A DNA stretch of 64,000 nucleotides from Amycolatopsis sp. WQ 127309 (GTDB taxonomy: Bacteria; Actinomycetota; Actinomycetes; Mycobacteriales; Pseudonocardiaceae): contig NZ_CP095481.1 in the NCBI RefSeq assembly GCF_023023025.1, positions 9,933,001 to 9,997,000 on the forward strand, in the 5' to 3' direction. Shown here in pieces: positions 1 through 64,000 of this stretch; the first letter of the stretch is position 1, and every line of letters begins with the position of its first letter. The translations under genes were made by a program, and so were the position numbers. The notes under the pieces are model-generated. The model saw nothing but the letters and a program-made list of their open reading frames with translations. It searched no databases and was not told the DNA's origin.

Positions 1-1
1 C

Positions 2-511
2 TACGAGATCGGCGAGGAGCTCGACGGCCAGGCCGGGGCCGGTATCCGGCTGCGGGGACCGGACGGGCGGGTCACCGGCACCGTCCTGCCGGTCCGGCGT
101 TACCGCCTGACCTACCTCGTGACGGCGTGGGCGACCACCGTGGCCGCCGAACACGACCTGCTCGGCGCGGTGCTGGCCGCCCACGCCGGGCGTCCGGTAC
201 TCACCCCGGAACTGCTGCCCGGACGGCTGGGCGAGCTGGCCGAACCGCTGCCGATCCGACTGGGCCGGCACCGGGCCGGCGGCGGCGAGCACGACCTGTG
301 GCACGCCCTCGGCGTGCCGCTGCGCACCGCGCTGGACCTGACCGTCACCGCGCCGGTGGTGCCCACGCGGATCGAAGACCCGGCCCCGCCGGTGCACACG
401 GTCGAGCTGGGCGTGCGCGACGAGCCGGCCGCGTCCGCGCCGCGCACCGGCCCCCGCTGGACCCGTACGTCCCGCACCGCCCCCGAACCCGACCCAGGAG
501 AGCGACGATGA
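2..511 (+). CDS. DUF4255/Pvc16-type CIS protein, 3' part only
   Basis: The reading frame is open from the window edge to a TGA at 509-511, so the start is outside. The visible protein has the DUF4255 (Pvc16 N-terminal) pattern: an YRLTYLVTAWA beta strand, an EHDLLGAVLAAH helix, then DLWHALGVPLRTALDLTVTAP. In Photorhabdus PVC, Afp and actinobacterial contractile injection systems this family caps or terminates the tail tube in the cytoplasm. The low-complexity, Arg/Pro-rich last 40 residues look non-conserved. The stop overlaps the ATG of the next gene by 4 bases (ATGA), which implies translational coupling. The rest of a CIS cluster would be expected upstream of the window; this is inference from a single family member. 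Confidence 0.7.
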   Translation, partial: YEIGEELDGQAGAGIRLRGPDGRVTGTVLPVRRYRLTYLVTAWATTVAAEHDLLGAVLAAHAGRPVLTPELLPGRLGELAEPLPIRLGRHRAGGGEHDLWHALGVPLRTALDLTVTAPVVPTRIEDPAPPVHTVELGVRDEPAASAPRTGPRWTRTSRTAPEPDPGERR

Positions 512-3201
512 CCGCACCCGCCCCGTCGGACTGCGCGTGGCTGCGCAGCAACCCGGCGACCATCCCGCACAGCACGCCGAGTTCGTTCGCGAAGCTGCTG
601 GGCGCCGACGACGTGTGGCGGCAGCTCTACCAGGAATGGCTGGTGGGAACGACTAACGGCGCGGCCAACGCCGCCCGCGTCGACTCCGCGCAGATCGGGG
701 TGGACGAGCTGGTGCGCTGGTTCGCCCAGCTCGTCGCGGCCGGGTCCGCCGCGCAGAGCGATGCCGTCCCGGCCGTGGAGCTGAGCAAGCTGAGCCGCGG
801 TGAGCAGGCCCTCGCCAAGGTCAACAAGGGAGCGCCCAGCAACAAGGACAAGTTCGAGTGCTTCCAGCGCGGGTACGCCGACAGCTTCCTCGCCGACATC
901 GAGTCCGTCCGGGCCGTGCTGAAGGCCCGCACCGAGCAGCTGCGCGCCACGAAGGGCGCCGACGGCAAGTCCTTGTCGGCCAAGGAGGCCAAGGCCTTGG
1001 CCGGCAAGGAGGCCCAGCGGCTCACGCTGGCCAACGCGGCCCGCGCGCAGGTCGAAGGCAAGGAAGCGGGCCTGGACGTCAACGTCGGGCTGCTGGTGCA
1101 GGTGCAGATCGAGCAGTACCAGGCCGGCACGCTGATGCTCGTCGACAAGGCCCTGCAGGAACTCGAAGAGACCAAGTGGGACGACGAGGACGGCAAGTTC
1201 AAGAACAAGGCGATCAAGGACTTGTCGGCGGCCACCTCGGCCGTGTTCACCGCCTCCGCCGCGCTCAAGGTGTTCAGCCGCGAAGTCGTCGCGATGACGC
1301 CGGAGAAGCGGGCCGAGCCGGCCACCGAGGCGCGCCTGTTCGACCTGATGATCGGGTTCACCGAGGCGGTCGGGGTGCAGGGCCGCGCGATGACCAGCGC
1401 GGGCGAGCAGGTCGCCGCCTGGGCCAAGTGGGCGACCAAGAACCTGCTCAAGGAGAACTTCAACACCATCTACCCCAAGCTGGGCGGCGCGCTGCTCGTG
1501 CTGCGCACCGGCATCTCGATCGCCCAGGTGACCCTCGACTTCTTCCCGCCGTTCAACGCGATCGGCACCGCGCTCGGGGTCGCCGACCAGGCGCTGGAGT
1601 TCGGCCTCACCGAGCTGGTCGTCTGGCGGGACAAGCAGGACCCGGAGATCCAGAAGAAGTACGCGGGCCAGGAGTTCGTCACGCCGTGGGAGGAGCTGAG
1701 CACCGCGGCCAAGGCCGTCTCCGGGTTCTCCGAGGGCAAGAAGCTGTTGTGGGACAACCTGAAGGACTACACCGAGGGTCTGCCGGCCAAGGCGGTCAAG
1801 AAGGTGGCGACGATGACCGTGGACGCCGTCGCCACGGTCACCGACATGTCACCGGAGCGGCAGTACCAGCTCCAGGCCGGCACCGAAGGCGTCATCGACT
1901 TCCTGGACAGCTCCAAGGAGACGATCCTCAGCCTCGGCGGGGTCGAAGCGACCCTCTCGGTGACCGGCGCGATCGCGAAGGCCGCCGGCGACTCGAGCCC
2001 GGTCGGCACGATCCTCGCGCTGGCCGAGACCGGGCTGGACATCATCGACTTCCTGGCCGACCAGAACAAGGTGGCCCGCACCAAGAAGGGCTTCACCGAC
2101 GAGGACGTCGCCGCCATCCGGCAGCTGATCGACGACAAGGAGCACAACCCCTACCACTCCGCGTTCACCTCGGGTGAACTGCAGCTGGACCCGAAGGCAC
2201 CCGGCGCGGACTTCGTCATGGGCACCGTCGCGGGCACCCGGATCAAGATCGTGCTGGGCGCCAACCCGGGGGTGGTCAACGCCGATCCGGCCGTGCTGCT
2301 GCAGCGGATCCGGCAGTTCGTCCGCGACGAGTCCGGCGGCGAACTGGTCCACGACGGCCGCGCCTTCGTCCCCGACTGGGCGACCCTGGACATCACGGCG
2401 AACGCGCACCCGCGCTACGAGCTCACCGTCTCGGTGCGGTTCATGATGGGCCGCATCGCGCACCCGGGCGTCGCGCGGCTCAGCTACGACATGGTGCGCA
2501 CGCTGACCACGATCACCGCCGTCACCGGGAACTTCCCGGACGACCCGATCCAGGCGAAGCTGGCCAACGCCAAGGACGCGCTGGCCGGTGGCACCCCGGC
2601 CGACGTGATGGCGGTGATCACCGACGACGACCTGGCGGCGAAGTTCACCGCGGGCACGCCGGTGGCCGGCGACGGCGAGAACTTCATCCTCAGCGGCGGC
2701 ATCACGGGCACCGAGCGCGACACCGCGGCGGGCGTCATCCGGTTCCGCATCGCCGGGCGGGCCGCCGACCGGCGTCCCTACCAGCTGGCCCTGCAGTTCC
2801 AGATCGGCGGCCGGCTCACCGTCCTGGAGGCCACGCCGGAAGCCGATCCGCTGGACACGCTGGCGGCCGACGCCAACCAGGCCCTCAGCACCGACAGCCT
2901 GGAGAACCGCCTGTCCGGCCTCACCCTCCCGTTCACCGCGGGCGGCGCGACCGCGCAGTACACGCTGGACGCGGTCAAGAAGGCCGTGCGGAAGGACGGC
3001 GGGATCGAACTGGACATGACGGCCATCGCGGGCAGCTCGGCCAAGGGCACCGTGACGCTGTTCTGCCTGCCGGGCGACGCACCGGTGATCACCGCGGCCA
3101 CCCCTAGCCCGGCCGACGAGCGCAAGGCGGTGCAGCGGGCCCGCCTGGCCGCGGGCGGGGCCCGGCAGGTCTTCGACCTGAGGACCCTGCAGACCAAGTA
3201 G
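508..3201 (+). CDS. Large CIS-linked protein of unknown family
   Basis: 897 residues from the ATG inside the ATGA overlap; AGGAG lies 8 bases upstream. The frame is open further upstream, but that part overlaps the previous gene and is shadow. I do not recognise the family. Residues about 1-310 are helical and Lys/Glu/Ala-rich. Residues about 325-362 form a hydrophobic stretch (LGGALLVLRTG through FPPFNAIGTALG), not a normal signal peptide. Residues about 560-897 are beta-rich and contain modules resembling those in the next protein: a DWATL strand near 623, GENFILSGG to about 775, and AQYTLDAVKK near 816. Position directly after a CIS gene suggests cargo, effector or baseplate accessory. No catalytic motif was seen. 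Confidence 0.7.
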   Translation: MTAPAPSDCAWLRSNPATIPHSTPSSFAKLLGADDVWRQLYQEWLVGTTNGAANAARVDSAQIGVDELVRWFAQLVAAGSAAQSDAVPAVELSKLSRGEQALAKVNKGAPSNKDKFECFQRGYADSFLADIESVRAVLKARTEQLRATKGADGKSLSAKEAKALAGKEAQRLTLANAARAQVEGKEAGLDVNVGLLVQVQIEQYQAGTLMLVDKALQELEETKWDDEDGKFKNKAIKDLSAATSAVFTASAALKVFSREVVAMTPEKRAEPATEARLFDLMIGFTEAVGVQGRAMTSAGEQVAAWAKWATKNLLKENFNTIYPKLGGALLVLRTGISIAQVTLDFFPPFNAIGTALGVADQALEFGLTELVVWRDKQDPEIQKKYAGQEFVTPWEELSTAAKAVSGFSEGKKLLWDNLKDYTEGLPAKAVKKVATMTVDAVATVTDMSPERQYQLQAGTEGVIDFLDSSKETILSLGGVEATLSVTGAIAKAAGDSSPVGTILALAETGLDIIDFLADQNKVARTKKGFTDEDVAAIRQLIDDKEHNPYHSAFTSGELQLDPKAPGADFVMGTVAGTRIKIVLGANPGVVNADPAVLLQRIRQFVRDESGGELVHDGRAFVPDWATLDITANAHPRYELTVSVRFMMGRIAHPGVARLSYDMVRTLTTITAVTGNFPDDPIQAKLANAKDALAGGTPADVMAVITDDDLAAKFTAGTPVAGDGENFILSGGITGTERDTAAGVIRFRIAGRAADRRPYQLALQFQIGGRLTVLEATPEADPLDTLAADANQALSTDSLENRLSGLTLPFTAGGATAQYTLDAVKKAVRKDGGIELDMTAIAGSSAKGTVTLFCLPGDAPVITAATPSPADERKAVQRARLAAGGARQVFDLRTLQTK

Positions 3202-3226
3202 CCGACGCACCGACCCCGGAGGCATC

Positions 3227-4729
3227 ATGACCAGCACCGAAGAGGCCGTCGCGGACGCCGCGGCCATCCCCCAGGACCTGGCCGAAGCGGCCACCCTCGC
3301 GCTGAGCGAGCAACCCACGTTCGCGACGCTGCTGGATCCGTCCGACACGGTGTGGGGCGGTGAAGACGGGCCCGGCCGGCACGTCGTGATCGTCGCGCCG
3401 GACGTCGCCGGCGTGCTCGACGCCGGCGCCGGCCGGTTCATCCCGGACGACCCCGAGCAGGTGCGGCTGCTGCTGGCCGAGCGGATGGCCGCCACGATCG
3501 CCGGGACCCCGGTCGCCGGCGGCGAGCGCGACCGCGTGATCGACTGGACCACGCTGCAGATCGTCGACGAAGCGGGCGGCGTGCTGACCGCGTCGGCCAA
3601 CACCGTGGCCGACCCGGCCGAGGGCGACGCCGTGCACGCGGTCGAGCTGTCGATCGACCTCGACCTGCAACCGGCGGTGAGCACCGAGCAGCTCGTCAGC
3701 GGTGGCGCGTTCGAGGCGGCGCTGGACCAGGCGATCGAGGTGCGGGAGACGCAGGCCGCCGAGAGCGAGGCCGCCATGCAGGCCGCGGTGGCCGAGGCGG
3801 CCGCCGAGGTCGCCGAAGAGGCAGCCGCCGAAGCAACGGCCGCGGAGACACCGGTGGCGGAGGCGCCCGTCGCCGAGGAGGCCGCCCCAGCGGAGGAAGC
3901 CGCCGCTGGGGCCGTGGACGCCGCTTACCTCGGCGGCTACTACGGCGAAACGGCTTTTCCCTTCGACGGCAACAACTTCGTCCTCGACTGGACCACCTGG
4001 ACCCACGACCAGACCACCCCCGACGGCACCGTCGGCTTCACCGCCCACGCCACCGCCACCGACGGCACCACCCACGACACCTACGCCTGGTTCGACCCCG
4101 CCGTCGGCATCAGCATCGTCCGCGCCGAAGCCCTCCCCGGCGAAGCCGCTGCCGGGGAGGCCGCCGCCCCGGCCGTCGACGCCGCCTACCTCGGCGGCTA
4201 CTACGGCGAAACGGCCTTTCCCTTCGACGGCAACAACTTCGTCCTCGACTGGACCACCTGGACCCACGACCAGACCACCCCCGACGGCACCGTCGGCTTC
4301 ACCGCCCACGCCACCGCCACCGACGGCACCACCCACGACACCTACGCCTGGTTCGACCCCGCCGTCGGCATCAGCATCGTCCGCGCCGAAGCCCTTGCGG
4401 GGGCAGGCGCGGCCGCGGAGCCCGAGCCGGAACCGGAGGCGGCCCCGGCCGATCCGCGCGTGGAGTTCGAGGCGCTCGCCGGCCTGCTGCGCGACCGCTG
4501 GCGCTCGGCGGGCAACCGGCTCGAAGAGCTCAACGGCAAGGCCTACGACGTCCACGGGTGGGTCGAGGGAGAACCCGGCTGCGAGCTGGTCCACCAGAGC
4601 TTCGACGGCGAGAACCACCTGGCCGAGCTGGGTGCGCACACGGCCGACGACAGCCGCCCCGTCACGCTGCAGCTGCGGATCCGCGACGCGGAGACGGTCT
4701 GGGCGGACCGCGAAGACGACCGGTACTGA
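3227..4729 (+). CDS. Two-repeat beta-module protein, CIS-linked, unknown function
   Basis: 500 residues; ATG preceded by CCGGAGG. The order is an N-terminal domain (about 1-165, with a VIDWTTL strand near 105), an Ala/Glu-rich linker (about 165-228), two nearly identical 73-residue modules (about 230-302 and 317-390) that begin AAYLGGYYGE and end GISIVRAEAL, and a C-terminal domain of about 100 residues with LRDRWRSAGNRLEELNG. There is no signal peptide or membrane span, so the protein is probably cytoplasmic or packaged. It is 25 bases downstream of the previous gene and shares its module pattern, so the two probably act together. No enzyme motif was seen and no family was recognised. Confidence 0.75.
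   Translation: MTSTEEAVADAAAIPQDLAEAATLALSEQPTFATLLDPSDTVWGGEDGPGRHVVIVAPDVAGVLDAGAGRFIPDDPEQVRLLLAERMAATIAGTPVAGGERDRVIDWTTLQIVDEAGGVLTASANTVADPAEGDAVHAVELSIDLDLQPAVSTEQLVSGGAFEAALDQAIEVRETQAAESEAAMQAAVAEAAAEVAEEAAAEATAAETPVAEAPVAEEAAPAEEAAAGAVDAAYLGGYYGETAFPFDGNNFVLDWTTWTHDQTTPDGTVGFTAHATATDGTTHDTYAWFDPAVGISIVRAEALPGEAAAGEAAAPAVDAAYLGGYYGETAFPFDGNNFVLDWTTWTHDQTTPDGTVGFTAHATATDGTTHDTYAWFDPAVGISIVRAEALAGAGAAAEPEPEPEAAPADPRVEFEALAGLLRDRWRSAGNRLEELNGKAYDVHGWVEGEPGCELVHQSFDGENHLAELGAHTADDSRPVTLQLRIRDAETVWADREDDRY
3914..4395 (+). repeat. In-frame tandem duplication, 261-bp period
   Basis: Bases 3914-4134 and 4175-4395 are almost identical, including synonymous positions (differences such as gtggac/gtcgac and cttacc/cctacc). 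The offset is exactly 261 bases (87 codons), so it duplicates one protein module in frame. Near-identity at silent sites implies recent duplication or gene conversion. Confidence 0.95.
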
Positions 4730-4754
4730 GTCCCACGTCGACGAAGGAGTGGCC

Positions 4755-7700
4755 GTGAACCGGCTCTGGAAGCTGCTCGCCGTGCTGCCGCTCGTGGCGG
4801 CGGGCGCCCTGGTCGTGCCCGCCGCCACCCCGGTGGCCGCGGCGGCGACCGGGCCGGTGGCCGAGTCCCCGGTGTCCTACCGCGACGCCGTCTACGGTGA
4901 CTTCCTGCACGTGGGCAACAGCGTGCTGCGCTGCCCGGTGGCGGGCGAGGGCACCGGGGGCGGCGGGAGCGCGGCGGACTGCGCCGCGATCACCGCGGGC
5001 GGCACGACGCAGGGCAGCGCCGGCTACAACAACGGCTACCTCCTCCGTCTGGCCGACGTCGACGACGACGCGGCCACCTTCGATTCGACGCGGGCGACGC
5101 TGACCGTGCCGGCCGGAGCCACGGTCGCCCACGCGCAGCTGAGCTGGGGCGGGCACACCGGCGGGTTCTTCTCCTCGCTGCTGCCCAACTGCTCGGTTCC
5201 GCTGCTGGGCAGCGCCACCCTCCCGCCGGCTCCGGCGGCGGCGGGGCCGCGGCAGCAGCAGGTGCGCCTGGCGGTCGGCGACCGGCCGTCGGCGCCGGTG
5301 CCACTGGTGGCCGGGCACTACCGCGCGAGCAGCGGGGTGCTCGACTACGCCGAGATGTACTCGGACTTCTCGGACGTCACCTCCCTGTTCGGGTCCGTCC
5401 CGACCGGGCGGCCGACCACGGTGACGGTGGGCAACGTGTGGGCGCCCAGCGGGATCGGCTGCGCCGGGGGCTGGTCGCTCACCGTCGTGTTCGGCTTTCC
5501 CGGCCCGCGGCCGGACTACCCGGCGCCGCGGTCGGTCGCGGTCTACAACGACCACTTGCGTGCCGGTCCCCTGCGCGAGGAGACCCTGACCGCGGCCCTG
5601 CTCGGCGGCCACGCGTCCACCGGCGGCGTGCGGATGGCCGTGACGGCCTTCGACGGCGACCGCGGGCTGGGCGAAGAACGCCTGTCGGTCAACGGCGTGG
5701 ACGTCGTCGAGCCCTGCGCGCAACGGTCCACAGCAGACTTCTTCGGCTCGTGCGCGCAGGGCGCCGTCGACCCGGTCGACCCCGGGCGCGGCCCGGTGGC
5801 GAACAACCTCAGCGTGGACGCGAAGAGCTTCAGCCCGGGCGGGCTGCAGGACGGCCAGTCCGCGGCGGTGGTGCGGGTTTCGGCGAGCACCGACGTCACC
5901 ACGGTCACGGAACTGGTCGTCAGCCAGGCCGTCCAGCCGCAGCTGGCCGTGTCCGTGCAGGGCCAGCAGACCCCGGTGCGCCAGGGTGACGTTGCGCCGT
6001 TCTCGGTCGCGGTGACCAACACCGGCGACGTCGGGCTGAGCGGCCTGCGCGTCACCGACAACGCCGCCACCCCCGCGCTGCCCGGGGAGTCCTGCGACCC
6101 GCCGGGCTCCGCCGTCCTGCCACCGGGCGGGACGGTCACGCTGACCTGCGCCCGGGTCGCGCAGCAGGACCCGCTGCACGAGGAGGTCACGGCGACCGCG
6201 GACTACCTGAGCGCCGTGCCGGCGGGCACCGCGCGTTCGGTGAGCGCGACCGCCGCCGCCGACACCACGGTGCTGCACTCCGACATCGGCGTGACCCGGG
6301 TGGCCGACCGGCTCGTGGTGCGCGACGGCCAGCCGGTGGTCTTCACCGTGACCGTCGCGAACAACACCACCGACAACACGCTGCGGACCCTGCACTACGC
6401 GGACCCGGCGACCGGCGACTGCGCGGACCGGCCGCTCGAGGACCTCGGGCCCGGGCAGAAGGTGACCTTCACCTGCACGGTGGCCGCGGTGCACGAGAGC
6501 TTCACCAGCTACGGCGTGCTGCAGGGCACCGACGGCACCGGCACGGCGTTCCCCCCGGTCAGCACGCAGCAGGCGGCCGTCGTCCTGATCCACCCGCAGC
6601 TGACCATCACCGAAACCCTCACCCCGGACACCGTCTACCGCGGCTCGCCGGTGACCGCGAGCTTCACCGTGACGAACACCGGTACCCAGCCGCAGGAACG
6701 GCTGACCCGGATCGTCGTCACCGATCCGGCGCTGCCCGGCTGCGCACCCGAGCCGGTGCCCGTCCTCGACGCGGGCATGGCCGTCACCCTGGCCTGCGAG
6801 ACGCGCCCACCGGCCACCGCGAGCACCGCGGCGACGGTGACCGGGACCGACGAGACGGCGGCGCCCGTCACCGCCGACGCCGCGGCGGCGACCGTGACCG
6901 TGCTCGAACCGCCGCTGACCGTGGCGCGCACGGCGGACCGGACCACCGTGCGCGCCGGGAACCCGCTCACGCTGACCTACCGGCTGCACAACACCAGCAC
7001 CACGGACACGCTGTCCGCGGTGGCCCTCGCCGATCCCGCGGCACCGGACTGCGCGCCGCCGCAGCCGATCGGCACCCTCGCCCCCGGCGCCACCGCCACC
7101 TTCGACTGCGCCGTGAGCCCGGCCGCGTCGGTGGACAGCGCGCCGGTCGCGACGGCGAAGGACCCGCAGGACCGGCCGATGACGGTGACCACGGACGCGT
7201 TGCCGCTGACCGTGCTGAACCCGGCGCTGATGATCGGGGTGTCCGCGACGGCGCCGCAGGCCACGGCCGGCACGGACGTCGAGTTCACCGTCGCGGTCCG
7301 CAACACCGGCGACGTCGCCCTGACCCTGGCCGTGACCAACGACCTGGCGAGCGCCTGCGACTTCACCGTCGACGAGCCCGACGGCCTCACCCCGGGCGCG
7401 GCCCGCACCCGGCAGTGCACCGTCCGCGCGGCGTCGGCGGGCAGCCTGCGCGACACGGCGAGCTTCACGGCGCGCCCGGTCGCGGCCGCGCGCGACACGG
7501 GCGAACCGCTCACCGGCCAGGCCCAGGCCACCGTGCCGGTCACCGGGTCGTCCGACGGCTCGGGGACGGCGACCACTCCCCCGGGCACGTCGGGGACACC
7601 GGGGAGCACGGGGACGGCGACGTCCGGCACCCAGACGGGCGTCACCGGCCCGGAAAGCGCGGGCACGGTCACCGGCGGCGGCCCGGGCAAGGACAGCACC

Positions 7701-7826
7701 GGCACCCCGGGCAAGCTGGCCTACACGGGTGTGTCCGTGGCACCGCTGATCATCCTGGGCACCGGCGCGGTGCTCACGGGCGGCGTGCTGCTGGGCCTGT
7801 CCCGCCGCCGGTCCCGGAACCGCTAG
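4755..7826 (+). CDS. LAxTG-anchored repetitive surface protein
   Basis: 1023 residues from GTG 4755, chosen because AAGGAG lies 5-6 bases upstream and MNRLWKLL followed by a hydrophobic Ala/Val stretch makes a Sec signal ending near TPVAAAA. A GTG at 4749 is possible but overlaps the ribosome site. The N-terminal third resembles actinobacterial cell-surface proteins with GDFLHVGNSVLRCP. From about residue 395 there are successive Ig-like/DUF11-type repeats of about 105-110 residues (TPVRQGDVAPFSVAVTNTGD and variants). A Ser/Thr/Gly-rich stalk precedes LAYTG (988-992), a hydrophobic helix and RRRSRNR. LAxTG is the class E sortase signal, so the protein should be covalently wall-anchored. It may be an adhesin or spacer; the ligand is unknown. 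Confidence 0.85.
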   Translation: MNRLWKLLAVLPLVAAGALVVPAATPVAAAATGPVAESPVSYRDAVYGDFLHVGNSVLRCPVAGEGTGGGGSAADCAAITAGGTTQGSAGYNNGYLLRLADVDDDAATFDSTRATLTVPAGATVAHAQLSWGGHTGGFFSSLLPNCSVPLLGSATLPPAPAAAGPRQQQVRLAVGDRPSAPVPLVAGHYRASSGVLDYAEMYSDFSDVTSLFGSVPTGRPTTVTVGNVWAPSGIGCAGGWSLTVVFGFPGPRPDYPAPRSVAVYNDHLRAGPLREETLTAALLGGHASTGGVRMAVTAFDGDRGLGEERLSVNGVDVVEPCAQRSTADFFGSCAQGAVDPVDPGRGPVANNLSVDAKSFSPGGLQDGQSAAVVRVSASTDVTTVTELVVSQAVQPQLAVSVQGQQTPVRQGDVAPFSVAVTNTGDVGLSGLRVTDNAATPALPGESCDPPGSAVLPPGGTVTLTCARVAQQDPLHEEVTATADYLSAVPAGTARSVSATAAADTTVLHSDIGVTRVADRLVVRDGQPVVFTVTVANNTTDNTLRTLHYADPATGDCADRPLEDLGPGQKVTFTCTVAAVHESFTSYGVLQGTDGTGTAFPPVSTQQAAVVLIHPQLTITETLTPDTVYRGSPVTASFTVTNTGTQPQERLTRIVVTDPALPGCAPEPVPVLDAGMAVTLACETRPPATASTAATVTGTDETAAPVTADAAAATVTVLEPPLTVARTADRTTVRAGNPLTLTYRLHNTSTTDTLSAVALADPAAPDCAPPQPIGTLAPGATATFDCAVSPAASVDSAPVATAKDPQDRPMTVTTDALPLTVLNPALMIGVSATAPQATAGTDVEFTVAVRNTGDVALTLAVTNDLASACDFTVDEPDGLTPGAARTRQCTVRAASAGSLRDTASFTARPVAAARDTGEPLTGQAQATVPVTGSSDGSGTATTPPGTSGTPGSTGTATSGTQTGVTGPESAGTVTGGGPGKDSTGTPGKLAYTGVSVAPLIILGTGAVLTGGVLLGLSRRRSRNR

Positions 7827-7861
7827 TGCGTCTGAGGTTCGTTGACGGGGGCCGGGCAATG

Positions 7862-7944
7862 CGCCCCAATGTGGCGTTGGGTGCGCTGGATGCACCGAAC
7901 GCCACATTGGGTGCACTGGACGCACCCAACGCCACATTGGGGCG
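7862..7944. terminator. 24-bp perfect inverted repeat between convergent genes
   Basis: Bases 7862-7885 (CGCCCCAATGTGGCGTTGGG plus TGCG) are the exact reverse complement of 7921-7944. A third, imperfect copy of the core (AACGCCACATTGGGTGC) lies between them at about 7898-7914. It sits between the stops of convergent genes at 7826 and 8027, so a bidirectional terminator or REP-like palindromic intergenic element is likely. Confidence 0.7.
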
Positions 7945-8026
7945 TTTGGGGCCGGGACGCTCCCGGGGCGTCGCGGCCGGCTGAGGGGAGTGAGTTCCCC
8001 TGACGTGGCGGGCCCGGACCCGTGGC

Positions 8027-10543
8027 TCAGCCGCGGCGGGTTTCGCCGGCGGGTAGCGCCGTGCTCGCCCAGACGGCGATCTGCGAGCGCCTGCCGAACC
8101 CGAGCTTGCTCAGGATGTGCTCCACGTGGGACTCCGCGGTGCGCAGCGCGATCACCAGCGAAGCCGCGATTTCCTTGTTGCTCAGCCCCTTCGCGACCAG
8201 CAGCGCCACCTCCAGCTCGCGCGGGGTCAGCGGGTTGACCGCGGCCGGCGGGCGGGTGCGCGGGGCCGGCACTTCGACCTCGGCCGGCAGCTGCCCGGCC
8301 AGCACCTCGTCCGCCGTCGACCGCAGGCCCGCGGCGTGGTGCCGCTCGTAGGCCTCCTCGCCGAGTTCCGCCCGCACCGCCGCCAGGTACCGCAGATGGG
8401 GGACGTGCACGTGGCGTAGCCCGCTCAGCGCGCACCCCACCGTCCGGCGCGTCGCCTCGGCCGCGCCGAAGGCGACCGCCGCGGCCGCGGCGTCGCCGCG
8501 CTCGGCCAGTGTCCAGGCGAAGGTCTCCAGCGCCATCGCGGTCAGCACCTTGTCCCCGCGGGCGCCGCGCACGGACAACGCCGCGTGCAGGCTCCGCGCG
8601 GCCGTCTCGTGGTCGCGGCGCTTCCACCGCTCGACGCCTTGGCACCACAGCCACCAGGCGTGGGACGTCGGGGACCGGCGCAGTTCGGTCCGTGACAGCA
8701 CGAACGCGACCGCGCGCCGCCCGGCCGGGTCGCCGCCGAAGCAGCGGGCCATCGCCAGCTGTGCGAAGGCGAGCTGCTCGGCGGGGCCGTCACCGATTTC
8801 CCGTTGCCGCGCCACGGCTTCGGCCAGCAGCTCGGCGCCGTGGGCGAAGTGCCCGGCGAAGACCCGCGCGAGCCCGCTGTACTGGACGGCGAGGGCCTGG
8901 CTCGGGGCGTCCCCGAGTTCGCCCGCGAGCACCCGGCACTCGCGCAGCAGCCGGCCGGCGGTGATCCGGTCGCCCTGGACGAGTGCCGCCCAGCCCGCCG
9001 TGGCCAGCGCGCGGGCGCGGACCGGGGTCCGGCCGGGCGCGACGGCCAGCGCGCGGTCGAGCCAGCGCCGCGCCTCCCCGAGCGTGGCCCACGCTCGCCG
9101 GTGGTCGCACAGCGCGATCACCATCTCCAGGGCCGCCTGCCCGCCGTCGTCGTCGGCCAGGCTGAACTCCAGCGCCCCGCGCAGGTTCGCGCCCTCCAGC
9201 TGGACCACGGCGGTGATCCGGCTCTGGTCGCTGCCCATCCACTCCGAGCCCGCCCGCTGGGCCAGCGCGAGGAACCAGTCGCGGTGCCGCCGCAACGCTT
9301 CGGCCCGCGTGCCGCTTTCGGCCAGCCGGTCCTGGCCGTAGTGCCGGATGGTCTCCAGCAGCCGGTAGCGCACCTGGCCGTCCTCGGTGTCCGCGCGGAC
9401 CACGACCGACTTCTCGACCAGGCCGGTCACCAGGTCGTCCACGTCGTCCACGGCGAACCCTTCGCCGCACACCGCCACCGCGGCGTCGAGGTCGAACCCG
9501 CCGGCGAACACCGAGAGCCGGCCCCACACCGTCCGCTCGGCCTCCGAGCACAGCGCGAAGCTCCAGTCGACCAGCGCCCGCAGCGTGCGCTGGCGGGGCA
9601 GCGCGAGCCGGTTTCCCTTGGTGAGCAAGCGGAACCGGTCGTCGAGGCGGTGCAGGATCTGCTCCACCGACAGCGCCCCCAGCCGGGCGGCGGCCAGTTC
9701 GATCGCGAGCGGGATGCCGTCGAGGCGCTGGCACAGCCGGGCGACCGTCTCGTAGTTGGCGTCGGTGACCTCGAACCCGGGCCGGATCGCGGCGGCCCGG
9801 GCCGCGAACAGGGCGAGCGCGTCGTACCGGACGAGGTCGGTGACATCCGCGGGGTGCCCCGTCGCCGGCACGCCGAGCGGGGCGACCTCGTGGATGTGCT
9901 CACCCAGGATGCCCAACGGTTGCCGGCTGGTGCACAGCACCCGGACGCCGGCGCCGTGCCGCAACAGGTCTCCGGCCAGCTTGGCGCACTGGTCGAGCAG
10001 GTGTTCGCAGTTGTCCAGCACCAGCAGCACGCTGCGGCCGCCGAGGAACCGGCGCAGCCCGGGACCGAGCCCGTGACGCCGGTCGAGTTCGATGCCGAAC
10101 AGAGCGGCGAGCTGGTCCTCCACCGGCTCGGCGACCCCCAGATCGCCGAGTTCGAGCAGCCACACGCCGTCGGCGAACAAGTCGCGGACCGAGGACGCCA
10201 CCCGCAGCGCCAGCCGGGTCTTGCCCACTCCGCCGGCGCCGGCCAAGGTGAGCAGCCGCGTCCGCGACAGCAGCTCCGCCACCTCGGTCAGTTCGGTGCG
10301 GCGGCCGATGAAGCTGCTCATCTCCGTCGGCAGGTTCCCGGGCTGCGCCGGTCCCGTTCCGGGTTCCGGGGCGGGTGCGGGAGAGTCGGGCCGGGAGAGC
10401 CGATCCCGGTCACGGGTGCCCGGCGCCCACCCCCGGGGCGCGCCGCGGCTCATGGCGTGGAAGTGGGCTGCGTGCTGGGGCTGGTGATCGGCCTGCCGGA
10501 TCGCGGGGCCGGTCCCGTCTCGGTCCGTATTGTCTGCGTGCAC
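8027..10543 (-). CDS. LuxR-family regulator with NB-ARC-type ATPase
   Basis: Up to 838 residues from GTG 10543. The first about 75 residues are low complexity, and an ATG at 10453 (MSRGAPRG) is an alternative start. A nucleotide-binding domain starts at MSSFIGRRTELTEV, with Walker A GAGGVGKT, Walker B VLLVLDNCEHLL and a TSRQPLG sensor-like segment. A TPR-like helical region follows, then a C-terminal LuxR HTH (LTPRELEVALLVAKGLSNKE). Such cytoplasmic ATP-dependent regulators activate adjacent or distant operons in actinomycetes; the inducer is unknown. It converges on the surface-protein gene and lies downstream of the lytic transglycosylase gene on the same strand. Confidence 0.88.
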   Translation of the reverse strand: MHADNTDRDGTGPAIRQADHQPQHAAHFHAMSRGAPRGWAPGTRDRDRLSRPDSPAPAPEPGTGPAQPGNLPTEMSSFIGRRTELTEVAELLSRTRLLTLAGAGGVGKTRLALRVASSVRDLFADGVWLLELGDLGVAEPVEDQLAALFGIELDRRHGLGPGLRRFLGGRSVLLVLDNCEHLLDQCAKLAGDLLRHGAGVRVLCTSRQPLGILGEHIHEVAPLGVPATGHPADVTDLVRYDALALFAARAAAIRPGFEVTDANYETVARLCQRLDGIPLAIELAAARLGALSVEQILHRLDDRFRLLTKGNRLALPRQRTLRALVDWSFALCSEAERTVWGRLSVFAGGFDLDAAVAVCGEGFAVDDVDDLVTGLVEKSVVVRADTEDGQVRYRLLETIRHYGQDRLAESGTRAEALRRHRDWFLALAQRAGSEWMGSDQSRITAVVQLEGANLRGALEFSLADDDGGQAALEMVIALCDHRRAWATLGEARRWLDRALAVAPGRTPVRARALATAGWAALVQGDRITAGRLLRECRVLAGELGDAPSQALAVQYSGLARVFAGHFAHGAELLAEAVARQREIGDGPAEQLAFAQLAMARCFGGDPAGRRAVAFVLSRTELRRSPTSHAWWLWCQGVERWKRRDHETAARSLHAALSVRGARGDKVLTAMALETFAWTLAERGDAAAAAVAFGAAEATRRTVGCALSGLRHVHVPHLRYLAAVRAELGEEAYERHHAAGLRSTADEVLAGQLPAEVEVPAPRTRPPAAVNPLTPRELEVALLVAKGLSNKEIAASLVIALRTAESHVEHILSKLGFGRRSQIAVWASTALPAGETRRG

Positions 10544-10655
10544 GCTGGTTATAACGACGAAAGGACGAACAAGGACGGACCATTCGGCGTAAACTTTGTG
10601 TGACCGAACGCCAGTTCGGCACGCGTTCGGGTGACGCCGATACTCCGTTCAGCTG

Positions 10656-11846
10656 TCAGTTGCCTGCGTCCGGCGGGCAGGCGTCCGGCAGGCCGCCGGC
10701 TCCCCCGCCCAGCAGGCCCCCGAGCAGGCCGCCGACGGCTCCGGTCACCGTCGTGACGGTGCAGGTGAGCAGTCCGGTCACCGGATCGAGCACCGGCACC
10801 GGGGACGGCACCGTGGACGACGGGGGCGCGGGTGGTGCGGGAGGGACCGGCTGGGTGCCGGACGACGGTGGGAGCGGCGGCGTGGGCACGGACGACGGCG
10901 GAGCCGGTGTCCCGCCCGGCGGCGGGGGCGCGGGCACGGTCTCCGGCGCCACCACCGGGGGCAGCGCCGCCGGCACGCCCTGCGGGGCGGCGGCCGCGGC
11001 GGCGAACCGGATGTCCGGGATCACCGAGCCCGCGCCCTGGTAGACCAGCATCCAGGACCGGACCTGCCGCAGGTAGACGGCCGAGTGGTTGTAACCGAGG
11101 ATGGCCGCGTCCAGCCCGGACGGCGTGCGCAGGTCGCGCCCGCCCGCGCAGAGGTACCGCCCGCTCGCTTCGGCCGCGTCGGACACGTTCTCCGGGTCGG
11201 CCCGGCCGTCACCGTTGCCATCGGCGGCCCAGCGCCGCCAGGTGGACGGGATGAACTGCATGGGGCCCACGGCCCGGTCCCACCCGGCGTCGCCGTCCAG
11301 CGCCCCGCCGTCGGTGTCGGCGATGGCCGCCGTGCCGCTCCGGCCGTCGAGCACCGGGCCGAGGATCGGAGCCAGCGCGGTGCCCCCGGCGTCGACCCGG
11401 CCGCCGCGGGCGTGCCCGGACTCCACTTTGCCGATCGCGGCGAGGAGCGCGACGGGCAGCCCGCACCCCGGCGAGTCCCCCGCGAGCCGCGCGGCCGCCC
11501 GCTGGTAGGCCGCCAGGACGACGCCCGGGATGCCCGCGGAACCGCCGGGCATCCCGGCCGCGTCCGGGAGCAGCGGGCCGGCGGGCAGCGGCTGCGGAAC
11601 ACCGGCGAACGCGGGCAGCGGGAACTGCGGCACGGTGCCACCGTCCACGCCGTAGGGAGCGGCGGTGTCCCCGGGCTCCGGCGTGGCCACGTCCGGCGCC
11701 GGGTGGTGCCCGACCTGCGCGTCCGGGGCCGGCGTGGTGTGGTCGGCGCCTGCGCTCAGCGCGGTGGCCGCCAGGATCAGCACGGCGGCCAGGTGGGTGC
11801 TGCCCGCCGGGAAACGCACTCGTGACGCCCTGCTCGCCTGGGGCAT
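10656..11846 (-). CDS. Secreted lytic transglycosylase (SLT_2/MltB-like)
   Basis: 396 residues from ATG 11846, with GGAAGGAC upstream. A basic N-terminus (RASRVRF) and hydrophobic stretch (LAAVLILAATALSAG) form a signal peptide. The catalytic domain has AAIGKVESGH, where the Glu is the expected acid/base, VGPMQFIPSTWRRW, a Ca-loop-like DGNGDGRADPENV, and AILGYNHSAVYLRQV. These are hallmarks of glucosaminidase-type lytic transglycosylases that cleave peptidoglycan MurNAc-GlcNAc bonds to anhydro-MurNAc. The tail is Pro/Ser-rich and ends with a Gly/Leu-rich segment containing two Cys. It lies between two LuxR regulators on the same strand and may be controlled by one of them. Confidence 0.88.
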   Translation of the reverse strand: MPQASRASRVRFPAGSTHLAAVLILAATALSAGADHTTPAPDAQVGHHPAPDVATPEPGDTAAPYGVDGGTVPQFPLPAFAGVPQPLPAGPLLPDAAGMPGGSAGIPGVVLAAYQRAAARLAGDSPGCGLPVALLAAIGKVESGHARGGRVDAGGTALAPILGPVLDGRSGTAAIADTDGGALDGDAGWDRAVGPMQFIPSTWRRWAADGNGDGRADPENVSDAAEASGRYLCAGGRDLRTPSGLDAAILGYNHSAVYLRQVRSWMLVYQGAGSVIPDIRFAAAAAAPQGVPAALPPVVAPETVPAPPPPGGTPAPPSSVPTPPLPPSSGTQPVPPAPPAPPSSTVPSPVPVLDPVTGLLTCTVTTVTGAVGGLLGGLLGGGAGGLPDACPPDAGN

Positions 11847-11956
11847 TTTCGGTCCTTCCGAGGAGGTGGCACGTCGAGTGGACCACCGGCCGGCGGCCGG
11901 TGGTCGGGATCGGTGGCAGGAGTGCACCCGTGGCCCGCGCAGGCGGCCCCCGCGGG

Positions 11957-12592
11957 TCAGATCAGGCCGCCCCGAAGGGCGAACGCGATGGCGTGCGCAC
12001 GATTGCGCAGCTGGAAGCGATTGAGCACGTCGTGGGTGATCTTCTTGATCGTCCGCTCGGAATAGGAGAGCTTCTCCGCGATCTCCTTCACCTCGAGGCC
12101 CTGCGCCACCAGCCGCAGCACCTCGGTCTCCCGGTCGGACAGCCCCGTCAGTCCCATCCCGCGGGGCGCGAGCACCTGGTTCTGCAACCGGGCCACCTGC
12201 TCGAACAACCGGCCGACCATGCGCGGCGAGAGCACCCCGCCACTCGCGGCGACCTGCGACACGGCCGCGACGAGCCGTTCGGGCGTGGCCTCCGCGCGCG
12301 ACACCACACCGCCCGCGCCGGCACCGATGCACGAGATGAGCCCGGGGTCGTCGATCTCGGCCAGCACCAGCAGCACCCGGCCGTGCCCGGTGCCCGTCCC
12401 GCTCGTCTCCCGGACCACCGCGAGCAGGACGTCGGTCACCGCGTCTCCCACCACGATCGTCACCGTGCCCGCGGGCGCCCCCGCCTCCCGGTCCACCAGC
12501 GACACCTCCGGGCGGGGCCGCAGCTGGCTGGTCACCCCGGAAACCAAAATGGGGTCGAACCCCTTGACCTGCACCGGTATCCGCTCCGACAT
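11957..12592 (-). CDS. LuxR-type regulator with atypical receiver
   Basis: 211 residues starting MSERIPVQVKG. The C-terminal HTH is clear: LTGLSDRETEVLRLVAQGLE through SYSERTIKKITHDVLNR. The N-terminal about 130 residues have the size of a receiver domain, but where the phospho-accepting Asp should follow strand 3 there is TVTIVVGDAVTDVLL and no acidic pocket pair could be identified, so phosphorylation-independent control is likely. Homologues often act as orphan regulators. The gene is 110 bases upstream of the lytic transglycosylase on the same strand, so that gene or the surface/CIS genes are candidate targets. Confidence 0.82.
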   Translation of the reverse strand: MSERIPVQVKGFDPILVSGVTSQLRPRPEVSLVDREAGAPAGTVTIVVGDAVTDVLLAVVRETSGTGTGHGRVLLVLAEIDDPGLISCIGAGAGGVVSRAEATPERLVAAVSQVAASGGVLSPRMVGRLFEQVARLQNQVLAPRGMGLTGLSDRETEVLRLVAQGLEVKEIAEKLSYSERTIKKITHDVLNRFQLRNRAHAIAFALRGGLI

Positions 12593-12867
12593 CTCGCTCC
12601 CTCAGATCGCCGGCAGTGCCCCCGAGTGCCCCCGAGTGCCCCCGCGCACCGCCGTGGCCGACGACGGGTACGACTCTCGCACCGGCACCCCCGCGGCCGG
12701 CACGGGGAAAACCCCGAAACATCTTCACGTTGCCGCCATCGGGGTGACCACCGGCTACGGACGCGCCTCGGGGCAACCCCGGACGTCACCCGTACCACCG
12801 GCCACGCTGCTCCTTGCCCACTCGGGCGTCCTCCCCGGGCCGGGCCGCGAACCCGTCGAGGATGCGC

Positions 12868-14010
12868 TCAGCCGGGCATGTCGTGGGTCGAGCAGTGGAT
12901 CCCGCCCCCACCGGCGGCGATGGCGTCGATCGGCACGAGCACCACTTCGCGGTCCGGAAACTGCCGGCCCAGGATCGCGCGAGCCCGGTCGTCGGCTTCG
13001 GAGTCGCCGAACTTCGGGAGGAACACCGCCCCGTTGGCGATGTAGAAGTTCGCGTAGGACGACACGAACGCGTCGCCGCGGCCGGTGATCCGGTCGGGGT
13101 CGGGCTGGGGCAGGTCGACGACCTGGAGCCGGCGCCCGGCGGCATCGGTGGCCTCGGTGAGGACACCACGCGCCTGCTCGGCGGCGCGCGACCAGACATC
13201 CGGCGGGCTGCCGGGGAAGGCCGTGTCCAGGAGCACGACGCCAGGGGCGACGTAGCGGACGAGACAATCGACATGCGCGTCGGTGATGTCCTGCCCTTTG
13301 ACGCCCGCGAGCCAGATCACTTTTCGAATGCCGAGGACCTGCTTGAGCTCGGCTTCGACCTGCCGCCGGTCTTTGCCGGGGTTGCGGTTGCTGTTGACAA
13401 GCGAGCTCTCGGTGACGAGCAACGTTCCCTGACCGTCGGTCTCGAGCGCACCACCTTCGGCGACCAGCGACGCGGCGATGCGAGGGAGCCGGTAGCGCGC
13501 CAGCACGGTGGTCGCGACACGAGAGTCGTTCGGGTGGCGCTGTTTCCCGCCCCAGCCGTTGAAATTGAAGTCGACGCCGGTCAACGTCCCCGCGTCCTGG
13601 ACGAAAACCGGCGCGGTGTCGCGGGCCCACAGGTCGTCGGTGGGGATGGGGACGACCTCGACCTCGGGACCCACCGCGGCTTGCGCCTTGCCCTGATCCG
13701 CGGGCGCGGCCAGCAGGACGACGCTTTCGAACCCGGCGACGGTCTGGGCGAGCCGTGCGATGTCGGCCTGGACGGCAGGCAGGTCCTCGCCCCAGATGCC
13801 GGTCGATGCGGGCCACGACATGATCGTCCTGACGTGGTGCTCCCACTCGGCCCCGAAGGTCCGTCCGGCCGCGGCGGCGCCGCTGCCCGCCGCGGGTGTT
13901 GCCGCGCCGGACGTGGCTTGGGTGCCACACCCGGCGGCGCCGAGAGCCGCGGCGCCGAGTCCGAGCGCAGCAGTGAGTGCGCTGCGTCGGGAGACGAGTT
14001 CGGGTGGCAT
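12868..14010 (-). CDS. Agmatine deiminase-family lipoprotein
   Basis: 380 residues from ATG 14010 (MPPELVSRRSAL), preferred over a start at 14052 because CAGGAGC lies just upstream. The N-terminus has a twin-arginine-like SRRSA, a hydrophobic stretch and a lipobox-like GAAGC, so export and lipid anchoring are predicted. The rest is the Porphyromonas-type peptidylarginine/agmatine deiminase fold (PF04371): DDLWARD substrate site, DAHVD with the catalytic His, and GGGGIHCSTHD with the nucleophilic Cys near the C-terminus. The reaction would release ammonia from a guanidino group (agmatine to N-carbamoylputrescine). Classical agmatine deiminases are cytoplasmic, so the exported form is unusual. 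Confidence 0.88.
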   Translation of the reverse strand: MPPELVSRRSALTAALGLGAAALGAAGCGTQATSGAATPAAGSGAAAAGRTFGAEWEHHVRTIMSWPASTGIWGEDLPAVQADIARLAQTVAGFESVVLLAAPADQGKAQAAVGPEVEVVPIPTDDLWARDTAPVFVQDAGTLTGVDFNFNGWGGKQRHPNDSRVATTVLARYRLPRIAASLVAEGGALETDGQGTLLVTESSLVNSNRNPGKDRRQVEAELKQVLGIRKVIWLAGVKGQDITDAHVDCLVRYVAPGVVLLDTAFPGSPPDVWSRAAEQARGVLTEATDAAGRRLQVVDLPQPDPDRITGRGDAFVSSYANFYIANGAVFLPKFGDSEADDRARAILGRQFPDREVVLVPIDAIAAGGGGIHCSTHDMPG

Positions 14011-14052
14011 CGGGCTCCTGTCAGAGGGGCTTACTGACAGACAGCCTGACAC

Positions 14053-14070
14053 TGACTGAAAATTCAGTCA
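14053..14070. promoter_or_regulatory. Probable TetR operator
   Basis: TGACTGA-AAAT-TCAGTCA: perfect 7-base inverted arms with a 4-base spacer, in the 99-bp gap between the TetR gene and the deiminase gene that it precedes. The position suits repression of the deiminase promoter. Confidence 0.6.
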
Positions 14071-14109
14071 AGTTGACCTTGAGCATGATTCGGCGATGTG
14101 GGCGGCACC

Positions 14110-14664
14110 TCAGGCTCCGAGCTCGGCTGCGACCGCCCCGGCCAGCAGGTTCCTGGCCCGGACGAGGGTGAGCGTCCCGGACAGCCACCGCTCCGACAGC
14201 CCCTCCACGAGCGCGGTCAACCGCTCGGCGACGTCTTCGGCCTTCGCGCACGCCCCCGCCGCCGCGACCAGCTCGGCGATCTCGGCGACCCACAGCCTGC
14301 TGGCGGCGGCCAGACGGTCGCGCAGCTCCGGCTCGAACACCGCGCTCGCGCGGAGCTCGCCCCAGGCCAGGCTGTTTTCGCGAACCTCGTCGACATCCTG
14401 CAGTTCGAGCAGCAGACGCTGTTCCAGCCGGACGCGCGGGTCACCGGTCTCCGGCAAGGCCCCTGTGGTGTAGCGCTCGGCCCGGTCGTTGACGTGGTCG
14501 AGGGTGGCGGCGAGCAGCCCGGCGCGGTCCTTGAAGTGGTAGTAGATCAGCCCGGTGGAAGCCCCGGCCACCGCAGCGACCTCCTCGACGCGCAGCCCGC
14601 GGACACCGTTGCGGGCGATCGTGCCGACGGCGGCCTGCAGGATCAGGTCGCGTTTGCCCGCCAC
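14110..14664 (-). CDS. TetR/AcrR-family repressor
   Basis: 184 residues from GTG 14664 (VAGKRDLILQA). The upstream GTG at 14679 is also in frame, but GGAAGG fits the inner start better. The N-terminal HTH is typical: AAVGTIARNGVRGLRVEEVA followed by AGASTGLIYYHFKDRAGLL. The C-terminal helical ligand domain is not diagnostic. It lies upstream of the deiminase gene on the same strand with a palindrome between, so local control is likely. The ligand could be a guanidino compound or polyamine (inference). Confidence 0.88.
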   Translation of the reverse strand: MAGKRDLILQAAVGTIARNGVRGLRVEEVAAVAGASTGLIYYHFKDRAGLLAATLDHVNDRAERYTTGALPETGDPRVRLEQRLLLELQDVDEVRENSLAWGELRASAVFEPELRDRLAAASRLWVAEIAELVAAAGACAKAEDVAERLTALVEGLSERWLSGTLTLVRARNLLAGAVAAELGA

Positions 14665-14979
14665 TGTGCCACCTTCCACCCGACCGAAGCTTCAGCCGAC
14701 ACCGTAGCGGGACTCGCGATCACCAGGTGCGGACCGTCGGCTGCTCCGGGTCTCCACAGTCGGCGAGGTGCACGACGCGGCACCACGGGAGCTGCCAATC
14801 CCGGCTTCCACCTGAACCCACCCGAGCCGACGCGGGTCGCGATGGAGCCCGATCGACAAGGTCCTCGGGCCACTCGCGGTTCGGATCGATGACGTCGAAC
14901 TGCGTCATTCCCGCCGTTGAACACGAGCGAATATCAGGGTTGTATTCACCGTGACCGTCGATTGCACGTCAACGCTGCC
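14665..14979. other. Intergenic, no gene found
   Basis: Upstream region of the TetR gene and downstream region of the small membrane-protein gene. ORFs here have actinomycete-untypical composition and no recognisable domains; nothing else was seen. Confidence 0.5.
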
Positions 14980-15141
14980 TCAGCTGCGCCCGCCCACGGC
15001 TTTGCGCCTGACGAAACCGATCACTCCGGTGGCGATGAACAGCACGGCACCCACGATGATCAACCAGAACAAACCCTTGATCACGATCCCGAGCACCACC
15101 AGAACCGCCCAAATCACCAGCAACCCAACCAGCAAGCCCAT
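14980..15141 (-). CDS. Small two-helix membrane protein (53 aa)
   Basis: A 53-residue ORF from ATG 15141 with a strong GAGGAG ribosome site 6 bases upstream, ending TGA at 14980. Two hydrophobic helices (GLLVGLLVIWAVLVVLGIV and LFWLIIVGAVLFIATGVIGF) flank a single Lys, followed by a basic tail RRKAVGGRS. This is the pattern of tiny hydrophobic proteins common in actinomycetes; function is unknown. The ORF on the opposite strand here is its shadow. Confidence 0.75.
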   Translation of the reverse strand: MGLLVGLLVIWAVLVVLGIVIKGLFWLIIVGAVLFIATGVIGFVRRKAVGGRS

Positions 15142-15264
15142 GTCCGCTCCTCACTTCGCCTGATCTTGACTGAAGCGGCAGGTACCCGGCGAGCCACGAT
15201 CTCACGCATTCCACACCGCCGAGCAACTCAGCATTTTCTCAGCCGCTACACCACGCCTCGGCGG

Positions 15265-15738
15265 GTGAGCCCGAGCCGCTCGTCAGAGACCGGCCGGGCG
15301 CTCGAGATCGCCGGCGCCCGGCTGGCCGAAAACGCCGTGGAGTCCACGCTTCCCGGCGAGGACGTCACGATCTCCGCCGATCCGGCCCGGCTGGAGGAGA
15401 TCCTGGTCAACCTGCTGGTGAACGCAGCGAAGTACGCATGGTCCGAGCAGCCGCGCACAGTCGAGGCCGGGCTGCGGCCCGCGGACGGCGACCACGCGGC
15501 GGCGGTGTTCGTGCGGGACAACGGGATCGGCATCCCCGAGGTCCACCAGCAGGACGTCCTGAGGCTGTTCCGCCGCCTGCACGCCCGCGACCCCTACGGC
15601 GGCGGCCACGGCGCGGGCCTCGCGATCGTCGACCGCATGGTCCAGCGCCACGGCGGCCACCTCCGCCTCGACTCGGCTCCCGGAGTGGGTAAGACGGTGT
15701 GGTTCACCCTGGAGCCGGACCCCGAACCGCGGAGCTGA
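15265..15738 (+). pseudogene. Histidine kinase remnant (HATPase domain)
   Basis: This frame encodes only the C-terminal catalytic half of a sensor kinase: N box LVNLLVNAAKYA, G1 box VRDNGIGIPE, F box LFRRLHARDPYGGG, G2 GAGLAIVDRMVQRHGG, and PGVGKTVWFTLEPD. The dimerisation domain, phospho-His and sensor are missing, and the preceding DNA encodes the antisense small protein. It resembles the kinase half of phytochrome-type or CHASE/GAF kinases. A GTG at 15265 could start a short protein, but a truncated gene is more likely. Confidence 0.7.
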
Positions 15739-15854
15739 CGCAGCCCCTGATCCCGGGCGAAACGGCGCGGCATCGCCGCCACCGAAGCGACCGTCCACAG
15801 TGGTCCGCTCGCGGATTCCGGCGGCCCGGCGTCTCGTGCGGCAAGATGGCGGGC

Positions 15855-16652
15855 ATGACGAAGCCACGTGCAGGGGTCGTGTTCCGGCCGCAGTCGCCGC
15901 CCGAGCAGTTGCGGGCCGCCGCCGTGGCGGCGGAGGCCGCCGGGATCGACGAGCTGTGGGTCTGGGAGGACTGCTTCCGCGAAGGGGGCCTCACCAGCGC
16001 GGCCGCCGCGCTGGCCTGGACGTCGCGGATCACCGTCGGCGTCGGCCTGCTGCCGGTGCCGCTGCGCAACCCCGCGCTGGCCGCCATGGAGATCGCCACG
16101 CTCGCCCGGACGTTCCCCGGCCGCTTCCAGCCCGTGCTCGGCCACGGCGTGCTCGACTGGATGGGCCAGGTCGGCGCCCGCGCCGCCTCCCCCATGACGC
16201 TGCTGCGGGAGCACACCGCCGCCGTCCGCGCGCTCCTGCACGGCGAGACCGTCACCGTCGACGGGCGGTACGTGCACCTCGACGCCGTGGCGCTCGACTG
16301 GCCCCCCACCCAGGTGCCCGCCCTCCTCGTCGGGGCGCGCGGGCCCAAGACCGTCGCGCTGGCCGGTGAGGTCGGCGACGGCGTGCTCCTCGACGCCCCT
16401 GACGCCGGGCCGCTCGAGCCCTCCGCCGTCCGCGCCGTCGTCGAGAACGTCACCGCGGCCGCGGCCGCCGCGGGCCGCCCGGCGCCGCGAGTGGTGTCGT
16501 TCGTCGCGGTCGACCCGGCCCGCGACGACCTCGCCGGCGCCATGGCCGAAACCCTCGAGCAGTACGGCGAGCTGGGCGTGACGTCCGTCGTGTTCCAGGC
16601 ACCCGGGGCCGCACCCGACCCGGCCCCGCTCATCGCCGCCCTCACGGCCTGA
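15855..16652 (+). CDS. LLM-class F420-dependent oxidoreductase
   Basis: 265 residues from ATG 15855; an in-frame ATG at 15846 is equally possible, with no clear ribosome site for either. The TIM-barrel pattern of luciferase-like monooxygenase/F420 enzymes is clear: GVVFRPQSPPEQL, AEAAGIDELWVWEDCF, TVGVGLLPVPLRNPALAAME, FQPVLGHGV, a VPALLVGARGPKTVALAGE phosphate/flavin-binding loop, and a C-terminal LEQYGELGVTSVVFQ. It should use reduced F420 or FMN on an unknown substrate in the cytoplasm. It appears monocistronic. Confidence 0.85.
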   Translation: MTKPRAGVVFRPQSPPEQLRAAAVAAEAAGIDELWVWEDCFREGGLTSAAAALAWTSRITVGVGLLPVPLRNPALAAMEIATLARTFPGRFQPVLGHGVLDWMGQVGARAASPMTLLREHTAAVRALLHGETVTVDGRYVHLDAVALDWPPTQVPALLVGARGPKTVALAGEVGDGVLLDAPDAGPLEPSAVRAVVENVTAAAAAAGRPAPRVVSFVAVDPARDDLAGAMAETLEQYGELGVTSVVFQAPGAAPDPAPLIAALTA

Positions 16653-16670
16653 GCGTGGCGCCGCCTCGGC

Positions 16671-17498
16671 TCACAACGCGTGCACGGACACGTTCCCGAA
16701 CGAGGTCTTTCCCGTCGCCGTCGAACTCTGCAGGCCGACGAAGCTCACCGCCGGGACCAGCGTCGGGTCCACCACCGACAGCACCTCGCGGCCGCCGTCG
16801 TAGAGGGTCAGTTTCGAGCCCTGGACCGCGAACCTCAGCGCGTGCGTCTCCTCCGGCTTGATGTCCGCCGCCGTGCCGGTGCCCGCCAGCTTCGTGTTGA
16901 CGCCACCATCCACGACACCGATCGCGTACTTCTGGCCCCAGGAAGCGATTCCCGCGTAGTAGTAGCTGTCGCGGGTGGTGAACCTCGTCATCAGGACCGC
17001 GTCCCGGTCGTTCAGCGCCGTGCTGTGCGGAGTCACCTCGGCGGCCAGGTCGTAGTCCAGCGCGCGGATCGGCACGTTGCCCTGCAACGTCTGGGTCGCG
17101 ACCGCGTTGCCGAGTGTCGTCGCGCGGCCGCCGCCGACCTGGAACGACGCGCCGTTCGGGATCTCCGTGCCCTGGGTCATCGTCCACTTCGCCGGGTCGA
17201 CGATCTGCAGCCCGGTGCGCCACACCGCCAGCTCGATCGTCTCGTTCCAGCCGGGACGGTTGTTCTTGGCGTTGAAGAACACGTGGTCGGCGCCGTTGTG
17301 GGTGACGACGAACTGGCGGTACACCATCGCGTCCTCGGGACCGCCGGCCACGCCGAGGTCCAGCTCCAGGTTCGCCCGCGTCAGCTCCCAGTGGATCCCG
17401 TCGCGGGACAGCAGCTTCCCGCCGCGGGAGGGGTAGTCCCGGTCCGCGGGCGGCGGGGAATGGGTCGCGCCGCCGTGGTGGGTGGCGCCGAGCGTCAC
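16671..17498 (-). pseudogene. N-terminally truncated secreted glycosidase-like protein
   Basis: The C-terminal about 140 residues (VPIRALDYDLAAEVTPHS to FGNVSVHAL) look like a concanavalin/LamG-type beta-sandwich. The upstream part (SRDGIHWELTRANLELDLG, DHVFFNAKNNRPGWNE) resembles the last blades of a GH43-like five-bladed propeller. No credible signal peptide or start lies in frame: the only nearby start is GTG 17498, while the frame stays open into unrelated sequence. An ATG at 17600 in another frame gives a short peptide only. I infer a 5' deletion or frameshift. Confidence 0.55.
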
Positions 17499-17691
17499 CG
17501 CCGTGACCAGGGCCGCCGCGCCGGTGGCCCTCGGCCGGCACCGTTGGCTTCCAAGCCGGGCAGAAGCAACTGGGACTCGCTCCCGATTCGCGCGACCATA
17601 ACGGAAGTTCGCCGGCGCACGGTACTGACAGCGTGCGGGGAATGCGAGCCACTGCTTCCGAGACTGCCGAGGTCCCGGGCAGAATCCTGAT

Positions 17692-19505
17692 ATGGAAACC
17701 GGTTCGTTTGCGGGATACCTCGGTTGGATGGACCGGGCGGAGCTGGCCGAGGTGTTGCGGGTCCGCCCCGAGGTGCGCATCGCGCCGGTGCCGGATGGGC
17801 CTGAAGCGCTCGCGGAACGGTTGAGCGGCCGCGGGTCGTTGGCTGCGATACGGCTGGTGAGCCGGGACGCGGTGGCGGCGGGGCAGGCGGCGGCCGCGTT
17901 GGGGTCCGGCGCCACCGTTGACTCTGTGGCCGAGTTGACCGGAGGGGACCGGAGGTAGTCCGGTCGGCGCTGGGTGAGCTGCGACGGGTCGGCGTGGCGT
18001 GGCCGGAGGCGGACGTGGTGTGCCTGGTGCCGCCGGTGCTGGAGCGGTGGAAACGGGCGAAAGAGCGGTTGGAGGTCACTGGACCTCCTGCGGTCGAGCC
18101 TGGTCGGGGTGGCTCGGACGCTGAAGTGCGGTCGTCGGTGCAGCACCTGCTGCGCTCGGCTTATGCGCTGCTGGACACGAGCAGGCCGATCGTGGGGTTG
18201 CGGCAGGGCGGCGTGGGGGTCAAGGAGCGGCAGCGGCTGGGGAAGGCGCTCGGGGTGGGTGAAGACGACCTGCTGCTGGTGCTGGACCTGTTGTTCGCGG
18301 CCGAACTGCTGGTGCAGGCCGGGCCGGCCTTCGAGGTGACCGCGCGATACGAGCCGTGGCGGCAGGCGACGCCCGCTCGGCAATGGGCCGAGCTGGCGTG
18401 GGCCTGGTTCTGGTTGTCCCACTCCCCGACGGCCCGAAAGGCCACGGCCGTGTCGAAGGTCGAGTCGTCACATGCTCGGGCGGCCCGGTGGGCGGTGTTG
18501 CGGGCCGGGAAGGCCGGCCTGTCGGTCGAGGGGGTCGCGGCCGCCGCCTACTGGTTCTGCCCGGCGGTGCACCAGTACGTCGGTGGGGTTGTTCGCGAGG
18601 CGGAGATGGTGGGGGCGGTCGCGGGAGACGTGCTGAGCGTGTGCGGGGAGGCGCTGTTGTCCGCGGGGAACACGGAGGCGCTGGCCGCTTCGGTGGCTGA
18701 GGTGGTGGTGCCGATGCGGTGTGAGGTGGAGGTACTGCAGGACTTGAAGGCCGTGGTGTTCGGACAGCTGACGGTGGAGGCCGCACGGGTGCTGACGGCA
18801 TCCGCGGAGAGCTTGACGGAGGACGGGGCGCGGGTGTGGCAGTTCACCCCGGCCAGCGTGCGGACGGCGTTCGCCCAGGGGTGGACCGGGGAAACCTTGC
18901 TGGCCGCGTTGGACGAGCTGACGCACCAGAACGTGCCGTGGGCGCTGCGGGCGCTGCTGGGAGAGCGCGGGCGGGGGCAGGTGCGGGTGCAGGCGGTGGA
19001 GTGCTGCGTCGTCGCCGAGGCGGAAGTCGTCGCCGAGTTGATGCGGTTGCCCGGTTTCGTCAAGTTGGCACCGACCGTGGCGGGGAGCGCGATGCCGCCA
19101 TCGGACGTGGTCGCGTGGTTGCAGGCGGAAGGGTTCGCGGTGGTCGAGGACCCGTCGTCGGGCAGCATCGTGGTGCGGCGGCCGAAGGCACGAGCGGTCG
19201 CTCCGGTGGAGGTGGAGCCCGTCGCGGTGGACCTACCCGACCTGGACGCGGACGAGCCGTCCACGGCGCAGGTCGTGCGGGGACGAAACCCGAAGTTGGC
19301 GAAGAAGGCGGTAGCACTGTTGGCAGGAGCCATCGACGAGCGGTCGGACGTGCGCATCGGCTACGTCGACGGGAAGGGTGAACCCTCGCAGCGCACCATC
19401 ACACCGATCGGCTGGGATGGGCCGTTCCTGTTGGCGTGGTGCCACAAGCGGGAGGCCGAACGGCAGTTCAGGGTGGAGCGGATCCAGTCGGTGTCGCCCG
19501 GGTGA
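17692..19505 (+). pseudogene. Helicase-associated/WYL protein split by frameshift
   Basis: Two ORFs form one gene. The first (ATG 17692 to 17958) starts METGSFAGYLGWMDRAELAE, matching the N-terminus of actinobacterial helicase C3/XPB-associated proteins (LRVRPEV, ALAERLSGRGSL). Homology continues in another frame from about 17946 (VVRSALGELRRVGVAWPEAD) to 19505. The switch falls in the imperfect repeat GACCGGAGGGGACCGGAGG. The second part has a winged-helix region and ends in a WYL-like ligand-binding segment (RIGYVDGKGEPSQRTITPIG, FRVERIQSV). The joined length is about 600 residues. It could be a true pseudogene, a sequence error, or restarted at GTG 17994. The role is probably a nucleic-acid-binding regulator. 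Confidence 0.7.
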
Positions 19506-19856
19506 CCGTGAGCCAGGTCGATCGAAGCCCGGGTGTCGCGTCCGCGGCGCAGGGCCCCACGAGGTGTTGCCGTCGACGCTGATGGTGAGGATTTCGCGGC
19601 CGGAGAGCGGGATTCGGCGAGGCAAGACCAGCAGCAGCGATCCTGCCGGGCCGGGTCACGATCTCCGCGGCCCCGTGCTGGGTCTGGCCCACGTGCCTGA
19701 CCAGGTCGGTGATGGTCCGCTTCGGGGCGGTCGACACCGCGGCGTCATCCGTGCACCACCTGAGCTGAACGGGTGGGATCCCCTCGGCCGGGTAACGACG
19801 TCGACTACCGAAACGACAGCCGGTTGTCACTCCGTCCGCCGACCGAGAGAAGCCCG
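19506..19856. other. Intergenic, no convincing gene
   Basis: Overlapping ORFs occur on both strands but none has a domain, ribosome site or plausible composition. A minus-strand stretch at about 19640-19780 (PVQLRWCTDDAAVSTAPKRT) may be gene debris. The promoter of the next operon must lie at its right end. Confidence 0.4.
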
Positions 19857-20153
19857 ATGGAGCAGAAGGCACCGGTGGCCACGACCGCGAAGGTCGGGAC
19901 CAGCAAGGCAGATCCCATCAAGCAGCCGACCGCCGCAGAGACCAAGGAGCGCGAGGCGTTCCGTGCCGCGCTGCCGTCGAAGGCCGAGTTCACCAAGGCG
20001 GTGCTCGCCAACCTGGAGAAGGACCTCAAGGCCGCGCTCGCCGCCGACCCCGACCTGAAAGGCGTCAGCAAGGACGACCTGGCGGCGTGGGTCGCCGCCG
20101 ATGTCGACGAGGCCTTCGCCGCGATGGCCAAGCCCGGTTGGAGCGAGGCATGA
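19857..20153 (+). CDS. Small charged helical protein, unknown
   Basis: 98 residues from ATG 19857 with GAGAGAAG upstream. The first 30 residues are flexible (Thr/Ala/Lys/Pro); the rest is a helical Lys/Glu/Ala domain (EREAFRAALPSKAEF, LEKDLKAALAADPDLKGVSK, LAAWVAADVDEAFAAMAKPG). It has no Cys, signal peptide or membrane span. The stop overlaps the next ATG (ATGA), so the two proteins are made together and may bind each other. No family was recognised. Confidence 0.65.
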   Translation: MEQKAPVATTAKVGTSKADPIKQPTAAETKEREAFRAALPSKAEFTKAVLANLEKDLKAALAADPDLKGVSKDDLAAWVAADVDEAFAAMAKPGWSEA

Positions 20154-20788
20154 CCGCCCTCATCCCGGCCGCGAGCCGCCTCGCGGTGCGCCGGGCCGTG
20201 TTCGACAGCGTGTGGCTCACGGCGCGCCGGTACCAGCCGATTGTGCTGATCCGCCAGCAGTTCCCGGTGTTTCCGCCGTACGCGTTCGACGAGTTCCGGT
20301 CGTGGGTCGAGGCCAGCAGGCCGATGGTGTTCGCCGGAGGCGTCACCAGCTGGTTGTCGAGCTGGCTCGCGACCCCGGCCACGCCGGCCACGACCACCCC
20401 GACGGGTCCCGGCGGCGGACGGCGCCGCGTCAACGCCAAGCACCTGCTGCCACACGAGGTCAAGCGGTTGCTGGCCAACAACGCGGACTACGTGTGCCAC
20501 CGCACCGACAACGAGGCGGCGGGCACTTGCCGTGAGCCGGTGTACGGCGTCACCGAGCAGCACCTCAAGAAGAACCCGACGGCGCCCGACGGTGTGTGGG
20601 CGGTCGTCGGTGTGCGGGGCTTCCAGGACTACGGCCGGTATCTCGTCATCTACCCCCGCTACAGCGGGAGTCGCACGTGGCGGCGGATGGACCCTCCCGC
20701 CGTCCTGTGCGAGGTCACGCAGCTCGACCCGGACGACGCCATCGGCTGGTGCACGCAGGAGGACCTCGACGAGGCGCTGGCGCTGTGA
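20150..20788 (+). CDS. Unknown protein coupled to the small helical protein
   Basis: 212 residues from ATG 20150 in the ATGA overlap. The N-terminus is helical (RRAVFDSVWLTARRYQPIVL), a Thr/Pro/Gly linker lies near residue 80, and the C-terminal half is compact with YVCHRTDNEAAGTCREPVYG (two Cys), a WAVVGVRGFQDYGRYLVIYP strand pair and an acidic C-terminus. No known family was recognised. Pairing with a small partner might suggest a toxin/antitoxin or assembly pair, but nothing proves it. Confidence 0.65.
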   Translation: MTALIPAASRLAVRRAVFDSVWLTARRYQPIVLIRQQFPVFPPYAFDEFRSWVEASRPMVFAGGVTSWLSSWLATPATPATTTPTGPGGGRRRVNAKHLLPHEVKRLLANNADYVCHRTDNEAAGTCREPVYGVTEQHLKKNPTAPDGVWAVVGVRGFQDYGRYLVIYPRYSGSRTWRRMDPPAVLCEVTQLDPDDAIGWCTQEDLDEALAL

Positions 20789-20863
20789 CCCGCCCGAGCC
20801 GGCCTCGCGTGTCGAACGGGTAGGACGGCACTCAGGCGACCGGGACGCGGTCGCCTCGGCGCG

Positions 20864-20887
20864 CACCGGGACGACCGCGTCCCGGTG
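20864..20887. terminator. Strong hairpin after the 19857-20788 operon
   Basis: CACCGGGACG-ACCG-CGTCCCGGTG: perfect 10-base stem with a 4-base loop, about 75 bases after the stop. A second weaker stem (GCGACC...GGTCGC) lies just before it. There is no U tract, as is usual in high-GC actinomycetes. Confidence 0.65.
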
Positions 20888-21087
20888 CGGTCGCCGGCTA
20901 CGGCCGCTGGACCTTGGCCAGGTAGATGGTGTTCGTGGATCCCGGTTCTGCAACGGGTTAGGGAAGCTCACGTCCTCGGCGCGAGCCGTGGCGTGCGGCT
21001 GGGCCGGCAGTTCCGCGCCCGCGACCTGCAGGCACCCCCGGATTTCGTCACCGAAACCGAGCAGGACTGACCGACGGGCGGCTCGCT

Positions 21088-21387
21088 TCACCGCCCGTCG
21101 AGCCACCAAGTCCAGGGGCGAACTTCTTTGATGCGCAGTACTTCGTTCAGCGCCCACGGGTCTTCCGCGAAGATGGACCGCAGTTCGTCCTTATCGGCTG
21201 CCTCCACGGCGAGGAGTGCGACATCCTCATCGTTCGTACTGCCGATCGGACCGCCGAGAACGATGACGCCGCGGTCGACGAGGCCGTCGGAGAACTTCGC
21301 GTGCTGGTCCCATTCGGGTTGCTCTCGAATCCCCCGGACGGACTCCCATCCGGGGCCTTTCGCTGTGGTCACAGCAAAGACTGCCAT
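21088..21387 (-). CDS. YciI-like domain protein
   Basis: 99 residues from ATG 21387 with GAGGAGG 7 bases upstream. The ferredoxin-like YciI/YCII pattern is visible: MAVFAVTTAKGPGW, REQPEWDQHAKFSDGLVDRG, VIVLGGPIGS, DKDELRSIFAEDPWALNEVL and RPWTWWLDG. The His and Asp of this family form a small active site, but most members have no known reaction. Cytoplasmic, apparently monocistronic. Confidence 0.85.
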   Translation of the reverse strand: MAVFAVTTAKGPGWESVRGIREQPEWDQHAKFSDGLVDRGVIVLGGPIGSTNDEDVALLAVEAADKDELRSIFAEDPWALNEVLRIKEVRPWTWWLDGR

Positions 21388-21606
21388 GGCACCTCCTCGT
21401 CCGGGCCGCGGGAGGCCTGCTGCCCCACGCGTAGGTCGCCGTGGCCGATCTGGCCTGATCGACGGCACTTGCTCATCCTGCCACCCGGGTCCGACACTTT
21501 CGGCCACTCGCTCATCGGCTACTTGAGACTGGGCGGCAGGACCAGAGTCCTGCCGGACTCTGGTCCAGGTGCTTGGTGACTCGCTCTCACAATCGGTTGC
21601 TCGCCA

Positions 21607-22426
21607 GTGTCATTGGTGTGGCTCTCTCATGGCATGCGTCTCGCCGAGCACCGCGCGAGGAGTGGCTGAAAAGAGATGCCGGCGGCCGGCCTCCGGTTCC
21701 ATGGGCGGTGGAGGGCTGCGATGGTGTCGGCAGGCATGTCGCCCACCGCCTGGTTCACGACGGCGAGACCGTCCTGGACGTGCCGGCGAAGCTGTCCGCA
21801 CAGGTGCGGGTGTTCGCGACTGGCAACGGCCGCAAGACCGACCCGGTGGACGCGCACTCCGTCGCCTTGGCCGCGTTGCGCGCTCCGAACCTGGTCCGCC
21901 TCCAGTCTGACCCGGGCTGGTCGTGCTGGGCATGCTGGTCGACCGTCGCGACGAACTCGGTCGCGCCAGGACACAAACCGTCAACCGTCTTCACCGGCTG
22001 CTTCTGGAGCTGTTTCCCAGCGGTGCGAAGAAGTTCCTGTCCGCGACGCAAGCTCGCGCGCTCGTGGCGACGGTCAGACCGCGGGACATCGTGGGCAAGA
22101 CCCGCCGCCGTCTGGCCGTGGAGTTGATCACGGAGCTCGAGACCATCGACAGGAAGATCAAGGCCGCGGACAAGGATCTTCGTGAGCTGGTGATCGCCCG
22201 CGGCTCCACGCTGCTGGACCTGCACGGCGTCGTTGGATGCATCCTATTCGACTCGAAGAAGGCGGCTGGCAAGACCTCGATGGAAGCGATGCGCGCCCTC
22301 AAACGACGCTTGTCGAACGTCGTCTACGCACGCATGCTCGCCGACCGGCGGCCAGCCTACCCCCCGTCAGAGTCGCCCCTTGACATAAAGGGGAGCCATG
22401 GGAGTGCGTTGGGTGCGATCGCTTGA
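21607..22426 (+). pseudogene. IS110-family transposase remnant
   Basis: The frame from 21607 carries the N-terminal DEDD part (VPWAVEGCDGVGRHVAHRL, then GRKTDPVDAHSVALAALRAP). At about 21910 homology moves to another frame (MLVDRRDELGRARTQTVNRL to GSTLLDLHG), then jumps across a missing central section directly to the C-terminus (KKAAGKTSMEAMRALKRRLS) near 22260. The serine-containing transposase domain is largely deleted, so the element is dead. IS110 elements lack long terminal repeats and no boundaries could be defined. Confidence 0.8.
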
Positions 22427-22598
22427 GCCCAGAAGCTGAAGCGGGCCGGTATGCCCGTCGTCGGTGGTGAACCACATCGACCATTGCGGCGTGGTGCTGG
22501 CTGTTCAGACGGTTCGTCGACGGGCGACTACGCGGTGGCGATGAGCGGGAAAGCCGCGCACGACGGGAAGCCGGTCGCGCGGTGTGGCCGGCTCTCCA

Positions 22599-23075
22599 CT
22601 ATTCGGCTTGGTCGTCGACGCGGGTCAGCACCTTGTCCGCGATCCGGTGCAGCGTACGCAGCTCGGCCGGGGTCAGGGGGTCGGCGAACAGCTCCCGCAC
22701 CCGCTCGACGTGTCCGGGCGCGACCGACTCCAGGTGCGCGAAGCCGGCGTCGGTCAGGATCGCCTGCGTGTACCGGCCGTTGCCCGGGTCCGGTTCCCGG
22801 CATGCGAAGCCGCGCTTCTCCAGGCGGCCGACCAGGTGGGACAGCCGCGACAGTTCCGTGTTCGCCAAGGCCGCCAGCTCGCTCATCCGCGCCCGGCGAT
22901 CCGGTTGCTCCGACAGGTGCGCGAGCACGTAGTACTCGAGGAAGCTCAGCCGCGCGTCGCGCTGCAGCTGCGCATCCAGGGACGCCGGCAGCCGCTGGGC
23001 GAGCCGCATGAAAGCGCGCCACGCCGACAGCTCGTCACTCGTGAGCCAGCGTTGCTCGGGTTCCGCCACCACCAC
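22599..23075 (-). CDS. MarR-family regulator
   Basis: 158 residues; the start lies in a run of GTG codons at 23075, 23072 and 23069. It has the MarR winged-helix pattern: LSFLEYYVLAHLSEQPDRRA, MSELAALANTELSRLSHLVG, RLEKRGFACREPDPGNGRY (wing), then a C-terminal dimer helix. It is divergent from the FMN-reductase gene with two palindromes between, so it probably represses that operon and itself. An aromatic acid or electrophile inducer is plausible given the neighbours. Confidence 0.9.
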   Translation of the reverse strand: MVVAEPEQRWLTSDELSAWRAFMRLAQRLPASLDAQLQRDARLSFLEYYVLAHLSEQPDRRARMSELAALANTELSRLSHLVGRLEKRGFACREPDPGNGRYTQAILTDAGFAHLESVAPGHVERVRELFADPLTPAELRTLHRIADKVLTRVDDQAE

Positions 23076-23086
23076 AGTCTAGCTGA

Positions 23087-23133
23087 CTTGAATATTCACG
23101 TCATCGTGCTAGCGTTTGACTTGAATTTTCAAG
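23087..23133. promoter_or_regulatory. Two MarR operator-like palindromes
   Basis: TGAATATTCA at 23089-23098 is a perfect 10-base palindrome, and CTTGAATTTTCAAG at 23120-23133 has perfect 6-base arms. Both share the CTTGAAT core in the 72-bp divergent gap. The second lies 14 bases before the GTG of the reductase gene. Confidence 0.65.
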
Positions 23134-23147
23134 CGAGAGGACTTCCT

Positions 23148-23699
23148 GTGAAGATCGCGATCATCCTCGGCAGCACCCGTCCCGGCCGGAAGGGCGAAGC
23201 CGTGGCGAGATGGGTGCTGGCCAAGGCCAAGGAACGGCCGGACGCCGACTACGAGCTCATCGACCTGCTCGACCACCCGCTGCCGCACCTGGACGAGGCC
23301 GTGTCCGCCAGCCGGGGCGTCTACACCAACGACCACACCAAGGCCTGGTCCGCCACGATCGCCGCCTTCGACGGGTTCGTCTTCGTCACCCCCGAGTACA
23401 ACCACTCCACCTCGGGCGTCCTGAAGAACGCCATCGACTACCTCTACGCCGAGTGGAACAACAAGGCCGCCGCCTTCGTCTCCTACGGCGCGCTCGGCGG
23501 CGCCCGCGCCATCGAGCACCTGCGGGCGATCTGCAGTGAGCTGCAGCTGGCCCACGTGCGCCAGCAGCTGTCGTTCTCGCTCTTCTCCGACTTCGAGAAC
23601 TTCGCCGAGTTCGCCCCGTCCAAGATGCACGACGACGCCGCGTCGGTGCTGTTCGACCAGCTCGAATCCTGGGCCGGCGCGCTCAAGACCGCCCGGTGA
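23148..23699 (+). CDS. NAD(P)H-dependent FMN reductase
   Basis: 183 residues from GTG 23148, with GAGAGGAC upstream. Flavodoxin-like fold: IAIILGSTRPGRKGEAVARW binds FMN phosphate, FVTPEYNHSTSGVLKNAIDY is the family signature, and KAAAFVSYGALGGARAIEHL follows. The enzyme transfers hydride from NAD(P)H to FMN or quinones in the cytoplasm. It is divergent from MarR and overlaps the next gene by 4 bases, so the pair forms an inducible operon. Confidence 0.92.
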   Translation: MKIAIILGSTRPGRKGEAVARWVLAKAKERPDADYELIDLLDHPLPHLDEAVSASRGVYTNDHTKAWSATIAAFDGFVFVTPEYNHSTSGVLKNAIDYLYAEWNNKAAAFVSYGALGGARAIEHLRAICSELQLAHVRQQLSFSLFSDFENFAEFAPSKMHDDAASVLFDQLESWAGALKTAR

Positions 23700-24679
23700 G
23701 GCTCTACGGGCTCGAGGAGCACTTCGCCACGGCTGACGTGGTCGCGGCGTGGCGGCGGCACGACCCCGCGCTCGCCGCGCCGATGATGAGCCGGGCGGTC
23801 GCCAGTGCCGCGTTGCTCGACCTCGGCGAAGGCCGCGTCGCCGCGATGGACGACGCCGGGATCGACACCGCCGTGCTGTCGCTCACGACGCCCGGCTTGC
23901 AGGACCTCGACCCCGCCGAAGCCGTGGCCCTGCAACGTCCTGCCAACGACGTCCTCGCCGACGCCGTCGGCCGGTATCCCGGGCGGTTCCGGGGGTTCGC
24001 GGCCCTCGCGACGTCCACGCCCTCGGCGGCGGCCGACGAGCTGCGTCGGGCCGTCGTGGACCTCGGGTTCGACGGGGCGCTGGTGAACGCGAACTGCCGC
24101 GGTCAGGCTCTCGACGAGCCGCGCTTCTGGGACATCTTCGAGGCCGCCGAGGATCTGCGCGCCCCGGTGTACCTGCACCCGAGCGCGCCGGTCCCGGCGG
24201 TCACCGAGGCCTATTACCGGCGCTTCGGCGGCCCGGTGGACGAGCTGCTGGCCACCGGGACGTTCGGCTGGCACTACGACGCCGGACTGACCGCGCTCCG
24301 GCTGATCGTCGCCGGGGTCTTCGACCGGTTCCCGGGGCTGCAGCTGATCCTGGGGCACTGGGGCGAGGTCGTGCTGTTCTACCTCGACCGCGTGGCGGCC
24401 TTGGACGCGGTGACCACGCTGGAGCGCCCGATCGCGGAGTACTTCCGCACGAACGTCTTCATCACCCCAGGTGGCATCGCCAGCCACCGGTACCTGCGAT
24501 GGAGCTTGGAGACCGTGGGCGCGGACCGGATCATGTACGCCTCGGACCACCCGTTCACCCGCGAGCACAGCGGCTCCGCCCGGCGGTTCGTGGCGACCGC
24601 CCCGATCAGCGACGCCGACCGGGCACGAATCGCCCACGAGAACTGGGAGAATCTGATCGCGGGCATCCGGCGTCAGTGA
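23696..24679 (+). CDS. Amidohydrolase_2 family (resorcylate decarboxylase-like)
   Basis: 327 residues from GTG 23696 in a GTGA overlap. TIM-barrel metal hydrolase of the ACMSD/gamma-resorcylate decarboxylase group: LEEHF near the N-terminus supplies Glu and His ligands, VYLHPSAP and LILGHWGEVVLFY supply His residues, and YASDHPF supplies the last Asp. These are retained, so non-oxidative decarboxylation or hydrolysis of an aromatic or cyclic acid is likely. Coupling to an FMN reductase under MarR suggests aromatic acid metabolism or detoxification. Confidence 0.88.
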   Translation: MRLYGLEEHFATADVVAAWRRHDPALAAPMMSRAVASAALLDLGEGRVAAMDDAGIDTAVLSLTTPGLQDLDPAEAVALQRPANDVLADAVGRYPGRFRGFAALATSTPSAAADELRRAVVDLGFDGALVNANCRGQALDEPRFWDIFEAAEDLRAPVYLHPSAPVPAVTEAYYRRFGGPVDELLATGTFGWHYDAGLTALRLIVAGVFDRFPGLQLILGHWGEVVLFYLDRVAALDAVTTLERPIAEYFRTNVFITPGGIASHRYLRWSLETVGADRIMYASDHPFTREHSGSARRFVATAPISDADRARIAHENWENLIAGIRRQ

Positions 24680-24904
24680 GTCCTCCGTAAGTGGTAGGAC
24701 CGGCTGTCCCTTGCAACGCGACCGAACGACCTCACCCTGGATGGACCTTGATCGCGAGGGCGTGCCGCTGTTGCCGATACGGTACAGCCACCTTCCGGTC
24801 GAGTGTACCCGGAACTGGAACCGGAAACCCTTCCGGCATGCCCGGTGCAGCGTAGAATTCCTATGGGGAACCAATCGTCAACTCTTCTACGTGGAGGATG
24901 GGTC

Positions 24905-25972
24905 ATGGACTTCACCGACGAAGAACTCCTGCGAATCCGGCCGGAGCGGATGGCGTCCGCCTACATGGAATACCGCCGGTCCGGTTACGAGTTCATCTAC
25001 CGCGCAGCCTTGGACAACGGCGTGCTCGCCGAGCTCGAAACGCCGCTGACTGTGGCACAGTTCGTGTCCAGGCACGGAGTTGTGCCGGGTAAGGTAGCGG
25101 TGGCCGAGTTGCTGCTCGAAGCGCTGAACAGGTGCGGAGCGGTTCGCCGGGTCGGTGATCAGCCCACGCGCTTCGGTGCGGTGGCCGATTACGCGCCACC
25201 ACGGTCCATCGACGACGAGCTGATTCGGCTGGCCACCGGTAAATCGAGCTATCGGGAGCTCGGGTACAGCGGGAGTTTCGGCCGGGTGGTGGCATCGCTG
25301 ACCCAAGAGGAAAGGCAAGCGTTGTCGGGCTTCGACGCCTCGAACGCCGATCTCTGGGATCAGGGAATGCAGCTCCCGTATTACCGGTACGCTCGAATGA
25401 GCGCGGTGCACACACTGGTTTCCACGGGTGCGGATCTACTCGATCTGGCTTCCGGAACCGGGTTGGGCCTGCTCGAACTCGCGCGTCATGCGAACGGCGG
25501 TAGCGAGGGCCGGTTCATTGGCGTGGAGGTCAGCGCGGACTTCGTCCGGGTCTCGACCGAACGCACCGCCGATGAGCCCCGCACCTGCGTTGTCCAGGGA
25601 AATCTGGAACAGCCACTCGTCCTTCCCGGTGCGCGGTGCTTCGATGGTGCGATGCTGGTCGGCGCTTATCACTATCTACGGGATTCGACGCCGATGTGGC
25701 GGAGCATGAGGCGGCTGGTGCGAGCCGGCGGTGTGGTGTGTCTGGCGATGGCGTACTTCCGCACCGGCAGCTACGATCAGGAACTCGTCGATCTCCGTTA
25801 CGCGCAGAGGAACCCGGTCGCGCACCCACGTACCCGCGCGCAGGTGATCGCCGAGGCGGGGGCAGAGGGTTTCGTGCTGGAAAGCGAATTCTGGTTCGGC
25901 TGCTTCGGGTGGCTTGCTTTCCGTCGGACAGCCGATCAGTACGTGTCGGACGACATGGGCAAGACCTCGTAG
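24905..25972 (+). CDS. SAM-dependent methyltransferase, cluster tailoring
   Basis: 355 residues from ATG 24905, with GTGGAGG upstream; an upstream in-frame start (about 24863) is weaker. The N-terminal winged-helix dimerisation-like part resembles plant/actinomycete O-methyltransferases (VLAELETPLTVAQFV). SAM motif I is LLDLASGTGLGLLELA near residue 178, followed by FIGVEVSADFV, a motif II-like MLVGAYHYLRD and a post-motif RAGGVVCLAMAYF. It would O-, N- or C-methylate a small molecule. It is the left edge of the biosynthetic cluster. Its 3' end overlaps the convergent Nudix gene by 37 bases. Confidence 0.88.
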   Translation: MDFTDEELLRIRPERMASAYMEYRRSGYEFIYRAALDNGVLAELETPLTVAQFVSRHGVVPGKVAVAELLLEALNRCGAVRRVGDQPTRFGAVADYAPPRSIDDELIRLATGKSSYRELGYSGSFGRVVASLTQEERQALSGFDASNADLWDQGMQLPYYRYARMSAVHTLVSTGADLLDLASGTGLGLLELARHANGGSEGRFIGVEVSADFVRVSTERTADEPRTCVVQGNLEQPLVLPGARCFDGAMLVGAYHYLRDSTPMWRSMRRLVRAGGVVCLAMAYFRTGSYDQELVDLRYAQRNPVAHPRTRAQVIAEAGAEGFVLESEFWFGCFGWLAFRRTADQYVSDDMGKTS

Positions 25973-26373
25973 CCGAATTCCATGTAGGCCACCCGGCCGA
26001 CGTCGAGCGCGCGGCGGCAGACCTCGATCCGTCGGGCGATCCGCGGTGCCATCAGCTCCCGGAACCGGAGCACGTCGACGAACTGCCACGCCGACAGCTC
26101 ATCAGCCGGAAGTCGGATCGTGGGGAGCAGTTCGTCGTGGATCCGGCCGCCGAAGACGAACACGTTTGCCTCGTCGCGGCCCGGCCGCGGTGGCATCCAG
26201 TCGACCCCGGCCAGCGGACCAAGCACCGGGGTGATGCCGAGTTCCTCCCGAAGTTCACGCACGCACGCCGCGAGCGGAGACTCGTCCTCCTCGATCACCC
26301 CGCCCGGCAAACCCCAGCCCGGTTTGTACGTGGGCTTGACGATGAGAACGCGTCCGTGGTCGTCGAAGAGCAT
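25936..26373 (-). CDS. Nudix hydrolase A
   Basis: 145 residues from ATG 26373. The Nudix box is complete: GVIEEDESPLAACV then RELREELGI. Compared with Nudix B (31798-32310), homology continues upstream of this ATG (LSARPGTRGASAG matches ARTRGAAGA) without a normal start codon, so the gene is either 5' truncated or starts at a rare codon overlapping the aldolase gene. Nudix enzymes cleave nucleoside-diphosphate-X bonds with Mg. It is the last gene of the operon GT4-aldolase A-Nudix A; a nucleotide sugar or nucleotide intermediate is the likely substrate. Confidence 0.85.
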   Translation of the reverse strand: MLFDDHGRVLIVKPTYKPGWGLPGGVIEEDESPLAACVRELREELGITPVLGPLAGVDWMPPRPGRDEANVFVFGGRIHDELLPTIRLPADELSAWQFVDVLRFRELMAPRIARRIEVCRRALDVGRVAYMEFGYEVLPMSSDTY

Positions 26374-26408
26374 GCCCGCGGACGCGCCCCTGGTGCCCGG
26401 CCGCGCGC

Positions 26409-27176
26409 TCAGCGGCTGTTCCCCGAGTACAGCTTGTCCGACCAGGTGCCGCCGGGGTGGTGCAGCGCGTCAGGTTTGATCCCGCTGATCCCGCCGTGCA
26501 GGGTGGCCTGGAATAACGCTGTCCGGGCGCTGACCTCGATCCTCGTCAGGTTCTCGACGGCCTCGTCGAGGTGGCGGGCGAAGACGAAGACACCGTGCCG
26601 GTACACCACGAAGCCGAGGCCGTGCCGGTCCAGTTCGCCGCCGCGGGGGCCGAAGTGTTCCAGCATCTGGGGGTTCACGGTGAGCAGGTAGCCCGCGATA
26701 ACGTCCGGGCGTGATCCCATGCATTCGGCGACCTCGATGTCGACCCGTCCGGTGAGCACATCCTCCTTGACGGCGGGATCGTCCGAGGTGAAGCAGGGTA
26801 CTTCACCCATCGTGTCGAGCTTGTTCGTGCAGGACGGCACGCCGAGGCCGAGCGAGGCGAACGCCAGGCTGTAGGGCGCATGGGAATGCACTATCGCGTT
26901 GCAGTTCGGGAACTCCCGGTAGATCGCCATATGCAGCGGTGCGTCCGGTGGCGCCAGGTCCGTGGCGCGCTCCACGATCGAGCCCTCGGGGCTGTACACC
27001 ATCAGGTTGCGGGCGGTGATGTCCCACCGCACGAAAGCGGAGCTCGCGGTGGTGCTGACGATGTTACCGGTGCCGGCACGGACGCTGACCGAACCACCGG
27101 CCGGATCCAGAGTCCCCCAGCGCGTCATGTCGCTGACGGACCGGATGATGTGGTGACGCTCGGCTTCGTGACCCAT
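26409..27176 (-). CDS. Class II aldolase/adducin-domain protein A
   Basis: 255 residues starting MGHEAERHHIIRSVSDMTRWG. Zn ligands of the fuculose-phosphate aldolase family are visible: IVHSHAPYS (two His) and VYRHGVFVFA (third His, equivalent to NHG). Where L-fuculose-1-P aldolase has its catalytic Glu (PSSE), this protein has PPDAPLHMA, so an Asp or different chemistry. It would split or join a DHAP-like or keto-phosphate unit and an aldehyde. The gene lies 18 bases after the glycosyltransferase stop and is paralogous to aldolase B. Confidence 0.88.
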   Translation of the reverse strand: MGHEAERHHIIRSVSDMTRWGTLDPAGGSVSVRAGTGNIVSTTASSAFVRWDITARNLMVYSPEGSIVERATDLAPPDAPLHMAIYREFPNCNAIVHSHAPYSLAFASLGLGVPSCTNKLDTMGEVPCFTSDDPAVKEDVLTGRVDIEVAECMGSRPDVIAGYLLTVNPQMLEHFGPRGGELDRHGLGFVVYRHGVFVFARHLDEAVENLTRIEVSARTALFQATLHGGISGIKPDALHHPGGTWSDKLYSGNSR

Positions 27177-27194
27177 TCTGGTGATCCTTTCGAT

Positions 27195-28379
27195 CTATGC
27201 CGTCCGGTCGGTTACGGACAGCGGCGAGGGGTTCCGGCTCCGCTCGCGAACTTCCTGCGCGAGCCGGGCGTAGGCGAGGAAACAACGGGTCTGGGAGAAC
27301 GATCGGGCGTTGAGCCGGGCTCGGCTGCCCAGTGCGTCGAGACGGCTCGCGGGCCACCTGGCGGCCTCGGCCAGAGCGACGGTGAGACCGGCGGGATCGT
27401 CGGCGGAGTAAACCAGACCGGTGATCCCGGGCACCACCAGTTCAGTGCTGCCCCCGCGATCCGGCACAATCTGGGGGATCCCGGCGCCGCCTGCTTCGAG
27501 CACCGAACGGCCGAAGCCCTCGATGTCACAGGCCGTGACGAGGACGTCTGTACCGGCCAGCCACTTGTGATCCGGTACGTGGCCCAGGAACCGGACGTCC
27601 TGGCCGCGGCAGAGTTCGTCCGCCAGTCGCCGGAGCTCCGGTAACGCCGTCCCGGTCCCGTAGATGTTGAGCTGTGCGTGCGCGGCGAGTTCGTCGGGCA
27701 GGCGCGCGAAGGCGTGGATCACCCGGTCGATCAGCTTCCACGGCTCGGTGCGGGCGACCACCGAAAACCTGCGAGGCAGCGGCGGCTTCCGGACCTTCCG
27801 GTACAGGCCAAGACGGACGGCGTTGTGTATGGTGACCGCGTTGACCGGGCGCGGAGACAGCTCCCGGATGCTTCTCGTGGCGGCGCCGCTGACGCCGACC
27901 CAGCAGCCGGCCCGGGAGAGGATGTCCCAGTCGAGTTCGCCGGGCAGGCGCGGAACCAGCCGCCGCTCCCGGGGATCGACGGTCCGCAGACCCTGGTCCG
28001 CGACGAGGATTCCCCGCAGCACCGAAATGACCGGCACGGCGAAGTACTCCGCCAGCGCGATGTCGACCATCGCCGTCCGGTGCGCTCCGATGAGCACCGT
28101 CCCGGCCGGATCCATTCCAAGTTCGGTGACCAGCGCCCGTTCGTAAGCGTCGTGATCCGCGACCTGCCGCATGCGGACACCCTGCGGATCAGGCCTGAGA
28201 GCGCCGCCGTTGTCCCACCACACGACGGCAACTTCTACCCCGAGCAGTTCACGAAGACCTCGCGCGAGTTCGAGCGTCGACCGCTCCGCGCCGCCGGACG
28301 CCGTCGTCAGCCAGGTCAGTACCACGCGTCGCAAGGGCGTTCGGCTCACCGGAGATCGCGGTACCCATCGACTGACCAT
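27195..28379 (-). CDS. GT4-family glycosyltransferase
   Basis: About 395 residues from ATG 28379; GTG 28406 is an in-frame alternative and neither has a good ribosome site. GT-B fold: TASGGAERSTLELARGL binds near the N-terminal domain, FSVVARTEPWKLID begins the donor domain, and EGFGRSVLEAGGAGIPQIVP is the EX7E motif of retaining GT4 enzymes. It would transfer a sugar from an NDP-sugar; UDP-glucuronate made by the cluster dehydrogenase is a candidate donor (inference). It is the first gene of the left minus-strand operon, with a TATAGAAT-like -10 region at about 28433-28440. Confidence 0.88.
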   Translation of the reverse strand: MVSRWVPRSPVSRTPLRRVVLTWLTTASGGAERSTLELARGLRELLGVEVAVVWWDNGGALRPDPQGVRMRQVADHDAYERALVTELGMDPAGTVLIGAHRTAMVDIALAEYFAVPVISVLRGILVADQGLRTVDPRERRLVPRLPGELDWDILSRAGCWVGVSGAATRSIRELSPRPVNAVTIHNAVRLGLYRKVRKPPLPRRFSVVARTEPWKLIDRVIHAFARLPDELAAHAQLNIYGTGTALPELRRLADELCRGQDVRFLGHVPDHKWLAGTDVLVTACDIEGFGRSVLEAGGAGIPQIVPDRGGSTELVVPGITGLVYSADDPAGLTVALAEAARWPASRLDALGSRARLNARSFSQTRCFLAYARLAQEVRERSRNPSPLSVTDRTA

Positions 28380-28406
28380 TGGGTCAACTCTGCCAACCGC
28401 ACCCAC

Positions 28407-29152
28407 AGCGCGCCCACGTGAACGCCATAAAGATTCTATAATCGCGGCGCGGGTTGAGTGGCTTGCGCGAACCCAGAACAGTCCAATGGCTTCATTCGCG
28501 CCGGCTCCGCCGCCTCGTAGACGTCACCAGGAGGTCCCAGCCGCCGCCTCGATAATGGCAGGAACCCTACTTCTCAAGTCGACCCACAGCGGTGTCCGGG
28601 CCGAAGGCGGCGTAGCCGCCGACGCTCAGCTTCTTCGAGATCTGGCCAGGCGCGCCGTCGGCGTACTGCAGAGCGATCGCCGAGGCGCCCGAGGCGGTGT
28701 CGCCGACTGCTTTCGGAAGCCAGTCGGGTGAACTAATTCACCTTCTGCGCGCCCGCCTGCCACAGTTCGTCACAAGGCAGATCCAGGCCGTCGACGTGAT
28801 GCTGACCTTGGTAAACCGTCGGCAACGGCTGAATCGCAGCAACTGTAGCGGGACCATTCAGTCCCGGACGGCGACAGCGCCGAGGCTGCAGATCCTGCCT
28901 TCATTGGTCCGATCGGGTGGCATCCGACCGCTGGGCCAAACCGTTCCGCGTCTCCGAGCGTTGGCCGATCATGGTGCGATGGAAAAGGTTGGGATGCCGC
29001 AGGAGGGTAGGTCGGGGTGCGCCTCATCTGACAATTCCTCACACGTGGAGTGTCATCGCGCGCGTGTGAGATGGAGCGATTCGTTTTGCAGCGTGACACC
29101 TCGCGGATGCGCTGTCGTCAGTCGATCCTTGGGAGCAGTGGGGGCATGGCAA
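28407..29152. other. Long intergenic region before the SARP gene
   Basis: About 745 bases without an intact gene. It contains the divergent promoters of the glycosyltransferase operon and the SARP gene, and an old coding remnant (28580-28730, separate entry). ORFs on the plus strand at 28697-29150 are upstream readthrough of the SARP frame and lack domains. Confidence 0.5.
28580..28730 (-). pseudogene. C-terminal fragment of an unrecognised gene
   Basis: On the minus strand about 50 codons read cleanly: DWLPKAVGDTASGASAIALQ, then YADGAPGQISKKLSVGGYAA, ending GRLEK and a stop near 28580. The composition is that of a real protein C-terminus, but an in-frame stop lies just upstream. I could not assign the family. 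It suggests a deletion or insertion when the cluster was placed here. Confidence 0.4.
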
Positions 29153-29935
29153 ATGGATTTCCGCGTTCTGGGTCCTGTCGAGGTCGGCCCGGCAAGCCGG
29201 GTGAGCGGTCTCGGCACGCCGAAGCAACGAGCATTGCTGAGTATATTATTGCTCAATGCCAACCACATCGTGTCGGTGGACCGGCTCACCGCGATGCTGT
29301 GGGACGGCCCGGCTCCACGCTCGGCGATCGCGAACGTCTACAGCTATGTGGCCGGTGTCCGCCGACTGCTCGACATCGCCGGCGACGCCGGGCGCGACCG
29401 CTTGATCACCAGGATGCCCGGGTATCTGTTGCGCGTGCGCGCCGACGAACTCGATCTGTCCGTCTTCGACCGGCTCGCAATGCAGGGCCGGGCCGCACTG
29501 CGTCGGTCCGACCATGAGCTGGCCGCCGAACGTCTGGGTAGCGCATTGGCTCTGTGGCGTGGAAAACCGCTCGAAGACGTCCGTGTCACCCCCGCCCTCA
29601 TGGCGCCTGTCACGGCGCTGGAAGGGCGCCGGATCGACGTGCTGAACGACCTCGTCCAGGCCCGGCTGCGACTGGGGTTGCACAAAGAGGTGGTGGGCGA
29701 GCTCCGCGAGCTGGTCACGGCTTCCCCGCTCTCGGAACTCACATGGTCGCAGTACATGTTCGCGTTGTACCGGTCCGGGCGTAAGGGAGAGGCCCTGGGC
29801 GCGTATTTGGACGCGCGTCGGAACCTGGTTTCGCAGACGGGTGTGGAACCCTCCGCCTATCTCCGCCGCGTCCACCAGGCCATCCTCGCCGGTGCCCCTT
29901 CCACCGAAGTGCTCGAGCATTGTTGGCGGGACTGA
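29153..29935 (+). CDS. SARP-family pathway activator
   Basis: 260 residues from ATG 29153 (MDFRVLGPVEVG); GTG 29138 is an alternative. The N-terminal OmpR-type winged helix is clear (LGTPKQRALLSILLLNANHI, VSVDRLTAMLWDG, ANVYSYVAGVRRLL, MPGYLLRV), followed by the bacterial transcriptional activation domain (LSVFDRLAMQGRAALRR to SAYLRRVHQAIL). Small SARPs activate antibiotic clusters by binding phased heptamer repeats next to the -35 region. A matching four-repeat array lies at 35481-35520. The 3' end overlaps the convergent MFS gene by 79 bases. Confidence 0.93.
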   Translation: MDFRVLGPVEVGPASRVSGLGTPKQRALLSILLLNANHIVSVDRLTAMLWDGPAPRSAIANVYSYVAGVRRLLDIAGDAGRDRLITRMPGYLLRVRADELDLSVFDRLAMQGRAALRRSDHELAAERLGSALALWRGKPLEDVRVTPALMAPVTALEGRRIDVLNDLVQARLRLGLHKEVVGELRELVTASPLSELTWSQYMFALYRSGRKGEALGAYLDARRNLVSQTGVEPSAYLRRVHQAILAGAPSTEVLEHCWRD

Positions 29936-31107
29936 CCGAGCCGTTCGGCCGTCACCGGCAGAAGCGCCCCACCGGCGAGTGGGGCGACCGCGATGACGAC
30001 GAACGCCCCTGCATAACCGGCTCCGCCGATGACCGCGCTCAGCACCACCGGGCCGGCGGTGGTCACCAGGCTCTGCAGCGTGTGCTGCACTCCCAGCGCA
30101 CGACCCATCCGGGCCCGCGCGGCGAACGAGGCGATCACCGTGGAGGCCAGCCCGTACCCGGTGACGGTCGAGACGCAGGCGACGAACACCATAACCGTGC
30201 CCAGCCAGGTTCCGGTCAGCGCACCGAGCACGACGAGCAGCAGCACGACGGCGTTGCCGAAGGCGAAGATCCGCATCAGGCCCAGCGGGGTGCCGAGACG
30301 GTCCGCGACGTAGCCGGCCAGCGGCCGGGTGAGCACGGTGAGCAGCAGCGCCCCGCTGAGCAGCCATCCCGCACGCACCGGGCTCCAGCCTCGATCATCT
30401 ACGAGGTAGCTGACGCTGAAGGTGAGCAGCGCCGACTGCGGCAGGATGAGCAACGCACAGGCCCCGTACATCCGCCGCCACGGCACCGGCCCGGCATCGC
30501 CGGAAGCCGGACCGACCGGGGCCATGCCCGCCCTGGGCTGTCCGCCGAACAGGAACACCACCGCCGCTGTCAGCAGGCAGAGCCCGGCCATACCGAGCCA
30601 GAGGACGGGCAAACCACAGGCAGCCGCGACGCCCGGAACGACCGCCGCGGCCAACGCGGAACTGAGTGGCGTCGCGGTCTGGGTCAAGCCGAGAGCCAAA
30701 GCGCGCTGCCGGGCTGGAAACCGCCGCACCACCGCCTGCCCGCTCGGCGCGTACACGGAGCTCGCCGTCATCCCGACGAGGGCGAAAACGCCGAACAGCG
30801 CCACGACACCACCGGTGACGGCGGCCACGCACAGGAACAAGGCGCAGAGAGCCAGGCCGCACGACATGGCATACCGTTCGCCGAAGCGGTCGGCCACCAG
30901 GCCCCAGCCCAGCATGGTCACGGTCAGTCCGCCGTTGGCGACCCCGAGCAGAGCTCCGGCCAGCGCCAGCGACATCCCAGTCTCTGCCCGCAGAGTCGGC
31001 AGCACCAGCGAGAGCTGGAACACCGCGGTGGCACCGACCGCCCAGGCGATCAGGCTCACGGTGAGCAGCACCCAGCGGTTCGGGGTGCGGCCGGCGCTAT
31101 CGTCCAT
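29857..31107 (-). CDS. MFS transporter, probable product exporter
   Basis: 416 residues from ATG 31107 (MDDSAGRTPNRWVLLTVSLI); the frame upstream of this is shadow of the HAD gene. About twelve hydrophobic helices are visible, with the MFS loop 2-3 motif GWGLVADRFGERYAM and a second-half counterpart AGYVADRLGTPLG. It belongs in the inner membrane and should export the product or take up a precursor using proton motive force. It is the last gene of the right minus-strand operon, overlaps the HAD gene by 11 bases, and its stop lies inside the convergent SARP gene. Confidence 0.9.
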   Translation of the reverse strand: MDDSAGRTPNRWVLLTVSLIAWAVGATAVFQLSLVLPTLRAETGMSLALAGALLGVANGGLTVTMLGWGLVADRFGERYAMSCGLALCALFLCVAAVTGGVVALFGVFALVGMTASSVYAPSGQAVVRRFPARQRALALGLTQTATPLSSALAAAVVPGVAAACGLPVLWLGMAGLCLLTAAVVFLFGGQPRAGMAPVGPASGDAGPVPWRRMYGACALLILPQSALLTFSVSYLVDDRGWSPVRAGWLLSGALLLTVLTRPLAGYVADRLGTPLGLMRIFAFGNAVVLLLVVLGALTGTWLGTVMVFVACVSTVTGYGLASTVIASFAARARMGRALGVQHTLQSLVTTAGPVVLSAVIGGAGYAGAFVVIAVAPLAGGALLPVTAERLGQSRQQCSSTSVEGAPARMAWWTRRR

Positions 31108-31801
31108 GAGCGTGCACCCACGCGGCCAGGTCGCCGAGGCTGCGCAGATGTTCGTGCCGGCCCGGCGGATCGGGGCAGTCGAGGTGCGGATCGAGGTGTA
31201 GCGGCCGGATCCCGGCGGCGAGCGCGCCGTCCACATCGATACGGGCGGTGTCCCCGACGTAGACGGTCCGCCCCGGCCGGGCGTCCAGCTCCCGCAGCGC
31301 GAGGTGGAAGATCCCGGGATCCGGTTTGGCGATCCCGACCAGCGCGGAGTCGATCACCAGGGCCACCGGGATCCCGGCTCCCGGCCCGACCTGGCAGATG
31401 CCGGCCTGCCGCAGCTGCTCGGCCACCAGCCCGACCGAGTTGGACACCACGCCGAGCACGACTGGCAGGGAACTCAGCGCTCGCAGCGAATTCGCGGCCC
31501 CACGCAGCTCTCGAGTCCACGTCGGACCGTCGATCGCGATGGAGAGTTCAGCGGCCACCCACTCGACACGCTCGTCCTTCACTCCACATGCTCGAGCAAA
31601 CGCCTTCAGGTACAGCAGGCGATTCCGGGGAGGAGACGCGTCGTTCGCCGCGGTGGCCGCGTAGTGGGCCCGGTCGATCACGTCCACATCGGCCCGCACA
31701 CCGGCGGCCCGCAGGACCGTGATCACCGCTTCAGCGGCGGGCATGATCAGTACTCCCCCGGCGTCCAGCAGCACAGTTTCGACCGGCTCACGGGGGCTCA
31801 T
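31097..31801 (-). CDS. HAD-superfamily phosphatase
   Basis: 234 residues from ATG 31801 in an ATGA overlap. HAD motifs: I VLLDAGGVL (nucleophile Asp), II VVSNSVG, III KPDPGIF, IV VGDTARIDVDGA. The second Asp of DxD is replaced (DAG), as in some HAD subfamily IA members. A small alpha-helical cap follows motif I. It would dephosphorylate a sugar phosphate, nucleoside phosphate or phospho-amino-acid intermediate, consistent with the neighbouring Nudix and SerC-like enzymes. Confidence 0.88.
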   Translation of the reverse strand: MSPREPVETVLLDAGGVLIMPAAEAVITVLRAAGVRADVDVIDRAHYAATAANDASPPRNRLLYLKAFARACGVKDERVEWVAAELSIAIDGPTWTRELRGAANSLRALSSLPVVLGVVSNSVGLVAEQLRQAGICQVGPGAGIPVALVIDSALVGIAKPDPGIFHLALRELDARPGRTVYVGDTARIDVDGALAAGIRPLHLDPHLDCPDPPGRHEHLRSLGDLAAWVHAHGR

Positions 31802-32310
31802 CCCGGCCTCTCCCCGGAACCGCCGTACCAGGCCGGCTTCGTCGGCTCCTCGTAGTAGACCGTCCCTCCGCCGAGATATCCCTCGACGCACGAGCGGACC
31901 CGGCGTTCGGTGTGCTGTTCCACCTCCGGTAGCGCCGACACCGGAAAGAAGCCGAATTCGGCGATCTCGCCGGGGTCGGGCTCGATGATCGCCTGGACGG
32001 ACTCGGGCAGGCGGCCGGCGAACACGAACAGGTTCGACGGCGCGCGGTGTGGCCGGGGCGGGAACCACACCACTCCGACCAGCCGCTCGATGACCGGGGT
32101 GATGCCGAGTTCCTCCCGCACCTCGCGGGTACACGCGGCCAGCGGGGACTCCCCGGCCTCGACCACGCCCCCGGGCAGGTCCCAGACCGGCTTGTAGCCG
32201 GGCCGGACCAGGAGCACCCGGCCGGCGCCGTCGAGCTGCACCGCCCCCGCAGCACCCCTGGTCCGGGCTAGTTGCGCGTAGTACGCGCTTTCGGCGAAAC
32301 CGTCAGACAT
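31798..32310 (-). CDS. Nudix hydrolase B
   Basis: 170 residues from ATG 32310 (MSDGFAESAYYAQLA), overlapping the aldolase B gene by 8 bases and the HAD gene by 4. The Nudix box is complete: GVVEAGESPLAACT then REVREELGI. It is clearly paralogous to Nudix A: KPVWDLPGG matches KPGWGLPGG, and VVWFPPRPHRAPSNLFVFAG matches VDWMPPRPGRDEANVFVFGG. It has an extra C-terminal segment. It likely hydrolyses a nucleotide-linked pathway intermediate. Confidence 0.9.
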   Translation of the reverse strand: MSDGFAESAYYAQLARTRGAAGAVQLDGAGRVLLVRPGYKPVWDLPGGVVEAGESPLAACTREVREELGITPVIERLVGVVWFPPRPHRAPSNLFVFAGRLPESVQAIIEPDPGEIAEFGFFPVSALPEVEQHTERRVRSCVEGYLGGGTVYYEEPTKPAWYGGSGERPG

Positions 32311-33073
32311 CCGCGAGCTGCTGTTCGGCACCCAGTCCCGCCTTCGGGAACAGGAGGTTGGGCTCGACGCCGGCCAGCCCGCCGCGCAGGATCGCCTGGA
32401 AAACCGCAGTCCGCGCACTCATCTCCACCCTGGCCAGGTTCTCCACCGCCTCGGTCAGTCCACGGGCGAAGGTGAAGGCGCCATGGCGGTAGAGCACGCA
32501 CGCCAGGCCGTGGCGCTTGAGTTCGTCTGCACGCGGACCCAGTTTCTCCTTCAGCTGCGGAATGAGCTGGTAAGTGTCGACAGCCGCGATCTCCGGCCGC
32601 TGTGCGATGCCGTCGGGGAGCTTGACCTCGGGCCGGTCCGACTCACCGCTGAGCACTCCGCCCTTGACCGCGGTGTCGTCGGCGATCAAGCAAGGCACCT
32701 CGCCCAGGGTGTCCAGTTGGTTGACACAGGAGGGGATGCCCATGCCCAGTGAGGCGAACGCGAGCACGTAGGCATTGTGCGCGTGCACGATCGCGCGGCA
32801 GTCGGGGAACATCTCGTAGGCGGCCATGTGGATCAGCGCGCCCACTGGGGCCACTCCCCCGGTGCGCTCCCGCAGTTCGCCGGTCGCCGAGATCACCGTC
32901 ATGTCCCGCGGGGTGACCTTCCAGCGCGCGAAAGCCGAGCCGGTGGCGGTGACGATGATGTCGCCGTTGTCGGCCCGGACACTCAGGCCACCGCCGGTGG
33001 TCTCGATCAACCCCCAACGGGCCATGTCACTGATGCTTTCCACAAGCAGCTGCCGTTCGGCTTCGTACAACAT
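32303..33073 (-). CDS. Class II aldolase/adducin-domain protein B
   Basis: 256 residues from ATG 33073 with AAAGGAGAG upstream; the longer upstream frame is not supported. Zn-site residues are IVHAHNAYV (two His) and LYRHGAFTFA (third His). The position of the catalytic Glu is occupied by Gly (APVGALIHMA), so ordinary aldol cleavage is doubtful. It is paralogous to aldolase A throughout (ERQLLVESISDMARWG versus ERHHIIRSVSDMTRWG). Nudix B follows it as Nudix A follows aldolase A. Confidence 0.88.
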   Translation of the reverse strand: MLYEAERQLLVESISDMARWGLIETTGGGLSVRADNGDIIVTATGSAFARWKVTPRDMTVISATGELRERTGGVAPVGALIHMAAYEMFPDCRAIVHAHNAYVLAFASLGMGIPSCVNQLDTLGEVPCLIADDTAVKGGVLSGESDRPEVKLPDGIAQRPEIAAVDTYQLIPQLKEKLGPRADELKRHGLACVLYRHGAFTFARGLTEAVENLARVEMSARTAVFQAILRGGLAGVEPNLLFPKAGLGAEQQLADV

Positions 33074-33110
33074 GTTCTCTCCTTTGTCGTGGGCTACCGA
33101 TCCGGGAAAC

Positions 33111-34265
33111 TCAGCGGTGCTGACGTGGCAGTTGTCCCGGGGTCGTGCTTTTCCTGCTCTGGAACTTCTCCCGCGGTCCCAGCCCGAACTCGGGCAGTGG
33201 CTGCTCGCCACCCTCGATCAGATCGGCGGTGTACTCACCGAAGGCGGGCCCGAACTTGAACGCGTGCCCGCCCCCGCCGGCCAGCCAGCCACCGCCCGAT
33301 CCAGGCACCGGCGCGAGCAGAAAGTGCTGATCGGCGGTCAGCTCGTACTGGCAGACATGCCGGGACACCAGTGGCGCGCCAGCCAGCGCGGGGAACCGGT
33401 GGGTGAGCGCCCCCCGGGCGGCTTTCTCGGCCTCCGGATCGGGACGGCGGTCAGCGAGATCCGGATCGATGACCGGAGCGGCGCCGAGCGCCCCGCCGAC
33501 CTTGAAGCCGCTGTCATCGATGTCCCCGGCCCCGTAGGCGCCGCCGTCGACCCAGACCGGGAGGCCGGGGGTGCGCCAGTGCGGCTCCACCCCGTAGTAG
33601 AAGACGTTCTGCCGAACGGACTCGATGTCCACCAGTTGCGGGAACCAGCGTCCCAGCCATGGGCCGCAGGCCCAGATCGTTCGGTCGGCGGCCTGCACCT
33701 CGCCGTCCACGACGGCCCGGCCTTCCGCGTTCGGCCGGGCCTGGGCGATGCGCAGCTTGGCGCCCGCGCGCAGGGCGCGGCGCATCAGGGTCAGCACGCC
33801 CAGTCGCGCCCGCAACACCCCGCTGCTCGGTTCGTGCAGCACGAATTCGAGGTCGTCGCAGCGCACGTCGGGAAAGAAGTCGCGGGCCGCCTCCGGGGCC
33901 AGCCGCTCGACCGGGAGACCCAGCGTCTCGAGACTGCGTGCGCTCTGCTCCTCGAATTCGGCCTCCCCCCTGGCGAACCACACGACCCCGACGTTGTGGA
34001 AGAGCTCGATTCCCTCTTCCGCCCCGATCTCTTGCCACAGTTGCCGGGCCCGCCAGGCTCGACGGGTGTACCAGACGTCGATGTCGCGGCCGCCGCCGTA
34101 GGACAGCCGGAGCACCCGGGAGGTGTCGTGGCTGGAGCCCCGCACGTGGCCCGGCGTGTACTGTTCGACGACGGTGACCGACCACCCCCTCTGGACCAGG
34201 CTGTGCGCGATGGACGCGCCGACGATCCCGGCGCCGACGACCACTGCGGTGGGTGCGTCAGGCAT
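33111..34265 (-). CDS. FAD-dependent amine oxidase (sarcosine oxidase-like)
   Basis: 384 residues from the start at 34265 (MPDAPTAVVVGAGIVGASIA). It has the dinucleotide motif GAGIVG near residue 11 and VVEQYTPGHVRGSSHDTSRV typical of monomeric sarcosine oxidase. HVCQYELTADQHFLL holds a Cys at the place of covalent FAD attachment, and GGGGHAFKFGPAFGEY is the C-terminal FAD motif. It would oxidise a secondary amine or amino acid with O2 to an imine plus H2O2. It overlaps the aminotransferase gene by 8 bases, so the two steps are probably consecutive. Confidence 0.9.
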   Translation of the reverse strand: MPDAPTAVVVGAGIVGASIAHSLVQRGWSVTVVEQYTPGHVRGSSHDTSRVLRLSYGGGRDIDVWYTRRAWRARQLWQEIGAEEGIELFHNVGVVWFARGEAEFEEQSARSLETLGLPVERLAPEAARDFFPDVRCDDLEFVLHEPSSGVLRARLGVLTLMRRALRAGAKLRIAQARPNAEGRAVVDGEVQAADRTIWACGPWLGRWFPQLVDIESVRQNVFYYGVEPHWRTPGLPVWVDGGAYGAGDIDDSGFKVGGALGAAPVIDPDLADRRPDPEAEKAARGALTHRFPALAGAPLVSRHVCQYELTADQHFLLAPVPGSGGGWLAGGGGHAFKFGPAFGEYTADLIEGGEQPLPEFGLGPREKFQSRKSTTPGQLPRQHR

Positions 34266-35427
34266 TGGACCTCCTTCCCCGCCCGGCCGCCCGGCCGAGC
34301 TGTGCGACGGCTTGGTCGATGCAGGCCAGCAGCGCCTCGGCGTCGGCGATGTCGATCGCCGGGAACATGCCCATGCGCAGCTGATTCCGGCCGAAACTGC
34401 GATGGGGCTCCAAGTCGAGAACGCCGTGCGCCCGCAATCCGGCGATCAGTCCCGCCGCGTCGATGTGCTCGGCGAACTCAATGGTCGCGACCACCGGCGA
34501 CCGCTGTTTCGGTTCGGTGACAAACGGTGCCGCATAAGGCGAATCTTCGGCCCAGTCGTAAACCAGCTCCGCTGTGCTCGCCGCCTTGGCCGCGGCGCCA
34601 GGCAGTCCGCCGAGGCCGAGCAGCCAGTCGATCTGCTCGGCGAACAAGAACAGCGACGCCACCGACGGTGTGTTGAACGTGAGGTCACGAGCCGAGTGAT
34701 CGATGGCGGCAGGCAGACTGAAGAACTCCGGAATGTACCTGCCAGCCGCTGCGATTTCTTCGGCGCGGGCCACGGCGGCCGGCGACATCAGGGCGATCCA
34801 GAGTCCGCCGTCGGCACCGAAGCACTTCTGCGGTGCGAAGTAGTAGACGTCGAACTCCTCGGGCCGCACGAGCATGCCCCCCGCCGCGCTGGTGCCGTCG
34901 ACCAGCACCAGGGCATCGCCGCCGGCCCCGGGAACCCGGTGGATCGGCATGGCCACGCCGGTCGAGGTTTCATTCTGCGTCAGCGCGTAGGCGTCGACGT
35001 CCGGGTCACTCCGCGGATCCGGGTGGGTTCCGGGTGGGCTCTCGATCACCGACGGCTCCGCCAGCCAGGGCGTTGCCCGGTCGACCGCGGTGAAACGGCT
35101 GGAAAACTCACCGAAGGACAAGTGCTGGGCCCGGTTCCGGATGAGTCCGTGGGTGGCGATGTTCCAGAATGCGGTGCCGCCACCGTTGCCGAACACCACC
35201 TGGTAGTCCGAGGGCAGTTCGAACAGCTCTCGCAGCCCCGCGCGGACCCGGCCGAGCAACACGCGCACCGCACCGCGGCGGTACGAGGTCCCGAGGAAGT
35301 CCGCGCCGCGCGAGGCCAGCGCGTCCAGTTGCTCGGGCCGTACCTTGGCCGGACCGCAGCCGAATCGACCATCGGCGGGCAACAAGCCGTCCGGGAGGCT
35401 GAAATTCACTACTCGATCGTCGGGCAC
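34258..35427 (-). CDS. SerC-like (phosphoserine) aminotransferase
   Basis: 389 residues from GTG 35427. Class V PLP fold of actinobacterial SerC: VFGNGGGTAFWNIATHGL near the phosphate-binding site, LTQNETSTGVAMPI, LVDGTSAAGG with the pyridine-N Asp, and YYFAPQKCFGADGGLW with the Schiff-base Lys. C-terminal RNQLRMGMFPAI fits substrate binding. Housekeeping SerC makes phosphoserine; this copy sits in a biosynthetic operon and probably aminates a 3-keto-phosphate pathway intermediate. It is the first gene of the operon SerC-oxidase-aldolase B-Nudix B-HAD-MFS. Confidence 0.9.
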   Translation of the reverse strand: MPDDRVVNFSLPDGLLPADGRFGCGPAKVRPEQLDALASRGADFLGTSYRRGAVRVLLGRVRAGLRELFELPSDYQVVFGNGGGTAFWNIATHGLIRNRAQHLSFGEFSSRFTAVDRATPWLAEPSVIESPPGTHPDPRSDPDVDAYALTQNETSTGVAMPIHRVPGAGGDALVLVDGTSAAGGMLVRPEEFDVYYFAPQKCFGADGGLWIALMSPAAVARAEEIAAAGRYIPEFFSLPAAIDHSARDLTFNTPSVASLFLFAEQIDWLLGLGGLPGAAAKAASTAELVYDWAEDSPYAAPFVTEPKQRSPVVATIEFAEHIDAAGLIAGLRAHGVLDLEPHRSFGRNQLRMGMFPAIDIADAEALLACIDQAVAQLGRAAGRGRRSNA

Positions 35428-35480
35428 AACACAGGATCGTAAGGCTTACCCACGGCGGAGTCCGCGTCCGACAGCTCTTA

Positions 35481-35520
35481 TGTGGGACAATTATGGAGCA
35501 TATATGGACTACCTGTGGAC
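35481..35520. promoter_or_regulatory. SARP box: four heptamers with 11-bp period
   Basis: TGTGGGA (35481), TATGGAG (35492), TATGGAC (35503) and TGTGGAC (35514) are direct repeats spaced exactly 11 bases apart in the 196-bp divergent region between the SerC-like gene and the UDP-glucose dehydrogenase gene. Heptamers at one-turn spacing are the known recognition pattern of SARP activators, and a SARP gene is in the cluster. The surrounding DNA is AT-richer than its neighbours. Confidence 0.75.
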
Positions 35521-35623
35521 CTTCGAGAAATTGACGATTGTCAGCCGGTTTCCCACTTGACCTCGACGAGCGGGACGACGCAGTATCGGACCTGCAGCCC
35601 GTGCCGCCGAGGGGATCCCAGCT

Positions 35624-36958
35624 ATGCGAATCACCGTTCTCGGGACCGGCTACCTGGGTGCCACACACGCAGCCTGCATGGCCGAAATGGGGTTCGAAGT
35701 TCTCGGCATGGACACCGATCCGGAGAAGATTTCCGCACTCTCCGCCGGAACTCCGCCGTTCTACGAGCCAGGCCTCGAAAGCCTTATCCGAAGTCATCTG
35801 AAGTCCGGAAGACTGCGTTTCACGTCCTCGTACAGGGATATCAAGGAGTTCACCGCCGGCGAGCCGGCCATACATTTTCTCTGCGTCGGGACGCCGGAGA
35901 GGAAGACCGACAGGGCAGCAGATCTGCGTTTTCTCCAAGAAGCGATCGACCGGCTGGCCCCCACCCTGAACGGGCCGAGCCTGGTGGTCGGCAAATCGAC
36001 GGTCCCGGTCGGGACGGCCGAGCAGCTCGCCCGCCGCCTGAGCCGGCGCGCGCCCGCCGGCGCACACGTAGAACTGGCGTGGAATCCGGAATTCCTGCGG
36101 GAGGGCTTCGCCATCGGCGACACACTCAGACCAGCTCGGCTGGTGTTCGGGGTGAATTCACCGCAGGCCGAATCCCTCCTGCGCGAGGTCTACCGGATCC
36201 CCCTCGCCCGCGGCGTGCCACTGGTAGTCACCGATCTGCCCACGGCGGAACTGGTCAAGGTGTCCGCCAACGCGTTCCTGGCCACCAAGATCTCGTTCAT
36301 CAACGCCATCGCCGAGATCTGCGAGACCACCGGCGCCGATGTCACCCACCTCGCCCGCGCTCTCGCTCACGACCCGCGCATCGGCGGGCAGTATCTGCTG
36401 CCCGGCCTGGGTTTCGGTGGCGGCTGTCTGCCCAAGGACCTCCGGGCCTTCCGGTTCAGGGCCGACGAGCTCGGCGTCGGGCACTCGCTGGGATTCCTAC
36501 GCGAGGTGGATGCCATCAACCTCCGTCGGCGGCGCCGGGCGGTCGACCTCACGCGCGAACAGTGCGGCGGCTCCCTCCGCGGCAAACGTGTGACCGTCTG
36601 GGGCGCGGCATTCAAGCCCGGCTCCGATGACATCCGCGATTCGCCCGCACTCAGTGTCGCCGCGTCCATCCAGCTCCAGGGCGGAGAGGTGACTGTATAC
36701 GACCCAAAGGCCTCCGACAACGCACGCAAGGACTTCCCGAACCTGAACTACGCGAGCTCCGCGGTCGAGGCCGCGACTGGCGCCGAGGTGCTGTTGCACC
36801 TCACCGAGTGGCGGGAGTTTCAGGAGCTCGATCCGGAGATGGTCGGCGCCGTGGTCGCCAACCGCCAGGTCATCGACGGCCGCAACACGCTGGACGCCCA
36901 GCGGTGGAACGCGGCCGGCTGGACCCTTCACGCACTCGGGCGCCCGACTCGTCGATGA
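35624..36958 (+). CDS. UDP-glucose 6-dehydrogenase
   Basis: 444 residues from ATG 35624. The N-terminal Rossmann fold starts MRITVLGTGYLGATHAACMA; FLCVGTPERK, VVGKSTVPVGTAEQL, ELAWNPEFLREGFAI and the catalytic GFGGGCLPKD (Cys) are all intact, and the C-terminal UDP-binding domain has VTVWGAAFKPGSDDIRDSPA. It oxidises UDP-glucose to UDP-glucuronate with 2 NAD+. It is divergent from the SerC operon with a SARP-like array between. UDP-glucuronate could be a donor for the GT4 enzyme or a precursor of the core. Confidence 0.93.
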   Translation: MRITVLGTGYLGATHAACMAEMGFEVLGMDTDPEKISALSAGTPPFYEPGLESLIRSHLKSGRLRFTSSYRDIKEFTAGEPAIHFLCVGTPERKTDRAADLRFLQEAIDRLAPTLNGPSLVVGKSTVPVGTAEQLARRLSRRAPAGAHVELAWNPEFLREGFAIGDTLRPARLVFGVNSPQAESLLREVYRIPLARGVPLVVTDLPTAELVKVSANAFLATKISFINAIAEICETTGADVTHLARALAHDPRIGGQYLLPGLGFGGGCLPKDLRAFRFRADELGVGHSLGFLREVDAINLRRRRRAVDLTREQCGGSLRGKRVTVWGAAFKPGSDDIRDSPALSVAASIQLQGGEVTVYDPKASDNARKDFPNLNYASSAVEAATGAEVLLHLTEWREFQELDPEMVGAVVANRQVIDGRNTLDAQRWNAAGWTLHALGRPTRR

Positions 36959-37069
36959 CCGCGGTCGGAGGTGGCAGTCGCTGCGGCTTTGATCAACGGC
37001 AGGAGATCGCGGGCCCGCCGGATGCTGCGACGCCGGTCTGGTTACAGGACCACGGAGAACGGCGGCCTC

Positions 37070-37170
37070 GACGGGTTCCGCGGCCAGCGTCGTCCGCCAG
37101 CCGGTCAGGTAGGTCAGCGGAGGCTCGCCGACGAAACGCGCGAAGCGCGCGGCGAACTGAGACAGGACTT
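37070..37170 (-). pseudogene. AraC-family regulator fragment
   Basis: The minus strand encodes VLSQFAARFARFVGEPPLTY followed by LTGWRTTLAAE, the second recognition helix and following strand of AraC/XylS regulators of the cupin-AraC group (compare the usual RSAFxRAFxRxVGExPxxYLxxWRM). Nothing homologous flanks it, so only a fragment remains. Confidence 0.6.
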
Positions 37171-37449
37171 CAGCTGTCCCAGGGCGAGCAACCCCCGACG
37201 AGCTCATGAAAGGCCGACTGATCCACGGGGACAGTTTCTCCAGACGTCGGCAACCGTCTTTGCCGACCTCCGGCTATCGATCACGAGCACTGGACTCGAC
37301 AGCTTACGCGACGCGTCTCTACCTGGCCCGTTAGCACGGAGAAGCGAAAGGCGACGCTCGTCTGGTCGCTTCCTCACGGATAGCAACGTCTTCTACGTTC
37401 CGGAGCGCGCCGAGGCCTCAACCGAAAGCAAAGGGACACTCAGCCGCGG

Positions 37450-37680
37450 AAGCCGCAACTCGGCCTGCCCGACAGCACTCCGCTGCCCGGAGTGAAGGTT
37501 TACCTGCGGAACCACGTAACCGGAGCGGTCGTCGCCCGCGCGGTGACCGGCAGCGGCGGCGGCTTCACGTTCCGGGATGTGCCGGCCGATCTGTACGACT
37601 TCGGGATCGTGGATCTCATCGGAGCCTCGCACGAGAGGGTGGAGTTCGACGACCATGCCTGGAGGTCGCATCCACCGTGA
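37450..37680 (+). pseudogene. SdrD-B/carboxypeptidase-regulatory-like domain fragment
   Basis: The frame ending at the stop 37678-37680 encodes LGLPDSTPLPGVKVYLRNH, TGAVVARAVTGSGGGFTF, then RDVPADLYDFGIV. This is the Ca-binding SdrD B-like/transthyretin-type fold used as stalks in actinobacterial surface proteins. No signal peptide or start precedes it. Probable remnant of a wall protein gene. Confidence 0.5.
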
Positions 37681-37727
37681 GGGCCTGGCTGCCCAGCTAA
37701 GCGAGCGGCCGGCGTCGTTTGTTGATT

Positions 37728-37768
37728 GGCTCGGGAGGAGTGCCCTCTCCTGCGCCCCCTCCCGAGCC
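37728..37768. terminator. Hairpin terminator
   Basis: GGCTCGGGAGG (37728-37738) pairs perfectly with CCTCCCGAGCC (37758-37768) across a 19-base loop. It lies between the surface-domain fragment and the convergent sigma-factor gene. Confidence 0.6.
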
Positions 37769-37909
37769 GGAAACCCGTTGCCCACCGGGGGTTGAGAGCG
37801 GACCGGGTCCCCGGAAGAGTCCACTGTGGTCGCTCCCGGCTGGACCACTGTGGATCGCCTTCTACGACCAGAGTGCACCACAAAAATCTTGCCAGACCGC
37901 TGATCGGCA

Positions 37910-38488
37910 TCAGCATCGGTACCACGCGGCAAGGAGGCGCCGCAGGGTAGCCAGCGCGTGAGCCTGCTTGAAGCGGACCCAGCCCGGGTTCTGCCCGAGC
38001 ACCTCGCAGGTGTCGGTGACGGTGAGCCCGACGATCACCCGCAGCACGACGACTTCCCGCTCGCTGGCGGAGAGTACGGCCAGCATCCGCCACACCTGCG
38101 AACCATCGCTGGCGTGCTCACTCGGGCAGCGCCGCGTGCCGGGCAGCCGGTTCCACGCCGGCATCCGTATCCGCGAGCACGGCGCCATCGTGGCCTTCGC
38201 CGAGCCGACCTGCCGCGCGGCGATCCCGTACACGAGCCGAAGCAGATCCTGGTACCGCCCGGACGCGCTAGGAAGATCCACCAGCACGGCCAGACAGATA
38301 TCCTGCGCCAGGTCGTCCGCGGCCACGAACGTTCCATCGTGCTGACCGATACGCGCGCGGCAGTACCGCATCACCAGCGGCCGCACCGTCTGCAGCACCC
38401 GCTCGACCGCTTCCGGCGCGCCCTCGACCGCGCTCTGCACCACAAAGTCCAGCTCGTGGTCGCGCTCGGCCTGCACCCGGTCGAACAT
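37910..38488 (-). CDS. SigD-like ECF sigma factor, partly degraded
   Basis: 192 residues starting MFDRVQAERDHELDF. Region 2 is good: VERVLQTVRPLVMRYCRARI, then DDLAQDICLAVLVDLP. Region 4 is good: LSASEREVVVLRVIVGLTVT, then GQNPGWVRFKQAHALATLRR. The linker between them (SAKATMAPCSRIRMPAWNRL) is unlike the usual DAHRAAxR stretch and suggests compensating frameshifts. The mycobacterial/actinomycete SigD group controls stress and late-growth genes. Activity of this copy is doubtful. Confidence 0.65.
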   Translation of the reverse strand: MFDRVQAERDHELDFVVQSAVEGAPEAVERVLQTVRPLVMRYCRARIGQHDGTFVAADDLAQDICLAVLVDLPSASGRYQDLLRLVYGIAARQVGSAKATMAPCSRIRMPAWNRLPGTRRCPSEHASDGSQVWRMLAVLSASEREVVVLRVIVGLTVTDTCEVLGQNPGWVRFKQAHALATLRRLLAAWYRC

Positions 38489-38760
38489 GCTCGGCAGCTC
38501 CCAGCCCGACGCGACCGGCTCCGGCGGCTCGCCGCCGGAAAGCCGCCCGGCGTGACCGACCAGCCGCGCTGGCGCTCGGGGGGAGCGCCGGTGGCCGCGG
38601 CCACCGCGACCATCTCGGTGAGCTCCTTGCTGGCCCGCTCGGCAGCGGCCCGCTGCACGGCGTGGAGCACTGCGGCGTGGTCGACGTCGGCGTTGATCGA
38701 CTGTACGAAGCTCTCGTCGGCCTCGGCCAGCCAGCTGTCGAACTCCTCGTCCGAGGTCAT
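38371..38760 (-). CDS. Possible small anti-sigma-like protein, uncertain
   Basis: From ATG 38760, MTSDEEFDSWLAEADESFVQ continues through a helical Ala/Glu-rich region (HAAVLHAVQRAAAERASKEL), which looks like real coding. After about residue 65 the frame turns Arg/Ser/Cys-rich and overlaps the SigD-like gene in another frame, so the true C-terminus is probably lost to a frameshift. Position between two sigma-type genes suggests an anti-sigma or accessory role, but no zinc or membrane motif is visible. Confidence 0.35.
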   Translation of the reverse strand: MTSDEEFDSWLAEADESFVQSINADVDHAAVLHAVQRAAAERASKELTEMVAVAAATGAPPERQRGWSVTPGGFPAASRRSRSRRAGSCRACSTGCRPSATTSWTLWCRARSRARRKRSSGCCRRCGRW

Positions 38761-39062
38761 CGCGTCCGCCTCCGCGGCTTCGTCGTGTCCAGCGTCTGTT
38801 CCGCGTCCTGCGCGGCGCGCAGCTGCTTCATTCGCTCGCGCGCGTGCCGTAGGTTCGATCGGACGGTCGTGGGCGTCGACCCGGTCATCGCGGCGATCGC
38901 CGCGGGATCGAACCCGTCCAGGCTCCAGGCCATCACCACGCGCTGGACATCGGGCAGCTGCCGAAGGAGCTCGACGACCAGCGGCTGTTCCTCTACCACA
39001 GCGCGCGGCCGGTCGTCGGCCCGGTCGGTCGTCGACCAGCACCCGGCGATCGCCGCCTTCAC
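38757..39062 (-). pseudogene. ECF sigma factor fragment (region 4)
   Basis: Encodes LLRQLPDVQRVVMAWSLDGF then DPAAIAAMTGSTPTTVRSNL and RHARERMKQL, a sigma-70 region 4.2 helix-turn-helix. The frame is open upstream to about 39160 (AWEGLFEDAAQIKRTVGSRI) but contains no region 2, so the core-binding part is missing. It overlaps the next gene by 4 bases (ATGA). Confidence 0.6.
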
Positions 39063-39176
39063 GCTGCGCGAGCCCTCCGCGAGCAGCCGGAACGCGATCC
39101 TGCTGCCGACCGTGCGCTTGATTTGTGCGGCATCCTCGAAGAGGCCCTCCCACGCCGAGAAACACGTGGATGCAGG

Positions 39177-39737
39177 ATGTCGAGAACATGGAGTGGCGCC
39201 GAGGCCGATACGCCTGAATACCCGACAACATCTGAGCCAGCGATTGGTACTTTCTCAGTTGGTGTTGTCCCTCAGTCAGCTGATCGGATCGTCGCGGCAC
39301 TTGCTCTACCCGCTCGAAAGCGAAGCCTGGACGCAGTCGTTCCCTTGCCAGTAGCAGATCTCGGGCCTCTGGTGGACGGCGGCTCTGTCATCGTCGGTTT
39401 GGTCCGAGTCGCCGGAAACGGCGTGGTGGCGGCGCGGGTGGCTCTGGAACAGCTGGGCTGGGCCGTCGGCTTGCCGATTCGACTCGCAGTGTCTTCGGGG
39501 TTGCTCGTCGTGGCACCGTGCGCCACGCGAGAGCAGGCGTCCGTGCCTCCGAAGATGAGCCTGACTCTCCCGGCCCGGTTGCGTGCACAGTGCCGGATAC
39601 GCCCCGGCGACCAAGTGCTGCTGGCGGCGCTGCCAGAGCACGATCTCCTGGTCGTCTACCCGCAACACGTCCTCCATGAGATGGTCACCGCCTATCACGC
39701 CGAGCTGGCGAGCACGCCACATCGGACAGCCGAATGA
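39177..39737 (+). CDS. AbrB/MazE-fold protein 1
   Basis: 186 residues from ATG 39177 (MSRTWSGAEADTPE). The first about 55 residues are variable. Then comes a beta module LPVADLGPLVDGGSVIVGLV with LGWAVGLPIRLAV, and a C-terminal SpoVT/AbrB-type module PPKMSLTLPARLRAQCRI, RPGDQVLLAALPEHDLLVVY. It aligns over its whole length with the protein at 40755-41225 on the other side of the integrase. AbrB-fold proteins bind DNA as dimers or act as antitoxins. It is convergent with the integrase gene; the stop lies in the shared terminator stem. Confidence 0.75.
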   Translation: MSRTWSGAEADTPEYPTTSEPAIGTFSVGVVPQSADRIVAALALPARKRSLDAVVPLPVADLGPLVDGGSVIVGLVRVAGNGVVAARVALEQLGWAVGLPIRLAVSSGLLVVAPCATREQASVPPKMSLTLPARLRAQCRIRPGDQVLLAALPEHDLLVVYPQHVLHEMVTAYHAELASTPHRTAE

Positions 39738-39738
39738 C

Positions 39739-39770
39739 GGCGGGCGCGGCGGTTTCCCGCCGCGCCCGCC
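39739..39770. terminator. Bidirectional terminator between AbrB1 and integrase
   Basis: GGCGGGCGCGGCGG-TTTC-CCGCCGCGCCCGCC: perfect 14-base stem with a 4-base loop, extended by ATGAC/GTCAT outside. The stop codons of the convergent genes (39735-39737 and 39773-39775) lie in the extended stem bases. Confidence 0.8.
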
Positions 39771-39772
39771 GG

Positions 39773-40648
39773 TCATCGCTCCGCCTCAGCCCGCGCAGTC
39801 CTGGCAGGCGCAAGCGGGTGCGGTTCCCCGGTCAGCGCTGCAAGGGCCTCGGCGACCTCGCTGATGTCGGCTTTCACGTAGCTGGTGGTGGTCAGGTCGC
39901 TGCCGGACTCGGCGTGTCCGGCGTAGGCACGGGCGACGCCCATGCCGAAGTTGCGCTCCACCCAGGTCAGGGTGGTGTGGCGAAGCCAGTGCGCGCTGAC
40001 CTGCAGAGCCCTGGCCCACTCGAGCTCGTTCTGGACCCGGCCGAAGATGTAGTCGTAGCGACGGGACGTGATCGGCTTGCCGCTGCTGTAGCGCAGCAGC
40101 TGGCCTTGTGGGTCGCCGCTGCCGCGCTCCTCATCGTGGGCGATGAGGTGACGCATCAAGGTGGGCGAGACAGGCTGCCAGCGCTCGGTCTCGCCTTTCT
40201 CCCGCAACAGGACCGTGCACTGCCTACGGTCGAGGTCGCGGGGCCGCAGGGCGAGGGCGCCGCCGCGGCGGCAGGCGCTCTCCTCGTGCAGGCGGCAGAT
40301 CAGCGAGTCCAGCTCCGGGTCATCGCCGGTGCTGGCCACTACGTCGTTCAGCTCGGCCAGCCGGTTGCCTGCCAGGGCACGACGAGTCGAGGCATTACGG
40401 CTGGGCTTGGTGACGCGCGTGGCGGGATTGCGGCGTTCATCGAGCCGGCCGTCGTTGACCAGGTGCTTGTAGAGGCAGCGCATGGTCTTGATCTCGCTGG
40501 CGATGATGGTGTCCATGCGCCGATCACCCCACTTGGCTTCGGCCTTATTCCAGTACGAGCCGTAGGAGGCGGCCGTGCTCGGAGAGACCAGGCCGGCCAC
40601 GACCGGGATCCACTCGCGGATCGTGGGCATCGGCCGCTGATCGGGCAT
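39773..40648 (-). CDS. Tyrosine recombinase/integrase
   Basis: 291 residues from ATG 40648 (MPDQRPMPTIREW). The core-binding domain includes VSPSTAASYGSYWNKAEAKW; catalytic residues are Arg in ESACRRGGALALRPRDLD, the HxxR box HWLRHTTLTW, a His in AYAGHAESGSD and the Tyr in TTTSYVKADI. It should perform site-specific recombination. Bases 40649-40758 encode a plausible N-terminus in another frame (MNAPATPQDLEAARLLLSRL, GVDPADLVSDA), so a one-base frameshift seems to have removed about 30 residues. That upstream ATG overlaps the AbrB2 stop. No att site was identified. Confidence 0.85.
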   Translation of the reverse strand: MPDQRPMPTIREWIPVVAGLVSPSTAASYGSYWNKAEAKWGDRRMDTIIASEIKTMRCLYKHLVNDGRLDERRNPATRVTKPSRNASTRRALAGNRLAELNDVVASTGDDPELDSLICRLHEESACRRGGALALRPRDLDRRQCTVLLREKGETERWQPVSPTLMRHLIAHDEERGSGDPQGQLLRYSSGKPITSRRYDYIFGRVQNELEWARALQVSAHWLRHTTLTWVERNFGMGVARAYAGHAESGSDLTTTSYVKADISEVAEALAALTGEPHPLAPARTARAEAER

Positions 40649-40754
40649 GCCGTCTTCGTTGGTCCGGCGTCGGAGACGAGGTCGGCCGGGTCGACGCCGA
40701 GACGTGAGAGCAGCAGCCGGGCCGCTTCGAGGTCTTGCGGGGTCGCGGGTGCGT

Positions 40755-41225
40755 TCATGATGCCTCCTCCTCGGGGGCGGCCAGTGAGGTGTGGGAGGTG
40801 CGCAGCATCGCCTGCACGGCGGCTTCCGGGTGGACGATGAGGACGTCGTGGGCGGGGTCGGCGACCAGCAGCAGCCGGCTGCCCGCCAAGGCGCCGCAGC
40901 CTTTGCGGACCGGGGCGGGGAGGACGACGTAGGGCTTGCGGGGCATGACGAACACCCCGTCCGGGCGTCGGCGGATCACGACCGAGGTCTGGATAAGGGT
41001 GATCAGCAGGCGGTCACCGGGGCTCCAGCCGAGCGCGGCGACAGCGCCGCGGTCCTGCAGCCGTCCCCCGCCGTCCATCAGCGCGATCGACAGCCGCGGA
41101 CCGTCGACAGCGCCCAAGTCGCGCAGTGGCGGGAGGCCCATGGGGACGGGAGGAGACGACGACTCAGCCTGAGACGGCGTGGCGATCCGGCCGGGCAGGA
41201 CCAGGGGTGAGAGGAAGGTGCTCAC
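40755..41225 (-). CDS. AbrB/MazE-fold protein 2
   Basis: 156 residues from GTG 41225 with GGGGAGG upstream. Module 1 is LRDLGAVDGPRLSIALMDGG with AVAALGWSPGDRLLITL; module 2 is RKPYVVLPAPVRKGCGAL with SRLLLVADPAHDVLIVHPEA. It is paralogous to AbrB1 (shared LPAxLRxxC, HDLLxVxP, LGWxxG). It is coupled to the integrase N-terminal ORF (ATGA overlap), so it likely regulates the integrase or acts at att DNA. Confidence 0.78.
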   Translation of the reverse strand: MSTFLSPLVLPGRIATPSQAESSSPPVPMGLPPLRDLGAVDGPRLSIALMDGGGRLQDRGAVAALGWSPGDRLLITLIQTSVVIRRRPDGVFVMPRKPYVVLPAPVRKGCGALAGSRLLLVADPAHDVLIVHPEAAVQAMLRTSHTSLAAPEEEAS

Positions 41226-41755
41226 GACATGCCTCCCCGGCGAGCTGCGCGAGGGGAGGGCGCGTTCATGATCAGCGTAGCCGAGGCGGGCTGGGGCTGA
41301 ACGCGAGAAAGACTCGCCGTGGCGGGCCAGTTACTCTGTGGTTTGGGAGATCTCCCACGTATTTGTGTCCGAGGACGATCTTGCACGTTAACCACAGAAA
41401 TCCAACTCGTGCGTTGAGTTCTGCATACAAGCGGTCGGGTCACTCGGCGGCGGCCACTGGTACGTCTTCCCGGACGACATCGCCTACTACCAGCCCGACG
41501 AAGGCAACCTCCGCCCAGTCTTGATCGCCGCCCACACCTCGCGGCCAGCCCACGCGGACTAAGACATCCGGCTGACGTCCTCCGCGACCTGGGCCACCGC
41601 TAACCGCAACGACACGCTGGGAACGGCACGCATCCTCATCGCCCCAGGTCGCTCGGCCTCAACAGATATCGCGACACGCATACCGCAGTTCGTCGCCGTT
41701 GGCAGACCCGAGCTGTATCCTGTCCTGTTCACCAGGTTCGGAGAAGGGCTCGGTA
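41226..41755. other. Intergenic between AbrB2 and the 41756 gene
   Basis: Contains the divergent promoters and a palindrome (41344-41357). A short open stretch at about 41440-41560 encodes GGHWYVFPDDIAYYQPDEGN followed by LRPVLIAAHTSRPAHAD and a stop, probably debris of an older gene. No intact gene was seen. Confidence 0.5.
41344..41357. promoter_or_regulatory. Perfect 14-bp palindrome upstream of AbrB2
   Basis: TGGGAGATCTCCCA is fully self-complementary and is nested between CTGTGGTT (41336-41343) and its reverse complement AACCACAG (41390-41397). It lies about 120 bases before the AbrB2 start; possible AbrB operator or recombination-linked site. Confidence 0.45.
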
Positions 41756-43045
41756 GTGAGGATCAAGACTTTGGAGGAGCTGCGGCAGCCCGATGATCGC
41801 ACCCTCATGTTCACCCCGCTGGGGCTGGGCGGCCCCATGCCTTCGGAGGAGGCGGCCAAGTACCAGCAGCAGGTGGTCGCACAGTTCGAACTCTCACCGA
41901 TGGTCGCCCAGGGCACGCGCAGCAGCTTTGAGGACCTCCGCACGGCCTTCGCGCACGGATTGTTCTGCTACGAGAACTTCACCCTGGTCAACGACCGCGG
42001 GTTGCTTGTCCTAGAGCAGGCGCTGCGCGACCGGTTCATCGAGCACCACAACGGGACGGTCACCTTCGTCAACAAGAAGGACGGCAGCCACCACACCGTT
42101 GCTGCCACCAACTACGAGCAGCTGTATGCGGCAATCAAAAAGAATCGTCATTGGCACTTGCTGCTCGAGGACGGCCAGCCTCTTCCCTTCAACGGCATGC
42201 TCGGTGGATTGCGCAGCTGGGCCCGTCGACTGGAGCTCCTGCGCGGCCAACGCAACCGCGCCGTCGAACAGGCAATCACCAACCTGCGAGACCTGGTCGC
42301 CCATCCCACCGGCCATCACCTGGCAACACCAGTCGACGCAGCCAGGACCCTCCGCGATCTTGCGGAAATCATCAATCACCTTTGGGGCGCGCCAACACCG
42401 GGCGGGCGGCTGTACCCTGCGCCCATCAAACGCGAAGTAGTCGCGCTCGCGTGGGACGAGGGCGAGACGCAGGTTCACGTAGGACTTGCCTCTGACCTCG
42501 CCGGCGACCAACCCCCGGACAAGCCGTGGCGGTGCGTCATCGTGCGCGCCGTCTTCCGTCCCGACCAGTGCATCGCCGATCCGGGCCTGACCGAGTTCGA
42601 CTCCCTGCACGACACGACCCAGTACCCGGCCGACCTGCTTTGGGGTCCCGGGACGATCACCGACGCAGCCGTCTGGTTCGCCGAAAACCTGCCCGAATCC
42701 GACGAGGTCGATTACCTCGACCGGACCTTCGCCATCCGCCAGCACGGCTCCGACCTTTACCTACCGATGCGGCACTCCATCGCCGCGGCACTGCCTGACT
42801 CAGAGCAGTCCGGCACCTGGTATCTCATCAAAGCGGACCACCCGAACGACGCCTACCACCACGTGCGCATGTTGCTCACCGACCCACGCTGCGCTCCACA
42901 CGGTCCGTGCACGCAGTGCCATGCCGAAACTCTCGGTGTCGGTCGGCACGAGGACATCGTCGCGACTACACCGACCCAACCCACTCGGCTGCCAACTGAC
43001 ACCGCAACACCGTGGGCACATCCTCGTGCCCGCACGATCACCTAG
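41756..43045 (+). CDS. Unknown protein with HEPN-like helical segment
   Basis: 429 residues from GTG 41756 with GGAGAAGG upstream. Residues about 1-130 are mixed alpha/beta (FEDLRTAFAHGLFCYENFTL). A central helical segment has LLRGQRNRAVEQAITNLRDL then VAHPTGHHLATPVDAARTLR, DLAEIINHLWG; the Arg/His spacing resembles HEPN domains, but no canonical Rx4-6H motif can be asserted. The C-terminal about 200 residues are compact (KREVVALAWDEGETQVHVGL, PWRCVIVRAVFRPDQCIAD) with a late CTQCH. Unknown family. It lies at the left edge of the defence-like island; HEPN proteins are often RNases in defence or abortive infection. Confidence 0.7.
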   Translation: MRIKTLEELRQPDDRTLMFTPLGLGGPMPSEEAAKYQQQVVAQFELSPMVAQGTRSSFEDLRTAFAHGLFCYENFTLVNDRGLLVLEQALRDRFIEHHNGTVTFVNKKDGSHHTVAATNYEQLYAAIKKNRHWHLLLEDGQPLPFNGMLGGLRSWARRLELLRGQRNRAVEQAITNLRDLVAHPTGHHLATPVDAARTLRDLAEIINHLWGAPTPGGRLYPAPIKREVVALAWDEGETQVHVGLASDLAGDQPPDKPWRCVIVRAVFRPDQCIADPGLTEFDSLHDTTQYPADLLWGPGTITDAAVWFAENLPESDEVDYLDRTFAIRQHGSDLYLPMRHSIAAALPDSEQSGTWYLIKADHPNDAYHHVRMLLTDPRCAPHGPCTQCHAETLGVGRHEDIVATTPTQPTRLPTDTATPWAHPRARTIT

Positions 43046-43568
43046 CTCCGTCGTGCCGGCCATGGACACGATTCCGAGAGCCGACGGGGCACCTATGAAC
43101 CTGGGAGGTGGGCCAGGCCAAAATACCCGTCGTTCTCAAACGCGTGGTCTGACCTGCTCGCCGAGCCGCGCCGACGTCTCGCCCGATTAACCCGCTGTGC
43201 CCCGCCCTGTCGCGAGTTTCCCGTCCACGCCCGATCCAGCCGGCCCACCCGAAACAACTAGGCGGCATCACCTCCAGCGTCGCCAAGCCAACCGTGCCGA
43301 CCTCGCGACCGAGCTGCAGCGGCTAGAAGATCCGACGCGCCTACCCGCCTCGATGCACCAAGTGGACACTCATCCACGCCCACCGAGCGGCCAGACAGCG
43401 CCCGTCAACACCCCCCCCGGCGCACCATCCCGAGCCGGCGAAGTTCTTGTCAGCTTGACCCAAACAGTCCAGGACGCTACCGTCTGCATGCCGAACTACT
43501 TGTCACTATGACCATAAGCGTTCGACCTGGCTCAGATGGACCTTCGGATCGCGAAAGCAAGGAGCGCC
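43046..43568. other. Intergenic, promoter-containing
   Basis: No intact gene. A candidate promoter is TTGACC (43455-43460), 17-base spacer, TACCGT (43478-43483). It is followed by a possible leaderless seven-codon ORF at 43488. A Pro/Thr-rich ORF at 43197-43511 has no domain and is not supported. Confidence 0.5.
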
Positions 43569-44324
43569 ATGACCGCAGACAGAGGCACGCTCACAGCGCT
43601 GACCACTGTCAGACACGCCTTCCGACTGTTGGTTGAGCACTCACCAGTCACTCTGGACGGTTGGGCCTTGTCTCCAGACCTGCCTGGACAAGTGCTCTCG
43701 TTGGGCGAGGTCGCCGACCTTCTCGGCAGCCGAGCGACAGACCGCGCAATCAAGGACGCGATCTGGGCCGAGCTGATCCGGCTAGCGCAGACGGGAACGC
43801 AAATCTGGCAGATTATCGCCGCAGGCCTACTCGCTCCTAGCCTCGCAGCGACAGCACGCCGTGTCGTCGTCGAACACGGCGGAGATCCCGCCGAAATCGA
43901 CTCGGAGGTCGCGCTCGGCTTCATCGAGGCGTTGCGAGTGGTTGATCCTTCAATGCGACGCCTGCTCCCTCACCTCAGGCGAGTCGCGTACGACCGAGCA
44001 ATGAGCGCGGTCCAGCCACCCTCCTCCGACTGCGCCAGGAATGCAGCGTTCAGGATAGTGCCAATAGCGGCACCAAGAGGACACATTGACCTCGTTCTCG
44101 CCGAAGCCATCGGCTACCACGTCCTGACCCGCGTCGAAGCTGAACTGATCGGGAGAACCAGAATTGAGGGCTTAAGCTTGATCACTGCAGCGGAACAGCT
44201 CGGTTTGCCCACTCAGCAATGCCGAGAAGCTCGTGCGAACGCCGAGTTCAAGCTTCACGAGTTTCTCCGATCACCTACCTATCGCGACCACCACGCCAGC
44301 GTCGGCCCCGACAGGCTCCGATGA
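43569..44324 (+). CDS. Sigma-factor-like HTH protein, unknown role
   Basis: 251 residues from ATG 43569 with AAGGAG upstream. It is all-helical. Segments LSLGEVADLLGSRATDRAIK and, near the end, VLTRVEAELIGRTRIEGLSL, ITAAEQLGLPTQQCREARAN, AEFKLHEFL resemble sigma-70 region 4-type HTH proteins. A recognisable region 2 is absent. It may be a sigma-like regulator of the downstream operon, which starts 73 bases after its stop. Confidence 0.65.
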   Translation: MTADRGTLTALTTVRHAFRLLVEHSPVTLDGWALSPDLPGQVLSLGEVADLLGSRATDRAIKDAIWAELIRLAQTGTQIWQIIAAGLLAPSLAATARRVVVEHGGDPAEIDSEVALGFIEALRVVDPSMRRLLPHLRRVAYDRAMSAVQPPSSDCARNAAFRIVPIAAPRGHIDLVLAEAIGYHVLTRVEAELIGRTRIEGLSLITAAEQLGLPTQQCREARANAEFKLHEFLRSPTYRDHHASVGPDRLR

Positions 44325-44361
44325 GCTCGCTCAACAGGCAAACCCTAGCCAATCAGACTTC

Positions 44362-44390
44362 TTGTCAGTTGAACTTTAAGTCCGTACCGT
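44362..44390 (+). promoter_or_regulatory. Promoter of leaderless Nudix-STAND operon
   Basis: TTGTCA (44362-44367), 17-base spacer, TACCGT (44385-44390). The expected start of transcription, about 7 bases after the -10 element, coincides with the GTG start codon at 44397, and no ribosome site precedes that codon, so the mRNA is probably leaderless. A similar TTGTCA/TACCGT arrangement occurs before the 43569 gene. Confidence 0.6.
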
Positions 44391-44396
44391 GAGCTT

Positions 44397-45158
44397 GTGA
44401 ACAAGTGGGACATCCCCCGCAGCGCTGTCGCAGTCGACCTGACAGTGCTAACAGTTCGGGACCGCAGCCTCCAAGTCCTCGTGGTTACGCGAGCCAACCC
44501 TCCTTTTCAGGACCGGATCGCCTTACCTGGCGGTTTCTTGGAGGACGGCGAGGATCTCGACCAGGCCGCGCACCGTGAACTGGCCGAGGAGACTGGCTTG
44601 AACGGTGCCGATCTTGCCATTCGCCAGCTAAGAAGCTACGGAGCGCCCGATCGTGATCCACGCGGGCGTGTAGTGTCGGTGAACTATGTCGCGCTGATGC
44701 CCGACCTCCCACTACCCGTTGCCGGCGGGGATGCCAAAGCCGCGCATTGGGTTCCCGTTCAGGATGTTCTCTCCGATCCGGACAAGCTCGCGTTCGATCA
44801 CCACCGATTGCTCATCGATGCGGTCGACTACGCCCGCAGCCAACTGTCCGCCACGACTCTCGCAACGAAATTCTGTCCTCCGGAGTTCACGATTGCGCAG
44901 CTGCGCGAAGTGTACGAGATCGTCTGGGATGTCGAGCTCGATCCATCGAACTTTCATCGCAAGGTCACCGGCTCACGCGGATTCCTTATACCGACAGGAA
45001 CTCGAGCAGAAGGGACCGGAGGACGCCCGGCCAAGCTCTACCGCGCCGGAACCGGGATCCGGCTGCACCCGGCCCTTCTTCGCGACTCGGTGACCGACGA
45101 GCCGCATGACACCGCTACATCATCACGCAGAGCAGGAAAGGCGCCGAATCGCCGATGA
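44397..45158 (+). CDS. NrtR-type Nudix + winged-helix protein
   Basis: 253 residues from GTG 44397 (MNKWDIPRSAVAVDLTVLTV). N-terminal Nudix domain with an intact box: GFLEDGEDLDQAAH then RELAEETGL. The C-terminal winged helix is LATKFCPPEFTIAQLREVYE with DPSNFHRKVTGSRGFL. This is the architecture of NrtR regulators that sense ADP-ribose or NAD metabolites; many NrtR proteins have lost catalysis, whereas this box looks active. The stop overlaps the ATG of the STAND gene (ATGA), so it is co-translated with it and may be its repressor and metabolite sensor. The Arg/Thr-rich last 40 residues look variable. Confidence 0.88.
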   Translation: MNKWDIPRSAVAVDLTVLTVRDRSLQVLVVTRANPPFQDRIALPGGFLEDGEDLDQAAHRELAEETGLNGADLAIRQLRSYGAPDRDPRGRVVSVNYVALMPDLPLPVAGGDAKAAHWVPVQDVLSDPDKLAFDHHRLLIDAVDYARSQLSATTLATKFCPPEFTIAQLREVYEIVWDVELDPSNFHRKVTGSRGFLIPTGTRAEGTGGRPAKLYRAGTGIRLHPALLRDSVTDEPHDTATSSRRAGKAPNRR

Positions 45159-48100
45159 ACACCGCTCACGACACTGTGCTGGGCACGGTCGTCATCTGCA
45201 CCGCCGTTGCCGACGAGTACCGAGCCGTACGCGAGCACCTGGTCGAGCCGCTCGACGAAAGCCAGGAACGTGGCACCCTCTACGAAATCGGCGCTTTCCC
45301 CACTGAACGCGGCCGCTGGACCGTGGTCCTGACCCAGACCAGCGCTGGCAACACCGAGGCCGGTGTTCAGCTCGAGCGCGCGATCGGTGCGTTCCGCCCG
45401 CAGATCGTGTTCTTCGTCGGTGTGGCGGGAGGGATCAAGGATCTCAAGCTCGGCGACGTGGTTGCGGCTGACGATATCTACGGCTACGAGTCCGGCAAGG
45501 ACACAGCAACCGGATATCGGCCGCGCATCAAGACGTACCCGAGTACGTACCAGCTCATCCAGCGCGCACATCAGATCGCCCGGGACGAGGCCTGGCAACA
45601 CCGGATCTTGCCTACAATGCCTACACCCCGGCCGACAGCGCTGGTCAAGCCGATCGCGGCCGGCAGCAAGGTCGTCGCCGATCAGCGGTCGGCCACTGCA
45701 GACTTTCTGCGCCAGCATTGCGGCGATGCCGTCGCTGTCGAGATGGAAGGGCACGGCTTCCTCTACGGCGCTTACGTGAACAGTGATGTTGTCGCACTGG
45801 TCGTACGCGGTGTTTCCGATCTGCTCAGTGACAAGACCGGGGAGGCTGACCGCGAATGGCAGCCTATTGCCTCGCGAAACGCGGCCGCGTTCACCTTCGA
45901 ACTGCTGAGTCGGATGCCACAGACCGACACTGAACGCGAACGGGACTGCGAAAACGACCGCGAAGCGCTACGCGAAGTCACGGCGTCGAACCTCCGCGCC
46001 CTCGACACCCACACGATGTTGCCGGGGGCGGAGGAAGATACCTCCGTCGATCGTGCGGAGCTCCCCGCATTGCTCGCCACAGAAGACACGTTTGTTCTTA
46101 CCGGCGAACCGGGTTGTGGTAAGACGGGTGTGCTGAACCAACTGGCCCATAGGATGATCGACCGTGGCGATGAAGTCGTCCTTCTGACCGTCGATAGCAT
46201 CGGGTCCGAAGCAGCCTCGGTTCGCGACGACATCCAGCTAAGCCAATCGCTGCTCGCCGTGCTTCGCGAATGGGTCGGCGAATCACACGCGACCTTGTTC
46301 ATCGACGGCTTGGACGCCACCCGAGGCGGTCCTCTCCCTTGGCTGGTCAGGCTGATCCAGGGACTCGTCGGTTCGCGGTGGCGAGTAATCGCGACGATGC
46401 GGCGGTTCGACCTTCACCACAGTCCGATATGGACCGACGTATTCTCCGGCCCACCGGTTTCAGATCAGCGGGAACACGTCGATGAAACGCTTCGGCGCGT
46501 CCGCCACTTCCTGCTAGGGAACCTCGCGTCCGATGAGCTCACCGTGCTCGCCGGCAAACATCCCGGCGTCGCGCAGCTCGTCTTTGGCGCGAACGAGCAC
46601 ATGCTCGACCTCATTCGCAACCCCTTCAACCTCCGGCTTGCCTGTGAACTACTGATCGCCGGAGTCAGCCAAACCTCGCTGGCCGATACACGCGACCAAC
46701 TCGAGCTGTTGCAGGAGTACTGGCGCGTCCGTGTAGCCCGGAGCACTGACAGCGAAGCACGTCTGCGGGCACTGGAATGCCTCAGCGAGACGATGTTGGA
46801 ACAGCGAACCCTCCGCGCGAGTGGCCGCTGCGTACCACATGCCCTCCTCGATGCGAGAACAGCGCTCGTACAGGACGGAGTGCTTCACGAGCTTCCGGGC
46901 CGTCTGAAGGCCAGCGGGCCACCGTTGCTCACCTACTCCCACCACATCCTCTTCGACTACAGCGTCGCCGCACTCATCTTCGCCGTCGATGACCGATCAC
47001 AGCTGGTAACACGGCTGCGAACCGACCCCAATCTCGTGCTTGTGGCACGACCGAGCATCGACCTGCACCTGACGGACCTCTGGCACGTCGATCAAGACCG
47101 CTCCACCTTCGCAGCCACGGTCGCGTCGCTGGCGCAGCATGGCGACAGCCTCGCTGGGGTCGCCGCTGTTCGGGTTCTCGTTTCCGAGGTGTCAACAGAC
47201 GACGACGTGCAATGGCTCACAGACCTCTCTCACAGCGACAGCGGAACGTTTTCGGCGATCATCGGGTGGATCGCAGGAGTCCTTGACGCAGAGGACGAAG
47301 CAGCGCGTAAACGCGCCCGCAGCAACGTCGGCTTGTGGACCAAAGTGCTTGCCAGCGCCACCGCACAGGTGACAACCAACTTCGAGATCCCACTGGTGAA
47401 CCAGACGTTTCGCCTACTAAAGCAGATCGACAAACTATCGACGATGCATCCCGGGGCAGTAGCGGCTCACGTGTGGGCGGAATGCGTGGTCGGCTTGATG
47501 TCCGTAGCGCTCGAGGAACCGTCCGGACGCGAACGGCTGGCAACCGCAGCGGCGAGATTTCTCCCTCGCGTGATCGCCATCGAGCGGTCACACAGCCATC
47601 TCCTCAGGGCGACACTTGAGCCGGAGATCATGGTGCTTTGGTCACCTCGCTACCTCTACCACTATGTGGAGGCTGTCGACGTGATCGCCGCTGCAGACCC
47701 TGACCTGGCCCGCGACTTGCTCGTGAAAGTACTCCGATGGAGTGACGACAGCGACGACGTCAGTCCTTTGATCCAGGGCATCGTGACGATGACCACAACT
47801 CGCCGGCAGGACCTCGAGATGGCGAAGTACGAGGTCGGGCGGAAGATGGCCGCATTCATCGCCGCCGCGGACATCGCACGCTCCGTCGAAGTCCTCGCCG
47901 AGGCTCTTCGTCCGGAATCCGACGAGCCGACCACGGAAGTCGGCGGCTATACGATCTCCGTGCGGGCCGCCCAGGGCCAAGTCGGCCTCTACGGCTCCTG
48001 GCTCCAATATGGCCCGGGCCACGGCGCCGCGAAAGCCATCCTCACCGCGTTCGTCGCTGCCTTGCTCGAAGTCCCCATCGGAGACGCAGACCTCGACGCG

Positions 48101-48862
48101 CTCGTCGAAGATCTGGTCCGGCGGATTCAGCACCCTGAGGCCTGGCAGGCACTGCTGGTCACCGCCGCGGAGAGGCCCGCCGACTTGGGGCACGCATTTC
48201 TTACCGTGTTGGGGAGCGGAGGACTGATTGCGCACTCTCAGACCCGTGCCGCCGCCGGCAAGCTGATCCGGGCAGTCGGTCCCTCGATCTCCACCGCCGA
48301 AGAGCACGATCTCGAGCAAGCCATCCTGGCCGGCCCCAGCCACTTCGTACACCCGTCGGACGAGGCGACGGAACATCTCTTGGACCAGATGTGCGGTTGC
48401 CTCGACATCGACAAGATCCAAGATTCCGCGCTCGCCGAGCGAGCACATCTGCAGGCCGAAGCCGGCGGACCACCTCCCATCCCCCAACCTCACGGGCCCG
48501 TAGCGGGCATCGAGCCCCTTACCCTGCAGGATTACCTGGGGAAACAGGACGCAGACCTTACCGACTTCCAGCAACGTGAGGCGCTCGACACGCTCCGCAC
48601 CCTGGTCGACACGCTGCCTACCACCCCGTCTCCGGACCAGCAGACCGCTCTCGAACAGGCACTCCGCCAAGCTGTTGCCGCCGGAGTAGGCGGTCCCGAC
48701 CACCGTCTGCCAGGCGCCGAAATGATCTTCCGCGCCATCGAAGCTCTAGTCCGCGCCAAACCACCGGAGCCGGATTCCGGCTTGGCCAAACTGATCGTTC
48801 CCCTGCTGCTCTCCGCAGCGGACTCAGACGACACGCCGGATGAGGAAGAGCCCGCATCATGA
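45155..48862 (+). CDS. Nucleoside phosphorylase-STAND NTPase, defence candidate
   Basis: 1235 residues from ATG 45155. Residues about 10-255 form a PNP_UDP_1/MTA-SAH nucleosidase-like domain: TQTSAGNTEAGVQLERAIG, VFFVGVAGGIKDLKLGDVV, VEMEG (about 195) for ribose binding and RGVSD (about 218) with the catalytic Asp. A STAND/AAA-type NTPase follows, with Walker A GEPGCGKTG (about 317) and Walker B LFIDGLD (about 381). A winged-helix-like part and long helical repeats fill residues 560-1235. In known defence STAND proteins the N-terminal domain is the effector and the repeats sense an invader. Here the effector would cleave or phosphorolyse nucleosides or nucleotides. Cytoplasmic, co-translated with the genes on both sides. 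Confidence 0.85.
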   Translation: MNTAHDTVLGTVVICTAVADEYRAVREHLVEPLDESQERGTLYEIGAFPTERGRWTVVLTQTSAGNTEAGVQLERAIGAFRPQIVFFVGVAGGIKDLKLGDVVAADDIYGYESGKDTATGYRPRIKTYPSTYQLIQRAHQIARDEAWQHRILPTMPTPRPTALVKPIAAGSKVVADQRSATADFLRQHCGDAVAVEMEGHGFLYGAYVNSDVVALVVRGVSDLLSDKTGEADREWQPIASRNAAAFTFELLSRMPQTDTERERDCENDREALREVTASNLRALDTHTMLPGAEEDTSVDRAELPALLATEDTFVLTGEPGCGKTGVLNQLAHRMIDRGDEVVLLTVDSIGSEAASVRDDIQLSQSLLAVLREWVGESHATLFIDGLDATRGGPLPWLVRLIQGLVGSRWRVIATMRRFDLHHSPIWTDVFSGPPVSDQREHVDETLRRVRHFLLGNLASDELTVLAGKHPGVAQLVFGANEHMLDLIRNPFNLRLACELLIAGVSQTSLADTRDQLELLQEYWRVRVARSTDSEARLRALECLSETMLEQRTLRASGRCVPHALLDARTALVQDGVLHELPGRLKASGPPLLTYSHHILFDYSVAALIFAVDDRSQLVTRLRTDPNLVLVARPSIDLHLTDLWHVDQDRSTFAATVASLAQHGDSLAGVAAVRVLVSEVSTDDDVQWLTDLSHSDSGTFSAIIGWIAGVLDAEDEAARKRARSNVGLWTKVLASATAQVTTNFEIPLVNQTFRLLKQIDKLSTMHPGAVAAHVWAECVVGLMSVALEEPSGRERLATAAARFLPRVIAIERSHSHLLRATLEPEIMVLWSPRYLYHYVEAVDVIAAADPDLARDLLVKVLRWSDDSDDVSPLIQGIVTMTTTRRQDLEMAKYEVGRKMAAFIAAADIARSVEVLAEALRPESDEPTTEVGGYTISVRAAQGQVGLYGSWLQYGPGHGAAKAILTAFVAALLEVPIGDADLDALVEDLVRRIQHPEAWQALLVTAAERPADLGHAFLTVLGSGGLIAHSQTRAAAGKLIRAVGPSISTAEEHDLEQAILAGPSHFVHPSDEATEHLLDQMCGCLDIDKIQDSALAERAHLQAEAGGPPPIPQPHGPVAGIEPLTLQDYLGKQDADLTDFQQREALDTLRTLVDTLPTTPSPDQQTALEQALRQAVAAGVGGPDHRLPGAEMIFRAIEALVRAKPPEPDSGLAKLIVPLLLSAADSDDTPDEEEPAS

Positions 48863-49956
48863 TGTCCTGGACACCGACGCCGAAACGGACAGCTATCAGC
48901 ACACTGACAACCCTTTGGTGTCAATCCGCCTGGCGGTCGTCGCAGCACGCGAACCTGCTCCGTGAGGTTCTCCGGGCCAAGATCAACGATGCTGACGACG
49001 TCATCCGGCTCCACGTCGCCCAGGTGGCGCGGCGACTTTCCCTCGAGCCAGAAGGTGGATTTGAGCTCGTGCGCGACCGTCTTCTCGTCGAAAAGCAGCC
49101 TCTTATCGCCGCTGTACTCCTCCGAGAGTTTTGGGACTGCGGCTCAGATCGGCCCGCAGAGGTCGACGGTGTCCTAGCAAGCCTCGTGAATCAGGAACCT
49201 TGGATGGAGCTGCTCAACGAGATCGAATCCGATTCGGATCAACTCGAACCGCTCGAAATCATCACCTCACTCGCCTTGATGCTCGCCATCCGACATCAGA
49301 CACCCACCGCCAAGGAGCTGGTCCGAACTTGGCTCTCCGATCCCATCGCGACGGCGGCCGCCCAGCATGCTGTCGACAACCTGCGCACATGGACTGAACT
49401 GCCACCTGAACAAGCCGTGGAACGCGCACGTGCTTTCGACATGCTGGAGGCTGCGACCGCTGCCCTGGCCCAACTTCGCCATACAGCTACTGACTCCCCG
49501 GACCGGCTGGGCAAGATCTTTCTCACGGTCGACCTCATCTCCCGCAACATCAACCTCGCCTCAGAAGCGGTTCTAGTGACCAGCGGTGATCCCACCGAAG
49601 ATCGCGAATTCGCCGCCAGAGCCCTCACCGTATTGGACGGGATCGCTCAATTCAAGCATCCCTCGATCACGCACTTCCTGATCGAAGCACTGGGCCATCT
49701 TGCCGCCGCCGACCCGTCTCGAGCCTTCCACACAGCAGCAACAGCGGTGGGCGCAGGCGACGAGTACACGTACGACTCAGTCGCAGCCGCCGAAACGACC
49801 AAATTCATCGAGCGCTACCTGGCCGAGTTCCGCGAAGTTGTGATCGCTGATAACAAGCTGCTGACATCGATCCGGTCGGTACTCCATGCCTTCGTTGACG
49901 CTGGCTGGCCTTCGGCCATTTCTCTCGCCTATCGGCTGAGCGAAGCGTTTCGATGA
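48859..49956 (+). CDS. Helical-repeat protein, continuation of the STAND sensor
   Basis: 365 residues from ATG 48859 in an ATGA overlap. It is almost entirely helical with HEAT/ARM-like pairs (DVIRLHVAQVARRLSLEPEG, HFLIEALGHLAAADPSRAF). There is no catalytic motif, signal or membrane span. It resembles the C-terminal solenoid of the preceding NTPase and starts where that ends, so it is either a separate sensor subunit or a split part of one ancestral protein. It is the last gene of the operon. Confidence 0.8.
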   Translation: MMSWTPTPKRTAISTLTTLWCQSAWRSSQHANLLREVLRAKINDADDVIRLHVAQVARRLSLEPEGGFELVRDRLLVEKQPLIAAVLLREFWDCGSDRPAEVDGVLASLVNQEPWMELLNEIESDSDQLEPLEIITSLALMLAIRHQTPTAKELVRTWLSDPIATAAAQHAVDNLRTWTELPPEQAVERARAFDMLEAATAALAQLRHTATDSPDRLGKIFLTVDLISRNINLASEAVLVTSGDPTEDREFAARALTVLDGIAQFKHPSITHFLIEALGHLAAADPSRAFHTAATAVGAGDEYTYDSVAAAETTKFIERYLAEFREVVIADNKLLTSIRSVLHAFVDAGWPSAISLAYRLSEAFR

Positions 49957-50428
49957 GGACTACCACCGAGGCTGAACAGCCACCCGAGACCACATGACGC
50001 CGGACGACCTTGCACACTAGGTAGACAGCTAGAGCCACGACGATCTCGGCGTGCCCCTGGCTCCACGGATGAGTCCAGTCAGCCCGTGCAGCTCGGGACC
50101 GCACCCCGGTTACGGACGCGGCCGGCCAAACTGCGCGTCAGCTGCGACTGAATGCCGCGAGCGAACTCCGAGCCGAGCACTAACCAGGCCGGAGCCGCCG
50201 ACCGATGCCGACAGAATTGCGGCAACCTCCGCCTCAAGCGCAGTGCTCGCCCAAACCGGTCGAGGTCGACGCCCAGTTCCGTCCACCACTGCCACACCAG
50301 CGTCGGACTTACCAGTGATCGTCGCCCACGAGCCATCCCGACGTCGCACTGGCACACTTTCTGTAAACCTGTGCTGGCTTCAACTGACTCCCCAGCTAGC
50401 ACTAACGGTGACCAAGGAAAGTTGTTGC
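49957..50428. other. Intergenic, convergent genes, nothing identified
   Basis: Lies between the stops of the repeat protein and the small membrane protein. ORFs here are composition noise and no clear hairpin was found. It marks the shift to AT-richer DNA. Confidence 0.45.
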
Positions 50429-50968
50429 CTACTCGTCGACCCCGAGTTCAGCATTCATGCGATCTTGCAAGCGCTCGAAGCAATGGTTAGCAGTCTCCAT
50501 ATTTTTCTTAAAATTGTCCCAGTGATCCTCCTGACCAGAACTAACAGGAAGGCCACGAGCCGTACGAATCCCCGTAATGACGGCGCGACTCAACTCCTCA
50601 GCCGCAAGAGCGTAGTTGCTATGCCACTCCTTGAACGCCGAAACGATAGATAAGCTTCCGACCGTTCTGCATATCGCACGAGCTTCGGGCCATTTCTCTT
50701 GATGCTTCATCGAAATCTTTGCAGCATCACCAAAGATTAACTCGTTGCCAGCAGACCTGAGATCATCCTGAAGATCAAATCCAATCTGCAGGACCCGCTG
50801 GTAAGCTTCAGTCCTTCTTTCAAGGATATGCAGACTACGAGCCGCTGACCGATCCAAATCAGCTTCGCGCGAAGCACTCTTTCGGCCTTCTCGCCCAGCA
50901 ATCCAGACGACCGTCCCCGTAGCCACTGGACTAAGTGCAGACAATGTCGGTTGCAACCAATCCCACAT
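50429..50968 (-). CDS. Small membrane-anchored helical protein
   Basis: 179 residues from ATG 50968 (MWDWLQPTLSALSP). One hydrophobic segment near the N-terminus (LSALSPVATGTVVWIAG) is followed by basic GREGRKSASRE and a long cytoplasmic helical region (SLHILERRTEAYQRVLQIGF). Codon use is AT-richer than in the neighbours to the left. It starts 56 bases after the OLD-type gene's stop on the same strand, so the two are probably one operon. The function is unknown; a membrane effector or anchor for the nuclease is possible. Confidence 0.7.
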   Translation of the reverse strand: MWDWLQPTLSALSPVATGTVVWIAGREGRKSASREADLDRSAARSLHILERRTEAYQRVLQIGFDLQDDLRSAGNELIFGDAAKISMKHQEKWPEARAICRTVGSLSIVSAFKEWHSNYALAAEELSRAVITGIRTARGLPVSSGQEDHWDNFKKNMETANHCFERLQDRMNAELGVDE

Positions 50969-51024
50969 GAAGTCATGTTATCATGACCCGGCAAACCAAT
51001 GGGTCATTGCGTCGATTCTGACTT

Positions 51025-52445
51025 TCATTCATTATCTGAACTTTGACTCGCTAAACGTTCTTGAACCAGTAATCCCCGTAGCCTATCCGTGAAGTTTGCA
51101 TAATCTTCAATAGGTTTATTTGGCTCTTGTCGAAGATGAAAGTCACGCCGGATACTTGAGATTTTTTGTCGAACAACGTCGTGAGATGCAATATCAGCAA
51201 GGGCTGCTTCAATTTCTCGCAGGCGAGCATCAGCCAGAGATCGCGTCGCACCCTCTTGATAGTCTTCAATGAAGCTTCGAATGACGCGGCCCATTCGCTT
51301 AGAGCGGCGACGCTCAGCTTCCTCGATAGCAGCCGAATCGAGAAGAGAAGTTAGCTCCCCGAGCAACTTGGTGAAGTTCTCCTCCAAAGCAGGGACCCCA
51401 ACCGGGCGTGGCTCGTTGCGATCTAATCCTTCAACATATGCGACTACCTCCCTCGCAAAACCCACTTTGTCTATAGTTTCGCCGTTCATCTTATCTGAAA
51501 ATAGCTCGCGTAGTTCATCCCAGAGTGGCCGGCTCGACGACTCGACTCTTGCCTTTAAATCAACTTCCTTAAGTACCTCAGACGCCTCCACGTCAGAGCC
51601 AATAACCTGGACCGCATAGCGACGGGCGGCGAGAATAGCAATGCGGGGCGGGATCAAGTCTTCAATTTCGACGATCTTTCCAAAGTTTGAAGCGCCAGTA
51701 ATTTCCGGGCTCTGCGAAGCGGCCCACACACCTAATCTTACGATGTATTTTTGATCGAGCACCGGCCTTCTATTGACGTCACTCCTTCGCAATTTTTCGG
51801 CAGCCCGCTCACCGTCGATGTCCCCGTCAAGCAATGCAACACAAGGCGGCTTCATCGGATCCCGCCCTCGCGCAAGGTAAGCGATGTACGGCACGCTATC
51901 CGCACTCCCCGCTGGAACAATTGTAACTTCGTTCAGATCGAGAAGACTAGCCGAGGGATACCCCCCAGCACGAAGCGCGTTTGACATTCCAGCCAACAGC
52001 ACCTGATCTGCAACACCCTCGACAATGAGGTTCTTTCCACTTATGAAAGCGGTCTCGGCAACGTAAGCCCCAAGAGAGGAGCGCAGTGGTTCATAGTGTG
52101 TACGCGCGACGTCTTTTACCACCCTGGTCCCCTCTTCTTGAGTTCCTTTATCGAAAACACGAAGACGATGAGCTGCATTCTTGTTGATCAGAAAAGGTGA
52201 ATGGGTGACATAAACAACTTGATCACGCCGTACGCCGCTGTCAGAAACGGCGAAGTTCTCCAGAACGCGCAACAAATCCTGCTGCCCAGCGTTAGATAGA
52301 TACGCGTCCGGCTCATCCATCAAGAGTATTTCAGATCGAGCAGGGTCTCGGCGGTGCGCGCGCAATTGCACAAAGTACGCCAAGAAGTGCGTGAGCCCTC
52401 GACTGCGCTCAGCGAATGAGTACTCGCTTTCAGTTCTATCCTGAA
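51025..52445 (-). pseudogene. OLD-family nuclease, C-terminal part (Walker B + TOPRIM)
   Basis: Continuation of the 52320-53405 ORF in another frame. From about 52445 it reads TIQDRTESEYSFAERSRGLT, then HFLAYFVQLRAH, Walker B EILLMDEPDAYLS, and a VVYVTHSPFL switch region. The TOPRIM domain is LIVEGVADQVLLAGMSNAL with the acidic LLDGDIDGERAAEKL. The last about 150 residues are helical. An internal ATG at 52383 (MAYFVQL) could start a separate product but would lack part of the signature motif. OLD-family ATP-dependent nucleases cut DNA and occur in anti-phage systems (OLD itself, GajA). Confidence 0.8.
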
Positions 52446-53405
52446 TCGTAAAACCAATTCGCGCTCGCGAGGCGATACGCGCAGCGCGAAATCATTATCT
52501 TGAGTCCACCAACGAGATAGGTTCAGATGACGACTCAAAGACTGATTTATCTTCCCGACCAGGCCGCTCACATCGCCTTCGTTTCCAGCAGAGATGGCTT
52601 CCTGGAGATCCTTGAAGATCTCCGGATCGACACGAGCAACGTCGACTAGCAGCTTTCTTGCCAATTCGCGTTCGTCTCGTTCTTTCTGCTTCTTTGCAGA
52701 ATCAACAGCAGCAGTTCCACGAGACGAGAAGAACTCAAGGAACTTTGGAACGAACGGGCCGAACTCATTGGCATCCGACGCCCGAACGGTTTCAGCCATA
52801 TCAATGAATCGGCTTCGCGTACGCCGGTCGCTCAGAGCGCCGCTGTTACCACCCCAAAGGGTCGAGATCGGCACACTGTCAGGTATGGCGACTTTCGTAG
52901 AGAATCGAATTACGCGAGGAAAAATATCCTCAACAATCTTCAGTTCATCGTCGTCAAGTTCGACCCTCTCGTTGCCCAGGCTAACGAAAGGCCTGCCAGC
53001 ACCCGGGCGCATGAAGAGGAATCTTTGCCCAGGACTAGCGCCTACTCCAAATTCAGCAAGCGTACTAGCTTCCGACTGCGATGAGATGATGAATTCTGCA
53101 CCCACATCGGGAAGCCTGATTTCATGGGTCTCTATCGAATAGAGCTGAGAGTGACGACAGAAATCACTGCGCCGAACACTCTTTATTCCAACAATGCATT
53201 CTATTGCATCAAGGAGATGACTTTTTCCAGACTCGTTTGCGCCAACTACTGCTGTAACCTCTGGATCCACATTCAAGCGAACATGCGGATACCAGCCCTC
53301 CTCCAACTGCTCCCAGTCATGACGTTGAGCATTTTCTTTGGCGCGTCGCTCATAGTCGAAGTTGAACGACTTAAAGAAGCGAACGTACACCCGAGCAAGT
53401 CGCAC
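52320..53405 (-). pseudogene. OLD-family ATPase, N-terminal part
   Basis: Starts GTG 53405 with GGGAGG upstream. MRLARVYVRFFKSFNFDYER and Walker A GANESGKS (55-62) mark an SMC/RecF-like ABC ATPase; a helical insertion spans about 230-300. After VSPRERELVLRF (about residue 318) the frame turns to unrelated sequence and stops, while true homology continues one frame over from the TTTT run near 52450. A single -1 shift there would fuse the ORFs into about 790 residues, normal for this family. Loss of function, programmed slippage or a sequencing error cannot be separated here. Confidence 0.8.
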
Positions 53406-54395
53406 AGGACCTCCCTTTCATCGAGCCACAGGCGGCCCAGACGCCTTACAGGGGCACTTTACTGCGAACTGCGTCGATTGGCCCGTCGACTCGCCCCAAC
53501 GAGGGAAAGATCCGGCAGAAGCGCACGACGTCAGCAGCCCGTAGTTAGATGATGGCTCACTGAGTCGTCGGGTTGTCGGTGTCCGACCGTTGTCAATTGC
53601 TCGGTCTATCGGACCTCGAAGGTGCTAAGTGCTGGCCATAACCACACACGGTCCTCCGGCTGACGACCCACGACGTTTGCATGTAGCGGCGAGGAGCAAT
53701 CCCACTGCGTTGGGATGCGCACAGTCCGCGAGGTACGGCGAGGATCTTTTCACGTTCAGCGCTTCAGCAGTCGGGGGCGGCACTCGACGTCACTAAGACG
53801 TCGTTGCGACCCCAGCCACTTGCCGGCAGTTGCCCAGGGCGGCGGGGTGTCCACTGAACGTATGTGGGCGGTCGCCGGACGTGTCGCGGCGCGGCACGCG
53901 TCGGCTATGCCGATGACCTGGGTGGAAGCGAACCCGGGGGTCGGGTATCAAAGATCCCCAGCGAGTCGGCGCTCGACGGGACTTGACTGCACGCAGGGAC
54001 GGCAGACGTCGCCAGTCGCCCTGTTCGATGGGCCGAGCGACCTCTGCTGTTGTCTGCGTTATGCCGCTAACGCCAGGTCGATTCTTGTGACTGTCCGCGG
54101 CCACCTTATGACGGTAAGCCCGACGCAGCACAAGACACTGCCGCGAGACACGTCACACGTTCGGCTGTCACGACTTGATGCGATCCGTGTCACCTGATGT
54201 GACAGCCGCGAAGCGGCTTGACCTGCGCAGATGTCGCCGGTGACGGCTGTGACGGGTGCAATTGAACTCGTCACAGCCGTCCCCCACGGGTCCCGCGAGC
54301 ACCGAAGTCACACCTCGTACAGGCTACCTGGTCACATCGGCGGTCGAAGTCGAGTTCGCCGAGCGAGCGTCTCGCTACAGAATGCGGTCAACGCA
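53406..54395. other. Non-coding gap with inverted repeats
   Basis: About 990 bases between the OLD gene promoter and the AICE-side regulators. No ORF has domain support. The right part carries a perfect 13-base inverted repeat (54242-54281) and other CGCTTCGCGG-type stems. It may hold the element boundary, but no att core could be defined. Confidence 0.5.
54242..54281. repeat. Perfect 13-bp inverted repeat
   Basis: GACGGCTGTGACG (54242-54254) and CGTCACAGCCGTC (54269-54281) with a 14-base AT-richer loop. It is about 115 bases beyond the end of the 54396 gene on its downstream side, so it may be its terminator or a regulator/recombinase site. Confidence 0.6.
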
Positions 54396-54653
54396 TCAAG
54401 GACGACCGGTTCGATCCTGTCGAAGGGGGATGCCGCGTTGTCGTCGATCGATTACGTCGCAGCGTTCGCACTGCCGGAGGATCTGGTGTCGTCGGCGTTC
54501 GGCGGACAGGTGGAACTCCGCGGCACCAAATGCTCCGCAGAGCATCGTGATGACTTGCCCCGGTGTCGGAATCTCGGTCAGGCGGACCCGATGCCACGCG
54601 CCGTCGATTACAGGCTGAATCACGATCGGATCGATATAGATCGCCGCAGTCAC
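54396..54653 (-). CDS. Small conserved protein coupled to XRE-DUF5753
   Basis: 85 residues from GTG 54653, in a GTGA overlap with the upstream gene. MTAAIYIDPIVIQPVIDGAW is followed by RVRLTEIPTPGQVITMLCGA and QCERCDVIDRRQRGI. The three Cys (LCG, QCERC) could bind a metal. Small proteins of this pattern follow XRE/DUF5753 regulators in actinomycetes, like the DUF397 partners. Function unknown. Confidence 0.7.
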   Translation of the reverse strand: MTAAIYIDPIVIQPVIDGAWHRVRLTEIPTPGQVITMLCGAFGAAEFHLSAERRRHQILRQCERCDVIDRRQRGIPLRQDRTGRP

Positions 54654-55477
54654 TGCGTCGCCTCAATCAGTGCGGGCGCGCTCAAGACAGAGGTGCTCGC
54701 CAGCTCACCGAACGCGCGCCGTAGCAGTGCCCTTGCCGTGCCGTGGTAGCGGCTTAGCATCGTCCGGTCGGTCAGGTAGGTGTTGCAGTGGTGGTGTCTA
54801 AGCAGCACGGCAATCGGATCGGATCGATCCTCGAAAAGTGTGAAGGCGCCGATCGACTTCAGTGCGGTCTCCGTTGACAACATGAAGCGGACGGTCACGT
54901 GCTTGAGCTGCGCTACCACGCGAAGGTGCCCGATCTGCTCCTTGTGCAGGTCGTCCATACCGTGTAGCGCCTGTTCAGTAATCAGGAACACGTGGTGACG
55001 GCTCCCGTCATTCAGTGCTTGCTGGCGGACTTGGCGGCTCAGCAGGTCCATGTCCCTGCGGTCGTCCGGCATCACAGCCTTGTCGAGTACTCGTTCGGCA
55101 TACGCCCGCGTCTGGAGAAGCTCCGGAATGCACGACGGTGCCCACTCCACGACGCGGCTGGAGATCTGTTCGTATGTCCACAGCAGATGCCCCAGTTGCG
55201 GGTCAGACTGGTCGACCAGGTTCGCGTCGCCGGCGTGCGGGGCGAGCGCCATCACTCGGTCGTACTCGGCCGACTCGACCCGGAGGTACCCGAGGATCCA
55301 CGCCACGGACGTCACCGGTGCGACTTTGATGCCCAGCTCCCACGCCGAGAGTGTCGCGGGGTGAACGCCGATCTTGTCCGCAAGCCTCCGCAGGCCAATT
55401 CCACGGCGCTTGCGCGCGTCGCGCAGGCTGCTGCTGACGGCGACAGTGGCAGGTGGACGAATGATCGGCTTGGGCAT
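54650..55477 (-). CDS. XRE-family regulator with DUF5753 domain
   Basis: 275 residues from ATG 55477 with AAGGAC upstream. HTH: LRDARKRRGIGLRRLADKIG then VHPATLSAWELGIK. From residue about 100 the DUF5753 domain is evident: LLWTYEQISSRVVEWAPSCI, PELLQTRAYAERVL, VFLITEQALH, VRFMLSTETALKSIGAFTLF. These regulators are abundant in actinomycetes, usually beside a small partner gene as here. Confidence 0.9.
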   Translation of the reverse strand: MPKPIIRPPATVAVSSSLRDARKRRGIGLRRLADKIGVHPATLSAWELGIKVAPVTSVAWILGYLRVESAEYDRVMALAPHAGDANLVDQSDPQLGHLLWTYEQISSRVVEWAPSCIPELLQTRAYAERVLDKAVMPDDRRDMDLLSRQVRQQALNDGSRHHVFLITEQALHGMDDLHKEQIGHLRVVAQLKHVTVRFMLSTETALKSIGAFTLFEDRSDPIAVLLRHHHCNTYLTDRTMLSRYHGTARALLRRAFGELASTSVLSAPALIEATQ

Positions 55478-55560
55478 CTTCGGGTCCTTGCTGAGGGCTG
55501 GTGGTGGCAGGAACGCCCACGTGGGCTGCGGATTGAGGACGACGGTGGGGTGGCCTGCTA

Positions 55561-55902
55561 TCAGGGCGAGTTCTCGGTGGGGAGCGCAGCTCGCACCTCA
55601 GCGACGAGAGCACCGGCTGTTGCCGCGACCGTATTTAGCGCGCCGATGTGCTCCAACAGGCGGTCTAGGCCTAGCGGGGTCAGGCGGAGTTCGCGAGGTT
55701 CGGCGCGGCACTGGAGGTAGCCAGCCGCGCGCAGGAACTCGATGTGCAGTTCGAGATCGGGCGCGGGAAGCCCTAATGCCTGCTGAACGGCGAGTTGCGA
55801 ACGCCAGCTGGTGTCGGCCAGCAGGCAGGCGATGAACAGGCGGACCGGCTGGAGCAACAGCGCGTCGAGGTCCATACGCGACGGGGGCGAGATCGGCGTC
55901 AT
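55561..55902 (-). CDS. Winged-helix regulator-like protein
   Basis: 113 residues from ATG 55902 in an ATGA overlap; an inner ATG at 55875 (MDLDALLLQPVR) is possible. VRLFIACLLADTSWRSQLAV, LPAPDLELHIEFLRAAGYLQ and RAEPRELRLTPLGLDRLLEH fit a MarR/ArsR-type winged helix (HTH then wing). Small DNA-binding protein in an operon with the zinc-motif protein upstream. Confidence 0.65.
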   Translation of the reverse strand: MTPISPPSRMDLDALLLQPVRLFIACLLADTSWRSQLAVQQALGLPAPDLELHIEFLRAAGYLQCRAEPRELRLTPLGLDRLLEHIGALNTVAATAGALVAEVRAALPTENSP

Positions 55903-56153
55903 CGTCGCCTCACCGCGGCGCGCGCGGAGGCGTTCACGAGTTCACGACACATCGGACATGAACGGTCGGCCGGTGCCAGGCAGGAGTGAATCAGCACTTC
56001 GTGGCCGCACAGAGAGTGGTACCGGCCTTCCTGGAGGCGGACGCCACGGAGGAACTCGTCGTCCGTGACCGCGTGCGTCAGGCCGTCCAGCACGCACCGG
56101 TACCAGCTGATGTAGAGCGCCGAGTGCAGCGACCTGCAGCTAGTGCCTGTCAC
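55899..56153 (-). CDS. Small putative zinc-binding protein
   Basis: 84 residues from GTG 56153 with GGGAGGGG upstream. The region RYHSLCGHEVLIHSCLAPA then DRSCPMCRELV gives Cys/His spacing C-x2-H..C..C-x2-C, consistent with a small zinc ribbon. The family is not recognised, although the pattern recurs beside actinomycete XRE genes. First gene of the operon 56153-54396 and divergent from the XRE-Nudix gene at 56321. Confidence 0.65.
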   Translation of the reverse strand: MTGTSCRSLHSALYISWYRCVLDGLTHAVTDDEFLRGVRLQEGRYHSLCGHEVLIHSCLAPADRSCPMCRELVNASARAAVRRR

Positions 56154-56320
56154 GTCCCCTCCCTTCGACCTCACGACTGATGAAATCAGTCAAGCGGGAG
56201 TCAAATTCGACGACCAGAGCAGCAGCGCGGCATTTGCGTGGCGCGGACGTCGCACTAGCCGGTCTGATCTGCGGTTACTGCTGCTACATTGATCTGGTCA
56301 CGCAGGGTTGGAGGTTGGTC

Positions 56321-57802
56321 ATGCCCATAGGGCGACGTCGTGACGGGCTGATCTCAGCTCGCAAGGTCGCCGGCCTCACCCAGGAGGGTCTGGCGGACGT
56401 GCTGCACGTCGACCGCTCGACCGTTGCTCGCTGGGAGGCGGGCGACTACGTGCCACTCCCCTACCTCTGGCCGAAGCTCGCGAACGTGCTCGGTCGTTCA
56501 CGAGACGAGTTGCAGGCCCTGATCGGTCCGAGCGCCGTCACGCGGGAGTTCAGCCCCGACGACTCGTTCGAGCCGGTGTTCACATGGCTCGATCGGCACG
56601 CGGGGTGGCCGTTGGGGAGAGCCCGTGAGCAGGTGTACGCGAGCGCAGTCGCCTCATCTCGGAACCGGCAGAATCCGCTGCGAAGCGTCATCGCGGATGC
56701 CCTGGATGACTACTACGCGCCGCCGACCAGCGACCACCGGCCCTACGTCGCGCGCTGCGGTCAGGTGGAGGTGACCACCAGCGTCCTTACGCGGCCAGCG
56801 TGGCTGGATCTCGCCTGCTCGCTGACGCCCACGAGCGAGCACACCGCCTTCGAGGGCGGCAGAGCGAGGCCATCGGCGGTAGTCGATGAGCGAGCTGCGG
56901 TGCAGCGTCTCGCGGACGCAGCAGCGGGCGGCATTCGGATCACCGACGTTCCCCTCTACCGGCTGCTCGAGGTCGACCCGCAGCCCGGAGCACTGCGGGC
57001 GAAGGTCGGGATCGCGTCGTTTGTCGAATACGCGCTTGGCGTCGACCTGCTGGAACGCGAATTGATCGAGCACTTGGCGAGCGGTCGCAGCGCCCGTCCA
57101 GGGCACATGCCACTCCGCGACCGCCAGCTGCCCGACGTGTCCGCGGTGCTCGACCTGCCCGGCCGTCTCTGCGCGGGTGGCGTGCTGGCGTTGACAGCGA
57201 TCGCGCGCCCGGCGGACCCGTTCCGTGGTGGCGCCGACTTCGTGCTGCTGGTGCAGAAGAGGTCAACAAAGGTCGTGAACACGGCCAATCGTCTGTCGGT
57301 GATCCCGAAAAGCTTCCACGGGCCGCTCGCGGACCAGCGGGCAGACGCCCGGATCGGAGCTACCCTGCGCCGCGAGCTTGAGGAGGAGCTGTTCGGCAGG
57401 ACGGACGTCGACCGGTCCGCCGGAGATCTCCGGGTCGCCGACCCCATGCATCCGACCAGGCTTTCCGCGCCGATGCGGTGGTTGACCGAGCAGCCGGGAC
57501 GGCTGCGGATGGAGTGCACCGGGTTCGGGCTCAACCTGGTCAGCGGGAACTACGAGTTCGCCAGCCTGGTCGTGATCGAGGATGAGGAGTTCTGGCCGCA
57601 GTTCGGTGGCGACGTTGAGGCGAACTGGGAGGCGGCCGGCCTACAGCAGTATTCGACGCTCGACGGTGACTTGGTCACCGAACTGATCGGTGACGAAAAC
57701 TGGAGCAACGAAGGACTGTTCGCGTTTCTCCAGGGGTTACGTCGGCTCGCCGAGATCGGCGGTGATCGGGTGAAGATTCCCGCCGTCGAATTAAGTTGCT
57801 GA
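56321..57802 (+). CDS. XRE-Nudix regulator paralogue 1
   Basis: 493 residues from ATG 56321 with GGAGG 6 bases upstream. HTH_3 domain: LISARKVAGLTQEGLADVLH then VDRSTVARWEAGDYVP. A middle region of about 190 residues follows (EPVFTWLDRHAGWPLGRARE, SVIADALDDYY). The C-terminal part is Nudix-like: LALTAIARPADPFRGGADFV, VIPKSFHGPL and TLRRELEEELFGR, where REUxEE is present but the following Gly is one residue later than in the canonical box. It ends with a conserved RMECTGFGLNLVSGNYEFA. In pSAM2 the conjugal immunity protein Pif carries a Nudix motif, so a role in element immunity or control is plausible. Converges on the cupin gene, overlapping it by 12 bases. Confidence 0.8.
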   Translation: MPIGRRRDGLISARKVAGLTQEGLADVLHVDRSTVARWEAGDYVPLPYLWPKLANVLGRSRDELQALIGPSAVTREFSPDDSFEPVFTWLDRHAGWPLGRAREQVYASAVASSRNRQNPLRSVIADALDDYYAPPTSDHRPYVARCGQVEVTTSVLTRPAWLDLACSLTPTSEHTAFEGGRARPSAVVDERAAVQRLADAAAGGIRITDVPLYRLLEVDPQPGALRAKVGIASFVEYALGVDLLERELIEHLASGRSARPGHMPLRDRQLPDVSAVLDLPGRLCAGGVLALTAIARPADPFRGGADFVLLVQKRSTKVVNTANRLSVIPKSFHGPLADQRADARIGATLRRELEEELFGRTDVDRSAGDLRVADPMHPTRLSAPMRWLTEQPGRLRMECTGFGLNLVSGNYEFASLVVIEDEEFWPQFGGDVEANWEAAGLQQYSTLDGDLVTELIGDENWSNEGLFAFLQGLRRLAEIGGDRVKIPAVELSC

Positions 57803-58141
57803 GGGCCAGCGAACGGTCAGGACGACCGAATTCGCCAACGCTTCCCAAGAATGGTCGATGCCCGGTCCCCACATCACGTAGTCACCCTGGCGTGTCATAA
57901 TCTTGCCACCGCCGGTGACCTCTACACGGAACTCGCCGGAGATCAGCATCACCAGCGTTGTTCGCTGGTCGTCGGAGGTCCACTCGGGGCGCTTGTCCCC
58001 CGCGGGATGGTTGGCCCACTTGACTTCGACGTCCTTGGAGGCTCGGACGCCCTGCGACGGGTCGATGAAGTGGCCGACCAGCCAGCCGCGCGTGCCGGCC
58101 GCGTCTTCGTTGGCATTGCCGGCGGTCCAACCGTCGCTCAC
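57791..58141 (-). CDS. Small cupin-domain protein
   Basis: 116 residues from GTG 58141 in a GTGA overlap with the upstream XRE-Nudix gene. VSDGWTAGNANEDAAG leads to a cupin barrel: FIDPSQGVRASKDVEVKWAN, TLVMLISGEFRVEV, QGDYVMWGPGIDHSWEALAN. The G-x-D...G.DH pattern may bind a metal. Probably a small-molecule sensor or isomerase-like partner; cytoplasmic. Confidence 0.78.
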   Translation of the reverse strand: MSDGWTAGNANEDAAGTRGWLVGHFIDPSQGVRASKDVEVKWANHPAGDKRPEWTSDDQRTTLVMLISGEFRVEVTGGGKIMTRQGDYVMWGPGIDHSWEALANSVVLTVRWPSAT

Positions 58142-59700
58142 TGGCCTATCTCCCATTCGATCGCGGGCAGTTTTACGCGCTCTCCGCCGATTTCCGCAAG
58201 GCGCCGAAGCCCTTGCGTCATGGCGAACAGTCCTTCGTTGCTCCACGCTACATCACTCAACAACTCGGTGACGAGTTCCGCATCGGTAGTCGAATACTGA
58301 CGAAGAGTCGCGGATTCCCAGTTTGCTTCGACCACTCCGCCATAGCGTGTCCAGAATTCTTCGTTGTCGATGACGATGAGGCTGGCGAACTCATAGTTCC
58401 CGCTCACGAGGTTCAGGCCGAACCCGGTGCACTCCATGCGCAACCGGCCGGGCTCGGCGAGGAGCCAGCGCATCGGCTCCGTGAGCCTGGTCGGGTGCAT
58501 CGGGTCCGCGGTCAGCGTGTCGGCGACGGTGTTGTCGGCGTCCGGCCGGCCGAACAGCTCCTCTTCCATCTCTCGCCGCAGGGTCGCGCCGATCTGGGTT
58601 TCCCGCCGTACGTCGGTGAGCGACTGGTGGAAGCCCTTTGGGATGACGGCGAGCCGGCGCGTGGCGTTGAGTACGTGGCCGGAGCGTTCCTGGACCAAGA
58701 GCACGTAGTCCGCTTCGCCGCGGTACGGGTCGGCTGGCCGCGCGATGGCCGTCAAGGCGAGGGCTCCGCCTGCGCAGAGTCGGCCGCCGACGTCCAGGAC
58801 GGCGCCGACGTCCGGGAGGTAGCGATCACGAAGGGGCAGCGACGTCGTGTCGCCGGCCGCGAGCGCGTCGAGCAGCTCGCCTTCGAGCAGGTCCATCGTC
58901 AGGGCGTAGTGGACGAAGTGGTCCACGCCGAACGTGCCGCCGAGGTGGCGTTCACGGATGTCCGTGCTCAGCAGCCGGTAGAGCGGCGCGTTCATGAGCC
59001 GCGTATTCATGGCCACCGTCTCGGCCAGCCGGTTAACCGCTGCACTCGTCGCGTGCTCGTCGAGCACTTCCCGCGCGTCTGGCCGGGCGCTCGCGATCGT
59101 GAGCCCGTCGCGCGGCGGGCGTAGCTCGCACGCCAGATCGAGCCAATCAGCGCAGGTCAGGATGCTAGTGTTCACGGCCTGCTCGCCGCAGCTTCCGGCA
59201 TACAAGCCGTGGTCACCGTGACGTCGACCGTAGTACTCGGCGAGTGCGTCGGTCACGGCGCGTTGGTCGACCCACCCGCGGCGAGTGGCCCGGGCGTACG
59301 CCTCCTGCGCGTCGACGCGCGCGGCCTGCTCGGCGACGGCGCGGCGTGCGGCGCCAGGGCTCCGGTAGGCGTGCTGGTCGAGCCATTCGAGAGCCGCGCC
59401 GATGTGGGGGTCCGCGGCAAGTCGTCGGTCGGCTTCCCTCGTGTCCGGCCTGGTGTGGGCGGCCGGCCCGTCGCCGGTCAGCTCGGCGAAGCGGGCTCGC
59501 TCGGCGTCCGACGCTCGCTCATACGCGGTGTCGAGGACCTGTTGCATCTCTGACTGCGGGCGAAGATCTGGCTTCTGGTGCCAGGACGCGACCGTACGCG
59601 CGCCGATTCCGAGCTTCTCGGCGAATTTCTCATTGCTCAGCCGCAACGCGGATTGCAGCGCCGACGCTGACCGTCCGGTCCAGCCGCCTACCCCGCTCAT
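58138..59700 (-). CDS. XRE-Nudix regulator paralogue 2
   Basis: 520 residues from ATG 59700 (MSGVGGWTGRSASALQ), preferred because the frame up to GTG 59748 overlaps an operator-like repeat. HTH: LRLSNEKFAEKLGIGARTVA SW. It matches paralogue 1 from the middle region on: WLDQHAYRSPGAARRAVAEQ, LPLRDRYLPDVGAVLDVGGR, VIPKGFHQSL, TLRREMEEELFGR, RMECTGFGLNLVSGNYEFAS, and the C-terminus LFAMTQGLRRLAEIGGERVK. It is the first gene of an operon with the cupin gene. The two paralogues face each other around the cupin gene. Confidence 0.82.
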   Translation of the reverse strand: MSGVGGWTGRSASALQSALRLSNEKFAEKLGIGARTVASWHQKPDLRPQSEMQQVLDTAYERASDAERARFAELTGDGPAAHTRPDTREADRRLAADPHIGAALEWLDQHAYRSPGAARRAVAEQAARVDAQEAYARATRRGWVDQRAVTDALAEYYGRRHGDHGLYAGSCGEQAVNTSILTCADWLDLACELRPPRDGLTIASARPDAREVLDEHATSAAVNRLAETVAMNTRLMNAPLYRLLSTDIRERHLGGTFGVDHFVHYALTMDLLEGELLDALAAGDTTSLPLRDRYLPDVGAVLDVGGRLCAGGALALTAIARPADPYRGEADYVLLVQERSGHVLNATRRLAVIPKGFHQSLTDVRRETQIGATLRREMEEELFGRPDADNTVADTLTADPMHPTRLTEPMRWLLAEPGRLRMECTGFGLNLVSGNYEFASLIVIDNEEFWTRYGGVVEANWESATLRQYSTTDAELVTELLSDVAWSNEGLFAMTQGLRRLAEIGGERVKLPAIEWEIGQ

Positions 59701-59732
59701 TGCCGCCCCAAAGCGCTCTTGTGCAGCGGATA

Positions 59733-59769
59733 TGCAGTGGTTGCGCACTGCTTCTGCACTGGTTGTGCA
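59733..59769. promoter_or_regulatory. Two 15-bp direct repeats, operator-like
   Basis: TGCAGTGGTTGCGCA (59733-59747) and TGCACTGGTTGTGCA (59755-59769) differ at two positions and start 22 bases apart, about two helical turns. Each also has TGCA/TGCA-like dyad ends. They lie just upstream of XRE-Nudix paralogue 2 and end 76 bases from the stop of the XRE gene at 59845. Confidence 0.6.
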
Positions 59770-59844
59770 TGGGATCGGACGTCGTTTCGGCCTTGAATTC
59801 TAGGTATGGAAATCACCTGGTTCACCAGCCCGAATCGCCCTCCG

Positions 59845-60225
59845 CTAACGCTTCGGCTTCACGTGTTCAACCACCGTCGCGAGGCTCGTTTGGACGTCCT
59901 CCAGCCGGTCGGTGATCTCGGCCAGGCGCTGTTCCAGCACGTCCAGGCGGGACCACAGCTCGTGGCCGTCGTCGGCCGGCTCGTCCGGGTGCGGCGGGGT
60001 GCGGTTTTGCAGCACGGCCAGCAGATGCTGCGGGTGCCAGCCCAGCGTCGTCGACAGCGCTTCGAGCGTGCGCGCGCTCCGGCGGCGCTCAACTGTGTGG
60101 TGCTGGAGCTCGCGCACGATCGCCTGCGACACGTGCGACCGCTCGGCCAGCTCGCGTTGTCGCCAGCCGAGTTCGTTCACGCGCATGTTGATGGCCTTGG
60201 CGACTGCCGTCCAGTCCTCCGTCAC
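59845..60225 (-). CDS. XRE-family repressor with coiled coil
   Basis: 126 residues from GTG 60225 with GGAGG upstream. HTH: VNELGWRQRELAERSHVSQA then IVRELQHHTVERRRS; the C-terminal ELWSRLDVLEQRLAEITDRL to VVEHVKPKR is a coiled coil for dimerisation. It is divergent from the excisionase-WhiB-Tra operon, the position of KorSA-like transfer repressors in actinomycete elements. Confidence 0.85.
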   Translation of the reverse strand: MTEDWTAVAKAINMRVNELGWRQRELAERSHVSQAIVRELQHHTVERRRSARTLEALSTTLGWHPQHLLAVLQNRTPPHPDEPADDGHELWSRLDVLEQRLAEITDRLEDVQTSLATVVEHVKPKR

Positions 60226-60381
60226 GTATTCCTCCGCGCTCCGCCTCAGCGCCGAGATTAGCGGTTCTTCAAGCCTTCACCACGTCGCTTAGCACTTCGT
60301 CGGCGGCGCGTCGGACAAACGCGCTCTACGAAGAGCTGAAATCAACAACATAGTCTTGAAATCATCAGATTGGTCTTTCTC

Positions 60382-60570
60382 ATGAACTCGCACATCACTT
60401 TTCACACCATTCGAGAAGCGGCCTGGCTGCTCGGCGTCTCCCGCGCTGCGGTGAGCCGGGCGATCCGGACACGCGAGCTGCGCGCCACCCGGTGCCGTTC
60501 CGGGCTCCGTGTGTCGTCGACCGAGCTGGCCCGTCTGCTCGGGTCGCGTCAGGCCGGAGGTGCCGCATGA
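60382..60570 (+). CDS. Excisionase/MerR-like HTH protein
   Basis: 62 residues from ATG 60382; TTG 60370 is in frame upstream and neither has a ribosome site. ITFHTIREAAWLLGVSRAAV then SRAIRTRELRATRCRSGLRV and STELARLLG form a winged HTH_17 (excisionase) fold. First gene of the right-hand operon; overlaps the WhiB gene by 4 bases. Could be an accessory DNA-bending or regulatory factor rather than Xis. Confidence 0.8.
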   Translation: MNSHITFHTIREAAWLLGVSRAAVSRAIRTRELRATRCRSGLRVSSTELARLLGSRQAGGAA

Positions 60571-60902
60571 GCGCCGACGACCTGCAGTTGATTGGGATCG
60601 CCTGGCGGCTGGACCGGCTGCGCTGGGTTCCGACCGAGGTCCTGACTGACGTCGTGACCAGCGAAGGAGTCTGCATGTGGCCCCCGCCTGACGACGGGCC
60701 ACCCGACGCTGACAGTGACGGCGAGCTGGCCGGGCGGCTGTGCGGCGGGTGCCCCGTCCGGGACGAGTGCCTGGAACTGGAGTTGCGGACGGCCGGCCTC
60801 GACACCGTCGGCGTCTGGGGCGGGATGACCGACGACGACCGGCGCGCGCTGCACCCCGTCTGGTTGCGGCGCGGTGAGCGGACCGATCGGGGTGCGCGAT
60901 GA
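60567..60902 (+). CDS. WhiB-like iron-sulfur regulator
   Basis: 111 residues from ATG 60567 in an ATGA overlap. Four cluster-binding Cys are visible: VCMW, then LCGGCPVRDEC (C-x2-C-x5-C). The turn motif GVWGGMTDDDRR and basic C-terminus complete the Wbl pattern. The N-terminal extension (MSADDLQLIGIAWRLDRLRW) is longer than usual. Wbl proteins bind a 4Fe-4S cluster and sigma factor; copies are common on actinophages and AICEs. Confidence 0.9.
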   Translation: MSADDLQLIGIAWRLDRLRWVPTEVLTDVVTSEGVCMWPPPDDGPPDADSDGELAGRLCGGCPVRDECLELELRTAGLDTVGVWGGMTDDDRRALHPVWLRRGERTDRGAR

Positions 60903-61228
60903 ACGGACTCACCGTGACGCCCACGCAGATCCTCGCCGGTGTCGGCGTACTGCTCGTGCTGTTTTGGGTCTGGCGGGCCAGTTCCCGCCGGGCGAAGGCC
61001 GCTGCTGAAGCCGCTCGGAGCGGCGCCCGACTCGTGTCGCTGGTCGGGCGGGTGCTGTTCAACGCCGGGTTGATCGTCGCGGTCCAGTGGGTGGTGATCG
61101 CTCACCCCGGTAGCCCATGGCTGCTGTTCGCCGTCCTCGGGTTGCCGGCGCTGTTCGCGTCCTACGCGCTGACCCGCGCAATGACGGTGACCACGGTCGA
61201 CACCTCGAAGCGAGGTGGTCGGCGATGA
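60899..61228 (+). CDS. Small membrane protein of the transfer operon
   Basis: 109 residues from ATG 60899 (ATGA overlap). Three hydrophobic segments: ILAGVGVLLVLFWVWRA, LVGRVLFNAGLIVAVQWVVI and LLFAVLGLPALFASYALT, with a basic cytosolic RASSRRAKAAAEAARSG. No family name can be given; SpdB-type spread proteins are similar in size and context. Confidence 0.72.
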   Translation: MNGLTVTPTQILAGVGVLLVLFWVWRASSRRAKAAAEAARSGARLVSLVGRVLFNAGLIVAVQWVVIAHPGSPWLLFAVLGLPALFASYALTRAMTVTTVDTSKRGGRR

Positions 61229-61911
61229 ACCGGGCGCAGCGGCTCGCGCAGGACGCGGCCAAAGCCGCCGAGGTGCGCGCCTACCAGACCGATCCGGACG
61301 TCGTCGCGCTGCGGATCGAGCGGGTGCGGCGGCAGGTCGACTGGATGTGCTGGTCCGGGATCGTGCTCGGGCTGGCGTTCACGATGACCAACGTTCAGGG
61401 TTTCGCGTCAGCCGGCACCCGGCCGGGGTCGCTGCCGTGGCTGGCCGCGTGGGTGCTGGACCCGACCGTCTCGCTCGTTCTGCTGGCGATTCTGCGGGCC
61501 GAGCAGGTCACCGCGCGGTACCAGGTCCGGACGGGTGTCTGGGTGCGGAGGGCGAAGTGGTTCACGCTCGCGGCTACCTACGTCATGAACACCTGGACGT
61601 CGTTCGCCGCGGGGGAGGCTGCGGCGATCGTGCTGCACTCGGTGCCGCCGCTGGTCGTGTTCGTCGCCGTCGAGGCGATCACTGACCTGCGGGACAAGCT
61701 CACCGATGCCGTCCTGGTCGCAGCTGAACGGCGTCCCGTCCAGGAGACCGGGCGACGAGTGCTGTTCGCCGATTACCTCGCTATCGCTCGGGAGAGCTGG
61801 ACGCCGGACGTCGAGATCACCCCGGCGTGGGTACGGCGGGCTACCGGCTGCTCGCGGGGCCTGTCGCCCCGGCTGGCGCGGGCACTGCGGTCGGAGGTGG
61901 GCAATGGCTGA
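61225..61911 (+). CDS. DUF2637-type membrane protein (Spd-like)
   Basis: 228 residues from ATG 61225 (ATGA overlap). After a helical N-terminus, four hydrophobic segments include MCWSGIVLGLAFTMTNVQGF, WLAAWVLDPTVSLVLLAILR, WFTLAATYVMNTWTSFAAGE and IVLHSVPPLVVFVAVEAITD, the DUF2637 pattern. Such proteins accompany the Tra translocase on Streptomyces conjugative elements and help intramycelial spread. Overlaps the tra gene by 8 bases. Confidence 0.82.
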   Translation: MNRAQRLAQDAAKAAEVRAYQTDPDVVALRIERVRRQVDWMCWSGIVLGLAFTMTNVQGFASAGTRPGSLPWLAAWVLDPTVSLVLLAILRAEQVTARYQVRTGVWVRRAKWFTLAATYVMNTWTSFAAGEAAAIVLHSVPPLVVFVAVEAITDLRDKLTDAVLVAAERRPVQETGRRVLFADYLAIARESWTPDVEITPAWVRRATGCSRGLSPRLARALRSEVGNG

Positions 61912-64000
61912 GTCGTTGCCGGTCAAGGTTGATCCCGTGTTCGACGGTGAACTGGTCGACGACACGTTGCCTCAACCGCGACGCCGGGAGCCGAAGACCA
62001 ACCGCTTCGTCCGGTGGTGGCGGCACTCGCCGCGTGTGCCGTTGTGGCTGAAGAGCAAGCCGCAGGCCGTCCAAGCGGGCAAGGACGCCGTCGTCGGGCT
62101 GGTGAAGTCGCCGTGGCGGTACGTCGGCGCGGTTGTTCGCGGGCTGGTCGTCGGGGCGCGGTGGTGGCGTGGGTGGGTCACCGTCCAGGACTACCGAACG
62201 GCGGCCGAGGAGTCGGAGAAGCTGGCCGACAAGTTCACTGAGATTCGGGCGCTCACCCTGTTCCGCTGGAAGGTGACCGGTGCTGTCCTGGTCGTCGCGA
62301 TCGTCGGGGTGGCCGTCGTTGACCTGGTGTACGGCACCGATCCTCTGAGGATCGGTGCGGCCGCCGCCTCCTTGGCGCTCGCGATCCTCGGACGTAAGAA
62401 GGACGGCAGTCCCGGCCGAAAGCCGGCGCTCGCCGGGCCGCGAACCCTGACGTGGACGATGGACCCGCAGGTGCTGGTGGACGCGTTCCGGGACGCGAAG
62501 CTGATCGGCAAGGATGAGGCATTACGGCTCGTCGAGCGCGCGACGCGTGTCGGTGACGGCTGGGCGGTCACGGTCGACCTTCCGGCCACCCGCAAGGCGG
62601 CTGACGTCGTGAAGAACCGGGACGCGCTCGCGTCGGCGCTTGCCGTCGATGAGGTCCAGTTGATCGTCGAACGGGTCCGCGGCAACGGTGGACACGCGGG
62701 ACGAGTATCGATGTGGGTGGCTGATGAAGACCCGTACGCCTCTCCGCCGCTGCGGACGCCGCTGCTGGGCGTGGCTCAGTGGGATGCATGGCGGCCGATC
62801 CCGTTCGGACGGGACGCGCGGGACCGGCGGATCGACCTTCCGTTGGTGTGGACGTCCCTGCTGGTCGGGGCCATCCCTCGGCAGGGCAAGACCTTCGCCG
62901 CCCGGCTCGCGGCGGCGGGGCTCATCCTCGACGCTTGGGTACGGCTGTACGTCGCGGACTTCAAGGCTGGGAAGGACTGGGACGCGGCCGGCCTGGTGGC
63001 GCACCGTTTCATGTCGGGCGACGAGCCCGAACACGTTCTGGCGCTTGTGGACTGGCTGATTGAGCTGGTCGGTGAGGTTCAGACTCGGTTTCGGCGGATG
63101 CGCGATCTGGACGACCTCACGTGCCCGGAATCGAAGGTCACGCCGGAGATGTCCCGCGACAAGGCGCTGAACATGCCCATTACGGCCATCTTCATCGATG
63201 AGGTTCAGGTTCCGTTGGAGGATCGCACGCCCGTGGACGTGCAAGGGAAGAAGCTCACCGCGGGTGAGTACGTCGGCGAGTTGCTGACGTGGCTGGCGAA
63301 GAAGGGACCGGCCGCCGGGATCGTGCTTGTGCTGGCGACGCAGCGGCCGGACTCGAAGACGATTCCGTCCGGGCTGCGGGCGGTGCTCGGGTCGCGGTTC
63401 GCGCTGCGGGTGATGGACTGGCGCGACTCGAACATCGTGCTCGGCGAGCAGATGAACACGCGCGGGTTCGACTCCAGTCGGCTGCTGCCCTCGCACAAGG
63501 GTGTTGGCATCCTGCGGCCGGATGGCGACACGTCGGCCGGTGCTGATGTGCTGGCCATGACGGTTCGGACGTACTACATGCCGAACGAGGACTGGCGGAC
63601 CATCTGCGAGCAGGGCCGGACGCTGCGCGAGGCAGCCGGGACGCTCACCGGGCACGCGACCGGGCAAGACACCATGCCGGTGCTCGACCACGCGGCCGCG
63701 GTCAAGGCAATCGGTGCAGGTCACGTGGTTGGCGAGGCTCAGTCGCCCGGTGAGCTGCCCGAGGTGCTCGCATCGCTCGTCGAGTACTTGGGAGACGATC
63801 TCGGGCCAGACGGCCGAGACTTCGTGCCGACAGCCGAGTTGCTGGACGTCCTGGAGGTCGACTCCCGGACGTTCGCGCAGCAGATGGCCGAGGTGGGATG
63901 CCGGCCGACACGCGACCGCGTGACCGGCGAAGACGGCGAGACGCGGCAGGTTCGCGGGTACCGGACGGCTGAAATCAGGAGTGCAATCGACCGCGCGGGG
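61904..64000 (+). CDS. FtsK/SpoIIIE-type conjugal DNA translocase (Tra), 3' end cut
   Basis: At least 699 residues from ATG 61904; open to the window edge. Two or three hydrophobic segments at about 60-165 (WRYVGAVVRGLVVGARWWRG, VTGAVLVVAIVGVAVVDLVY) anchor it. The motor has Walker A GAIPRQGKT (about 322), LYVADFKAGKDWD, Walker B AIFIDEVQ (about 429) and VLATQRPDS (about 478). A C-terminal winged helix-like part (LLDVLEVDSRTFAQQMAEVG) would bind element-specific repeats. Actinomycete Tra moves double-stranded DNA without relaxase. Confidence 0.92.
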   Translation, partial: MAESLPVKVDPVFDGELVDDTLPQPRRREPKTNRFVRWWRHSPRVPLWLKSKPQAVQAGKDAVVGLVKSPWRYVGAVVRGLVVGARWWRGWVTVQDYRTAAEESEKLADKFTEIRALTLFRWKVTGAVLVVAIVGVAVVDLVYGTDPLRIGAAAASLALAILGRKKDGSPGRKPALAGPRTLTWTMDPQVLVDAFRDAKLIGKDEALRLVERATRVGDGWAVTVDLPATRKAADVVKNRDALASALAVDEVQLIVERVRGNGGHAGRVSMWVADEDPYASPPLRTPLLGVAQWDAWRPIPFGRDARDRRIDLPLVWTSLLVGAIPRQGKTFAARLAAAGLILDAWVRLYVADFKAGKDWDAAGLVAHRFMSGDEPEHVLALVDWLIELVGEVQTRFRRMRDLDDLTCPESKVTPEMSRDKALNMPITAIFIDEVQVPLEDRTPVDVQGKKLTAGEYVGELLTWLAKKGPAAGIVLVLATQRPDSKTIPSGLRAVLGSRFALRVMDWRDSNIVLGEQMNTRGFDSSRLLPSHKGVGILRPDGDTSAGADVLAMTVRTYYMPNEDWRTICEQGRTLREAAGTLTGHATGQDTMPVLDHAAAVKAIGAGHVVGEAQSPGELPEVLASLVEYLGDDLGPDGRDFVPTAELLDVLEVDSRTFAQQMAEVGCRPTRDRVTGEDGETRQVRGYRTAEIRSAIDRAG

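What the first reader, a model, noticed from the sequence alone, without database searches (positions are those of the whole stretch)
44362..49956. Nudix-wHTH / nucleoside phosphorylase-STAND / repeat-protein operon, a candidate defence system
Seen: three ATGA-coupled genes whose order is an NrtR-type Nudix regulator with an intact Nudix box, a 1235-aa PNP-like plus STAND NTPase, and a separate helical-repeat protein. Known: STAND NTPases with N-terminal effectors are anti-phage sensors, and NrtR senses ADP-ribose/NAD metabolites. Inference: invader recognition by the repeats activates nucleoside or nucleotide cleavage, while the Nudix protein either represses the operon until NAD/ADP-ribose pools change or removes a signal nucleotide. 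The fixed coupling of a Nudix sensor with a PNP-STAND effector is not an arrangement I know as a named system.
Basis: partly seen in the sequence, partly recalled or inferred. Interest (0 to 1): 0.88.

Follow-up and report, generated by a model that had tools for sequence, protein, structure and literature searches.

The report
Nudix-repressed ATP-cleaving bacterial immune operon
In this bacterium, a predicted immune sensor protein carrying an enzyme domain predicted to destroy ATP shares an operon with a Nudix protein that likely represses it, and the same gene pairing recurs with other sensor-like parts in dozens of related bacteria, where it likely serves as a self-regulated defence against viruses.

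Summary
The three ATGA-coupled genes are real: NrtR-like Nudix-wHTH, PNP-STAND (1235 aa), helical-repeat protein. Gene 3 is the split-off C-terminus of the STAND receptor: both match one PADLOC candidate family (PDC-M54A), and fused relatives exist. The Nudix gene's conserved partner is the PNP effector, not the STAND. In 80 genus genomes, 53 of 63 PNP places have such a Nudix gene within 3 kb, before stand-alone PNPs, PNP-TPR, PNP-NB-ARC-TPR and PNP-STAND proteins. Four STAND loci without PNP lack both the Nudix gene and its operator. A palindrome, CTTnTnGTCAnnnTGACnAnAAG, marks 36 of 47 Nudix upstream regions (0.4% of shuffles). Its three best matches in the window are here, two before an overlooked 262-aa gene that so probably joins the regulon. 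The STAND model resembles NLRC4/NLRP3 and Avs4. Most likely this is an Avs-like abortive-infection receptor with an ATP-nucleosidase-type effector under a Nudix repressor that probably senses ADP-ribose or a related ribose phosphate. ATP cleavage, ligand, repression and phage phenotype are untested. New variant of a known kind; the Nudix-PNP circuit was not found in the papers searched.

The parts
43443..43465 (.). Predicted operator 1 (palindrome), upstream of the 262-aa gene
   Evidence: Matrix from 35 sites outside the window; second-best place in the 64-kb window, 25.6 bits; 3 mismatches to the consensus in the own-genome scan
43496..43518 (.). Predicted operator 2, 53 bp from operator 1; paired as in L003, L078, L079, L080, L083
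   Evidence: Best place in the 64-kb window, 26.2 bits; 1 mismatch, best site of the whole genome; 0 of 5000 shuffles of the region reach its score
43536..44324 (+). 262-aa protein, sigma-region-4/HTH-like C-terminus by eye; no Pfam, PADLOC, NCBIfam or PHROG family; first gene behind the two strong operators, so probably in the same regulon
   Evidence: homologues in 49 of 80 genus genomes, none in the other Nudix-PNP loci fetched
44358..44380 (.). Predicted operator 3, 16 bp before the Nudix start codon
   Evidence: Third-best place in the window, 21.6 bits; 3 of 5000 shuffles of the region reach its consensus score
44397..45158 (+). NrtR-like Nudix-winged-helix protein (253 aa), intact Nudix box; predicted repressor of the operon
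   Evidence: PF00293, PF21906; NF050029 120 bits against a cut-off of 400; PDB relatives 2fml, 3gz5, 5bs6 AraR
45155..48862 (+). PNP-STAND NTPase (1235 aa): predicted effector, switch and first part of the helical sensor
45188..45907 (+). PNP (nucleoside phosphorylase/nucleosidase fold) effector domain, residues 12-251; E21, M197/E198 and S221/D222 invariant in 45 rows
   Evidence: PF01048; PADLOC model 'Effector, PN-superfamily' 2.7e-14
46037..47026 (+). NACHT/STAND NTPase core (about residues 295-624): Walker A with K323, Walker B with D384/D387
48859..49956 (+). Helical-repeat protein (365 aa): separately encoded C-terminal end of the receptor; fused to the STAND in P0010 and L050
   Evidence: PADLOC PDC-M54A 5.6e-25, profile 1382-1657

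Best explanation
This is an operon of likely immune function in which a predicted STAND receptor, encoded in two pieces, carries an N-terminal PNP enzyme domain predicted to cleave ATP once its helical repeats likely detect an invader, while the Nudix-winged-helix protein of the same operon would keep it repressed through conserved palindromic sites. Proposed sequence. (1) In resting cells the Nudix-wHTH protein probably binds the palindromes at 43443, 43496 and 44358 and holds the operon low; the sites are shown, binding is inferred. (2) When ADP-ribose or a related ribose phosphate rises, as when NAD or ATP is broken down during infection, the Nudix protein likely lets go and more receptor is made; inferred from NrtR. 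(3) The helical sensor, made of the C-terminus of gene 2 plus gene 3, likely binds an invader protein and drives STAND oligomerisation; inferred from the Avs4 and NLR fold. (4) The clustered PNP domains would cleave ATP/dATP to the free base and ribose-5'-triphosphate and stop the cell before the phage matures; inferred from Cap17/Detocs PNP effectors. The conserved unit is Nudix plus PNP; sensor parts differ between loci.
Against: No activity, binding or phenotype is known. By profile the PNP domain is about as close to MTA/SAH nucleosidase (2.8e-15) as to the PADLOC PN-superfamily effector model (2.7e-14). Ten of 63 genus PNP places lack the Nudix gene, three of them with PNP domains 66-67% identical to this one, and the four class-sample PNP loci most like ours (44-53%, L052-L055) lack it too, so the regulator is dispensable for some relatives. 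The operator before the Nudix gene here is the weakest of the three; 11 of 47 upstream regions score below 12 of 17, and L077 and L081 have only a variant palindrome there. Five of 45 Nudix rows have lost a catalytic residue, four of them before PNP-TPR proteins, which speaks against enzymatic removal of a signal as the common role. One class-sample Nudix gene (L068) is convergent to its PNP gene. Defence enrichment was not tested against a background.
Confidence: 0.6

Rival explanations
1. The Nudix protein acts mainly as an enzyme or antidote: it hydrolyses the product or signal of the PNP effector (for example ribose-5'-triphosphate or an ADP-ribose derivative) and so sets a threshold, and its DNA binding is secondary.
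For: The Nudix box is intact here, and both catalytic glutamates are kept in 40 of 45 aligned rows; many PDB relatives by sequence are Nudix hydrolases.
Against: Nudix partners of the PNP-TPR proteins L011-L014 read RKLTQETG; the winged helix is a Pfam match here, and the operator recurs.
Confidence: 0.15
2. The operon is not anti-phage but a stress, developmental or kin-recognition switch of multicellular actinomycetes, with PNP working as an MTA/SAH-type or other nucleosidase.
For: NTP-dependent conflict systems are reported as preponderant in multicellular prokaryotes (PMC7159879, abstract start, passages); PNP profile scores for MTA nucleosidase are similar; Nudix-PNP pairs without a STAND are common.
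Against: Patchy distribution, lower GC than the left part of the window, defence-type neighbours, plasmid-borne STAND relatives, and PADLOC candidate-defence match of 4e-100.
Confidence: 0.17
3. The Nudix gene belongs to an integrative element and serves conjugal immunity as Pif of pSAM2 does; its place before PNP-STAND is incidental.
For: AICEs often carry Nudix genes (PMC3218068, passages); an FtsK-like gene and a serine recombinase at tRNA-Leu lie 12-16 kb to the right.
Against: The same Nudix-PNP linkage recurs at many loci with the same operator in most.
Confidence: 0.04
4. Gene 2/gene 3 is a recent frameshift or assembly split of one gene, so the operon is decayed.
For: A fused homologue exists (P0010, 1578 aa), as does L050.
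Against: A separate gene 3 with the start MMSW or MMTW is found in 13 of 16 aligned rows down to 38% identity.
Confidence: 0.02

Closest known systems
PADLOC phage-defence candidate PDC-M54A
   Same: Gene 2 residues 262-1111 and gene 3 residues 119-365 match successive parts of this 1657-aa model; same STAND core and repeats
   Different: N-terminal 260 residues of the model (REase-like by eye in L049/L050) replaced by PNP; receptor in two genes; Nudix repressor and operators added. No paper in the library holds the name PDC-M54
Avs (AVAST) STAND receptors, Avs4
   Same: Best Foldseek match of the model (8dgf, 2.4e-10); N-terminal effector, STAND, helical sensor
   Different: VIA rmsd 16 A over 594 residues; NCBIfam Avs2 cut-off not reached (11.9 of 1000); sensor split over two genes; PNP effector
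PNP effectors Cap17 / Detocs (ATP nucleosidases) and NLR-like PNP systems
   Same: PF01048 domain with conserved catalytic residues fused to an NLR-like protein; the table in PMC10952713 lists NLR-like systems among those with PNP
   Different: No SLOG domain and no two-component genes; none of the passages that I read describes a Nudix repressor with them
NrtR, Nudix-related regulators of NAD metabolism
   Same: Nudix plus NrtR_WHD domains
   Different: Not beside NAD genes; operator unlike the palindrome before the nadA-linked core homologue of the same genome; equivalog cut-off not reached; Nudix box intact, unlike that core homologue
ARG (ADP-ribosylglycohydrolase) conflict operons with Nudix-HTH or WYL-HTH repressors
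   Same: Nudix-HTH transcription factor governing a conflict operon (PMC9503650, section 31 read)
   Different: No ARG, phosphatase or chaperone family among the 8 genes scanned; the effector is PNP

Membership tests
STAND NTPase receptor | NACHT/NB-ARC-type NTPase fold with Walker A and B | tested here: met
STAND NTPase receptor | C-terminal superstructure-forming repeats | tested here: met
   Helical solenoid in gene 2 model and all-helical gene 3 model
Avs (named AVAST families) | Reaches the curated cut-off of a named Avs model | tested here: not met
   NF041813 Avs2 11.9 bits against 1000; gene 2 had no Avs4 match in PADLOC up to E 0.1
PDC-M54A | Match over the whole 1657-aa model | tested here: inconclusive
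   267-1135 in gene 2 and 1382-1657 in gene 3; effector part 1-266 not matched
PNP_UDP_1 effector | PF01048 above the curated cut-off and catalytic residues | tested here: met
   80.1 bits against 25.1; E21, E198, D222 in 45 of 45 rows
ATP nucleosidase (Detocs/Cap17 type) | Cleaves ATP/dATP to base and ribose-5'-triphosphate | not testable with these tools
   Needs biochemistry; R75 and R124 are suggestive only
Cap17 | SLOG domain before PNP | tested here: not met
   No SLOG family among the 25 listed of 26 matches up to E 1; PNP starts at residue 12
Detocs | Two-component sensor/response-regulator genes beside the effector | tested here: not met
   None among the 8 proteins scanned at 41.7-53.4 kb
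NrtR | Nudix plus NrtR-type winged helix | tested here: met
   PF00293 and PF21906 above cut-offs
NrtR | Orthology to the ADPR-responsive NAD repressor (NF050029 cut-off; NAD genes) | tested here: not met
   120 bits against 400; no NAD gene among the 8 scanned, unlike the core homologue beside nadA
NrtR | ADP-ribose binding | not testable with these tools
   Needs a binding assay

The most novel reading that the evidence does not exclude
Actinomycetes hold a large, undescribed class of immune modules built on one circuit: a Nudix-winged-helix repressor, a paired palindromic operator about 50 bp apart, and a PNP nucleotide-destroying effector. The repressor reads the effector's own chemistry (ADP-ribose or ribose-5'-triphosphate from cleaved nucleotides), so first cleavage raises effector supply in a positive feedback. 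Sensors are swapped freely: split STAND receptors as here, NB-ARC-TPR receptors, or membrane partners joined through RHIM/BASS3-like amyloid motifs.
Probability: 0.35. Interest if true: 0.82.

Novelty: new variant of a known kind. Interest (0 to 1): 0.68.

Why it matters
PNP effectors that destroy ATP are a recent theme in bacterial and fungal immunity, but how cells keep such a weapon off is little known. Here a Nudix-wHTH gene with a definable operator travels with the PNP gene across many receptor types. That gives a direct handle on two questions: how the lethal effector is regulated, and which nucleotide-derived ligand signals infection. The operator also lets one find such modules, and their unknown genes (such as the 262-aa protein), by DNA pattern alone.

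Tried and rejected
Chance neighbourhood of Nudix and PNP: rejected. Gene 2/gene 3 split as a frameshift: rejected. Nudix as the housekeeping NrtR: rejected, since the genome has a separate core homologue next to nadA with another palindrome. Pif-like conjugal immunity: kept as a minor rival. Search for a left end of the integrative element: no repeat of 13 bp or more of the tRNA-Leu region in the window, inconclusive for a serine recombinase. Family of the 262-aa protein: no Pfam, PADLOC, NCBIfam or PHROG match up to the limits used; PDB hits only weak, mostly to designed repeat proteins. Contig lengths as a fingerprint for co-occurrence: positive for several (contig 90659 holds all three genes), but misses are not negatives, because proteins are clustered, only about 8000 candidates are scored and two of the lists are cut at 120; so not used for counts. 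A phage search found a PNP relative in one record. The gene 3 fold search gave only general armadillo/HEAT-type matches, too unspecific to name a ligand. The tail motif was absent in 13 of 33 PNP proteins, and its pattern was written after seeing tails. Limits: the genome searches scored only the best 8 PNP, 2 STAND or 33 Nudix candidates a genome, so counts may be low.
Full report
What is there. The window lies in an 11.13-Mb single-contig genome. The named nearest homologue of gene 2 (P0003, 87% identical) is from an Amycolatopsis, which suggests that genus, but the genome itself is unnamed. Three genes overlap by ATGA: Nudix 44397-45158, PNP-STAND 45155-48862 and a repeat protein 48859-49956. 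Pfam gives NUDIX plus NrtR winged helix for the first and PNP_UDP_1 at residues 12-251 for the second. The operon has 62-63% GC, against about 65-76% left of 42 kb; the stretch just right of it (50-54 kb) has 54-55%.

The effector. E21, M197/E198 and S221/D222, the positions that match MTA/SAH nucleosidase catalytic residues (their roles are recalled, not from a call), are invariant in 45 aligned PNP rows (one locus twice); R75 (45 of 45) and R124 (44 of 45) are conserved and fall opposite Leu and Gln in the printed alignment to 4wkb. That such PNP effectors degrade (d)ATP is in PMC10952713 (one table passage seen) and PMC11249213 (two passages); PNP as an N-terminal domain of fungal NLRs is in PMC10197012 (one passage). 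That this protein does so is inference. Relatives of the STAND core carry other N-termini: TM segments, a cyclase-like or an REase-like part (by eye), or are annotated SEFIR.

The Nudix gene goes with PNP. From 80 genomes of the genus (own included) I compared all 63 PNP places (E 1e-20 or better) with the 87 best Nudix places (45-100% identity). 53 of 63 PNP places have a Nudix gene within 3 kb: 32 same strand with Nudix upstream, 21 divergent, none downstream or convergent; they lie in 36 of the 38 genomes that have a PNP place. 51 of the 87 Nudix places have such a PNP. Of the 36 others, 32 have 52-57% identity and look like one group; in this genome that member sits beside a Band_7 gene. 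In a class-wide draw of 296 genomes, 22 other genomes had a PNP place, and 16 of these 22 loci carry the Nudix gene within 1.5 kb, one of them (L068) convergent; the four PNP places most like ours (44-53%, L052-L055) do not. The PNP partners differ widely: about 294-aa stand-alone, 380-480 aa, TPR, NB-ARC-TPR and STAND. Nudix and PNP pairwise distances correlate at r 0.79 (0 of 5000 permutations); shared descent of the hosts contributes to this. Four STAND loci without PNP (L047-L050) have no Nudix match in 19 kb. In the Pseudonocardiales MAG with the same three-gene operon (L003/L046), a second Nudix gene 4.4 kb away is divergent to a two-gene unit that includes a second PNP gene (PADLOC PN-superfamily 6.6e-20).

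The operator. Regions upstream of the Nudix genes share a 23-bp palindrome, CTTnTnGTCAnnnTGACnAnAAG, which mostly begins 36-51 bp before the assumed start. 36 of 47 upstream regions score 12 or more of 17, against 37 of 9400 dinucleotide shuffles; the 47 include two Nudix genes not linked to PNP (L075, 14; L076, 9) and exclude six duplicate loci. A matrix from 35 sites outside the window ranks three places first in the 64 kb: 43496 (26.2 bits), 43443 (25.6) and 44358 (21.6); the next has 14.9. In the whole genome the pattern with up to 3 mismatches occurs 8 times against 1 for the reversed control: three here, two before the Nudix paralogue at 7.97 Mb, three elsewhere. Pairs 46-53 bp apart occur here and in L003, L078, L079, L080 and L083; L075 has one 34 bp apart. 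In L078, whose Nudix gene lacks the site upstream, the pair lies between the Nudix and PNP genes; L077 and L081 have no site of this score before their Nudix genes, only a variant palindrome. The nadA-linked core homologue has a different palindrome. So the 262-aa gene at 43536-44324, behind the two strong sites, probably belongs to the regulon. Its family is in 49 of 80 genus genomes but in none of the other Nudix-PNP loci fetched.

An unexpected side branch. In 20 of 33 short PNP proteins the C-terminal tail carries a string such as NARVGQQIGVNLGS or GSVGVQAGHVSGG, and in 13 of 33 the next gene also starts with it; shuffled tails would give 0.5 of 33, though the pattern was written after seeing tails. 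I read this as a RHIM/BASS3-like amyloid signalling motif; the label is mine, based on PMC8086366 and PMC12261475 (passages), and no BASS model was run. Five partner proteins (662-724 aa) have no Pfam family above its cut-off. STAND relatives P0011 and P0013 carry a similar string before the STAND core (by eye). So fused and unfused ways of joining PNP to a sensor may coexist.

Mechanism and what is shown. Shown: gene order and coupling, domains, fold similarity of the models, split receptor, linkage of Nudix with PNP, conserved palindromes at this operon. Inferred: repression, ligand, oligomerisation, ATP cleavage, defence. Nudix-HTH repressors of conflict operons have a precedent in ARG systems, where NrtR-type sensors are said to sense ADP-ribose (PMC9503650, section 31 read). 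I therefore commit to a repressor that likely senses ADP-ribose or a related ribose phosphate. The Nudix box here is intact and both glutamates are kept in 40 of 45 rows, but RKLTQETG in L011-L014 and RELSQETG in L062 show that catalysis is not needed everywhere.

Defence context. Next to the operon on the minus strand lie two OLD/Gabija-like half ORFs. L048 sits beside a TmtA match, L050 beside a type I RM system, and L047 and L048 near HNH-effector-like genes. L049 showed none, but only one neighbour of it was tested. These are single observations, not an enrichment test. The STAND core is rare: 6 of 390 family genomes and 1 of 394 class genomes, the own one counted in each; 15 plasmid records, all below 60% identity.

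Novelty. Full-text searches of the open PMC library found no paper on a Nudix-PNP or Nudix-PNP-STAND system (listings, with passages of the papers named here). PMC7159879 (passages) names Nudix and PNP separately as domains of conflict systems. Most subscription papers are not in that library, so this is weak evidence of absence. Each element is of a known kind; the circuit and its breadth are what is new.

Noticed in passing
window 51025-53405 (-): OLD/Gabija-like ATPase-TOPRIM gene present as two overlapping ORFs in different frames (N-half 52320-53405, C-half 51025-52383), so probably broken or frameshifted; not mended.
   Followed up: partly
window 61706-64000 and L113:2188-4004: FtsK/SpoIIIE-like gene followed by a large serine recombinase that ends at a tRNA-Leu gene: probably the right edge of an AICE-like integrative element; whether the operon is its cargo is open.
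   Followed up: partly
window 56180-57802 (+) and 58138-59748 (-): Two inverted paralogous proteins (540 and 536 aa; Pfam HTH in the first only) whose C-terminal parts hold a RELEEELFG or REMEEELFG string like a Nudix box; no Nudix family found.
   Followed up: no
L075 8252-8929 (G000:C1:7.97 Mb): Nudix-wHTH paralogue beside a Band_7/SPFH gene with two copies of the same operator; similar Nudix genes recur in many genus genomes without PNP and may read the same operators.
   Followed up: partly
L077 8102-11984 (G000:C1:0.54 Mb): A second Nudix-PNP locus in the same genome, followed by a 676-aa protein without a Pfam family; its Nudix upstream region has a variant palindrome TTTACTGTCTATCTGACATTAAT.
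   Followed up: partly
L078, L082, L083, L081 and loci: RHIM/BASS3-like string at the end of PNP proteins and at the start of the next gene's protein, which has hydrophobic stretches by eye and no Pfam family above cut-off.
   Followed up: partly
G042, G048, G025, G069, L080: Nudix gene followed by two PNP genes in tandem, the second with NB-ARC and TPR in L080.
   Followed up: no
L046 12168-15580: Second Nudix-PNP module 4.4 kb from the three-gene operon in a Pseudonocardiales MAG.
   Followed up: partly
phage record KF114878.1 18922-19683: A Leptospira phage encodes a 31%-identical PNP relative.
   Followed up: no
window 24803-36958: Methyltransferase, BTAD-type regulator and UDP-glucose dehydrogenase genes: possibly a natural-product cluster left of the island.
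   Followed up: no
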